DNA of 34,937 nucleotides, taken from NCBI GenBank assembly GCA_030533135.1, contig JAUNJR010000007.1, positions 1 to 34,937 on the forward strand, in the 5' to 3' direction. The notes beneath the pieces were generated by a model, which did not search any database, was not told the DNA's origin, and saw only the letters and a program-made list of their open reading frames with translations. How positions within the stretch are numbered: position 1 is the first letter of the stretch; every line of letters begins with the position of its first letter. Position numbers and translations under genes: made by a program. This DNA comes from Coriobacteriales bacterium. GTDB taxonomy: Bacteria; Actinomycetota; Coriobacteriia; Coriobacteriales; Atopobiaceae. Positions 1 to 34,937 of this stretch are shown here, one piece after another.

Positions 1-999
1 CTCGAGCAGGACCTCGCAGATGCGCCGCGAGCTCTCCTCGGCCATGGTGATCATGACGAAGATCATCGAGAGCATGTTGAGGCTCATGAGCATGGAGAAG
101 CCGTAGGTGATGAGGGCGCTCATGTTGCCCACCTGCATGGCCGCGCCGGCGGTCGTGACGATGCGCCTGGAGCCGAAGTACACCACGAAGGCATAGATGG
201 TGTCGACGCAGAGGGTCATGAGGGGCTGGTTCCAGGCAAGGATGCGCTCGGCGCCCCAGAAGTCCTGGAAGACCTCGCCGGACGCACGCTGGAACTTCCG
301 CTTCTCGTATGCCTCGCGAACGAAGCTCTTCACCACGCGAATGCCAGACACATTCTCTTCCACGCTCTCGTTGAGGCGGTCGTACTTCTTGAAGATGCGA
401 CGGAAGATGGGCATGACCGTTCGGGCAATGCTGATCAAGGCGAAGCCCAGCAAGAAGCCCACCACCACGTAGAGCGCAGCCATCGGACCGCCGGAGATGA
501 AGGCCATCGTGGCAGCAAACACGATCATGAGCGGGCTACGCACCGCGGAACGAATAATCTGCATGTAGGCCATCTGCACGTTCTGCGTGTCAGTCGTCAG
601 ACGCGTGACCAGCGAGTTAGTGCTGAACCGGTCAATGTTTGAGAAGCTGAAGGTTTGGATGGCGGCAAACATATCATGGCGAAGATTGCGTGCGAAGCCC
701 GTCGAGGCTATGGAGCAGGCAATACCGGCGATAGTGCCGCAGGCCAGGCTTATCAGGGCGAGCACAGCCAGCATGGCGCCATAGCGACCGATTGTGCCCA
801 TATCAACACCCGCATTGAGCTCGTTGATCAGATGCGAGGTAATGAACGGGATCGTGCACTCGATGACGACCTCGCCCGCGACAAAGATGGGCGCGATGAG
901 TGAGTTCCGCTTGTTCTCCCTGATGCTCCCGCCAAGGGTCTTGAATATCTCCCCCAGCGTCAGGTGCGACATGGTCTTTTCTTGCGGCTTTTGACTCAT
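1..999 (-). CDS. ABC exporter, transmembrane half (partial, runs off left edge)
   Basis: The first 333 residues of an ABC-type exporter lie here; the nucleotide-binding domain is beyond the edge. The reading frame is open from the ATG at 999 to base 1. Hydrophobic segments lie at about residues 32-58, 72-98 and 155-195. The stretch RLTTDTQNVQ and the later VEENVSGIRVVKSFVRE are typical of the ABC_membrane (PF00664) exporter fold. The start has an AAAGGAGG box eight bases upstream, inside the marR gene, and ATGA overlaps the marR stop. A MarR gene directly upstream is the usual arrangement for drug or peptide exporters of the YheH/YheI-BmrA type, often followed by a second half-transporter. 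The substrate cannot be told from the sequence. Confidence 0.9.
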   Translation of the reverse strand, partial: MSQKPQEKTMSHLTLGEIFKTLGGSIRENKRNSLIAPIFVAGEVVIECTIPFITSHLINELNAGVDMGTIGRYGAMLAVLALISLACGTIAGIACSIASTGFARNLRHDMFAAIQTFSFSNIDRFSTNSLVTRLTTDTQNVQMAYMQIIRSAVRSPLMIVFAATMAFISGGPMAALYVVVGFLLGFALISIARTVMPIFRRIFKKYDRLNESVEENVSGIRVVKSFVREAYEKRKFQRASGEVFQDFWGAERILAWNQPLMTLCVDTIYAFVVYFGSRRIVTTAGAAMQVGNMSALITYGFSMLMSLNMLSMIFVMITMAEESSRRICEVLLE

Positions 1000-1448
1000 G
1001 CCAGCGCCTCCTTTCCATCCAAACCATTCCAGTGATCCACCAAGCGATCGAGCATACTCAGAAGCTGGCCCTGCTCCTCATCACTTAGGCAGGAAAGGCA
1101 TTCGACCTCGAATGCCTCAAGTTCCCGTTTCCATTTGGTCGCCTGCTCGGTACCAGACTCAGTCAACGCGATGTCCATCTGGCGCCGGTCCTCTTCGGAA
1201 CGCGTTCTGCTGACAAGCCCCTCTGCATCGAGCTTACAGAGCACCTCCGAAAGCGCCGCAGAGCTTATGTGCGAACGCTCTTGCAGCTCACGCTGCGAAA
1301 GATGCCCGCCAGCCATGTCGAGCTTTGTGAGGATATGCTGCTTGCCAGAACGGCCTCCCGCATGTACATGCAGGTAATGACCAAAGAAGCCTAAGTCATA
1401 AAGAACACGGTGACTAAGCGTCCACTCCCCGCGGTCTCCGTCCCTCAT
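996..1448 (-). CDS. MarR-family transcriptional regulator
   Basis: This is a 150-residue winged-helix protein. Residues 50-80 (LSQRELQERSHISSAALSEV and on) form the helix-turn-helix. The wing carries SEEDRRQ at 84-90, where the DRR motif is characteristic of MarR proteins. I start it at the ATG at 1448, which has AAGGAGG five to six bases upstream; a GTG six bases further up overlaps that box and is unlikely. The gene shares an ATGA overlap with the ABC exporter, so the two are co-transcribed, and the regulator probably controls that operon and itself. The leader holds a good sigma-70 promoter. The family normally binds a small ligand that releases DNA; no ligand can be inferred here. Confidence 0.9.
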   Translation of the reverse strand: MRDGDRGEWTLSHRVLYDLGFFGHYLHVHAGGRSGKQHILTKLDMAGGHLSQRELQERSHISSAALSEVLCKLDAEGLVSRTRSEEDRRQMDIALTESGTEQATKWKRELEAFEVECLSCLSDEEQGQLLSMLDRLVDHWNGLDGKEALA

Positions 1449-1472
1449 AGACACCTCCTTCGAATCCTCTCA

Positions 1473-1501
1473 ATGATACGTCTCAAATAGAAGATTCGCA
1501 A
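1473..1501 (-). promoter_or_regulatory. Promoter of marR-ABC exporter operon
   Basis: On the minus strand TTGCGA (1501-1496) and TATCAT (1478-1473) are separated by exactly 17 bases and lie about 25 bases upstream of the marR start. This fits a sigma-70 type promoter. One arm of an inverted repeat covers the -35 element. Confidence 0.55.
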
Positions 1502-1539
1502 GGTACCTAACTAATTTACTTCTCGCTCTATCCTTGCGA
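1496..1539. repeat. Spaced inverted repeat TCGCAAGG / CCTTGCGA (possible operator)
   Basis: An 8-base inverted repeat has arms at 1496-1503 and 1532-1539 and a 28-base spacer. It lies in the divergent region between marR and the cob operon. One arm covers the marR -35 element. It may be a regulator site, although MarR proteins more often bind compact palindromes. The rest of the 192-base gap (1449-1640) holds only the two promoters; I see no riboswitch there. Confidence 0.25.
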
Positions 1540-1588
1540 TCCGAACAAGTAGTTCGCCTGCTCCAGAAGATGCCATGTGGGACGCCCT

Positions 1589-1597
1589 TGGTATAAT
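1589..1597 (+). promoter_or_regulatory. Extended -10 promoter of the cobU operon
   Basis: TGGTATAAT is an extended -10 element (TG at 1589-1590, TATAAT at 1592-1597) with no recognisable -35 at the normal distance. Transcription would start near 1604, giving a leader of only about 37 bases before the ATG at 1641. That is too short to hold a cobalamin riboswitch. Confidence 0.55.
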
Positions 1598-1640
1598 TTC
1601 CTATCGTTTCGTAACCTCTGCCACGATGAAGTGAGGCCTC

Positions 1641-1952
1641 ATGGAATGCAGCGCGCAACCACCGAAGAGCGGCGCCACGTTCTTCCGCAATGTGGATTGC
1701 CCCTACTTCCCCTGTCATGCGGGTGTGGATCCCATGTGGTTCAACTGCCTTTTCTGCTATTGCCCGCTCTATGCGCTCGGACCCCGTTGTGGAGGGGATT
1801 TCACCTATACGGACAACGGCATCAAGGATTGCTCCCGCTGCACACGGCTCCATGAGGGAGACGCCGGCATTCACCTGGTGAAGAAGCATTTTGCGGCACT
1901 TGCCGAGCTTGCCCGCTTGAACGGTCCTCGCGGAAGTGAGCTGCCTGAATGA
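1641..1952 (+). CDS. Small cysteine-rich metal-binding-type protein of cobalamin loci
   Basis: This 103-residue protein has nine cysteines (3, 20, 25, 36, 39, 41, 50, 64, 67). They sit in CPYFPCH, NCLFCYC and DCSRC clusters, with histidines at 26, 71, 78 and 83. The pattern matches the 'cysteine-rich small domain' (zf-like, PF04071), which recurs in cobalamin gene clusters; I recognise it by pattern, not by search. It may bind a metal such as zinc, cobalt or an Fe-S centre, possibly as a cobalt-handling or corrinoid-enzyme accessory. Its role is not established. GTGAGG precedes the ATG, and the stop overlaps the cobU start as ATGA, so it is the first gene of the cobU operon. There is no signal peptide, so it is probably cytoplasmic. 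Confidence 0.75.
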   Translation: MECSAQPPKSGATFFRNVDCPYFPCHAGVDPMWFNCLFCYCPLYALGPRCGGDFTYTDNGIKDCSRCTRLHEGDAGIHLVKKHFAALAELARLNGPRGSELPE

Positions 1953-2485
1953 ACGTCTTGGTGTTTGGTGGCGCAGGAAGTGGCAAGTCTGCCTTTGCGG
2001 AGCAGTATGCATGCACCCTTCCCGGAAGGCGAGTCTACGTCGCCACCATGGCAAACAGCGGTCGAGAGGCACAGGAACGCATCGACAAGCACCTGCGGCA
2101 ACGTGACGGGATGGGTTTCGAAACCGTCGAATGCCACGCCTCGCTTGACCAGGCATTCGTTCACGTCAAGAAACAGGATGTCATCCTACTTGATGACCTC
2201 GGAAACCTGGCAGCAGACGCCCTTTTCTCCCCCGACGGGCTGATGGCAGACCCAAAACAGACGCTGCAGAGGCTTGCTGATGAGGTGTTCTCGCTTGCCG
2301 ATGCCAGCGCACACCTGGTGGTGGTCGGAAACGATGTGGGAGGCGCGGGACTCACTGGCTTTCGGGGGACGGACACATGGATTACCCTGATGGGATCCCT
2401 CTGCTGTCAGCTTGCCGCTCGTTTTGATGTGGTCGTAGAGGTCGTTTCAGGTATTCCGTACACCGTGAAGGGCTCGCTCGCATGA
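1949..2485 (+). CDS. cobU: Adenosylcobinamide kinase / adenosylcobinamide-phosphate guanylyltransferase, motif-divergent
   Basis: CobU phosphorylates adenosylcobinamide and then transfers GMP to give adenosylcobinamide-GDP for nucleotide-loop assembly. At 178 residues it is of normal family length. The P-loop GGAGSGKS is at residues 7-14, the RIDKH segment places His48 at the position of the guanylylated histidine (His46 of the Salmonella enzyme), and the strand ILLDDLGNL is at 79-87. The conserved C-terminal block, NEVGMGIVP followed by a GRxNQ motif in Salmonella, is degraded here to NDVGGAGLTGF and MGSLCCQLA. A second, shorter CobU-like protein downstream keeps that block. The start overlaps the upstream stop, and the end overlaps cobS by four bases. 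Activity as a stand-alone enzyme is uncertain. Confidence 0.85.
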   Translation: MNVLVFGGAGSGKSAFAEQYACTLPGRRVYVATMANSGREAQERIDKHLRQRDGMGFETVECHASLDQAFVHVKKQDVILLDDLGNLAADALFSPDGLMADPKQTLQRLADEVFSLADASAHLVVVGNDVGGAGLTGFRGTDTWITLMGSLCCQLAARFDVVVEVVSGIPYTVKGSLA

Positions 2486-3243
2486 TTGTCATTCGCTCCC
2501 TCATCATGGCCTTCTCGTGCTTCTCGGCCATCCCCATGCCCACCATCGAATGGGACGAGTACAACATGCGCTACCTGATGGCAGCGTTTCCCCTGGTCGG
2601 AGTTGCCATTGGGGCGTCAGTCTTGATCTGGCAGCTCGTCTGTAGCACGCTTGGTTTCGGACCTGTGCTCACAGGAGCTGGATACACCCTCATCCCCATA
2701 CTCATCTCCGGGGGTATTCACCTCGACGGCTTTGCCGACGTCGTTGACGCGCAATCGAGCCACGCTGAGCCAGCGCGTAAGCGCGAAATTCTCAAGGACC
2801 CTCATATAGGTGCCTTCGCAGCCATGGGAACATGCTGCTATCTGATTGCCTACTTTGCGTTGACCTGCGAACTCGAGGAGCGCCACCTGCTGCTCCTTGC
2901 CTGCATGCCCGTCATCAGCCGCTGCCTGAGCGCCTTTGCGACCGTGACGTTTCGTTCTGCCAGCAAGTCTGGCATGCTCGCCGCTGAGCAATCAACGGCG
3001 AGCGCAAAGGTTGTGCGAGCTGTGGTGGCCGCGCTCTTTTGCCTGGCATCGGGAATCATGCTGTCCCGTGACGTCTTCGTCACCACCGTCACGCTCATAG
3101 TGGCAGTCGTGACGCTCTTGCTGGTCAGGCGTCTGGCTGAACGTGAGTACGGTGGCATGAGCGGAGACTTGGCGGGCTTCTTCTTGCAGGTTGCAGAACT
3201 TGCAATGCTCGCCTGCGTGGTAATCGTAGGAAGGATGGTATAA
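2482..3243 (+). CDS. cobS: Adenosylcobinamide-GDP ribazoletransferase (cobalamin synthase)
   Basis: CobS (CobV) joins adenosylcobinamide-GDP and alpha-ribazole (phosphate) at the cytoplasmic membrane to give adenosylcobalamin (phosphate). The 253-residue protein is of normal length and strongly hydrophobic. It carries the family signatures GGIHLDGFADVVDA (residues 77-90) and LKDPHIGAFA (104-113), whose acidic residues are expected to bind metal and substrate. Several transmembrane helices follow. ATGA overlap with cobU ties it to that gene. The substrate arm is made by CobT and CobC from the facing operon. Confidence 0.93.
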   Translation: MIVIRSLIMAFSCFSAIPMPTIEWDEYNMRYLMAAFPLVGVAIGASVLIWQLVCSTLGFGPVLTGAGYTLIPILISGGIHLDGFADVVDAQSSHAEPARKREILKDPHIGAFAAMGTCCYLIAYFALTCELEERHLLLLACMPVISRCLSAFATVTFRSASKSGMLAAEQSTASAKVVRAVVAALFCLASGIMLSRDVFVTTVTLIVAVVTLLLVRRLAEREYGGMSGDLAGFFLQVAELAMLACVVIVGRMV

Positions 3244-3246
3244 GCC

Positions 3247-3588
3247 ATGGTCCTCGTCATCGGTGGCATCGCCTCAGGCAAGCGCACCTACGTGCGGTCA
3301 CTCGGTTTTTCTGACGACCAGATGGATGCCTCCGTCATCTCGGATGCCCCCGTACTTGTCGGCCTTGAGGACCTTCTGCGAACGGGGGACCTTGACGAAC
3401 AGCAGATGGAAGTCGTCGCTCGCAAGGATGTCGTAGTGTGTTGCGAGGTCGGCATGGGCGTCGTTCCCCTGGACAGGGATGAGCGCACGTGGCGCGAACG
3501 TGTTGGCCGCACATGCACGGAGCTTGCAGCGCGCTCAGAGCGAGTCATCCGACTCGTGTGCGGCATCCCTGTCACAATCAAGGGCTAA
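3247..3588 (+). CDS. Short CobU-like protein (second copy, internally shortened)
   Basis: This 113-residue protein is about 65 residues shorter than a normal CobU. Its N-terminus has a P-loop-like GGIASGKR (6-13) in which the usual Ser/Thr after the lysine is Arg. Its C-terminal half, with EVGMGVVP (67-74), RERVGR and CGIPVTIKG, is a textbook match to the end of CobU. The whole middle, including the guanylylated-histidine segment and the central strand, is missing. The gene begins three bases after cobS and so is co-transcribed with it. It may be a decaying duplicate, a regulatory partner, or a subunit complementing the divergent full-length CobU; the clean start, stop and operon position argue for an expressed protein. 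Relationship to CobU is clear; function is not. Confidence 0.75.
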   Translation: MVLVIGGIASGKRTYVRSLGFSDDQMDASVISDAPVLVGLEDLLRTGDLDEQQMEVVARKDVVVCCEVGMGVVPLDRDERTWRERVGRTCTELAARSERVIRLVCGIPVTIKG

Positions 3589-3613
3589 GCCACAAACTCA
3601 AGAAAGGTTCACC

Positions 3614-4192
3614 ATGCTCAAACAGCGTAACGTTTTGAGGCTCGCATCACTGCTCCTCGGCTTTTTCCTGTGCATGCTTTTGCTGGGTACCCCAAGCCAG
3701 GCGCTTACTACAAACGGCACCATTGTGGAGGACCCTTTTACCAGCGCAGCTCTTGTCAACCTGGCAGACGGCACGTACCTCGTAGAGGTCACCCTAGAAG
3801 GGGGCAGCGGTCGAGCAAGCGTTACCTCGCCTGCCACAGTGGAAGTACGCTCGGGCAAGGCGGTCGCAACGATTGAGTGGTCGAGTCCAAACTACGACTA
3901 CATGATTGTGGGCGGCTTGACATACCTGCCCTTCAATCTGGAGGGAAACTCAACTTTCCAGATCCCCATCCTCTCGGCTGATGGAACCTATCCAGTCATC
4001 GGAGATACCACCGCCATGAGCCAACCCCATGAGATCGACTACCTGCTGAGCTTTGACCTTGCGCACGCAAAAGCGGCCATCGGAGAGCAGTCGCCGAGCG
4101 CTGCGATGTACGTTGTTCCCCTCGTGGCAGCATGTGCTGTAAGCCTCGTTGTCGTCGTGCTCGTGGTCAGGAAGAAGGGCAGTCGCGCCTAG
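3614..4192 (+). CDS. Membrane-anchored extracytoplasmic 'DGTY' domain protein, function unknown
   Basis: This 192-residue protein has a signal peptide (1-30, probable cleavage after SQA), an outside domain (about 45-150) and a C-terminal helix (about 165-186) followed by RKKGSRA. No LPXTG sortase motif is present. The outside domain has an immunoglobulin-like look: LADGTYLVEVTLEGGSGRA, a GKAVATIEW strand, then SSPNYDYMIVGGLTYLP and DTTAMSQPHEIDY. A second protein with the same order of motifs is encoded near cbiK. I recall relatives of this domain near iron, haem or cobalt importers in Firmicutes, so capture of a metal or tetrapyrrole at the surface is plausible but not shown. The start at 3614 has AAAGG upstream. 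It follows the short cobU-like gene by 25 bases. Confidence 0.7.
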   Translation: MLKQRNVLRLASLLLGFFLCMLLLGTPSQALTTNGTIVEDPFTSAALVNLADGTYLVEVTLEGGSGRASVTSPATVEVRSGKAVATIEWSSPNYDYMIVGGLTYLPFNLEGNSTFQIPILSADGTYPVIGDTTAMSQPHEIDYLLSFDLAHAKAAIGEQSPSAAMYVVPLVAACAVSLVVVVLVVRKKGSRA

Positions 4193-4202
4193 GAAGGTCA
4201 CC

Positions 4203-5006
4203 ATGCTCAAAAGCCGCCGCACACACCTCATCAAAGCTCTGGTCATCTGTATGATGGCGCTCTTTCTTCTGCTTAGCCTCTCGAGTTGCTCTGACAGAGA
4301 GGACACGTGGACGCACCCCGACCAAGGGCCCTCTCCTTACTATGAGCGGGTCTGCTTTGAGCAGGAAGGCGGTCGCTCTGTCTATCGCCGTGGGCCAGTT
4401 GTCGCCGACAAGACTGGCGTGGACGTCTCGGAGTACCAAGGAGACATTGACTGGGAGGCTGTCGCATCGGACGGAATCGATTTTGCCTTCATCCGCATCG
4501 GCAATCGCGGGTCGACAGAGGGTGGCCTCTTCGTGGACGAGCGCTACGATTACAACCTCACTGCGGCACAGGCAGCAGGCATCGAGTGCGGCGTGTACTT
4601 CTTCTCGCAAGCCATAAGCGTGGAAGAGGCGCAGGAAGAAGCTGCATTTGTTCTCGAGCTGCTTGGCGGGCGGTATTTGGACTATCCGGTCGCTTTCGAC
4701 TACGAGGTGACCTCTGGATCAAGAATTGCTTCCATCAAGTCCTCGGAGATGACGGCCATCGCGCAGGCATTTTGCAGTGTCATCGAAGCGGGCGGCTACC
4801 GCGCCATGTTATACGGCAACGGATACGACCTCGAGCGTTTTGACAACGAGCTACGCTCCTCCTATGGTATTTGGTTTGCGGAGTATGGAGACTCCCCCTC
4901 TTACACGGCTCGTTTCCCTATCTGGCAATACACGAATCACGGCTCTGTCAGCGGGATAGCCTCAGAGGTCGACCTCAACCTCGACCTCACCGACGTGATG
5001 AACTAA
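4203..5006 (+). CDS. GH25 (lysozyme-like) lipoprotein
   Basis: This 267-residue protein is probably a cell-wall muramidase anchored to the outer face of the membrane. The signal peptide ends in the lipobox LSSC (Cys29). The glycosyl hydrolase 25 fold (PF01183) starts at GVDVSEYQG (72-80, Asp74) and carries FDYE (165-168), the acidic strand with the catalytic Asp/Glu pair. It ends with the usual W-Q-Y and a late aspartate (SEVDLNLD). The start has AGGAAGG upstream, ten bases after the previous stop, so it is the last gene of the cobU operon. A lysozyme domain in a cobalamin operon is unusual. It may remodel the wall around the surface proteins, or simply be a passenger. Confidence 0.85.
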   Translation: MLKSRRTHLIKALVICMMALFLLLSLSSCSDREDTWTHPDQGPSPYYERVCFEQEGGRSVYRRGPVVADKTGVDVSEYQGDIDWEAVASDGIDFAFIRIGNRGSTEGGLFVDERYDYNLTAAQAAGIECGVYFFSQAISVEEAQEEAAFVLELLGGRYLDYPVAFDYEVTSGSRIASIKSSEMTAIAQAFCSVIEAGGYRAMLYGNGYDLERFDNELRSSYGIWFAEYGDSPSYTARFPIWQYTNHGSVSGIASEVDLNLDLTDVMN

Positions 5007-5026
5007 GGCATCAGCAGGGATTACCT

Positions 5027-5045
5027 GTCGACAAAGGCTGTCGAC
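5027..5045. terminator. Weak hairpin between convergent operons
   Basis: Two copies of the palindrome GTCGAC (5027-5032 and 5040-5045) can pair across a seven-base loop in the 38-base gap between the GH25 gene and cobC. There is no T-run on either strand, so its role as a shared terminator is a guess. Confidence 0.25.
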
Positions 5046-5656
5046 TATCGCAGCAACGTAGCGATGCGCTGGGGGTCCTCAAGTTGCACTGACTCCCCCG
5101 CCAGACGAACGGTTACCCGATAACCCTCACAAGGGTCAACGTGCCAGCCATAATAGTCGTCACCGGGAGCTGGCATTTGTGCAAGGCCGTGCAGAGCCGC
5201 CATGATGGTGCCTCCGTGGGCAACCACGATTACGCTCTGCTCACCTCGCCGCTCAGCCCCAATCAGAAGGCTGACCAGCGCCTCATTGGAGCGACGCACG
5301 AATTCCTCGCGCGACTCCCCTTCCGGGCACCGTCCCATGCAGCCGCCGTCAACCCAGGCTCGATAGGCGACGTCGCTCACCATCTGGTCGGCGTTTCTTC
5401 CCTCGAAGACGCCAAAGTCAAACTCCTCAAGCCCCGGCACCACGAGCATCTCGGCATGGGGGAAACAGCGCTCAGCCGTCTGTCGCGCACGGATCAGGGG
5501 ACTCACATAGACTCGCTCGATCTGCGGATACACGCCAAGACGTGCGCATTGCTCAGAACCTTTCGGGCTCAGCGGCTCGTCAGTTCCACGTCCTACGTAG
5601 TTGCGAAGCTCGTTTCCCCGTGTTGCGCCATGACGCAGAAGCCAGAGCTCCATCAT
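5045..5656 (-). CDS. cobC: Alpha-ribazole phosphatase
   Basis: CobC removes the phosphate from alpha-ribazole-5'-phosphate (or from cobalamin phosphate) in nucleotide-loop assembly. The 203-residue protein is a histidine phosphatase: LLRHGATRGN holds the phosphorylated His9, RARQT is at 56-60, and VVAHGGT at 144-150 gives the second catalytic His147. The acidic segment LEEFDFGVFEG is typical. The sequence alone could also fit a general phosphoglycerate-mutase-like phosphatase, but the position as last gene of the cbi operon, with ATGA overlap to cobT, supports CobC. Confidence 0.88.
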   Translation of the reverse strand: MMELWLLRHGATRGNELRNYVGRGTDEPLSPKGSEQCARLGVYPQIERVYVSPLIRARQTAERCFPHAEMLVVPGLEEFDFGVFEGRNADQMVSDVAYRAWVDGGCMGRCPEGESREEFVRRSNEALVSLLIGAERRGEQSVIVVAHGGTIMAALHGLAQMPAPGDDYYGWHVDPCEGYRVTVRLAGESVQLEDPQRIATLLR

Positions 5657-6711
5657 GGCCTCACCTCATAGGGCTCCATCCCGCACTGCTCGAAGGTGGT
5701 CCCTGAACGGTAGAGCGAAAGCGCCATGTCGAGGAGGGGCACGAGGCAGGCCGCACCAGTTCCTTCTCCCAGGTGCAATCCGGCATCGATAGGCGGTCGC
5801 AGACCCATGCGATCGAGCAGAACGCCCGCTATGGGTTCGGAAGAACGGTGTGAGGGGAGCATTGCCGCCAAACACTCGGGCTGCATAAGGGAGGCACAGT
5901 ATGCTGCCACTACGCTGATGGCGCCGTCTATCACTACGGGCACGCGATGTACGGCTCCCCCGAGAAAGAGCCCAACAAGCCCGGCGATATCAAGACCCCC
6001 AAGCTTCGCGAGCACGTCAAGGGGATCATCTGCCCGTGCCTGGTTGACAGAGAGCGCCCGGGCAACCACCGCACGCTTTCGAGCGAGGCCTTCGTCGGAA
6101 AGCCCAGCCCCGCGCCCGACCAGCTGCTCGGGTGACATTCCGGTAAAAACGCAGGCCATAGCCGTGGCAGTCGTGGTGTTACCGATGCCCATCTCTCCTG
6201 TAGCGATGAGCTGATATCCTTGCGACTTCAGTTCACCCACAAGTTCAATTCCCACACCTATGGCTTGAAGAGCCTGATCGCGCGTCATGGCTGGCCCTTC
6301 GGCGATGTTGGCAGTACCGGCGGCAACGCGATGACTCAAGAGCCCCGGCTGGTCAGGATGCGAAACCATCCCAATGTCGACACCCACACAATCGATATGG
6401 ACCGGTGCGCACATTCGGCAGACCGAAGAGATCCCTTGGGCAATGCTCGCTGCGACGGTTGCCGTCACCTCTTGACCGCACTGCGAGACACCCTCAGCCA
6501 CCACTCCGTTGTCAGCACAGAGCACCACGAGGCAACGGCGTGAGATATCCACGTTCTCGCTCCCCACCAACCCCGCAATCGAGACCACGGCATCTTCGAG
6601 CAGCCCCAGTGAGCCAATTGGCTTCGCGATGGCATTCCAGCGTTGACGCGCGCGTGCCTGCGCCGCGACGTCTTGCCTGGCAATCACAAGGTTGTCGAGG
6701 TCAAATTCCAT
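5653..6711 (-). CDS. cobT: Nicotinate-nucleotide--dimethylbenzimidazole phosphoribosyltransferase
   Basis: CobT activates the lower-ligand base by transferring phosphoribose from nicotinate mononucleotide, giving alpha-ribazole phosphate. I start it at the ATG at 6711, with GGAAGGAG eight bases upstream, rather than at a GTG 24 bases earlier. This gives 352 residues, close to the 356 of the Salmonella enzyme. KPIGSLG is at 30-36, ATGEMGIGNTTTA is the central signature, and LHLGEGTGA near the end carries the catalytic Glu316. It starts 27 bases after cbiC and overlaps cobC by four bases. Which base it activates cannot be deduced; no bza or bluB gene is in the window. Confidence 0.95.
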   Translation of the reverse strand: MEFDLDNLVIARQDVAAQARARQRWNAIAKPIGSLGLLEDAVVSIAGLVGSENVDISRRCLVVLCADNGVVAEGVSQCGQEVTATVAASIAQGISSVCRMCAPVHIDCVGVDIGMVSHPDQPGLLSHRVAAGTANIAEGPAMTRDQALQAIGVGIELVGELKSQGYQLIATGEMGIGNTTTATAMACVFTGMSPEQLVGRGAGLSDEGLARKRAVVARALSVNQARADDPLDVLAKLGGLDIAGLVGLFLGGAVHRVPVVIDGAISVVAAYCASLMQPECLAAMLPSHRSSEPIAGVLLDRMGLRPPIDAGLHLGEGTGAACLVPLLDMALSLYRSGTTFEQCGMEPYEVRP

Positions 6712-6738
6712 GGCCTGCGCTCCTTCCACCACCACGCG

Positions 6739-7392
6739 CTACTCCCTGCGATTACCCGAGGCAAGGTAGAGCAGGGCATTCACGATGGCCGCCGCGACGT
6801 TTGACCCGCCCTTTCGGCCACGTGCAACTATCGATTCGACATCTGTGGCCATGATGAGCTCTTTGGACTCCACGACGTTCACAAAGCCAACGGGCACCCC
6901 GATGATGAGCGCTGGCCTCGGAAGCGAACCGTCATTGAGCATGCGGGCAAGACTCACCAATGCCGTCGGGGCATTGCCAATCGCAAAGACAAGCGTACCC
7001 GGGAGCTGTGCCGCTCGCTCCATGCTCACCGCTGACCTCGTCAGACCACGGCGCTTCGCCTCGGCGGCGACGTCCGCGTCCGCAATGAACGTGCACACTT
7101 GGCCACCAAAGCTCCCGAGCACCCGTTTATTGATGCCGGCAGCGACCATGCTCGTGTCCGTGATGACCGTGGCACCGTTGCGCAATGCCTCGACCCCACG
7201 CTCCACGGCATGTGCGGTGAAGGTGAGGGTCTTGGCATAGTCGAAGTCCGCGGTGGTGTGGATAACCCGCTTGACCACCAGTTCGGTCTGCGGGTCGAGG
7301 TCAAGCGGCCCCAGTTCCCTGCTGATTATCTCGAAGCTCGTCGCCTCGATGTCCTCCGGCTTCACATGCGTCAAGTGCAGCTGCTCGCTCAC
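6739..7392 (-). CDS. cbiC: Cobalt-precorrin-8 methylmutase
   Basis: CbiC moves the methyl group from C11 to C12 of cobalt-precorrin-8, giving cobyrinate. The 217-residue length is normal. RVIHTTADFDY (42-52) contains the catalytic His45. NGATVITDTSMVAAGINK and PVGFVNVVESKE are family signatures, and ARGRKGGSNVAAAIVNAL closes the protein. It overlaps cbiP by four bases (ATGA). It follows the amidase gene although it acts before it, so operon order does not mirror pathway order. Confidence 0.95.
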   Translation of the reverse strand: MSEQLHLTHVKPEDIEATSFEIISRELGPLDLDPQTELVVKRVIHTTADFDYAKTLTFTAHAVERGVEALRNGATVITDTSMVAAGINKRVLGSFGGQVCTFIADADVAAEAKRRGLTRSAVSMERAAQLPGTLVFAIGNAPTALVSLARMLNDGSLPRPALIIGVPVGFVNVVESKELIMATDVESIVARGRKGGSNVAAAIVNALLYLASGNRRE

Positions 7393-8891
7393 AGCCCCTC
7401 CTCGATGATTCGGTAGATGAGGTCCATATCCATGCTCGAACGCACGCCATCGGCCAATATGTCGAGCTGGTGTGAGCGATAGGTAGCCATGTCAAGGAAG
7501 GGTGCGTCCTCCACGGTGAGACCGCGGCAGTCAAGCAGGGACTTGACCAGCGCTTGATTTGCGTCAGCACTATCAAAGATGCCATGGAGATAGCAGCCGT
7601 AGACGTTACCCGACTGACACCCGTCCTCGATGTAGCCCCTTTCCGTAGCCAAGCGCAGCAGGGGCAGCCCACCATCACGTATGGTTCTTCCCATATGGAT
7701 CTCATACCCCTGAACCGGACATCCAGCAAGCGAAGCAAGTGGCCCTTCAACACCTTGAAACGACCCCTCGACACGTGTCGTGCGCTTCTCAGTGCCAAAG
7801 GTGGTGTGTATCGGAAGCAAACCCATACCAGTCAGCTCTCCCCCGCCTTCCACGCCCTCAGGGTCCCTCACGGACAGGCCCAGCATCTGGTACCCCCCAC
7901 AGATACCCAGAATGGGCGTTCCAGAAGTCGCAAGCCGCGTGACCGCTGCCTCGAGCCCGCTTCTGCGCAGCCAGGTAAGGTCATTCATGGTTGCCTTGGT
8001 TCCAGGAATGATGACCAGGTCAGGGCGGCCAAGTTCTTGCGGGGCGGTAACGTAGCGCACGCTCACACTCGAAAGCGCGTCGAGTACGATGAAGTCGGTG
8101 AAGTTCGAGATTTTGGGAAGGCGTATAACCGCGATGTCAACAAGGGTGTCCCGTGCTCGTGACAGCAACCGCTCCGACATGCTGTCCTCGTCTTCGAGGT
8201 CCACGTCTAGGTAGGGCACAAGGCCCGCAACGGGCACCCCCATGCGCTCACGCAGGATGTCGAGCCCCTCGTCAAAGAGCGTTGGGTCTCCGCGAAACTT
8301 GTTCACGATCGAGGCCTTGACCATGCGTCGCTCATCCTCGTCCAAAAGCATCATAGTGCCGACGAGCTGGGCGAACACACCACCACGATCGATGTCTCCC
8401 ACCAGAAGCACAGGGGCGGAAGCCATCTTGGCCATGCCCATGTTGACGATGTCGTCGCGTTTGAGATTGAGCTCGACAGGACTGCCCGCACCTTCGATAA
8501 CGATGACGTCAAAGTCGGCAGCAAGCGCCTGATATGAGTCCCTGATGGTGTCTTTGAGCGAGCGCTTGAACGAGAAGTACTCGCGGGCCGGCATCGTGCC
8601 CAGCGGGACTCCTCGCACGACGACCTGGCTACCAACATCACTGGTAGGCTTGAGCAGCACGGGGTTCATGTCAACACGCGGTTCGATACCCGCTGCCTCA
8701 GCCTGCAGAGCCTGTGCGCGGCCCAATTCCAACCCATCTGGCGTAATGGCCGAATTCAACGCCATGTTCTGGGACTTGAAGGGGGCAACGCGCAGCCCAT
8801 CTTGGGAGAGCACGCGACAGAGCCCCGCCACGAGCAGGCTCTTTCCCACCCCCGACATGGTCCCTTGCACCATGATGGGCTTGGCGCTCAT
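7389..8891 (-). CDS. cbiP: Cobyric acid synthase (glutamine-hydrolysing)
   Basis: CbiP (CobQ) amidates the b, d, e and g side chains of adenosylcobyrinate a,c-diamide, using glutamine and ATP. The 500-residue protein has the N-terminal ATP-binding domain (GTMSGVGKS, residues 10-18; FKSQNMALNS, 38-47) and a C-terminal class I glutamine amidotransferase domain with the nucleophile Cys331 in LGICGGYQMLG. YEIHMGRT is the later family motif. ATGA overlaps join it to cobD upstream and cbiC downstream. No active-site residue appears to be missing. Confidence 0.96.
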   Translation of the reverse strand: MSAKPIMVQGTMSGVGKSLLVAGLCRVLSQDGLRVAPFKSQNMALNSAITPDGLELGRAQALQAEAAGIEPRVDMNPVLLKPTSDVGSQVVVRGVPLGTMPAREYFSFKRSLKDTIRDSYQALAADFDVIVIEGAGSPVELNLKRDDIVNMGMAKMASAPVLLVGDIDRGGVFAQLVGTMMLLDEDERRMVKASIVNKFRGDPTLFDEGLDILRERMGVPVAGLVPYLDVDLEDEDSMSERLLSRARDTLVDIAVIRLPKISNFTDFIVLDALSSVSVRYVTAPQELGRPDLVIIPGTKATMNDLTWLRRSGLEAAVTRLATSGTPILGICGGYQMLGLSVRDPEGVEGGGELTGMGLLPIHTTFGTEKRTTRVEGSFQGVEGPLASLAGCPVQGYEIHMGRTIRDGGLPLLRLATERGYIEDGCQSGNVYGCYLHGIFDSADANQALVKSLLDCRGLTVEDAPFLDMATYRSHQLDILADGVRSSMDMDLIYRIIEEGL

Positions 8892-9925
8892 CTGGCCACC
8901 TCCTCAAGCACCGCGATGAAGCGGTCGTTCTCCGCGGCTGTTCTTACCGCAATGCGATGCCAACGCTCGTCAAGCCCACGGAAATTAGCACACGAGCGCA
9001 CAAGTACGCCATGACTCAGGAAGGCATCGGTTAGATCTTCCCGCGCTTTCCAAAGAAGGTAGTTTACCTCCGACTCCACAACGCCCATCCCCGTTTCACG
9101 AAGCGTCATTGCAAGACGGGCGCGCTCATTCGCAATCAGATCGAGGCTTTGTTTGAGATAATCCGCAGGGTCTTTGAGGCAAGCAACCCCGGCGACCTGT
9201 GCGGGGACCGACACTGCCCACGGCTGTCCTGCCTCACGAAGGCGTTCAAGGAGGCTCTGGTTTGCCGTCAGCGCATAGCCAACGCGCAGGCCAGCGAGGG
9301 CAAATGTCTTGGTCAGCGCCTTGACAATGACAAGGTTGGGGAAGGCGGGGAGCAGGTCGTTGGAAGGACGTCCCTGTTCCGCAAGGTCGATGAAGCATTC
9401 GTCGAGGACCACGATCGCCCCGGCTTCGCGTGCACGCTCCAGCAACGCAACGATTGCGTCTCGTGTGACGCATCGCCCCGTGGGATTGTTGGGGTTGGCA
9501 ATGAACACGAGGTCAGTACCCTTGGTAAGAGCAGCTGCCATAGAGGATTCGAGGCCGAATCCGTCCACCTCGCTCAAATCATGGTACGTGACTTGAGCAC
9601 CAACCTGCGCAAGTGCCTGCTCGTAACCCAAATAGCACGGCGCATAGAGAAGTGCCTTGTGAGGACGTATGACTGTACAAAGGCGGGCAAAGGCATCGGT
9701 AGCCCCCGCGCATGCAAGGACTGATGACTCAGCCACGTCCTCGAAAGCGGCAATGGCGTGCGTCAGCTCAGTACACAGGGGGTCGGGATAGGAGGTGTAT
9801 TGGTCCACACAGGCCACGAGCGCTTCCCGTGCAGCGATGGGCATACCCATCGGGTTCAGGCTTGCCGAGAAGTCAAGAACACCAGGGTGGCGATAGATGT
9901 TACCCCCGTGCTCAAAGCGCTCCAT
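8888..9925 (-). CDS. cobD: L-threonine-O-3-phosphate decarboxylase (aminopropanol-phosphate synthesis)
   Basis: CobD makes (R)-1-amino-2-propanol phosphate for the corrin side arm. The 345-residue protein is a fold-type I PLP enzyme: FSASLNPMG at 19-27, NPNNPTG at 144-150, Asp175 in VLDECFIDL and the PLP lysine Lys206 in ALTKTFALAGLRVGY. Histidinol-phosphate aminotransferases (HisC) look alike. The FSASLNPMG start and the place between cbiB and cbiP favour CobD. It overlaps the end of cbiB by 14 bases and cbiP by four. The L-threonine kinase (PduX) that would supply its substrate is not in the window. Confidence 0.9.
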   Translation of the reverse strand: MERFEHGGNIYRHPGVLDFSASLNPMGMPIAAREALVACVDQYTSYPDPLCTELTHAIAAFEDVAESSVLACAGATDAFARLCTVIRPHKALLYAPCYLGYEQALAQVGAQVTYHDLSEVDGFGLESSMAAALTKGTDLVFIANPNNPTGRCVTRDAIVALLERAREAGAIVVLDECFIDLAEQGRPSNDLLPAFPNLVIVKALTKTFALAGLRVGYALTANQSLLERLREAGQPWAVSVPAQVAGVACLKDPADYLKQSLDLIANERARLAMTLRETGMGVVESEVNYLLWKAREDLTDAFLSHGVLVRSCANFRGLDERWHRIAVRTAAENDRFIAVLEEVAR

Positions 9926-10901
9926 GGAGCATCACCTCCCCAAACGGATACAAGACACGGGCAATCCCCACAGAGAGCACCAGCGCGGCCACGGAGGTCG
10001 CATAGAGCAGCCTAATTGCTGCGTGGATGTCTTTTGGTTCAATCGTCCTCAGGTCATCGCCTATGGTTGGTTTGTCAACAACCGCCCCAAAGTAACTCGC
10101 AGGACCTGCAAGCTGCACACCCAGCGCACCTGCGCAAGCGGCTTCGGGATGGCCCGCATTGGGTGATGAGTGTCTCTTGCCGTCACGCTTCAGGATGCGC
10201 CATGCACCAGCCCCATCAAGCCCGATCAGCGGTGCCACAAGACACATGAGCACCGCCGTGAGGCGTGCAGGCAACCAATTGCACACGTCGTCAAGATGTG
10301 CAGCCGCGGTGCCAAAGAAGCGATACCGCTCGTTCTTGTAGCCGACCATCGAATCCATGGTGTTCACCGCTTTGTAGAAGACCCCCGCAACAGGACCTCC
10401 CACCGCCATGAAGAGCAATGGGGCGACCATCCCATCCGAGGCATTCTCGGCCACGGTCTCGACAGCCGCCCGAGTGACGCCAGCTTCGTCCAATGCCTGT
10501 GTGTCGCGACCGACAATCATCGAAACTGCGCGACGTGCTGCTTCGAGGCCCTCGTCAACCAGTGCGTGATAGACGTGCATGGCCTCCTTGCCCAACTGAC
10601 GAGCGGCTACCATCTGATAACAGACGAAGACTTCGACAGCGATTCCCAACGGGGCGGCGATTGCCCACGCGAGGCGAATGACCGCCCAAGCACAGCCGCA
10701 TGCAACAGATGTGACCACAAGTACCAAGGCAACGCCCGCCGCCCGTTCTCCATAGGGTGTAGACGGGAAGATGCCCCGCAGCGTCTGTTCGCACCACGCG
10801 ATGAGCGACCCAATGAAACGAATGATGTGAGGCATCCTATACGGGTCACCCAAGAAGGCATCAAGCAGACAGGCGCAGACGAGGATTGCGGCGCGCATCA
10901 T
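9912..10901 (-). CDS. cbiB: Adenosylcobinamide-phosphate synthase
   Basis: CbiB joins aminopropanol (phosphate) to adenosylcobyric acid in the membrane. I place the start at the ATG pair at 10901-10896, three bases downstream of the cbiA stop codon. This gives 329 residues; upstream in-frame codons lie inside cbiA and would add an unlikely arginine- and cysteine-rich tail. LLDAFLGDPYRMPH near residues 10-24 is the family start signature. DEAGVTRAAVETVAENASDG and GAWRILKRDGKRHSSPNAG are conserved loops, and the rest is largely hydrophobic with several membrane helices. Confidence 0.93.
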   Translation of the reverse strand: MMRAAILVCACLLDAFLGDPYRMPHIIRFIGSLIAWCEQTLRGIFPSTPYGERAAGVALVLVVTSVACGCAWAVIRLAWAIAAPLGIAVEVFVCYQMVAARQLGKEAMHVYHALVDEGLEAARRAVSMIVGRDTQALDEAGVTRAAVETVAENASDGMVAPLLFMAVGGPVAGVFYKAVNTMDSMVGYKNERYRFFGTAAAHLDDVCNWLPARLTAVLMCLVAPLIGLDGAGAWRILKRDGKRHSSPNAGHPEAACAGALGVQLAGPASYFGAVVDKPTIGDDLRTIEPKDIHAAIRLLYATSVAALVLSVGIARVLYPFGEVMLHGAL

Positions 10902-10903
10902 GA

Positions 10904-12307
10904 CTACCACGCCCCTTCGCCCATATCGGCAGGGGCGCCCAATCCGTATGCGACACAGGCATCCACGAAACGCTTGGCAGCAACGGGGCTTCCGCAGAGG
11001 TATAGATGCGGGAAACCCGCATAGAGCGTTCCAGTAGCTTGCACGCAATCCCAGGAACGCTCACTCTGGGGCTTGCGTGCATGGAACGCGTTGCCAGGAT
11101 GCTCGCTTTCCCAGTAATGAAACTCATGCGCCGCCAGCCGTTCACCCTTATGAGCAAGCAAGCTTTCGCCGCATGCCTCCAAGGTGACATACCCAAAGCG
11201 CCCCAAGCGCTCCGTACGGAATGCCCTCCCAGTCACAGCGCCCACCATAGGCCAGTCCTGTCCCTGCATATCCTCAAGCGTCTCATGGAGATAGAGGAAA
11301 CCACCACATTCGGCAATGGTTGGCATACCCGATGCAATCGCGACCCGTAGCTGCGTGCGAAGCGCCGCGTTTGCGCCGAGTTCACGTGCATGGAGCTCTG
11401 GGTACCCACCGCCAAGGTAGAGCCCACACGTCCCCGTGGGAAGCTCTTGGTCGCGCAAGGGTGAAAACGGCACGACATGGGCACCCAAACGCTCAAGCAA
11501 ATCAAGGGAATCGCGGTAATAAAAGCTGAAGGCGTCATCATGTGCCACCGCAATGACCGGCTTGTCAGGCACTGGCTCCGGCAGTTCACGTGGTCGATAG
11601 ACGAGTGGTTGGGCACCCCGCGCATGGGCAAGGATTGCCTCGACATCAAGAGTCGTGCGCAGCGTCTCTGCAAGCGCATCAATGCGCGTACGGAAATCCG
11701 CGATCTCCTCCGCACGGACCAGGCCCAGATGGCGACTCGGAAGGCTTGCCTCCTCTATCGGTGGCATAAAACCGAACACGGGCAACCCAGTCTCCCGCTC
11801 GACCGCCTCCTTGAGCAGCGGATAGCGCGCAGCGCTCACGCGATTCAGGACAACGCCCACAACCTGCGAGGGACTGCGAAAGCGAGCGAACCCCGCCACC
11901 TCGGCAGCGACTGAAAGCGAGCGAGCGCGGGCGTCCACCACGAGTATCACAGGCGATTTGGTGACGCAAGCAACATCGTACGACGAGGCATCAGTACCCA
12001 GGGCAATACCATCGTAGTAGCCCATAACCCCCTCGATGACGGTGACGTCGGCACCCTTGGCGCCCTCGGCCAGAAGCTCGCACACAAGATCGGCGTTGCC
12101 CAGGAAGAGGTCGAGGTTGCGCGAGGGCACGCCTAATACCCGCTCGTGGAAGGTCGGGTCTATGAAATCAGGCCCCACCTTGCCAGCAGCAACCGACAGC
12201 CCCGCGTCCTTAAGCACCTGCAGGAGGCCGCAGGTAAACGTGGTCTTTCCTGAGCCGCTTGCTGTTCCGGCCACGATGATGCGAGGCGCCTCAGCACGTA
12301 TCGCCAT
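10904..12307 (-). CDS. cbiA: Cobyrinate a,c-diamide synthase
   Basis: CbiA amidates the a and c carboxylates of cob(II)yrinate with glutamine and ATP. The start at 12307 has AAGGAGG five bases upstream, so the 32 extra upstream in-frame residues are rejected and the protein is 467 residues, as usual. The P-loop is AGTASGSGKTT (13-23), KVGPDFIDP follows at 43-51, and the glutamine amidotransferase nucleophile is Cys334 in IAECGGFLYL. FHYWE near the end belongs to that domain. It overlaps cbiET by 17 bases. Together with CbiP it performs all six side-chain amidations. Confidence 0.95.
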   Translation of the reverse strand: MAIRAEAPRIIVAGTASGSGKTTFTCGLLQVLKDAGLSVAAGKVGPDFIDPTFHERVLGVPSRNLDLFLGNADLVCELLAEGAKGADVTVIEGVMGYYDGIALGTDASSYDVACVTKSPVILVVDARARSLSVAAEVAGFARFRSPSQVVGVVLNRVSAARYPLLKEAVERETGLPVFGFMPPIEEASLPSRHLGLVRAEEIADFRTRIDALAETLRTTLDVEAILAHARGAQPLVYRPRELPEPVPDKPVIAVAHDDAFSFYYRDSLDLLERLGAHVVPFSPLRDQELPTGTCGLYLGGGYPELHARELGANAALRTQLRVAIASGMPTIAECGGFLYLHETLEDMQGQDWPMVGAVTGRAFRTERLGRFGYVTLEACGESLLAHKGERLAAHEFHYWESEHPGNAFHARKPQSERSWDCVQATGTLYAGFPHLYLCGSPVAAKRFVDACVAYGLGAPADMGEGAW

Positions 12308-13538
12308 GCGCACCTCCTTGCGCATCACCTGTCGCAGGACCATCAGCACAGATAAGATAAACGGGGTTGTTGGCCTCCATGAGGTGGTAGTTACCAACTG
12401 CACGTGCTTTCGAGATGGCTACCTGTGTGATATCCACATGAACGAGCCCCAGCTCAAGGGCAAGGCTTGTCATTGTGGAAAGCGTCTCGATGGTGACAGC
12501 CGGTACACAGATACGCACTGCGGGATTTGCCCTGATCACGGTGCGGAGGATCTCCTCGAGCTCCCCTGCTGACCCTCCCACAAAGACGCGGTCAGGCGCT
12601 GGTGCCTTGCACAACGCCTCTGGGGCCATGCCCGGAACAACCGAGACGTTCGTGAGCCCAAACGCCGAGGCGTTCCGCTGGATGAGCCCGAGTGCTTCAT
12701 CATTGCGCTCAATCGCAAAAACCTGGCCCTGCCACGCTGCCCGCGCCAGCTCCACCGTAACCGATCCCGTTCCCGCACCGATGTCCCACACGATATCGGT
12801 CGGATGGACACGCAGCTTACAGACGGCAAGCTCACGCACCTCCTCCTTCGTCATGGGAACGTTGCCCCGGATAAAGGCATCATCAGGCAGCCAGGGAGAA
12901 GAGACGCCTGGACTCAAGGGCGCATCATTCTCGACCAGAAGGGCCGCGAGCGGCTCGAATCGCATGCCCGCAAGCTGACGCGCCGTCCCTTGCACGATGC
13001 GTTCATCATCGTAGGACAGACGCTCCCCCACGAAGACGTGGGCCTCCCCAAGCCCACGCTCCACAAGCGTGGAACAGACGCCCTCGGCGGATGAGGTGCC
13101 ACCTACCAGGAAAAACGAACGACGGTGTGACTGAACGATGCCAGCGACATCACACAACCGACCATGGGCTGACGCTGCGAAGACGTCCTGCCAGGTGGTC
13201 TTCAGGCGCGCACAGAAATACGAGAGCGTCGAGATGCCTGGCAGCACCTCGACCCGCATCTTGTCCAAGAGCGGGAGGAGCGACGTAGCACCGCTATAGA
13301 AGCCCACGTCACCGCTCATAACGACGCTCGCAACCGTAACGTCGGAGCCTTCTAGCAGCCCAGCTATTGCCGAAGCACTGACGAGCGGTACCGTGCGCAC
13401 CGCAAGGTCGGAAAGGCCCTCGAGCAGGCGCGGTGCACCAATCACGAGCTCGCTTTCTGCGAGCGCCTCGCGCGCCTCGATCGTAAGCGTCTTGGGGTTC
13501 CCCATGCCCATCCCAATGACAAAGACTTTAGAGACCAT
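12291..13538 (-). CDS. cbiET: Fused cobalt-precorrin-7 C5-methyltransferase / cobalt-precorrin-6B C15-methyltransferase (decarboxylating)
   Basis: This 415-residue fusion combines CbiE (residues 1 to about 205) and CbiT (about 215 to 400), the arrangement called CobL in aerobic pathways. The CbiE part starts with VFVIGMGMGNP and has the SAM-binding MSGDVGFYS loop (74-82). The CbiT part has PMTKEEVRELAVCKL and the class I methyltransferase glycine motif WDIGAGTGSVTVE (251-263). It methylates C5 and C15 and removes the acetate carboxylate at C12. The end overlaps cbiA by 17 bases; the start overlaps cbiJ by 11. The fusion is known in other bacteria. Confidence 0.94.
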   Translation of the reverse strand: MVSKVFVIGMGMGNPKTLTIEAREALAESELVIGAPRLLEGLSDLAVRTVPLVSASAIAGLLEGSDVTVASVVMSGDVGFYSGATSLLPLLDKMRVEVLPGISTLSYFCARLKTTWQDVFAASAHGRLCDVAGIVQSHRRSFFLVGGTSSAEGVCSTLVERGLGEAHVFVGERLSYDDERIVQGTARQLAGMRFEPLAALLVENDAPLSPGVSSPWLPDDAFIRGNVPMTKEEVRELAVCKLRVHPTDIVWDIGAGTGSVTVELARAAWQGQVFAIERNDEALGLIQRNASAFGLTNVSVVPGMAPEALCKAPAPDRVFVGGSAGELEEILRTVIRANPAVRICVPAVTIETLSTMTSLALELGLVHVDITQVAISKARAVGNYHLMEANNPVYLICADGPATGDAQGGAHGDTC

Positions 13539-14286
13539 AGCGTTCCTCCAGCGCGATCAAAGCCTCTTCGAATGTGAGCCCTTCCTCCTCGCACGGTCGA
13601 CTAATAACGACGAGGCCAATCCCGCAATCCTCGGCTGCCCGTATCTTCTCTTCAAACCCACCCGAGGCGCCCGACTGCTTGGTCACCAACCACGAAATGT
13701 CCAGCTGCCGTATGAGCGCCTTGTTGAGGTCCTCGGAACAGGGGCCTTGCATCGCGATGACGTGGCTCGTGGGAATCCCGAGCTTATCAGCATGATCGAG
13801 CGCTGCCATGACAGGAAGGATGCGAATGAAGAGTCGATCGCGGTAGTCTGCAAGCGCTTCGACATACGTCGCAAGGTCCTTGCTCCCCGTGGTCAGCAAA
13901 ATGTTGCCCGGCACACGCGAGAGGTGGGCAGCAGCCTCGTGAGCATCCCTGACTGATACCCAGGTGCCCTCCTGCGCTGGGTCACGGACGACGCGAACGA
14001 CGTCCTTCCCATAGGCCTGTGCCAGTTCAGCAATGCTTTGCGAGATATGAGTGGCATACGGATGCGTGGCGTCAACCACACATTCAAAGTCGTGGCTCTC
14101 CATGAGGTGTCGCTTATCGTCTTGTGACAGCGGTCCACGAAGCACTGTCACGTGGGAACCGCCCTCAAGAAGACGTGCGCCATAATCCGTTGCCGTACAG
14201 GCAACAACCTTGCACGTGCCACGCGCCTCAAGCCACTCGACTATCTGACGCCCCTCGACGGTACCCCCAAAGACCAAGACCTCCAT
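13528..14286 (-). CDS. cbiJ: Cobalt-precorrin-6A reductase
   Basis: CbiJ (CobK type) reduces cobalt-precorrin-6A to 6B with a nicotinamide cofactor. The 252-residue protein opens with MEVLVFGGTVEGR, the nucleotide-binding start typical of the family. It continues with CVVDATHPYATHIS, the strongly conserved substrate-binding segment, and LTTGSKDL and KQSGASGGFEEKI in the C-terminal half. It abuts cbiH without any spacer and overlaps cbiET by 11 bases. Confidence 0.94.
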   Translation of the reverse strand: MEVLVFGGTVEGRQIVEWLEARGTCKVVACTATDYGARLLEGGSHVTVLRGPLSQDDKRHLMESHDFECVVDATHPYATHISQSIAELAQAYGKDVVRVVRDPAQEGTWVSVRDAHEAAAHLSRVPGNILLTTGSKDLATYVEALADYRDRLFIRILPVMAALDHADKLGIPTSHVIAMQGPCSEDLNKALIRQLDISWLVTKQSGASGGFEEKIRAAEDCGIGLVVISRPCEEEGLTFEEALIALEERYGL

Positions 14287-15021
14287 TTAAGCCCCTTCCT
14301 GGGCATATCCACGCGGGGTGACCATGCGCCCAGACACGACGCGCGTCATGGAGTTACCCACGAAGACGGAGGTAAGCATGTCCACCTGCGTATTCCTCAG
14401 CTCCCCGAGCGTGAGAATATGCGATGACTGTCCCTCACGACCGATGTTGCGCACATACCCACAAACGGTCAGTGGGCTGCGATGGGAAAGCAGGATGTCG
14501 CAGGCGCGGCGAAGATGGTCACGACGCCCATGAGAGGACGGATTGTACAGAACGATGCAAAAATCTGCCTCCGCAGCCGCCACAAGCCGTCGCTCGATAG
14601 TCTCCCAGGGAGTCATTAAGTCAGAGAGCGAGATGGTGCACCAATCGTGCATGAGCGGAGCGCCAAGCACCGCCGCACCGCCATTTGCAGCCGTGACCCC
14701 CGCCACGATGTCAACGTCAACCCCGGGGTACTCCTCAGCCAGCTGAAGAAGCAATCCGGCCATTCCATAGACACCGGGATCTCCCGAGCAAACCAAGGCA
14801 ACGCGCTGACCCGCAGCCGCTCGATCGAGCGCCATGCGACAGCGCTCGACCTCGGAGCGCATGGGCGTAGCAAGGAACTCCTTGTCGGGATAGGCATCGC
14901 GCACGAGCTCAATATAGGTTGTGTAGCCAACGATGAGATCTGCCTCCTCGAGGGCCGTACGCGCCTTGCCTGTCAGGTCGTCATGGGCACCAGGACCCAA
15001 TCCTACGCAGGTCAGCCGCAT
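14287..15021 (-). CDS. cbiH: Cobalt-precorrin-3B C17-methyltransferase
   Basis: CbiH methylates C17 and drives ring contraction to cobalt-precorrin-4. I start at the ATG at 15021 (MRLTCVGLGPG), with AAGGAGG four bases upstream, giving 244 residues. The SAM tetrapyrrole methylase signatures are GLGPG (7-11), VCSGDPGVYGMA and VAGVTAANGGAAVLGAP, and YNPSSHGRRDHL is typical of CbiH/CobJ. It lacks the C-terminal extension found in some CbiH proteins. The start overlaps the end of cbiFG by ten bases. Confidence 0.94.
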   Translation of the reverse strand: MRLTCVGLGPGAHDDLTGKARTALEEADLIVGYTTYIELVRDAYPDKEFLATPMRSEVERCRMALDRAAAGQRVALVCSGDPGVYGMAGLLLQLAEEYPGVDVDIVAGVTAANGGAAVLGAPLMHDWCTISLSDLMTPWETIERRLVAAAEADFCIVLYNPSSHGRRDHLRRACDILLSHRSPLTVCGYVRNIGREGQSSHILTLGELRNTQVDMLTSVFVGNSMTRVVSGRMVTPRGYAQEGA

Positions 15022-16856
15022 TGTGCCTCCTTGTCTCTCGACCATCCCACAAAGGAGAGGCGTGTTTCGTGCAGAGCGATTGCTACGGTGATACCGGGAA
15101 AGCGACGTCGCCCCAACACGAGCGTGCCGCCCGTTGCGCAGGCAGCTCGTTCGCAGACGTTATCGACTCCTACGGTCTCCTTTACGAAGGCAGACGATGA
15201 GAAGCTACCGGGAACAGCCGCGAGCTGTTCGGCACTTTGGAACCGCACAGGAACACCAAGGCGCTTCCCCAGCTCGAGGATGCCCAACTCGTCTTGCTTG
15301 ACATCAATGGTCACCAGCTCCCGCACGGCCTCACGTGCAAGATGGGCTTCGGAAAGCGCCACTTCAAGTGCCGCCTCGAGCTCGTCTACTGCCGTACCCC
15401 GCTTGCAACCGATGCCGACCGTCGCGACACGAGGGACCAAGCGCAACGTTGCCGCAAAAGGCCTTAAGGCCGCATCAAGCGAGATGGAGATGCCTACCTC
15501 GCAGCTGTCTGCTTCTTCTCCGCATGCAAGGCCCTGCGGGAGTGGGCCCTCAAGGGGGATCGTACTGGTCAAGCCAACCGTTTTGCCTTCAAGCAATGCC
15601 GTCGCGACGTGGCGGGCCTCGACACGATCGAGCAAGGCGAGACCTTGCCGCGCTGCCCACTCATCGACGGCGAAGACGCCGTTGACGTCCGTAGCCGTAG
15701 TGATGACGGGCTGTGCCCCACAGAGCCCCGCAATGGTGCGGGCCAAGGCATTTGCACCACCAACGTGGCCCGACAACAACGGAGTAACAAAGCGCGCCGT
15801 CTCATCGATGCAGATTACCGCTGGATCACGGAACTTATCAGTCGCATATGGCGCAATGGTGCGTACCGCGATTCCGCAGGCAGAGACGAAGATGAGCGCG
15901 TCAGAGCGCGAGAAGGCGTCACGAGCCCAATCGGAAAGGTTGCCGAATGGGCTCACCCCGTTGGTTGCAAGCCGCATTGGGGCAGATAGGTCAACCACAT
16001 GGCCTTGCCCCGCTAACCCCTCGGCCAACTGCCGGGCTAGCGAGAGACCGCGCGCCGTGAACGCAACGACGCTCACACTTTGGGTACGCTGTTGATTCAC
16101 GGCGCCATGAGCGGCACGATACCCATGGCTAAACTCGGGGTCGTACAGCTTGGAGCGCTCTCCGTGACCGTCGAGAGCGTCTCCCACAATGACCAGTGCG
16201 GTCTTCGTAATGCCGTGAGTTTTGGCGCAGTCGGCGAGCGTTGCGACCGTGCAACGATACACGGCCTCATCTGGCCACGTAGCGCGATAGACAATGGCCG
16301 CGGGCGTCTGAGGCGCATAGCCACCAGCCAACAGCTCCGTCTGCGCTTTGGCAAGCAATCCAGTTGAGAGAAAGAGAGCCATCGTGCACCCGTGGGCAGC
16401 CAAGAAGCTCAGACGCTCGCGATCCGGCACGGGCGTACGCCCCGCAGCACGTGTGACGATGAGCGACTGCGACACACCTGGCAGCGTATATTCAGTCTTA
16501 AGCGCAGCGGCAGCACCGAAAAGCGACGAGACGCCAGGCACGACGTCATAGTCAATGCCCACAGCGTCGAGGGCCGTCATCTGCTCCGCAATGGCACCAT
16601 AGAGCGACGGGTCTCCTGTATGCAGGCGCACGCACGCAAGCCCTCGCTCCTGTGCATCGCGCATGACCTGGACGGTCTCCTCGAGCGTCATGGATGCGGA
16701 GTCGAAGACCGTGCACGTTGGCTTGCGAAACTCGAGCAGCTCGGGGTTCACAAGGGAACCCGCATAGATGATGACGTCTGCTTCCTTCAGGAGGCGCGCG
16801 CCGCGTACGGTTATAAGGTCGGGTGCTCCGGGCCCCGCTCCAACGAAATGAATCAT
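15012..16856 (-). CDS. cbiFG: Fused cobalt-precorrin-4 C11-methyltransferase and cobalt-precorrin-5A hydrolase
   Basis: This is a 614-residue two-domain protein. Residues 1 to about 245 are CbiF: IHFVGAGPGAPDLITVRG, the SAM loop LHTGDPSLYGAI and VPGVSSLFGAAAAL. After a short linker, residues about 255-614 are CbiG, with VSACGIAVRTIAPY, TPLLSGHVGGANALAR and VGIGCKRGTAVDELEAAL. CbiF methylates C11; CbiG opens the delta-lactone and releases acetaldehyde in the anaerobic route, so joining two consecutive steps makes sense for passing an unstable intermediate. It shares ATGA with cbiD and overlaps cbiH by ten bases. The presence of CbiG marks the pathway as oxygen-independent. Confidence 0.94.
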   Translation of the reverse strand: MIHFVGAGPGAPDLITVRGARLLKEADVIIYAGSLVNPELLEFRKPTCTVFDSASMTLEETVQVMRDAQERGLACVRLHTGDPSLYGAIAEQMTALDAVGIDYDVVPGVSSLFGAAAALKTEYTLPGVSQSLIVTRAAGRTPVPDRERLSFLAAHGCTMALFLSTGLLAKAQTELLAGGYAPQTPAAIVYRATWPDEAVYRCTVATLADCAKTHGITKTALVIVGDALDGHGERSKLYDPEFSHGYRAAHGAVNQQRTQSVSVVAFTARGLSLARQLAEGLAGQGHVVDLSAPMRLATNGVSPFGNLSDWARDAFSRSDALIFVSACGIAVRTIAPYATDKFRDPAVICIDETARFVTPLLSGHVGGANALARTIAGLCGAQPVITTATDVNGVFAVDEWAARQGLALLDRVEARHVATALLEGKTVGLTSTIPLEGPLPQGLACGEEADSCEVGISISLDAALRPFAATLRLVPRVATVGIGCKRGTAVDELEAALEVALSEAHLAREAVRELVTIDVKQDELGILELGKRLGVPVRFQSAEQLAAVPGSFSSSAFVKETVGVDNVCERAACATGGTLVLGRRRFPGITVAIALHETRLSFVGWSRDKEAQCG

Positions 16857-18025
16857 CGCGTCTCCCCCGCTCCTTCGTCCAACCGCAAACCGTGACGGTG
16901 GAGCTCCATAAGCGTTTCCGCGCCAGCCGTCATGCCCAGCGTTCCCCGCTTGTTAGAGAACATCACGGCTTCAACCTGCAAGGATTCGCCTGCACGATGC
17001 GAAAGCACCGCACCCAGACGGTCGACCATCGTCTGCAGGGCGGACGTGAGCAGTCCATGTTCATCAAGCACATCGAGAGCCGCATCGGTCGTCGCAGCAC
17101 CCATGATGAGCGCGATGTCTTGAGCAGTGGCCCCCGCCAACGCAGCATGGGCAGCAAGTATCTCCATGCGGCAGTCAGCCACGCGTGAGTGCGTGTTCAT
17201 GATGCCACCCGCAACTTTGACCAGCTTGCCGACATGACCCACTAAAAGGAGCGTTCTAAACCCCAGGAGCACCGCCTCGTCCAGAACGGCGCCCACGTAG
17301 TTCGAGCAGCTCACCATGCGATCATCAGAAAGACCGAGGCTCTGGACGGCAAAGTCATGGCCGTAGTTACCAGGCACGACCAGCACGTCATTGACGCCCG
17401 TGGCACGCTTCACCCGAAGCTCGAGCTTGAGTGACGAGACAAGCGCTTCCTCGCTCATGGGACGAACGATGCCACTCGTTCCCAGGACCGAGATGCCACC
17501 CTCTATCCCAAGGCGTGGGTTAAAGGTTCGCTGGGCAAGCACCACTCCCTCGGGAATGGAGATCTCCACCACAAGGCCACCCTGATACCCATGCGCTCGC
17601 GAAGCCTCCTGTGCCTCCTGGGTAATCATGGTTCGTGGCACCGCATTGATGGCAGCAGCGCCAACCGGCTGATCAAGCCCAGGTCGTGTCACACGCCCAA
17701 CCCCCTCGCCACCAAGAATGGTGACGCCAGGATTCTCCGCAAGCGATACGCGAGCAACGACCAGCACGCCGTCCGTCACATCCGGGTCATCACCTGCATC
17801 TTTCCGAACGGCACAGCGAGCCCACGTGTTTCCACGCTCAGCCTCTTCCACCTCTACCAACACATCGATGCCCGCAGGGACGCTCATGACCACCGAAGGA
17901 ACCTCGACACCGCCCAACAGGAGCTCAGCTGCCGCACGCGTCGCGGCTGCGGCACAGGTTCCCGTCGTGTATCCACAACGCAAAAGCTTTCCGCCTGTGC
18001 TTATGTACTCGTCAAGTTGATGCAC
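16853..18025 (-). CDS. cbiD: Cobalt-precorrin-5B C1-methyltransferase
   Basis: CbiD adds the C1 methyl group in the anaerobic pathway. I start at the GTG at 18025, which has AAGGAGG five to six bases upstream; earlier in-frame starts lie in the ATPase gene. This gives 390 residues. The signature LLRCGYTTGTCAAAATRAA lies at 14-32; later blocks are VPGNYGHDFA, LVGHVGKLVKVAGGIMNTHS and MFSNKRG. It overlaps the ATPase gene by 14 bases and cbiFG by four, which couples importer and biosynthesis genes in one transcript. Confidence 0.94.
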   Translation of the reverse strand: MHQLDEYISTGGKLLRCGYTTGTCAAAATRAAAELLLGGVEVPSVVMSVPAGIDVLVEVEEAERGNTWARCAVRKDAGDDPDVTDGVLVVARVSLAENPGVTILGGEGVGRVTRPGLDQPVGAAAINAVPRTMITQEAQEASRAHGYQGGLVVEISIPEGVVLAQRTFNPRLGIEGGISVLGTSGIVRPMSEEALVSSLKLELRVKRATGVNDVLVVPGNYGHDFAVQSLGLSDDRMVSCSNYVGAVLDEAVLLGFRTLLLVGHVGKLVKVAGGIMNTHSRVADCRMEILAAHAALAGATAQDIALIMGAATTDAALDVLDEHGLLTSALQTMVDRLGAVLSHRAGESLQVEAVMFSNKRGTLGMTAGAETLMELHRHGLRLDEGAGETR

Positions 18026-18848
18026 GGGGACCTCCTTCCCGTGTGGCCACAGGTTGTGTGCCCATAAAAAGAGCCACATCACCCGTAAGGGAATCAAAGG
18101 TCCCCGGCTTCAGGTCGTACAGATCGTCTATGACAGTGGGGACAAAGACCTCGGCAGGGGCCCCTTGCAAGGCCACTCCCCCGTCCTTCACACAGACAAC
18201 CCAGTCAGAGATGCGCCGCGCCAGGGGCAGTTCGTGCATGGTCATGACGATGGCCACGCCTTGCTCGTGGGCAAGGTGGTGAAGCACGTCCAACAGCTCA
18301 ATCTGATAGCGAATGTCCAAATGACTCGTGGGCTCATCCAGAACCATGACGCGCGGCTCTTGGCAGATGGCGCGCGCCAGCATGACACGCTGGCGCTGTC
18401 CGTCGGAGAGCTGCATGAAATCACGATCTCGTAGGTCCCAGACCTTGACGAGCTCCATGGCTGCACGAACCTTCCGCAAATCTTCGCGTGTGGACACGCC
18501 AAGATGTCCCGTGTAGGGATAGCGTCCTGCCTCGACGATATCCGCGCAGGTCAACAGCTCGGTGCGCACGCGGTCAGTCAAGAGCACCGACATCAGGCGT
18601 GAGCGCCTCGTGTTGTCCAGTCGCTGTAGGTCCTCCCCGCAGAGCGACACACTGCCAGCAAGAGGACGAAGATAACCCGCAAACGTCTTGAGCATGGTCG
18701 ACTTGCCTGCACCGTTTGGGCCGATGAGCGAGACGATGCTTCCCGAAAGGGCCGAGAAGCTTATGCCCTCGACCACACGTGTGTGACCATACCCGACCGT
18801 CAAGTCACGAGCTTCGAGAAGCACTTCCTGTTGCACTCGCTGTGTCAT
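18012..18848 (-). CDS. ABC importer ATPase (BtuD/FepC type)
   Basis: This 278-residue ATPase powers the importer encoded by the two upstream genes. Walker A is GPNGAGKST (43-51), the signature LSDGQRQRV is at 147-155, Walker B VMVLDEP is at 167-173 followed by TSHLD, and the switch histidine is in TMHEL. The sequence groups with cobalamin, haem and iron-siderophore importers; those substrates cannot be told apart from the ATPase. The start at 18848 has GGGAGGT upstream and lies two bases after the permease stop. The location directly before cbiD suggests a corrinoid, tetrapyrrole or cobalt-related substrate. Confidence 0.9.
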   Translation of the reverse strand: MTQRVQQEVLLEARDLTVGYGHTRVVEGISFSALSGSIVSLIGPNGAGKSTMLKTFAGYLRPLAGSVSLCGEDLQRLDNTRRSRLMSVLLTDRVRTELLTCADIVEAGRYPYTGHLGVSTREDLRKVRAAMELVKVWDLRDRDFMQLSDGQRQRVMLARAICQEPRVMVLDEPTSHLDIRYQIELLDVLHHLAHEQGVAIVMTMHELPLARRISDWVVCVKDGGVALQGAPAEVFVPTVIDDLYDLKPGTFDSLTGDVALFMGTQPVATREGGPRAST

Positions 18849-18850
18849 GG

Positions 18851-19921
18851 TCACACCTCCCGCCCTTTTCGACTGAGGAGAACCCAGATGACGATGGGGG
18901 CTCCAAAAATGGCTGTGACCGTGGAAACCGACATCTCGATTGGCGCAAAGAGGCTCCGTGCCAAGAGATCGCAAAGCAGACAGGCGACTGAACCAGCTAG
19001 AAACGTCACCGGTACCACCAACAATGGCTTTGACGTACCCAGAAGTCGACGGGCGACGTGAGGTACGGCAACCCCAACAAAACTGATGGGACCCGCAAAG
19101 GCTGTGACTGACGCTGCCAAGACGCTGGAGAGCAGGATGACGACGATTCTGAACGTGGGCACGTCTACACCCACGCTCTGGGCATAGGACTCGCCCAACT
19201 GGAAGGCTCCCAGCGGTTTGGAGATAAGGAAAACACAGGCACTTGCCACTGCCACGACCACAGTTATTGCAACCACCTGTTCAGCGTTGATGCCAGAGAA
19301 GCTTCCCTGCGACCAGTTTCTGAGGTTTGCAATATTGGCGTCGCTTGCAAACGTCACCAAGAGATCGGTTGCCGCACTGCAGATGTAGCCAATCATCACG
19401 CCTGCAATGACGAGGGTCCCCGCTGACCGAACGTGTCGCGAGATTACCAGAACGGCTGCCATCACCGCCAATGACCCCATGAACGCAGCAAGCATCGACA
19501 TCCACGAGGTCATGATCGCGACATCACCCACTACCATAATCATGACAAAAGCGACCGCGAGCTTGGCTCCGTTCGAGATCCCCAAGACGTAGGGGCCAGC
19601 AATGGGATTGGAAAAAAGCGTTTGGAGAAGCAGGCCGGACAACGCAAGCGCACCACCCAGAAGCGCCGCGGCAAGCAACCGCGGAAGACGGATGTTCCAG
19701 ATGACTTGGTAGGCCGTCTCGCCACGATGTGCCCCCAATAGAATGGGGACTATCTCATCCAGAGGTACCCTCACACTGCCAAGACAGAGGTTTGCCGCAA
19801 GCGCAAGGAGCAGAGAAGCGACGAGCAGGATGATTACCCATCGCGCACGGACCACACGACGAGGGTCGTGCACTGACGCTTGAGGCTGGCCTGTACGCGT
19901 CTCGCCCTCATGCATGGTCAT
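18851..19921 (-). CDS. ABC importer permease (FecCD/BtuC type)
   Basis: This 356-residue membrane protein belongs to the FecCD family (PF01032). After a charged leader (1-28) there are about nine or ten hydrophobic helices. Family landmarks are GSVRVPLDEI near the start, WNIRLPRLLAAALLGGALAL, NPIAGPYVLGISNGAKLAVA, and FAGPISFVGVAVPHVARRLL before the last helices. The start at 19921 overlaps the binding-protein stop as ATGA and has GGAGG five bases upstream. It forms the membrane channel of the importer, presumably as a homodimer because only one permease gene is present. Confidence 0.92.
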   Translation of the reverse strand: MTMHEGETRTGQPQASVHDPRRVVRARWVIILLVASLLLALAANLCLGSVRVPLDEIVPILLGAHRGETAYQVIWNIRLPRLLAAALLGGALALSGLLLQTLFSNPIAGPYVLGISNGAKLAVAFVMIMVVGDVAIMTSWMSMLAAFMGSLAVMAAVLVISRHVRSAGTLVIAGVMIGYICSAATDLLVTFASDANIANLRNWSQGSFSGINAEQVVAITVVVAVASACVFLISKPLGAFQLGESYAQSVGVDVPTFRIVVILLSSVLAASVTAFAGPISFVGVAVPHVARRLLGTSKPLLVVPVTFLAGSVACLLCDLLARSLFAPIEMSVSTVTAIFGAPIVIWVLLSRKGREV

Positions 19922-21132
19922 GAGAGCCTCCGAAAGAACGTCAAGGGCTCGGTCGTGTTGCACAGCACTTGGTTGAGGTCCGCGATGATGCCACCTGACT
20001 GGAGCATTTGTTGATACATGTTTTGCTCGGTGACCCAGACCTCTCCCTCTTGAACTGCCTTGAAGTCTCTGAAGAGCTCGTTTCTTGCCAGCAAGTCACC
20101 AAGGGATTCAACGCCACCATCAATTGACGAGTTATAGATGAGCACGTCAGCATCCTTCGCCGTCGCATAAAAGCGCTCCATCTGAATGGTCACGCTGCTT
20201 GACCCCGCCTGTGCCTTACCGAGGTCTGCGAAGGCATAGGTGCCTCCCGCCTGCTCGATCATCTTGGTCACGTAGTCGCCAGGCCTCCGCACCACCGCCG
20301 CGCCCGAGCTGTTGAGGTAGAAGAAGGCGACCGTCTTTCCCGAGGGAGTCTGCAGGAGCGACCCCACCTGGCCCACCTGCTCTTGGAAGAGCTCCTCGGC
20401 GCGATCGCTCCTATCAAGAAGCGCGCCGTAGAGCTTGATCCATTCAGCTCGTCCCAGCGGCTCTGGCTCATAGCTTGAAAGCTCGGTAAGCACAGGAATC
20501 CCCAGCTCGATGAGCTTCTCACGCACCTCGGGCGTGTGGTTGATCATGGTGCTCTCGACGGCCAGCTGCACCCCCTGTGAAAGCAGTAGCTCATAGTCAG
20601 GCGAGCGATACTTGCCCCCATAGACAATCTGGCCAGAGTCCATAGCCTCACGCGCGGAGGCGATGGACCAGTCGTCACGTTCGATACCCGAGACGGCGAT
20701 AGCATCAAGCGCGTCGAGCGCGTCGAACAGACACATGGAATCACTAGCAGCGAGGTAGATGGTGTCGACAGGCTGACGGAGGATGGTGATGTCATCCGCC
20801 AGCCCCTCAGGCACCTCAGCGCCATCTGGAACGATGAGGTAACGATTTCCATCCATGAGGCACGCAAGCTGATAGCCGCCCTCGAAGTAGTCGAGGGTGA
20901 AGCACTGCGCGTAAGCAAGCTCAAGCTGACCAGTCGGCTCCCACCCATTGCCGAGGTCGGCATGGTGGTAGTTGTCGACGAGCGTCGTGCTTCCCTGGGT
21001 GGCAGGAGTCGACGCCGCGTCAAACTGGGAACCACTGCCTGCGGAGCCGCTCCCACAACCCATTCCCGCAAAGGCGAGGCAGCAGGTCATCACGAGGGAA
21101 AGGAAGAGACGGCGGCGCCTCATGGAATCCAT
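19918..21132 (-). CDS. ABC importer substrate-binding lipoprotein (BtuF/FecB-like)
   Basis: This 404-residue lipoprotein has a signal peptide ending near AGMGC (a somewhat loose lipobox) and a Ser/Gly-rich linker, followed by a helical-backbone binding protein of the PF01497 type. VDTIYLAASDSMCLFDALDA, AVSGIERDDW, VQLAVESTMINHTPEV, LGIPVLTELSSYEPEPLGRA and DADVLIYNSSIDGGVESL are the recognisable strands and hinge. An iron-siderophore, haem or corrinoid ligand would fit. The surrounding cbi genes favour a corrinoid or tetrapyrrole, but this is inference. The start is chosen at the ATG at 21132; an ATG nine bases later is also possible and the ribosome binding site is weak. ATGA links it to the permease gene. 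Confidence 0.87.
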   Translation of the reverse strand: MDSMRRRRLFLSLVMTCCLAFAGMGCGSGSAGSGSQFDAASTPATQGSTTLVDNYHHADLGNGWEPTGQLELAYAQCFTLDYFEGGYQLACLMDGNRYLIVPDGAEVPEGLADDITILRQPVDTIYLAASDSMCLFDALDALDAIAVSGIERDDWSIASAREAMDSGQIVYGGKYRSPDYELLLSQGVQLAVESTMINHTPEVREKLIELGIPVLTELSSYEPEPLGRAEWIKLYGALLDRSDRAEELFQEQVGQVGSLLQTPSGKTVAFFYLNSSGAAVVRRPGDYVTKMIEQAGGTYAFADLGKAQAGSSSVTIQMERFYATAKDADVLIYNSSIDGGVESLGDLLARNELFRDFKAVQEGEVWVTEQNMYQQMLQSGGIIADLNQVLCNTTEPLTFFRRLS

Positions 21133-21141
21133 CACGGACGC

Positions 21142-21570
21142 CTAAGCTGCATCTGACGGAGAATGGAACACGATGGTGTGGTCATACCATGTGTCGCGGC
21201 GCTGCCCAAATGCGGCGATGGCCAGTTCCTCGTCAAGGGTGGCAACCGGAAAGTCAAACGTATACTTCCCCTCGTCATTGAGGTGGTAAGTGTAGACCTC
21301 GTCCTCGGGAGCCGTGGCAGCATCCTCCGCCGTCCCAAAGTAGAGCTTTGAGAAGCCCTCGCCAGGAAGGGTTAGGGACACCGCGTATGTCCCGTCCTCC
21401 ACCGTAAGTGTGCAGGAATCAGAGCGGAACATGCTCGAGTCAGTCTCCGCCTCAATCTGATAGGTGCCGTCAGTAAGGCCACCCTTACTCTTCTGCGCAC
21501 AACTAACCAAGAAGCAAGAGACACACAGAATCAAGGCCGCAAGAAACGCACATGCTTTACGACGGTTCAT
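21142..21570 (-). CDS. Small 'DGTY' domain lipoprotein, function unknown
   Basis: This 142-residue lipoprotein has a signal peptide with lipobox LVSC (Cys24) and one small domain: LTDGTYQIEAETDSSMF, CTLTVEDGTYAVSLTLPG, then FSKLYFGTAEDA and a closing WYDHTIVFH. The order of motifs matches the membrane-anchored protein of the cobU operon: DGTY-VE, a G-K/T-AxxxI/L strand, then a tyrosine-rich turn, so I treat the two as one family. AAGGAG lies six bases before the ATG at 21570. It sits between cbiK and the importer binding protein. A likely role is to present a metal or tetrapyrrole to the importer. That is inference; no enzymatic motif is visible. Confidence 0.72.
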   Translation of the reverse strand: MNRRKACAFLAALILCVSCFLVSCAQKSKGGLTDGTYQIEAETDSSMFRSDSCTLTVEDGTYAVSLTLPGEGFSKLYFGTAEDAATAPEDEVYTYHLNDEGKYTFDFPVATLDEELAIAAFGQRRDTWYDHTIVFHSPSDAA

Positions 21571-21598
21571 ATTCTTCTCCTTGGAGGTAACTCCGTGG

Positions 21599-21618
21599 CG
21601 GGACATCTCAGCGTCCCG
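21599..21618 (-). other. Small hairpin in the cbiK-lipoprotein gap
   Basis: A six-base stem CGGGAC/GTCCCG with an eight-base loop lies in the 59-base gap between cbiK and the DGTY lipoprotein gene, the widest gap in the operon. It has no T-run. It could be a processing or mild attenuation site; that is a guess. Confidence 0.25.
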
Positions 21619-21629
21619 ACACGTTGACA

Positions 21630-22541
21630 TTACAGGCTGTCGATAGCGTCCTGAACGTGGCGAACGTAGATGTCGTCGATAGTATCCAGCTGACCAAGAC
21701 CTTCGATAACGCATGTAACTTCGAAACCCGCAGCGGTCATGATGGAGACGAAGGACTCGGGATCCTCGGGATCGGCCATGTCATTGTTGGCATGGTCACC
21801 GGCAACCACCATAAGCGGACGAAGAACGGCCTTGGTGTAGCCAGCAGCCTTGGCAGCAGCGGCCACATCATCAAAAGTAGGTTCGGCCTCGACCGTCGCC
21901 ACGAAGTAGTTGTTGTATCCCAAATCCGCAAAGACCTGCTGCATCTGGGCATAAATCACATTGGACTCAGCTTCGGTACCGTGGCCCATGAGGCAGATGG
22001 CCGTCTCATCGTCCTCGTAACGCGCCATAGCCGCCTTTATGGCTTCTGCCACGGCTACCTGGTCATCCTTCGTCGTCAGAAGCGGTGCGCCAAGCGCGCA
22101 CTTTTCAAAGGATGCGGCATAGTTCTCAAGCGACTTCTTGATGTCGGTGTACTCGAAGCCGTCCATCAGGTGGGTGGGCTGAACGATGACCTCAGTGACG
22201 CCCTCGGCCACGAGTTTGTCCATGGCCTCCTCGAAGTTGTCAATGTGACGACCGGTGTCCTTCTCGATGTGGTCGATGATGATCTGTGCCGTAAAGGCGC
22301 GGCGAACGTCGTAATCGGCAAAAGCCTCACGGATATCGGACTCGATGGCACCAATGGTCGCATGACGGCTGCTCGCGTAGCTGGTGCCAAAGCTCGTCAC
22401 CAGGATGACCGGCTTGGCGGGCTTTGCCTCTACCGCTGCTTGGGGAGCCGAGGCGCAGGCAGTCAAGCCGACAAGCGCGGCAGCAGCGCCTCCGAGCACG
22501 GAGCCCATAAACGAACGACGGGAAAGCGATGAATTGGACAT
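21630..22541 (-). CDS. cbiK: Sirohydrochlorin cobaltochelatase-like protein with lipoprotein/Tat-type export signal
   Basis: CbiK (PF06180) inserts Co2+ into sirohydrochlorin. This 303-residue protein keeps the metal-binding histidines in their usual motifs: VQPTHLMDG (His124), LMGHGT (His187) and VVAGDHANNDM (His250). Residues 1-29 are extra: SRRSFMG (7-13) matches the twin-arginine motif, a hydrophobic stretch follows, and LTAC (Cys29) is a lipobox. It is therefore predicted to be exported and lipid-anchored, not cytoplasmic like Salmonella CbiK. A periplasmic CbiK is known in Desulfovibrio vulgaris. It is the first gene after the riboswitch-like leader, next to a lipoprotein and an importer. 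Its real substrate may be another tetrapyrrole or just a metal. The ribosome binding site is inside a hairpin. Confidence 0.88.
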   Translation of the reverse strand: MSNSSLSRRSFMGSVLGGAAAALVGLTACASAPQAAVEAKPAKPVILVTSFGTSYASSRHATIGAIESDIREAFADYDVRRAFTAQIIIDHIEKDTGRHIDNFEEAMDKLVAEGVTEVIVQPTHLMDGFEYTDIKKSLENYAASFEKCALGAPLLTTKDDQVAVAEAIKAAMARYEDDETAICLMGHGTEAESNVIYAQMQQVFADLGYNNYFVATVEAEPTFDDVAAAAKAAGYTKAVLRPLMVVAGDHANNDMADPEDPESFVSIMTAAGFEVTCVIEGLGQLDTIDDIYVRHVQDAIDSL

Positions 22542-22547
22542 ATGGTC

Positions 22548-22584
22548 CCTACCCTTTCTGGCACAAGGCCATGATGAGGGTAGG
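22548..22584 (-). promoter_or_regulatory. Hairpin covering the cbiK ribosome binding site (expression platform)
   Basis: CCTACCCT and AGGGTAGG (22577-22584 and 22548-22555) form a perfect eight-base outer stem. Inside it TGGC/GCCA pair around a CTTGT loop. The 3' arm holds the purine-rich ribosome binding region seven bases before the cbiK ATG. Formation would block translation initiation, which suits a cobalamin riboswitch acting on translation. Confidence 0.65.
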
Positions 22585-22614
22585 CAACAGAGGCGGTGGC
22601 GTCCGCCCATAACT

Positions 22615-22738
22615 CAGACTCCGCCTAGACCATCTGTCTGGCGGAACACAATGAGCCTTGAAGTACAGCGACGACTGATCCGGAGTTGAACCGGAATCCT
22701 TTCAGTAGGCATCACAGCTCGATAGCCGTACCCTCGGT
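22615..22738 (-). ncRNA. Candidate cobalamin riboswitch (compact variant)
   Basis: The minus-strand leader of cbiK contains GGATTCCGGTTCAACTCCGG followed by ATCAGTCGTCGCTGTA (22699-22664). This parallels the conserved core of cobalamin riboswitches (GGGAA, then CCGGTGAAAATCCGG, then a CNG-CCGC-CTGTA stretch). Downstream, 22644-22621 forms a hairpin reading CCGCCAGACAGATGGTCTAG and then GCGG. It occupies the place of the B12 box but resembles the AGCCAGGAGACCTGCC consensus only partly. The usual CCACTG and GGGAAGG blocks between them are missing, so this would be a short variant. It precedes a 17-gene cobalamin operon and an RBS-blocking hairpin. The boundaries are approximate. Confidence 0.65.
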
Positions 22739-22753
22739 TTGTATGGTTCTCAC

Positions 22754-22759
22754 ATGATA
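22754..22759 (-). promoter_or_regulatory. Possible -10 element of the cbi operon
   Basis: TATCAT on the minus strand lies just upstream of the riboswitch-like leader and downstream of the galT hairpin. A good -35 box is not visible at 16-18 bases, so this is a weak call made largely from position. Confidence 0.35.
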
Positions 22760-22788
22760 GCAGGTTGTTAAGACGTACGGTTAGGCGA

Positions 22789-22817
22789 CTCCCCATGGAG
22801 CCCGACTCCATGGGGAG
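22789..22817 (-). terminator. Strong hairpin after galT
   Basis: CTCCCCATGGAG and CTCCATGGGGAG form a perfect 12-base stem with a five-base loop, starting eight bases after the galT stop. No T-run follows on the minus strand. It probably ends or stabilises the galactose transcript and separates it from the cbi operon. Other operon-end hairpins in the window also lack T-runs. Confidence 0.6.
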
Positions 22818-22824
22818 ATACAAC

Positions 22825-24234
22825 CTAAAGCATCATGAGGAATCGTTTCAGGGCAGCTCGGCCAGCGTCATCCCACTTGAAGACGCCCGCGTCCTCAAGC
22901 ACTGCTCCGAACACCCGACCGATCTCGTCTCGGGTAAGACGCCCGGCATCAAGCTCGACTTCTAGGCGGGGCGGTAGGATCGCGAGACCCATCACCTCGA
23001 TGAGGCCGATGTTCTCTTTCTTGACATGCCACTTGTCCTCGTGAGGGTGGAAGACGCCCAGCGGGTGCTCCTCCGTTGTCATATTGCAGCGTAGCGCCAG
23101 GTAAAACACGTAGTCATCGCCCTCGCGACGGCACACCGGAGTCACGGTGTTGTGAGGCGTGCCATCCTTGTCAAAGGCACGCACACCCACGGACTCGTCA
23201 CTCCAGGCACGCCAGGCATCGAGCACGTAGACGGCGGCTTCGAGCAGCACGTCACGGTCGTCGCACGAAAGCTTGATGATCGATAAGGGCCAACGCAGAA
23301 CCTCGCAGCGCACCGAGAGGAACGGCACAAGTGTGAAGGTGTCAACGACCTCCGCGCGCATCATGGGAAACTCGTGCAAACCGCCTTGGAAATGATCGTG
23401 GCTGAGGATGGAGCCGCCAACAATGGGCAGGTCAGCATTGCTGCCAATAAAGTAATGCGGGAACAGGTCGACAAAGTCAAGCAGGCAACCCATGGCAGCC
23501 CGGTCCACATGCATGGGTCGATGCACCTGGCTCATGGCTATGCAGTGCTCCGAGAAATAGGCGTACGGGCTGTATTGGAAACCCCAACGCTCGCCACCCA
23601 GCTTGATAGGAACAATGCGTAGGTTCTGGCGCGCAGGGTGCGTCCCAAACGGATCAGAGGCAGGGCGACCGGAGTAGCCCTCGTTCTCCACGCAGAGTTG
23701 GCACGCGGGGTACACCTCTCCCGTAGGTGCAGCTCCTGCTGCGGCAATGTCACGCGGGTCCTTCTCGGGCTTTGACTTATTGATGGTGATCTCGAGGTCA
23801 CCCCAAGTGGTAGTCGTCGTCCACTCGAGATTGCGCGCTATGGCCGAACGACGAACGTAGTTGACGTCGCAACACAGCTGATAGAACCAGTCGGTGGCAG
23901 CCTTTGGCCCCTCAGCCTCCCGCAACGCCTCAAATTGACAGGCCACCTCGGAAGGGCGCGGCATGAGCGCACCCATCATCCGCATGGCAAGGCGGTCGCG
24001 ACCGGTTGCAGAGTCCTCCGCCTGCCCCGCTGCGACACCGGCGTCTGCAAGCGTTTCAAGGTCAGCCTCAAAGTCATAGTCCTCGTCCAAGGAGACTTCC
24101 AGAGGCGCTGGGCCAGTCAAGCCACAGCACTCAAGCAATCGGTTGTAGGCCCATGCACGGTCATCGGCACGCACAATGCCCGCGTTGGCCACGTAGGCCG
24201 TCAGGCGCGACGCCGCAACAGCTAGATTCTCCAT
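22825..24234 (-). CDS. galT: UDP-glucose--hexose-1-phosphate uridylyltransferase (type 2)
   Basis: GalT exchanges UMP between UDP-glucose and galactose-1-phosphate in the Leloir pathway. The 469-residue protein belongs to the longer, Firmicute-type GalT group, not the approximately 350-residue E. coli type. Landmarks are CQLC (178-181), SEHCIAMS at 228-235, and SHDHFQGG (278-285) with the active-site His pair that carries the UMP. It overlaps galK by 13 bases, and GAGGGAG lies seven bases before the ATG inside galK. It is the last gene of the galactoside cluster. galE is not in the window. Confidence 0.94.
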   Translation of the reverse strand: MENLAVAASRLTAYVANAGIVRADDRAWAYNRLLECCGLTGPAPLEVSLDEDYDFEADLETLADAGVAAGQAEDSATGRDRLAMRMMGALMPRPSEVACQFEALREAEGPKAATDWFYQLCCDVNYVRRSAIARNLEWTTTTTWGDLEITINKSKPEKDPRDIAAAGAAPTGEVYPACQLCVENEGYSGRPASDPFGTHPARQNLRIVPIKLGGERWGFQYSPYAYFSEHCIAMSQVHRPMHVDRAAMGCLLDFVDLFPHYFIGSNADLPIVGGSILSHDHFQGGLHEFPMMRAEVVDTFTLVPFLSVRCEVLRWPLSIIKLSCDDRDVLLEAAVYVLDAWRAWSDESVGVRAFDKDGTPHNTVTPVCRREGDDYVFYLALRCNMTTEEHPLGVFHPHEDKWHVKKENIGLIEVMGLAILPPRLEVELDAGRLTRDEIGRVFGAVLEDAGVFKWDDAGRAALKRFLMML

Positions 24235-25427
24235 GCACGGGCTCCCTCATGGTCGATCTGATATGTCTGACACGCGCCTTCACCAAACACGTAGTCCATG
24301 CCTTGGCAGAACTCATCGGCATACTCGAGAGGTGCAAAGGTCTGAACCGTCCCGCCAAAGCCACCCCCATGGATGCGGGAGGCACCTTGGTCATGGAGCA
24401 TCTCGCCAGCAATGGCCAGAGCAAGCATGGCGGGCTGCTCACTCGAACCTGCCACAGAGACGTTCTGAAGGTACATGGCAGAACTGGCACCAGAAATACG
24501 TGTCAGATTCAGGAACTGGGGCATGTCACCAGCCCTCAATGCCTCGGCGCGACGCTCCACCAAACGTGACTCGCGGTAGTAGTGGATAGCCCGCAGAATG
24601 GAGCGATCTCCATATGTTGCCCTCAGCGTAGGCAAGTCTTCAGCGAAGCCAACCTCACGGGTCTGGCTTAGGCACTCGGCACCGAGAGCATGGGCAATCG
24701 TCAGCATCTCCTCTGGGATAGCCGCGTACTCATCAGTCAAGTCCGCATGACTCGATCCAACTGCACAGAGGCAGAGGGCATAGCCCGCATCCGAAAAGTC
24801 AAAGTCGATGGGCTTTGCGTCAATCGTGCCAGGCACCGCAAAGCTCATATGCTGGATGCCACCCAGCGCAACGGATGCCTGGTCCATGAGCCCGCAGGGC
24901 TTTCCGAACCATTCGCGTTCCGCAGCCTGCGCCATAATGGCAAGCTCCTCCGGAGAGACGATGCCCTTGGCCCAAAGAACGTTCATGGCTTGGCCTAACT
25001 CGAGCTCAAATGCTGCCGAGCTTGACAGGCCAGATCCTCCCATCACGTCAGAGCGAATCACGGCATCAAAGCCACGTGGCACAAAACCGCGCTTTGCAAA
25101 CTGGGCTGCCATGCCGCGTACCAACGAGACGGTCGTGTTGCGCTCATCCTCACGAGCATCAAGTTCATCAACACGAACCTCGGAGGACGGGTGCCCCTCG
25201 CTCTCGATACGGATAACCTGCTTTTCGTTTGCGGCAAAGAGGCCCTGCACGTAGCGGTTGACCGCACCGGCAATGACCGAACCACCTTGGTGGTCAGTAT
25301 GGTTGCCCGCAATCTCAGAACGCCCGGGTGACTGGACGCACAGGTACTCTCGCCACTCCCCCAAGCCGTAGGCGGCATCGAACTTCTCTCGTAACGCACG
25401 AACTGTTGCCTCACCGAACTGTGCCAT
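24222..25427 (-). CDS. galK: Galactokinase
   Basis: GalK phosphorylates galactose at C1 with ATP. The 401-residue protein is a GHMP kinase. The galactokinase signature is PGRSEIAGNHTDHQGG (34-49), a variant of the classic PGRVNLIGEHTDY seen in related bacteria. The ATP loop is GGSGLSSSAA (130-139), the catalytic aspartate is Asp182 in CGLMDQ, and GGGFGG lies in the last third. The start ATG at 25427 has AGGGGA upstream. It lies 41 bases after the alpha-galactosidase gene, and that gap shows no clear element. Confidence 0.95.
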   Translation of the reverse strand: MAQFGEATVRALREKFDAAYGLGEWREYLCVQSPGRSEIAGNHTDHQGGSVIAGAVNRYVQGLFAANEKQVIRIESEGHPSSEVRVDELDAREDERNTTVSLVRGMAAQFAKRGFVPRGFDAVIRSDVMGGSGLSSSAAFELELGQAMNVLWAKGIVSPEELAIMAQAAEREWFGKPCGLMDQASVALGGIQHMSFAVPGTIDAKPIDFDFSDAGYALCLCAVGSSHADLTDEYAAIPEEMLTIAHALGAECLSQTREVGFAEDLPTLRATYGDRSILRAIHYYRESRLVERRAEALRAGDMPQFLNLTRISGASSAMYLQNVSVAGSSEQPAMLALAIAGEMLHDQGASRIHGGGFGGTVQTFAPLEYADEFCQGMDYVFGEGACQTYQIDHEGARAWRI

Positions 25428-25468
25428 ATCCCCTGTTCACCTTACCCATCATGCGATAAGAACAAAGC

Positions 25469-27106
25469 CTACCGTAAGTCCGCCTCTTGTTCCTTTTCAA
25501 CGAATGCCTTGAGTGCACGATCAAACGCCTCATGCGCCCCAACGTCCCACGCGTCTGCATTGTCTGAAGTCAAAAGCATGCCACCTAGCATCGTATCAGC
25601 TGTCAGCAGCTCAAGCCGCTGCGCATCCGTCAACTGCACGTCATCGCGCAGGAAAAAGACGTCGGGGTCATTACGAAATACCACGCCGTCCAAGTGCGCG
25701 CGTCCGCGCGTGTTGGCAAGGCTGCGCTTGGTGCTGACGCGCTCTCGGTGCAACAACCGCATGTAGGGCACGTCGTCCCAGTCAAGGCCGACATCGCAGC
25801 CAATGCGGCAGAACTCCGTGCGGCCAAACGCCGAGACCAGCGGGACACCGCAGAGGTCAAACCATGTGTCCTCAGGCACCGAATCACGCAGCAGGTCAAG
25901 CGCGTCCGCCATGAGCTGACCGCGATTCATCTGACCGTGCGGCTCCAAGCAGGCTCCAAACAGGAAGTCGAGCTTGAGGAGCTTATAACCCCATTCGCGC
26001 GTGACCACGCCCATGAAGTGACGGATGTGGTCGCGGACCTCGGGCTTTCTGGTGTCGAGCGCCCATGCGCCGCTCCAGTTGCCCGCCGCAGAGACAAGCT
26101 CGCCCTCGGCGTTGCGCAGCAACCACTCAGGATGCTCGGCTGCGACCGCACTCTCCTTCTCCACAAGGAAAGGTGCCAGCCAGATGCCGGGAACGAACCC
26201 CAGCTCACGGGCCCGCTGTGCAAAGAACGCCATGCCCTCGGGAAAACGCTTGGCATCTGGGCTGGTCCAGTCACCAACGAGGGCATATCCATCGTCAACT
26301 TGGAAGACCGGAGCGCAAGGGCCGAGGTCACGCCCACGATACAGCTCGGCGGTCCCACGCAGGTCTTCCACGAGCTTGTCGTGGTCAATGTCGCCGTAAT
26401 GGCGATACCAGCTTGAGTACCCCACCAAGGGAGGGCAGTCGCGACGCGTGATACCCGCCAGTGACGTATAGCGGTCAAACGCATGCGTGAGCGTTCCCTC
26501 ACATACGGCAAACGAGATAACCTCGAGCTCTTCCCCAGCTTGCACCACACGTTCGGGAGGCTCTTTCTCAAGCCTAACTGCATTGTCTCGCACCGACTCG
26601 CGCACTACCGTGAAACCCGAGTCCTCATTCAGCGAGCCCACCAACAAGACCTGATCGCCAGAGCGCAGATACCCGTATCCAACGCCATGCTGACCCCCGG
26701 GAAGGCCACTTTGCTCCACAAAGCGATAGTCACCCGAGTTGTCGAGCACCCACCGGTTCACAAGGGCGGTCGGGACTCCCTGCAGGCCACGCGTTCTTGC
26801 AAGCGGATGGCGCTCCACGGAATCAGTCCACGAATTGTAGCCACTGAGGAAGATGCTGTCCGACCCAACCACATCCATCTCAAGCAAGGTGACCGAGATG
26901 GACGTAACGATAACGTCCCCAGCCGGACAGATGGAGGCACGCTTGGTGCAGTAGTCCCACCCTTCACGACGACGGATGGATAGGCCAAGCTCACGCACCG
27001 CCGCCACAGGACGAGCAATACCCTGGTCGTCTACGGTGATTTGGCTCTCGTCGGACCTACCTTCCAGGCGATAGCGGATGGACCACGACGTCTTAACCGG
27101 CCTCAT
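25469..27106 (-). CDS. GH36-type alpha-galactosidase (short form)
   Basis: This 545-residue glycoside hydrolase probably releases galactose from raffinose-type oligosaccharides or melibiose in the cytoplasm; it has no signal peptide. The catalytic barrel begins near VGYSSWYRHYGD (228-239). VFQVDDGY at 267-274 and GIWLAPFLVE at 307-316 are typical GH36 strands. The nucleophile is Asp380 in LLKLDFLFG and the acid/base is Asp438 in RIGCDVGLDWDD. Classical GH36 enzymes have about 720-750 residues, so this is a compact subgroup and the exact sugar is uncertain. AGGAG lies six bases before the ATG. The gene follows the symporter by three bases and precedes galK, which supports a galactose-releasing role. 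Confidence 0.88.
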   Translation of the reverse strand: MRPVKTSWSIRYRLEGRSDESQITVDDQGIARPVAAVRELGLSIRRREGWDYCTKRASICPAGDVIVTSISVTLLEMDVVGSDSIFLSGYNSWTDSVERHPLARTRGLQGVPTALVNRWVLDNSGDYRFVEQSGLPGGQHGVGYGYLRSGDQVLLVGSLNEDSGFTVVRESVRDNAVRLEKEPPERVVQAGEELEVISFAVCEGTLTHAFDRYTSLAGITRRDCPPLVGYSSWYRHYGDIDHDKLVEDLRGTAELYRGRDLGPCAPVFQVDDGYALVGDWTSPDAKRFPEGMAFFAQRARELGFVPGIWLAPFLVEKESAVAAEHPEWLLRNAEGELVSAAGNWSGAWALDTRKPEVRDHIRHFMGVVTREWGYKLLKLDFLFGACLEPHGQMNRGQLMADALDLLRDSVPEDTWFDLCGVPLVSAFGRTEFCRIGCDVGLDWDDVPYMRLLHRERVSTKRSLANTRGRAHLDGVVFRNDPDVFFLRDDVQLTDAQRLELLTADTMLGGMLLTSDNADAWDVGAHEAFDRALKAFVEKEQEADLR

Positions 27107-27109
27107 GAC

Positions 27110-28492
27110 CTACTCCTCGCTAACGCCCGTCAGAGCCTCGGTGTGTGCCGTAATGATCTTGATAACGCCACCCTCGTTGTAGCGCAGGAACACCAGGCCG
27201 CCCAGCAGGCAGAAGGCCGTGGCGACGAGTGCCGTGATGCGGTAACCCAAGCCACCTGCACCAATGGTGGCAATGGAGGAGAACAGGATCATGGCCAGCG
27301 ACTGGCCAAGCGTCATGGAGAAGGTGCGCGCAGCATAGAACATGCCCTCTCGGTTCTCGCCCGTTTCGGTAGCGTCAAATTCAGCGATGTCGGCAAGGAC
27401 TGCCTGCGGCAGGATGCCGAGGATGGCCATGGGTATAGCGGCAAGCACGGCTACGGCTCCGCCCCACACCAGCGCGGGGATGCCAAACATGCCGCAGACG
27501 GTCGTCACGGCAAACGCGACGCAGAAGAAGAAGAACGCGAAGCTCACCAGACGCTTTTTGCCAATCTTCTTGGCCAGAATATTGACCGGCGCATAGAAGA
27601 TGAGGCTGATGACCGTCATGCCGGCAAACAACACGAAGTTCATGGACTCGTCCAGGCCCATGAGGCTCGTCACGTAAAACGGCATGCCCGTCTGGAACAT
27701 GGTGATGGCCACCCAGTACAGGATGTCGGAAATCTCGAAGACCTGGAACTCCTTGTTGGCGAAGGTCTTCATGACCGATGCACCCATCGGAGTCGTGGAG
27801 GGCTCAGTCTCCGCATAGACGTTCTCGTCGATGGTGTAGGCAGGCACAAGCATGCAGAGAACAGCGACGATCGCCAGGATGGCAATGGTGATGCGGTAGG
27901 CATTGGCGATGCCAAAAAGGCCCTCAAAGAGCCCCGCGATGGTGGGCACCAGGTAGGCTGTGGCAGTACCGACGAAGTAAGTCACGGAGATGAACGTAGA
28001 GAGGTTGACACGCAGCTCCTGGGTGCGGCCGAGTTCGGGAATGAGTGCATTGAACGGCGTGCAGTAGAGCGACAGCGTCACGTAAAAGAGGACGAGGCAC
28101 ACCAACAGCGCCACGTCGTTGAAGGCCTCCGAGCCCAGACCGGGCAGCGTGAAGACGATGACCGTCATGAGGCCGAACGGGATGGCAAACCAGCGCAGGA
28201 ACGGAATGCGACGACCCAGCGGATGGTTGAGCGAGTCAGAGCGGCTTGCGATGAAGGGGTCAATAAAGCCGTCCACAAGACGGCAGAGTGCGGTAATGAG
28301 ACCAATGACTGTCATACCGGCAAAGACGATTCCCTGGGTGATGAAGAGCGGCATGCCTGCGGCGATAGTCTCCTCGCTTGGCATGTAGAAGTAGAGCAAC
28401 CAGTTGCTCACCACACCCGACAGGATTGCCCAGCCCAGCTGACCAATCGCGAAGTTGCGCAGAATACGTCCATCTGCGAGCTTCTTTTCCAT
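27110..28492 (-). CDS. GPH-family sugar:cation symporter
   Basis: This 460-residue membrane protein has about twelve hydrophobic helices. Its early motif LCRLVDGFIDPFIASRSD, followed by HPLGRRIPFLRW, is characteristic of the glycoside-pentoside-hexuronide symporters (MelB/LacS/YicJ). The middle motif YCTPFNALIPEL is also typical. It lacks the PTS IIA-like tail of LacS. The start at 28492 has AAAGG upstream and in-frame codons further up are rejected. In this cluster it most likely imports alpha-galactosides. The 107-base gap to the TetR gene holds a long hairpin and a 10-base palindrome TACGTACGTA (28536-28545) that might be a regulatory site. Confidence 0.92.
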   Translation of the reverse strand: MEKKLADGRILRNFAIGQLGWAILSGVVSNWLLYFYMPSEETIAAGMPLFITQGIVFAGMTVIGLITALCRLVDGFIDPFIASRSDSLNHPLGRRIPFLRWFAIPFGLMTVIVFTLPGLGSEAFNDVALLVCLVLFYVTLSLYCTPFNALIPELGRTQELRVNLSTFISVTYFVGTATAYLVPTIAGLFEGLFGIANAYRITIAILAIVAVLCMLVPAYTIDENVYAETEPSTTPMGASVMKTFANKEFQVFEISDILYWVAITMFQTGMPFYVTSLMGLDESMNFVLFAGMTVISLIFYAPVNILAKKIGKKRLVSFAFFFFCVAFAVTTVCGMFGIPALVWGGAVAVLAAIPMAILGILPQAVLADIAEFDATETGENREGMFYAARTFSMTLGQSLAMILFSSIATIGAGGLGYRITALVATAFCLLGGLVFLRYNEGGVIKIITAHTEALTGVSEE

Positions 28493-28546
28493 ACGACCTT
28501 TCCCCTTTCCTTGTTTGAATCTCCATGAGTGACCATACGTACGTAG

Positions 28547-28590
28547 GGGCCTGTCACGTTCGCGGGCTTCCCTACAAACGTGACAGGCCC
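28547..28590 (-). repeat. Long intergenic hairpin with CTGTCAC core, between TetR and symporter genes
   Basis: Arms of 14 bases (GGGCCTGTCACGTT at 28547-28560, AACGTGACAGGCCC at 28577-28590) pair perfectly around a 16-base loop. It starts ten bases after the TetR stop and has no T-run. It shares CTGTCAC...GTGACAG with the palindrome at 33206-33248, so it may be a dispersed palindromic repeat as well as an attenuator. Confidence 0.6.
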
Positions 28591-28599
28591 GTTCGTGGA

Positions 28600-29298
28600 T
28601 CACGGTGACGCATGTGTCCTCAATGAACGGATTGCCATGTCAACCAGGCAATCAAGCTCTGCCACACCACTGCGTTCGGTAAAGTCATCCGAGGGGATGA
28701 CCTGCCCTCGCATCAACTTGCTCGCGACAGCCATAAGTGCATGGGCTACCGCACGATAGAACACCGGGAAGTCGACCTCATGAGAAACGCTCCCGTCTAG
28801 GCGTCCCCTGAGGTAGGCATCATGAAAGATGGGATAGAACGAGTCCACCTTCCGCCCATAGGCCTCCAGCGTGGCCGGATCGGGATGCTCGCGTTGAACC
28901 AGGTGGTCAAACTCGTCCAAGAACGCAACAAAACGCGCATGATAGACGTAGGTTGCGCAGTACTCGCCAAAGAGCGCTTCCAGCTGACTGGCCCCATCCA
29001 TGCCCTGGAAGGCATCGGATTCGACAAGCCTTATGATGGACTCATTGAATCGTTCCCACATCAGCGTCGCAGCTGCAACGGCAATCGCCGTCTTGGTGGA
29101 GAAGTGACGATAAAGCGTTGCAACACCAACGCCCGCCTCTTCAGCTATGTCCGTCATTTTGACATCGGCAATACCGCGCTCCAGGAAGAGGGACGCCGCG
29201 CACGCAACAACTCGTGCATCAGAAGCATCGGCTCGCGATAACTCGACACCCCTTCGCTCGACGAGGGGTACCACCTGCTGCGGTCGCTGCGAATCCAC
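28600..29298 (-). CDS. TetR-family transcriptional regulator
   Basis: This is a 232-residue regulator. After a leader of about 25 residues, the DNA-binding domain runs from about 27 to 75. The helix-turn-helix is MTDIAEEAGVGVATLYRHFS (48-67), the hallmark of TetR proteins, and the rest is the variable helical ligand domain. It starts at a GTG at 29298 with GGGAGGG about eight bases upstream. It is divergent from the GT-B-like gene and upstream of the galactoside genes. The large palindrome in the divergent gap is its likely operator, so it probably represses itself and the plus-strand gene. Control of the galactoside genes is possible but less certain because a hairpin intervenes. Confidence 0.9.
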   Translation of the reverse strand: MDSQRPQQVVPLVERRGVELSRADASDARVVACAASLFLERGIADVKMTDIAEEAGVGVATLYRHFSTKTAIAVAAATLMWERFNESIIRLVESDAFQGMDGASQLEALFGEYCATYVYHARFVAFLDEFDHLVQREHPDPATLEAYGRKVDSFYPIFHDAYLRGRLDGSVSHEVDFPVFYRAVAHALMAVASKLMRGQVIPSDDFTERSGVAELDCLVDMAIRSLRTHASP

Positions 29299-29314
29299 TT
29301 GACGTTCCCTCCCT

Positions 29315-29359
29315 CGGGTGATAGCTTGACTATCAAACTGATAGTCAAGCTATCACCCG
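29315..29359. promoter_or_regulatory. Perfect 21+3+21 palindrome, probable TetR operator over divergent promoters
   Basis: Two 21-base arms (29315-29335 and 29339-29359) are exact inverted copies around AAC. Each arm contains TGATAG and TTGACT elements. TTGACT serves as a plausible -35 on both strands, with TATCAC-like -10 candidates about 18-19 bases on. The site lies 16 bases from the TetR start and 28 bases from the plus-strand start. Its size suggests binding of two regulator dimers, or a nested operator. Confidence 0.75.
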
Positions 29360-29387
29360 GCTGAATACACGTCAAGGAGGAATCGGG

Positions 29388-30911
29388 ATGGCTTCCACGA
29401 ACGACCGCGCACTGAGCGCCTTCGGTAACGAGCAGGACAAACGTACCTACGCAAAGGCCATCAAAGGAAAGCAGAAGTTCCTGAAAAAGTTTGGTGATGA
29501 CACGAACGCCGTCTACCACCTTGCCTCCGCTGACGTGCCCGTTATTGGCGATGCCCTTGGTGTTCGGAACCTTGTCATGGGAACCGAGCCGCTCGACCTG
29601 CTCGCCGACGCCAGCGCCGCTGCCATCCCGGCAGAGACGCCACGAACGGTGCCTGGTTCAAACGGCGCGCCAGTCATCGTCGGCAACATCCGCATGGGTT
29701 TCGGGCACTACCGCATCTCGATGGCCATGGCCTCTGCTGCCCATGCCATGGGCTACACCCCGTACTGGCTCGACCTCGCTTCCTTCGACCAGACCACCGG
29801 ATCGAAGGTCATCGCCTACCAGAACGACCTCTACTCCCTTGGTTCGCGCCTTTCCCAGAAGGTGGGACTCTTCAACCGCCTGTACTGGGAGCCGCTCAAC
29901 TCCGAAGGTTTCCGACAGCTCTCCTACAACGCAGGTGACCAGAAGAACGCCGAGCTCTGCGTGCCGCTCTTCCGCGACATTCCCCGTGACACGCCGTACG
30001 TAGGCACGCACGTATGGCCCGCGCAGGCCGCCGTGCACGCCGGATTGACGCACGTGGTCAACGCCATCCCCGACAACTGGCCCATGGCACTGCACCTTGC
30101 CGAGGGCTCCATCCACACCGTGCAGACTCCCAGCGCTTACCTGGGCTATCACCAGCTGCGCGGCATGGACAAGAAGCGCCAGCTCAAGACCATGCCTCTG
30201 GACAGCATCGTCTACACGGGCCACTACATTGACCACGAGCTGGTTGCCAACATCGCCCACGACTGTGAGGCACGCCGCGCGCGCCTTCTGGGCGGAGGCC
30301 CCATCCGCTACCTCATCAGCGTGGGCGGGGCAGGCGCGCAGCAGGAGCTCTTCGCCGCCATCATCGAGCGCCTCATTCCGTACGTGAAGACCGATCAGGC
30401 GACGCTGCTCATCAACGTGGGCGATCACCGCGGCGTCTGGGAGGCGCTCGAGAGCAGCGTCGAGGGCCTTGCCGCCATGGCGGAGCGTCACTTTGACAAC
30501 TTTGCCGAGGTAGCCGCACTTGCCGAGGGTGCCCTTGACGGCGAGCTGACCGGCATCCACGCTTTCTGCGACACCGACATCTTCAGCGCGGTGTACTCGT
30601 CCAACCTGCTGATGCGCTGCAGCGACGTCCTCGTGACCAAGCCGAGCGAGTTCAGCTTCTATCCCGTGCCCAAGCTGATGATTCACCGCGTGGGCGGCCA
30701 TGAGGCGTGGGGTGCCATCCGAGCTGCCGAGGTCGGCGATGGTACCTACGAGATTGACGACACTGACGAGGTGCTTGCGCTGATCGACTCGTTCCAGCTT
30801 GACCGTGAGCTTGTAGCCTTCATGTGCGACAACATCGAGACAGCCAACAAGGTGGGCATCTATGACGGCGCCTACAAGGTCATCGACCTCGCCGTGAACG
30901 GTCGCGCCTAA
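29388..30911 (+). CDS. Probable GT-B-fold protein of unknown function
   Basis: This is a 507-residue cytoplasmic protein without a signal or membrane helix. NIRMGFGHYRIS (100-111) followed by AMASAAHAMGYTPYWLDL resembles the N-terminal GxGH motif and following helix of MurG and diacylglycerol-glucosyltransferase-type enzymes (GT28 group). Near the end, DVLVTKPSEFSFYPVPKLMI (413-432) looks like the TKPGG nucleotide-sugar site of those enzymes, but with SEF in place of the GG. RYLISVGGAGAQQELFAAII in the middle fits the start of the second Rossmann domain. I therefore propose a glycosyltransferase-like or derived binding fold; the family itself is not one I can name. AAGGAGG lies seven bases upstream. 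It is divergent from, and probably repressed by, the TetR regulator. Confidence 0.7.
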   Translation: MASTNDRALSAFGNEQDKRTYAKAIKGKQKFLKKFGDDTNAVYHLASADVPVIGDALGVRNLVMGTEPLDLLADASAAAIPAETPRTVPGSNGAPVIVGNIRMGFGHYRISMAMASAAHAMGYTPYWLDLASFDQTTGSKVIAYQNDLYSLGSRLSQKVGLFNRLYWEPLNSEGFRQLSYNAGDQKNAELCVPLFRDIPRDTPYVGTHVWPAQAAVHAGLTHVVNAIPDNWPMALHLAEGSIHTVQTPSAYLGYHQLRGMDKKRQLKTMPLDSIVYTGHYIDHELVANIAHDCEARRARLLGGGPIRYLISVGGAGAQQELFAAIIERLIPYVKTDQATLLINVGDHRGVWEALESSVEGLAAMAERHFDNFAEVAALAEGALDGELTGIHAFCDTDIFSAVYSSNLLMRCSDVLVTKPSEFSFYPVPKLMIHRVGGHEAWGAIRAAEVGDGTYEIDDTDEVLALIDSFQLDRELVAFMCDNIETANKVGIYDGAYKVIDLAVNGRA

Positions 30912-30938
30912 TTTTCATTGCTGATAGCTGCGTTATGT

Positions 30939-30960
30939 GAGCCTGCATTCGTGCAGGCTC
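30939..30960. terminator. Hairpin with TTCG tetraloop between convergent genes
   Basis: GAGCCTGCA and TGCAGGCTC form a perfect nine-base stem closed by TTCG, 28 bases after the stop of the GT-B-like gene and touching the ubiB-like stop. It can fold on both strands and so may serve both convergent genes. There is no T-run on either side. Confidence 0.6.
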
Positions 30961-32713
30961 ATCGCCTCTTACCCCTGCTATCGCGGGCAATCTGGCGTAC
31001 CAGCCACAAGCCCAGCGCCAGCGCTATGAGGTAGCCCAAAAAACCAATGACCGGTATGCCAAAGATAACCGGTTTGATACGCGCGTAGTACACCACCGAC
31101 GAGCCTATGAACAGGCCGGCTATGATGATGCCCATGGTCAGGCGGTCGGCAGCGCGCGCTAGATCGGAGATGGGGTCCTCAGACCCCGCAAGGTCGAGAT
31201 TCATGCGCAGCTGGCCACGTGTGAGCATGCGCATAGCGAGGTCCGCCTGTGCGGCCGCCCCCAACAACCCATGCGAGGCCGCACGCGTCTCCGTGGCATA
31301 CGCGAGGCCTTCCTGCTCGACCAGCTGCAGCGGATTGGTGTGGTTCTTTACGTGGTCCGTCACGATCTGCACGATGGAGACACCAGGCAAGAAGCCATCC
31401 ACCACCCCTTCCAGCGTCACCAAGGACCGCGCAAGCATGGTAACCGTACCGGAGAGCTCGACGCCGTTCTTGCTCGCCATCGAGACGAGCGAGTTAAAGA
31501 AGGCGCCCATATCCAGCTCAGAGAGGTCCGCGTCGCCATAGTCAGAGATGATGGCGTCGAGGTCTGCCAAAAGATGGGCGTGATCAATGCTCGCGTTGTC
31601 CGTCTTGCAGAACCGCAGAAGACCGTCCTTGAGTCCCTCAGAATCATGGTTGCCCACGGCAAAGACCATCTTGGAGAGCGCCGCTCGATCGCGCGACGAC
31701 AGACGCCCCATGATTCCCAGGTCTAGATAGACAATCTGCCCCTCGTGAATGACGAGGTTGCCAGGGTGCGGATCCGCATGGAAGAAACCGTCGTCCAGCA
31801 TCTGCTGCGCATAGTTGTCAACCAGCTTCGTGCCGATCTCGGACAGGTCATAACCAAGACGCGTGAGCCTCTCCACATCATTGATGGGGATGCCATCGAC
31901 ATAGTCCATCACCACAACATGGGTGGTACACAGCGCGGGATACGGCTTAGGACAGTCAACAAAGCGCACGTCAGCGTTATTGCGGCGGAACTCCTCAAGA
32001 CTTCGCGCCTCCACCAGGAAGTCCGTCTCATCAAGAAACGACTGCCATAGCTCGTCCACCACGGACCGGATGTCCAAGACCTGCTCGTCCGACATGAGGC
32101 TGACCGCACGCTGCGCAAGCGAGCGCATGATTGCGATGTCTTGGCCCATGATTTCGCGCACATGGGGACGCTGCACTTTGACGGCAACCTGCTCGCCCGT
32201 CACTAGGCGCGCCTTATGCACCTGGGCGACCGATGCCGATCCCAGTGGCACGTCATCGATGGATGCAAAGATTTCTTCGAGGGGCCGGTCATACTCTGCC
32301 CGGAGCGTATCAAGCATCGTCGTGCGATCCATGGGTTCGACGTCCGTACGCAGCTTGGTAAGCTCGTGACAGAAGTCTGCGGGAAGGATTTCCGAGCGCA
32401 TGGAAAGAATCTGGCCGGCTTTGACGAACGTCGGCCCAAGCTCCTCCAAGAGCTGCCTGAACGACTGCGGCGTCAGGCCATGCAAGATGTCATAGCGGCT
32501 CGCTATGGACACAATTTCCCTCAGGCGAGCCGCCTTGTTCACACCGGTAATGCGATCGCCAGCCGACGTAACATAACGGCCCCCGAGCAGACCAATGGTC
32601 CGCCCGTGGGCCTCCCTCTCCGGTATGGTCACATCAAACCAACTGCCGAGGTTGTCGTCGTTTGTCACTGTGCGAGCCGACCCGTATGTGAGGTCGTTGT
32701 CTGTATCGGACAC
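30959..32713 (-). CDS. ABC1/UbiB-family atypical protein-kinase-like protein
   Basis: This 584-residue protein has the UbiB/ADCK kinase-like fold. KAGQ (98-101) is in the family-specific helix. The nucleotide loop is GSASVAQVH (158-166), the lysine motif AVKVQRP is at 177-183, the catalytic loop is HADPHPGN (312-319) and the metal motif is DLG at 331-333. Two C-terminal hydrophobic helices (about 532-575) anchor it in the membrane. In other organisms UbiB proteins support ubiquinone synthesis or lipid-quinone handling; no quinone gene is present here, so the role is open. It starts at a GTG with a weak ribosome binding site, 20 bases after the phasin-like gene, so translational coupling is likely. 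Confidence 0.88.
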   Translation of the reverse strand: MSDTDNDLTYGSARTVTNDDNLGSWFDVTIPEREAHGRTIGLLGGRYVTSAGDRITGVNKAARLREIVSIASRYDILHGLTPQSFRQLLEELGPTFVKAGQILSMRSEILPADFCHELTKLRTDVEPMDRTTMLDTLRAEYDRPLEEIFASIDDVPLGSASVAQVHKARLVTGEQVAVKVQRPHVREIMGQDIAIMRSLAQRAVSLMSDEQVLDIRSVVDELWQSFLDETDFLVEARSLEEFRRNNADVRFVDCPKPYPALCTTHVVVMDYVDGIPINDVERLTRLGYDLSEIGTKLVDNYAQQMLDDGFFHADPHPGNLVIHEGQIVYLDLGIMGRLSSRDRAALSKMVFAVGNHDSEGLKDGLLRFCKTDNASIDHAHLLADLDAIISDYGDADLSELDMGAFFNSLVSMASKNGVELSGTVTMLARSLVTLEGVVDGFLPGVSIVQIVTDHVKNHTNPLQLVEQEGLAYATETRAASHGLLGAAAQADLAMRMLTRGQLRMNLDLAGSEDPISDLARAADRLTMGIIIAGLFIGSSVVYYARIKPVIFGIPVIGFLGYLIALALGLWLVRQIARDSRGKRR

Positions 32714-32733
32714 GAGTAAGCCAAAGCGAGTAG

Positions 32734-33108
32734 TTATGCCTCTTCGTCGGTCGTGTCGTCCTCGGCGGGCGCCTCGTCTTCTACGACGCCCTCATCGACA
32801 TCGACCTCGACGGTTTCGGCATCCAGATCTGCTGCCATCTTGGTGGCACGCTTGATCCATGCCTCACGCTCCTCAGCCGTCATGGTCTTCAGATGAGCGC
32901 GCAGCACAGCGTCAGAGCCTTCCTCAGCGGTTTCCTTAACTTTGCGCGTAAGCTCCGCGTTCAAGGCCTTGCCCTGCTCAAGGGTCAACTCACCCTTGCT
33001 AACCAGCTCTTCAACCAGCTCCTGTGACTTCTCGAAGCCCGTCGCCACAGCTCCCACGCCAATGAGGAACGCCTTCTTGATGCCATCCGTCACGTCAAAC
33101 CCTGCCAT
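32734..33108 (-). CDS. Phasin-like protein with acidic tail
   Basis: This 124-residue protein starts with a hydrophobic patch (DGIKKAFLIGVGAVATGFEK) and continues as an amphipathic helix rich in Glu and Lys, with TAEEREAWIKRATKMA. It ends in a very acidic tail of about 30 residues. This composition and the FLIGVGAVATGFEKSQEL start match phasin / polyhydroxyalkanoate-granule-associated proteins. Of two adjacent ATGs, the second (33108) is six bases from AAGGAG and is preferred. The gene precedes the ubiB-like gene. A role as a membrane- or protein-binding partner of that kinase is plausible; no polyhydroxyalkanoate synthase gene is in the window. Confidence 0.75.
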   Translation of the reverse strand: MAGFDVTDGIKKAFLIGVGAVATGFEKSQELVEELVSKGELTLEQGKALNAELTRKVKETAEEGSDAVLRAHLKTMTAEEREAWIKRATKMAADLDAETVEVDVDEGVVEDEAPAEDDTTDEEA

Positions 33109-33205
33109 CATGTGCTCCTTTCGCGAATAGAGGAACCGATACGCACCATGATGATTGGTCTGTACCCAACGAAGGCGTCCCTAGACCACTCAATCGGTAA
33201 ATGAA

Positions 33206-33248
33206 CGGCGCTGTCACCTTGGGGACAGGCCCCAAGGTGACAGCGCCG
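33206..33248. repeat. 19-bp-stem palindrome with CTGTCAC core
   Basis: Arms at 33206-33224 and 33230-33248 are perfect inverted copies with the loop ACAGG. The element lies between the DUF1015 gene (minus strand, ends at 33271) and the phasin-like gene, so it may end the serA-DUF1015 transcript. It shares CTGTCAC...GTGACAG with the hairpin at 28547-28590, which suggests a dispersed repeat family. The rest of the 162-base gap shows no clear promoter. Confidence 0.7.
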
Positions 33249-33270
33249 CGGTAGGCGTATGTCTGTGCTC

Positions 33271-34494
33271 TTACACCCTGCGGAGGAACAGTCCGCTCCT
33301 TGGCTTGGGCGCAAACCACGTGGACTTGGGCGGCATGAGCATGCCCGCGTCAGAAACCTTCATGAGCTCGTCCACCGACGTGGGATACATGAAGAACGCC
33401 ACGCCGTCAGTACCCGCCAATCGTTCCAGTTCTGAAGCGCCAGCTGCACCACTCACAAACTGGATACGCTTATCGCTCGTCGGGTCATCGATGCCCAAGA
33501 TGGGTGCAAGGACACGAGCCTGCAGGAGCGAGGCGTCGAGCAGCGCGGTCGGGTCGCTCGACTCTTGCGGTACGTCAACAAAGGTTAGGTCACGCCAAGC
33601 GCCAAAGGCATACATTCCCATATGCCCATGCTCAGCCGGGACGACAGGCTCGTCGGTCCGCTCCCCCACCATCAGGTGGGCTTCCTTGAGCTTGTCAATA
33701 AGGTCCTGTTCAGAGAGGCCGTTTGTGTCAGCGACAACACGGTTGTAGGCCAAGACCTGCATCTCACTCGCAGGATACAGGATGGCGAGGAAGGCGTCTC
33801 GGGCACCAGCGTCGCCTGCTGCGCGTGCCTCTTCGCACATACGCACGGCGGCAGCTGCACGGTGGTGACCGTCGGCGATATAGCCGAACGGCACCTGATT
33901 GAAGGTCTCACAGATCGCCTCGACGGCAACCTCGCGCGAGATGCGCCACACCGTGTGGCGCACGCCATCTTCGGCAACGAAGTCATACAGAGGCTCTCCC
34001 GTGCAGACCAGGCTCACCAGGAAGCTGATGGCGGGGAAATCGTGGTATGCAATCAGAACGGGACCAGTCTGAGCCGTCACCGTCGAGATGTGTGCGATAC
34101 GGTCGCGCACCTTCTCTTCGCGCACCTGCTCATGGCGGCGAACGGTGCCATCCAGATAATCGTCTACGGAGACGGCTGCAACAATGCCCGTCTGGGAGCG
34201 ACCGTTCTGTGCGAGACGGTATACGTACAGGCACGTACGCTCCTCGCGTACCAGCGTCCCGTCCTTTACGCGGTCATTCAGGAGCTTTACCGCGTATTGA
34301 TAAACCTCTGGTGCATAGGGATCGTGCTCTGGATCGAAGGCCGTTTCGGGACGGTCAATGGCAAAGAACGAGTCTGGGTGTTCTGCTACATAGGCACGCG
34401 CCTGTTCGTCATCCATGACGTCATACGGCGGTGCAGAGAAGCGCCCCGCGCGCTCAGGCACGGGGCGGAAGCAGCTGATGGGCTCGACGCGCAT
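33271..34494 (-). CDS. DUF1015 family protein (serA neighbour)
   Basis: This is a 407-residue cytoplasmic protein of the DUF1015 family. Its start, RVEPISCFRPVP with SAPPYDVM (20-27), and the motifs RRHEQVREEKVRDR (119-132) and GYIADGHHRAAAA (204-216) are the family's hallmarks. DGHHR resembles the active-site loop of ParB/sulfiredoxin-like serine kinases (SerK, SbnI). This hints at an ATP- or ADP-dependent reaction on serine or phosphoserine; that is inference. AGAGGA lies seven bases before the ATG. It follows serA by 39 bases, a neighbourhood I recall from other Firmicutes and Actinobacteria. Confidence 0.85.
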   Translation of the reverse strand: MRVEPISCFRPVPERAGRFSAPPYDVMDDEQARAYVAEHPDSFFAIDRPETAFDPEHDPYAPEVYQYAVKLLNDRVKDGTLVREERTCLYVYRLAQNGRSQTGIVAAVSVDDYLDGTVRRHEQVREEKVRDRIAHISTVTAQTGPVLIAYHDFPAISFLVSLVCTGEPLYDFVAEDGVRHTVWRISREVAVEAICETFNQVPFGYIADGHHRAAAAVRMCEEARAAGDAGARDAFLAILYPASEMQVLAYNRVVADTNGLSEQDLIDKLKEAHLMVGERTDEPVVPAEHGHMGMYAFGAWRDLTFVDVPQESSDPTALLDASLLQARVLAPILGIDDPTSDKRIQFVSGAAGASELERLAGTDGVAFFMYPTSVDELMKVSDAGMLMPPKSTWFAPKPRSGLFLRRV

Positions 34495-34533
34495 GCGTGG
34501 ATCCTCTCGTCGTAGCTTCTCGTGGTGGATCCG

Positions 34534-34937
34534 CTACTTGCGCAGTGCGCGAACGCGAATGACACCCTCAATGGCGGATAGACGTTTGACTGCATCGTCA
34601 CTGAAGTCACCACTGATGTCAATGAGCGAATAGGCAACAGTGCCGCGGCTCTTGTCAGACATGTTGTCGATATTGACACCCTCGTTGGAAATCAGGCCGG
34701 TGATCTGGCCAATCATCGTGGGGATGTTCTTGTGGAAGATGCAGAGACGTAGGTCCGTGCAAAGCGGGCCAAAGTCAACCGGTTCGAAGTTCACCGAGTT
34801 CTCGATGTTGCCATCGAGCAGATAGCTGCGGAGCTGATGAGCGGCCATGATGGCGCAGTTGTCCTCGGCCTCCTTGGTGGAAGCGCCAAGGTGCGGGGTC
34901 ACCACGGCATGCTTCATCTGGGTGGTCACGGAGTTGG
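34534..34937 (-). CDS. serA: D-3-phosphoglycerate dehydrogenase, C-terminal part (runs off right edge)
   Basis: The last 133 or so residues of SerA are present; the catalytic and NAD-binding start is beyond the edge. VVTPHLGASTKEAEDNCA is the conserved C-terminal end of the dehydrogenase domain, with the catalytic histidine in TPHLG. It is followed by the short linker NSVNFEPVDFG and an ACT domain (about the last 75 residues: LCIFHKNIPTMIGQITGLIS and YSLIDISGDF) that in this family senses serine. It performs the first step of serine synthesis. The frame is open to base 34937. Confidence 0.92.
   Translation of the reverse strand, partial: NSVTTQMKHAVVTPHLGASTKEAEDNCAIMAAHQLRSYLLDGNIENSVNFEPVDFGPLCTDLRLCIFHKNIPTMIGQITGLISNEGVNIDNMSDKSRGTVAYSLIDISGDFSDDAVKRLSAIEGVIRVRALRK

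What the first reader, a model, noticed from the sequence alone, without database searches (positions are those of the whole stretch)
3247..3588. Two CobU proteins with complementary losses
The full-length CobU (1949-2485) keeps the Ser-containing P-loop and the guanylylated histidine region but has lost the NEVGMGIVP and GR-NQ motifs. The 113-residue second protein keeps EVGMGVVP and the following block almost perfectly but lacks the middle and has Arg in place of Ser/Thr in the P-loop. The cobS gene lies between them in one operon. Each seems to hold blocks the other lost, as if one active site had been divided between two subunits.
Basis: partly seen in the sequence, partly recalled or inferred. 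Interest (0 to 1): 0.65.

Follow-up and report, generated by a model that had tools for sequence, protein, structure and literature searches.

The report
Vitamin B12 enzyme CobU in two parts
In many gut bacteria an enzyme of vitamin B12 synthesis, normally one protein, appears as two inherited-together proteins that have each lost the motifs the other keeps, which suggests that they work as one two-part enzyme.

Summary
The window holds a full-length CobU (1949-2485, "long"), cobS, and a 113-residue CobU (3247-3588, "short"). Across 90 long, 94 short and 60 ordinary CobUs, the long type keeps the P-loop Ser and the His46 position but loses GxG(I/V)VP and the Arg helix; the short type keeps exactly those, and lacks the His segment and the P-loop Ser. 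In 243 Clostridia genomes the short protein occurs in 37, all with a long-type CobU, and in none of 75 with other CobUs; 2 of 39 long-type genomes lack it. In Coriobacteriia the pair is complete in 18 of 18. The genes are fused in one frame, with at least two origins; three genomes carry two complete pairs. The short protein is predicted as a confident compact CobU fold. The pair is the only CobU found in a genome whose window carries a B12 pathway. Best reading: an obligate two-subunit CobU with a shared active site. Physical contact and activity are not shown. Nine literature searches gave no description of it.

The parts
1949..2485 (+). Long-type CobU (178 aa): nucleotide half; P-loop, Walker-B-like LLDD and guanylylated-His segment kept
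   Evidence: PF02283 103.2 bits; clade separate from ordinary CobU
1967..1990 (+). P-loop GGAGSGKS of the long protein (Ser kept)
   Evidence: Ser kept in 87/90 long proteins
2078..2092 (+). RIDKH: His48, in the place of Salmonella His46
   Evidence: His in 88/90 long proteins
2327..2401 (+). Stretch where the long protein has lost NExGxG(I/V)VP and the Arg helix (GNDVGGAGL...TDTWITLMGSL)
   Evidence: G139 2/90, P142 5/90, R151 11/90
2432..2458 (+). VVEVVSGIP with the clade-specific Glu164 (Salmonella position 170)
   Evidence: Glu in 85/90 long proteins; Leu in 52/60 ordinary CobU
2482..3243 (+). cobS (adenosylcobinamide-GDP ribazoletransferase), overlaps the end of long cobU
   Evidence: PF02654 151.4 bits; lies between long and short in 97 of 111 loci
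3247..3588 (+). Short CobU (113 aa): partner half without His segment and Walker-B-like strand
   Evidence: PF02283 45.0 bits over profile 111-168; model pLDDT 96.7, CobU Z 12.8 over all 113 residues
3262..3285 (+). GGIASGKR: P-loop-like loop with Arg in place of Ser
   Evidence: Ser in 3/94 short proteins
3439..3513 (+). CCEVGMGVVP...ERTWRERVGRT: the block that the long protein lost
   Evidence: G139 94/94, P142 93/94, R148 89/94, R151 94/94, G155 94/94 in short proteins
3544..3570 (+). VIRLVCGIP with the clade-specific Arg102 (Salmonella position 170), opposite in charge to Glu164 of the long protein
   Evidence: Arg in 90/94; Glu/Arg in 78 of 82 pairs
5045..8891 (-). Context: cobC-like phosphatase, cobT, cbiC, cbiP/cobQ
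   Evidence: Pfam and NCBIfam
8888..19963 (-). Context: aminotransferase (cobD-like), cbiB, cbiA, corrin methylases, cbiJ, cbiG, cbiD and an ABC uptake system: a corrin pathway that needs CobU activity
   Evidence: Pfam; names of the single methylases not resolved

Best explanation
[quoted passage not shown] They arose from an ordinary CobU by duplication followed by complementary loss. The long subunit binds the nucleotide (P-loop, Walker-B-like acid) and carries the histidine that takes up GMP. The short subunit, a CobU fold stripped of the histidine segment and of a working P-loop, supplies the GxG(I/V)VP loop and the arginine helix in trans across the subunit interface. Shown: complementary conservation, co-occurrence, pair inheritance, fusions, predicted fold of the short chain, purifying selection. 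Inferred: that the two chains touch, that the loop and arginines reach the long chain's site, and that both are needed for activity.
For: (1) Complementary conservation: of positions conserved in 60 ordinary CobUs, the long type keeps G11 86/90, K12 86/90, S13 87/90, H46 88/90, R50 89/90 and loses G139 (2/90), P142 (5/90), R148 (14/90), R151 (11/90), R156 (19/90); the short type keeps G139 94/94, P142 93/94, R148 89/94, R151 94/94, R156 83/94 and lacks the H46/R50 segment (94/94 gaps at 46) and S13 (3/94). (2) Co-occurrence in Clostridia: of 243 genomes, 114 have CobU over the cut-off (39 long-type, 75 other); the short protein is in 37, all long-type (Fisher p 6e-28, kinship not corrected). 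Coriobacteriia: 18 of 18 long-type genomes have it, 0 of 47 others. (3) Fusions of long to short in one open frame in four genomes (L110/L181, L161, L162, L167), at least two origins. (4) Three of 18 followed-up genomes (G148, G152, G154) carry two longs and two shorts, as two pairs. (5) All 111 loci with both have them on one strand, long first; cobS between in 97, adjacent in 13. (6) The deepest split of the long tree recurs in the short tree (95*), distances correlate (r 0.60, 0 of 1000 permutations). (7) Position 170, Leu in 52/60 ordinary CobUs, is Glu in 85/90 long and Arg in 90/94 short; Glu/Arg in 78 of 82 pairs. (8) Only these two CobU genes were found in the genome, which has the pathway.
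Against: Two related genomes (G249, G268) keep a long-type CobU with no short protein found anywhere, in G249 inside a cob operon; their C-terminal part is very diverged and position 170 is Lys, so they may work otherwise or not at all. One MAG (G161) has a short and no long, possibly from incompleteness. No complex was modelled: the fusion model's short half has pLDDT under 50, its alignment holding long rows only. Vertical inheritance in one operon explains part of the co-occurrence and of the tree congruence. The E and N of the NEVG motif are not cleanly divided. That the GxGVVP/Arg segment acts across the interface in ordinary CobU was not checked against coordinates.
Confidence: 0.68

Rival explanations
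1. The long protein is by itself a working but narrower CobU (for instance guanylyltransferase only, kinase lost because CbiB can deliver the phosphorylated form), and the short protein is a regulatory or stabilising partner that does not enter the active site.
For: The long protein keeps P-loop, acid and His; G249 and G268 have long only; the short protein mostly lacks a hydroxyl residue in its P-loop.
Against: A regulator need not keep just the residues the enzyme lost (G139, P142, R148, R151, R156), at 83 to 94 of 94.
Confidence: 0.2
2. The two activities were split: the long protein is the guanylyltransferase and the short protein is a separate kinase for cobinamide salvage.
For: CobU is bifunctional (recalled; names of the Pfam and NCBIfam models), so a division of labour is conceivable.
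Against: The short protein has Ser or Thr at the P-loop position in only 12 of 94 (3 Ser, 9 Thr) and lacks the acid at position 80 in most, so an independent kinase is unlikely; fusions and strict pairing fit one machine better.
Confidence: 0.06
3. The short gene is a decaying remnant of a duplicated cobU.
For: It lacks a third of the domain and a P-loop Ser.
Against: Kept in 37 of 39 and 18 of 18 long-type genomes; dN/dS 0.08 to 0.43 in 9 of 10 pairs of relatives, 0.71 in one pair with few changes; confident fold; fusions.
Confidence: 0.02

Closest known systems
CobU of Salmonella (PDB 1cbu, 1c9k) and other ordinary CobU (PF02283; PDB 7tm8, 8yes, 8ykc, 9vio)
   Same: Same fold (long half of the L110 fusion Z 18 to 23; window short Z 12 to 13 over 112 or 113 residues), same company of cobS, cobT, cobC; the motifs of the two proteins together make up nearly one ordinary CobU.
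   Different: Ordinary CobU has all motifs in one chain and is a homotrimer (recalled); here they lie in two chains, and both fall under the NCBIfam equivalog cut-off (93 and 46.8 bits against 161).
CobY, the archaeal non-homologous guanylyltransferase
   Same: Another way to do a CobU step in cobamide synthesis (PMC4626045, start of the abstract seen in the listing).
   Different: Unrelated protein; the best hit of TIGR00454, taken from memory as a CobY-like family, in this genome is 19.5 bits against a cut-off of 174.7.
Hetero-oligomers from duplicated P-loop subunits with one catalytic and one degenerate copy (for example F1-ATPase beta/alpha)
   Same: Recalled analogy: a nucleotide site completed by residues of a degenerate paralogue.
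   Different: No membership claimed; the CobU pair belongs to cobamide synthesis and the degenerate copy has lost about a third of the domain.

Membership tests
CobU family (PF02283) | Match over Pfam's curated cut-off (27 bits) | tested here: met
   Long 103.2 bits, short 45.0 bits
CobU equivalog (NCBIfam NF004469, bifunctional kinase/guanylyltransferase) | Score over the equivalog cut-off of 161 bits | tested here: not met
   Long 93.0, short 46.8 bits
Ordinary one-chain CobU | P-loop Ser, His46 and NExGxG(I/V)VP...R..R....R in one chain | tested here: not met
   Divided between two chains
CobU fold | Structural match to solved CobU | tested here: met
   Short model Z 12.8, rmsd 2.5, 113 aligned; long half of the L110 fusion Z 22.7, rmsd 2.1, 169 aligned
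CobU | Kinase and guanylyltransferase activity | not testable with these tools
   Needs assay
Two-subunit CobU (proposed) | Partners co-occur | tested here: met
   37 of 39 and 18 of 18 long-type genomes
Two-subunit CobU (proposed) | Physical complex with a shared site | tested here: inconclusive
   Fusion modelled with long rows only; short half pLDDT under 50

The most novel reading that the evidence does not exclude
A whole clade of gut Clostridia and Coriobacteriales makes cobamides with an obligate heteromeric CobU in which the GMP-carrying histidine and P-loop sit in one subunit and the GxGVVP loop and arginines in another, locked together in part by a Glu-Arg pair at one homologous position. 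It arose once, was passed between phyla as a gene pair, and was re-fused at least twice.
Probability: 0.55. Interest if true: 0.72.

Novelty: new variant of a known kind. Interest (0 to 1): 0.62.

Why it matters
CobU joins the corrin ring to the lower-ligand pathway in cobamide synthesis. If the pair is one enzyme, annotation and metabolic models that count either protein as a complete bifunctional CobU are wrong for many gut Clostridia and Coriobacteriales, and deleting either gene should stop cobamide assembly. It would also be a clear natural case of one active site divided between duplicated subunits, with one-chain relatives, separate pairs and re-fused forms all available for comparison, so the order of events and the job of each CobU motif become testable.

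Tried and rejected
Pseudogene reading of the short gene: rejected. CobY replacement: best TIGR00454 hit in the own genome 19.5 bits against a cut-off of 174.7; that this model stands for CobY is from memory. Cobalamin riboswitch in the window: no Rfam match at gathering level. Modelling the long-short contact: MAFFT laid long rows on the short half, or short rows on the long half, in every mix of both tried, so the fusion was folded with long rows only and its short half failed. Structure papers for the newer CobU entries: not found, so trimer and active-site statements are recalled. Prior description: searches gave no paper on a divided or paired CobU; of these I saw listings, and passages of PMC6593275, PMC8123684 and PMC3814363.

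Rows dropped or uncertain: 16 loci showed only one of the two genes. Four (L061, L065, L069, L172) have the long gene split by an insertion and under the script's threshold, and L100 has both interrupted. L213/L214, L216/L217 and L218/L219 are two contigs of one genome each. For L067 and L127 a long-like match lies on another contig; for L129 none was found. L165 and L166 lack the short. Some of the 111 loci are one place fetched twice (L110/L181, L107/L183, L116/L185). In one search the absence of the short gene in the 47 other genomes rests on Pfam alone; one of them (G084) has an N-terminal CobU fragment at a contig end, and the other second hits are under the cut-off. The dN/dS script stopped at its 11th pair on masked bases.

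Full report
What is there. On the + strand the window carries, in a row, a small Cys-rich protein (1641-1952), long CobU (1949-2485), cobS (2482-3243) and short CobU (3247-3588). On the - strand from 5045 runs a cobC-like phosphatase, cobT, cbiC, cbiP, an aminotransferase, cbiB, cbiA, corrin methylases, cbiJ, cbiG and cbiD with an ABC uptake system. The two CobU genes are the only PF02283 matches in the genome, which is 87% complete. An organism with this pathway is expected to need CobU activity, and this pair is its only visible source.

The complementary losses. I aligned 90 long, 94 short and 60 ordinary CobUs after removing near copies from 117, 121 and 63. Numbering follows Salmonella CobU. 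Long proteins keep G11 (86/90), K12 (86/90), S13 (87/90), H46 (88/90), R50 (89/90) and an acid at 80 (66 Glu and 24 Asp of 90). They lose G139 (2/90 keep it), P142 (5/90), R148 (14/90), R151 (11/90) and R156 (19/90). Short proteins keep G139 (94/94), P142 (93/94), R148 (89/94), R151 (94/94), G155 (94/94), R156 (83/94) and E135 (82/94), but have no residue at 46 (94/94 gaps) and Ser at 13 in only 3/94 (Thr in 9). N134 goes the other way: kept in 63/90 long and 15/94 short proteins. That His46 is the guanylylated residue is recalled; the title of PDB 9vit, an H49A CobU, fits it.

A new charged pair. At position 170 ordinary CobU has Leu (52/60), the long type Glu (85/90) and the short type Arg (90/94). 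In 82 loci with both aligned, 78 have Glu with Arg. The two long proteins without a short partner (L165, L166) have Lys there, though they are diverged throughout. I read this as a possible interface or site residue; that is inference.

Distribution. In the class Coriobacteriia (148 genomes), 65 have CobU over the cut-off: 18, all of the window's order, have a lower-scoring full-length match plus a short C-terminal match; 47 have a single ordinary-scoring CobU. In the class of the Lachnospiraceae genome G149 (243 genomes) 114 are over the cut-off: 73 at 142 bits or more, two odd ones nearer to ordinary CobU (G282, G279), and 39 of the long type (compared with long, short and ordinary profiles, where G391 and G363 were not printed one by one). 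A profile of short proteins gives a full-length match in 37 genomes, every one long-type. The exceptions are G249 and G268. A scan of named genome contigs with the short profile found 92 places and kept 80 loci, in Coriobacteriia and Clostridia.

The pair as a unit. In 111 loci with both genes they lie on one strand with the long gene first: cobS between in 97, adjacent in 13, something else in one. In L110 (same place as L181), L161, L162 and L167 one open frame of 317 to 324 codons holds long then short; a tree needs at least two changes between fused and separate. G148, G152 and G154 have two longs and two shorts each, as two pairs. In Collinsella the short protein is instead fused to a histidine phosphatase like CobC.

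Origin. Long and ordinary CobUs from both classes fall on two sides of one branch (SH-aLRT 100; 98 with the N-terminal part alone, which leaves out the lost motifs). On the C-terminal part short (88), long (99) and ordinary (73) each form one side of a branch. Coriobacteriales rows lie among Clostridia rows, which suggests transfer between phyla; single forks there are often weak. The deepest split of the long tree recurs in the short tree (95) and distances correlate (r 0.60; 0 of 1000 permutations as high), so the pair is probably older than that split.

Function of the short protein. dN/dS of the short gene is 0.08 to 0.43 in nine of ten pairs of relatives and 0.71 in one with few changes (ratios of the dN and dS). 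Its model from 51 rows has mean pLDDT 96.7 and pTM 0.89 and aligns over all 113 residues with solved CobU (Z 12.8, rmsd 2.5); the best chain outside CobU has Z 7.0. So it is predicted as a compact CobU fold without the His segment, not a scrap.

Mechanism, with its limits. The simplest account is a heteromer in which the long chain holds nucleotide and GMP-histidine and the short chain supplies the GxGVVP loop and arginines. CobU is related to RecA-type P-loop proteins, in which segments after the sensor strand often serve the neighbouring subunit (recalled); CobU is a trimer (recalled). I could not test the contact: the L110 fusion was folded with long rows only, giving a good long half (Z 22.7 to 9vis) and an unmodelled short half.

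Verdict. Its idea of a divided enzyme is well supported as a genetic partnership and plausible, not shown, as a shared active site. The literature searches brought no description of it; the library searched lacks most subscription papers.

Noticed in passing
L084, L064 and L076 against L062 and L073, locus coordinates about 1-14,650: A block of about 14 kb with the cob genes is about 98% identical in DNA between Collinsella aerofaciens and Senegalimassilia, Ellagibacter and Gordonibacter records, and in L084 and L064 the likeness stops sharply just after a stop codon near 14.61-14.65 kb: it looks like a recently moved B12 island, unless the records are contaminated.
   Followed up: partly
L062:8001-8999 and other Collinsella loci: The short CobU is fused to a CobC-like histidine phosphatase.
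   Followed up: partly
L165 (G249) and L166 (G268): A long-type CobU with a strongly diverged C-terminal part and no short partner found in the genome; in L165 it lies in a cob operon.
   Followed up: partly
L061, L065, L069, L172: Long-type CobU with an insertion in the middle of the domain.
   Followed up: no
L168 (G167:C4): An ordinary 164-residue CobU with a second 86-codon CobU fragment about 2 kb away.
   Followed up: no
window 1641-1952: A Cys-rich small protein (PF04071) that overlaps the start of long cobU by a few bases; its role is unknown.
   Followed up: no

Follow-up and report, generated by a model that had tools for sequence, protein, structure and literature searches.

A predicted lipid-anchored CbiK chelatase, a NEAT-like lipoprotein and a BtuFCD-type importer as a candidate salvage entrance to anaerobic B12 synthesis in gut bacteria

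Our analysis of a 34,937-nucleotide stretch of DNA (the window) from an uncultured ruminant-gut Atopobiaceae-like metagenome-assembled genome (MAG), 87% complete, argues for a surface module that would probably serve as a salvage entrance to the anaerobic B12 pathway, with cobalt loaded at the cell surface. The first-pass annotation had proposed that an external tetrapyrrole is loaded with, or stripped of, metal before import, and this appears to be the best-fitting reading of the gene content. We propose that a NEAT-fold lipoprotein outside the membrane, referred to here as DGTY, would bind a scavenged ring methylated at C2 and C7, most simply sirohydrochlorin and possibly siroheme, and that a lipid-anchored CbiK would insert cobalt into this ring or exchange its metal. 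A binding protein and a FecCD/ATPase importer would bring in Co-sirohydrochlorin (cobalt-factor II), which CbiL, CbiH, CbiF, CbiG, CbiD, CbiJ, CbiET, CbiC and CbiA would convert to the corrin inside the cell. This model builds on what was observed: the genes, the export leader, the retained active site, a conserved operon, the lack of HemC and SUMT, and the predicted NEAT fold.

The cobamide genes form one long run on the minus strand, from 22541 down to 5045. The run opens with cbiK (21630..22541, 303 aa; PF06180, 251.9 bits), the DGTY lipoprotein gene (21142..21570, 142 aa), a class III lipoprotein substrate-binding protein (19918..21135; PF01497, E 3e-28), a FecCD/BtuC-type permease (18851..19921; PF01032, 261 bits, E 1e-77) and an ABC ATPase (18012..18848; PF00005, E 2e-28). 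It continues through cbiD (16853..18061; PF01888, 317.7 bits), a cbiF-cbiG fusion (15012..16856; PF00590 plus CbiG_N/mid/C), and cbiH, cbiJ and a cbiE-cbiT fusion, identified by profile matches (12291..15045), to cbiA, cbiB, cobD, cbiP, cbiC, cobT and a CobC-like phosphatase, the remaining cobamide pathway (5045..12295). The four genes after cbiK, earlier described as an outside lipoprotein and an importer within the corrin-gene run, do lie on the same strand and lead into cbiD; the upstream TTG/GTG starts first assigned to the ATPase and the permease give way to 18848 and 19921, respectively, as the most likely ones. The order CbiK-DGTY-binding protein-FecCD-ATPase-CbiD is the same in all nine other genomes of the genus that carry a lipoprotein CbiK. 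Matches in phage collections were unannotated records that resemble bacterial contigs; two share the gene order.

CbiK belongs to the PF06180 family (E 8.6e-75, against a cut-off of 26.2 bits) and scores below the cut-off of the NCBIfam equivalog for sirohydrochlorin cobaltochelatase (196.5 versus 400 bits); it is the sole PF06180 match found by family search across the window's genome. Its ATG lies at 22541 with AAAGGGTAGGG upstream, and the protein start reads MSNSSLSRRSFMGSVLGGAAAALVGLTAC. Read by eye, this start is a Tat-type lipoprotein leader (22458..22541, minus strand) running from SRRSFMG to a lipobox, LTA before C29, and nine of nine genus relatives keep an [S/T]RRxF-type motif together with a lipobox. 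The leader that the first-pass annotation had read on the window's only cobalt chelatase is thus confirmed, and both catalytic histidines are kept: His145 and His207 of Salmonella CbiK (numbering from PMC7689651) align with H187 and H250 here, which are invariant in alignment A1. A leaderless start is not credible: the only further in-frame starts are at Met12, which still belongs to the leader, and at a GTG that falls within the first strand of the chelatase domain. With the leader present, no start after it and the relatives' protein likewise exported, CbiK is predicted to be exported and lipid-anchored. Among 80 homologues, a regular expression found a lipobox in 66, and several others show type-I-like signals. 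The only PDB matches of CbiK are 1qgo, 9b86 (FetB) and 2xvx (CbiKP).

The source of the ring was approached through family searches, on which all gene absences reported for the genus rest, in 18 genomes, of which 10 exceed 90% completeness. HemC (porphobilinogen deaminase) was found in 0 of 18, the control being positive in 11 of 14, as expected, and no SUMT scored over the cut-off, the best matches being CbiF. Lacking both, these bacteria are predicted to be unable to make sirohydrochlorin; the earlier argument that sirohydrochlorin lies out of reach of an exported CbiK is thereby sharpened, since the cell would have none of its own. Moreover, because SUMT is missing, pathway knowledge implies that uroporphyrin would be no help and that the entering ring must already bear two methyl groups. 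CbiK normally converts sirohydrochlorin to cobalt-factor II, which is next methylated by CbiL (PMC7242693). Although HemC and SUMT are missing, the genus keeps the corrin pathway from CbiL to CbiP; CbiL turned up elsewhere in the genomes of relatives, two loci scoring 186 and 193 bits (cut-off 163), and did not turn up in the window's MAG, which is 87% complete. The lipoprotein CbiK is present in 10 of the 12 CbiD-positive genomes of the genus, the two exceptions being incomplete, versus none of the six CbiD-negative ones.

As to a hidden cytosolic chelatase, family search found no CbiX in the genus, and the precorrin-2 dehydrogenase family PF13241 gave weak matches only, two of which proved TrkA-like on checking. 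The second, leaderless CbiK or CbiX considered in the first-pass annotation was not found in either form by family search of the window's genome, while four HemC-negative genomes of the genus do have a second, leaderless CbiK-like gene. This gene stands alongside an IsdE-like binding protein, a permease and an ATPase, directly adjoins asrABC, and accompanies sulfite reductase, not CbiD. AsrC is by family a siroheme enzyme, and the locus looks like a parallel siroheme supply line, which supports, without proving, the uptake of such rings by these bacteria.

The genomes of 84,980 species were scanned for CbiK relatives; at least 590 were found, and the best 80 of them were analysed. These 80 came from gut genomes of Coriobacteriia and Clostridia, one Spirochaetaceae and one Alistipes, and DGTY stood beside CbiK in 79, while 73 had the binding protein and 67 FecCD; all five parts stood together in 61 of the 80 loci, some loci being cut by contig ends. 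CbiK was fused to DGTY in 7 and DGTY to the binding protein in 8. The co-occurrence of lipoprotein CbiK, DGTY and importer thus recurs in dozens of gut genomes. Among 50 module genomes, 48 have CbiD and 35 lack HemC; SUMT is also missing from 33 of those 35. The other 15 possess HemC and SUMT, so that the module is not a strict substitute for ring synthesis. Corrin-ring genes are found next to the module in 25 of the 35 HemC-negative versus 1 of the 15 HemC-positive module genomes.

For a background set, CbiD was found in 64 of 332 near-complete Coriobacteriia. Outside the genus there were 58 CbiD-positive Coriobacteriia, 40 without HemC and 18 with it. With the module counted as present where two or more of its parts stood beside cbiD, it occurred in 35 of the 40 versus 2 of the 18, a contrast weakened by the phylogenetic non-independence of genome counts, 19 of the 40 HemC-negative genomes belonging to one genus. 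Counted by genus, with the window's genus included, the same comparison gave 9 of 13 HemC-negative versus 2 of 11 HemC-positive genera (Fisher p 0.02). As far as gene content can tell, the module is widely distributed and goes with the loss of ring synthesis.

Upstream of cbiK lies a conserved 5' leader RNA (22545..22732, minus strand), in which a GGUAC...GUACU stem surrounds two hairpins, one with a UCCGGUUCAACUCCGGA loop, and whose 3' part forms a further hairpin over the cbiK ribosome-binding site. Across the genus this leader is highly conserved and folded, its TTCAACTCC loop resembling that of cobalamin riboswitches; the consensus fold of 10 aligned leaders has 45 pairs, 5 of them with compensatory change, and among the fetched loci the RNA occurs only upstream of the CbiK operon. 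Neither RF00174 nor any other Rfam family matched at any threshold in the window, nor in seven genus loci; a cobalamin riboswitch proper is therefore set aside for the window, which holds a look-alike leader only. The genus leader may be a riboswitch. Outside the genus loci, four of the seven relatives tested carry a cobalamin riboswitch (RF00174), directly upstream of CbiK in L063, L071 and L078 and ahead of the module's importer genes in L065.

The DGTY protein gave no match in a single-sequence PDB search, and its class emerged from a family profile and a fold search. In a family set of 59 members, NEAT was the commonest Pfam match (best E 9e-6), below the curated cut-off throughout (the window's protein 13.9 and best member 26.6 against a gathering score of 32.8 bits); when the PDB was searched by profile, a NEAT domain ranked first, weakly. 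The AlphaFold2 model (pLDDT about 90-97 over the domain) had NEAT-family haem-binding domains or proteins as all of its listed Foldseek PDB matches (best E 2e-5). DGTY is thus predicted to adopt a divergent NEAT beta-sandwich fold. It keeps an SxxMF-like lip, and the haem-ligand Tyr of the NEAT YxxxY motif is replaced in 59 of 59 members by Lys or Arg, four residues ahead of the invariant Tyr129, with further basic residues at 49, 124 and 131. Such a basic site would suit a carboxylate-rich ring that is held without an axial Tyr, e.g., sirohydrochlorin.

The NEAT fold also speaks for haem-iron acquisition, in which DGTY would catch haem, surface CbiK would remove or swap its metal and the importer would take the iron or the porphyrin, the B12 operon being merely a convenient location. 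The haem-type fold of the binding protein, the presence of FetB among the PDB matches of CbiK and the published Iht model favour this explanation too. We nonetheless consider it unlikely: the iron-ligand Tyr is lost throughout the family, the module is tied to CbiD both within the genus (10/12 versus 0/6) and among module genomes at large (48/50), and B12 riboswitches precede it in four relatives.

The importer itself informs on the class of ligand. The binding protein, which had no PDB relative by sequence search, was modelled by AlphaFold2 with a mean pLDDT of 93.9; its best fold matches were the haem-binding 3nu1 and 3md9, followed by iron-binding proteins, with BtuF sixth, a ranking that tells somewhat against the salvage reading. 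The modelled fold points to the tetrapyrrole class, within which it does not fix the ligand. The best NCBIfam model of the permease is BtuC, below the equivalog cut-off (205 versus 334 bits). This closest model, together with the B12 riboswitch in relatives, would fit an ordinary BtuFCD importer of finished corrinoids (cobamide or cobinamide salvage) with CbiK and DGTY as accessories, an explanation we regard as quite improbable in that an exported chelatase with an intact active site, and the tie of the module to ring genes and to HemC loss, are left unexplained. Exported CbiK could also act as a Co2+ catcher, the importer taking cobalt or a cobalt chelate and the ring entering otherwise. CbiK is known to bind cobalt in some cases, and none of the operon genes was recognised as a cobalt importer. 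Such cobalt scavenging is very improbable: the NEAT-fold partner, fused to CbiK in some loci, suggests that the ligand is a tetrapyrrole, importers of the class III FecCD type transport large chelates, and the searches of the window's genome turned up no further chelatase that could act in the cytosol.

Altogether, the evidence argues for salvage of a ring loaded with cobalt at the surface, in which the ligand, the extracellular insertion of the metal, the order of hand-over and the transport of the cobalt form are the steps that we infer. The chances appear about even for the broader proposition that, widely in gut bacteria, cobalt for B12 is inserted outside the cell into a ring made by others, with a NEAT-type sirohydrochlorin binder and a Co-sirohydrochlorin importer. 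If true, this would explain where bacteria with a corrin pathway and no ring synthesis, such as Porphyromonas gingivalis and the tetrapyrrole-precursor salvagers, obtain their ring. It would also mean that a metal is inserted biosynthetically outside the cell, and would give NEAT-fold proteins a non-haem ligand. Sirohydrochlorin or siroheme would then be traded between gut microbes, and many genomes scored as B12 makers would rely on a neighbour. Direct testing is possible, since there are cultured strains that carry the module and lack HemC, for example Ellagibacter isourolithinifaciens DSM 104140.

Several known systems share parts of this arrangement. Periplasmic CbiKP of Desulfovibrio vulgaris (2xvx) is an exported CbiK with the same histidine pair; D. 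vulgaris is reported to have a second CbiK, and, unlike in the module, no NEAT protein is known with CbiKP. The Iht system of P. gingivalis (IhtB/FetB, IhtA, IhtC, IhtD and IhtE), the closest precedent, pairs a CbiK homologue that is a lipoprotein with an importer of the FecBCD type, as here. It differs in having an outer-membrane TonB receptor, in being discussed for haem or Mn-porphyrin and in having no described NEAT partner; among the annotated genes of the operon studied here, there is no TonB-dependent receptor. IhtB/FetB has been discussed as a haem dechelatase or Mn-chelatase, and a review reports that FetB, the nearest solved lipoprotein homologue, acts on protoporphyrin with Mn, which counts against the salvage reading. 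NEAT-linked CbiKs form a clade of their own (99/93) apart from FetB, CbiKP and Salmonella CbiK, on a tree whose outgroup branches are long. As cited in PMC6461909, P. gingivalis has a functional corrin pathway and lacks the steps to precorrin-2 (Roper 2000). The tetrapyrrole-precursor salvagers defined there keep the corrin-ring and later genes and miss early ones, as here; the genus belongs with them, HemC and SUMT missing and the corrin pathway kept. Shelton et al. tested only ALA salvage there and, in the accessible part, named no uptake route for a late ring.

At the level of the single components, the NEAT haemophores IsdX1, IsdX2 and IsdC share with DGTY the fold and the SxxMF-like lip, whereas DGTY carries Lys/Arg in place of the iron-ligand Tyr and sits in B12 operons. 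Type II importers such as BtuFCD and HmuTUV have the same types of binding protein, permease and ATPase; the module's importer stays under the NCBIfam equivalog cut-offs and is paired with an exported chelatase. A published description of a NEAT/CbiK/B12 module was not found in the searchable literature, most subscription papers lying outside that scope. The first-pass annotation had taken a lipid-anchored Gram-positive form in a cobalamin operon with a DGTY partner to be uncharacterised, which stands for the combination of parts as far as that literature goes; it had missed the precedent of IhtB/FetB with IhtCDE, and the arrangement is not rare. Relative to these systems, the new features are the NEAT partner, the placement in a B12 operon and the association with missing HemC and SUMT.

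A second locus encoding a CbiK-like protein was found in four genomes of the window's genus (L027:3069-9612, and likewise L024, L025 and L026), all of them without HemC (porphobilinogen deaminase). This second protein carries no leader and is 98-99% identical across the four genomes; it is encoded with an IsdE-like substrate-binding protein, a FecCD permease and an ATPase, directly adjoining asrCBA (anaerobic sulfite reductase), of which 3/3 genes scored above the NCBIfam cut-offs. This second module could possibly serve siroheme supply. Eubacterium infirmum (L063) is an exception to the general pattern of the lipoprotein CbiK module: its genome has both HemC and the precorrin-2-forming SUMT, and although a cobalamin riboswitch and ring genes accompany its CbiK and DGTY genes, no importer genes adjoin them.

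Furthermore, cbiK is present in records titled "Bacteriophage sp." or "Listeria phage" (L038, MT836329.1; L039, MT835897.1; and the Listeria records H5-H8), accompanied in L038 and L039 by DGTY and importer genes; these are probably bacterial contigs inside a phage collection. A second DGTY/NEAT-like subtype, with the motif GGSGRA ... WSSxxYDxM, adjoins or replaces the first type within the same modules (L139:13516-14229; L163:8755-9237; L069:11444-11704).

Within the window, CbiE-CbiT (12291-13538) and CbiF-CbiG (15012-16856) are each one fused gene, whereas several relatives encode CbiF in its own open frame. A strongly conserved 5' leader RNA (window:22545-22732), preceding only this operon among the fetched loci and without an Rfam match, resembles a cobalamin riboswitch and may represent a diverged class.
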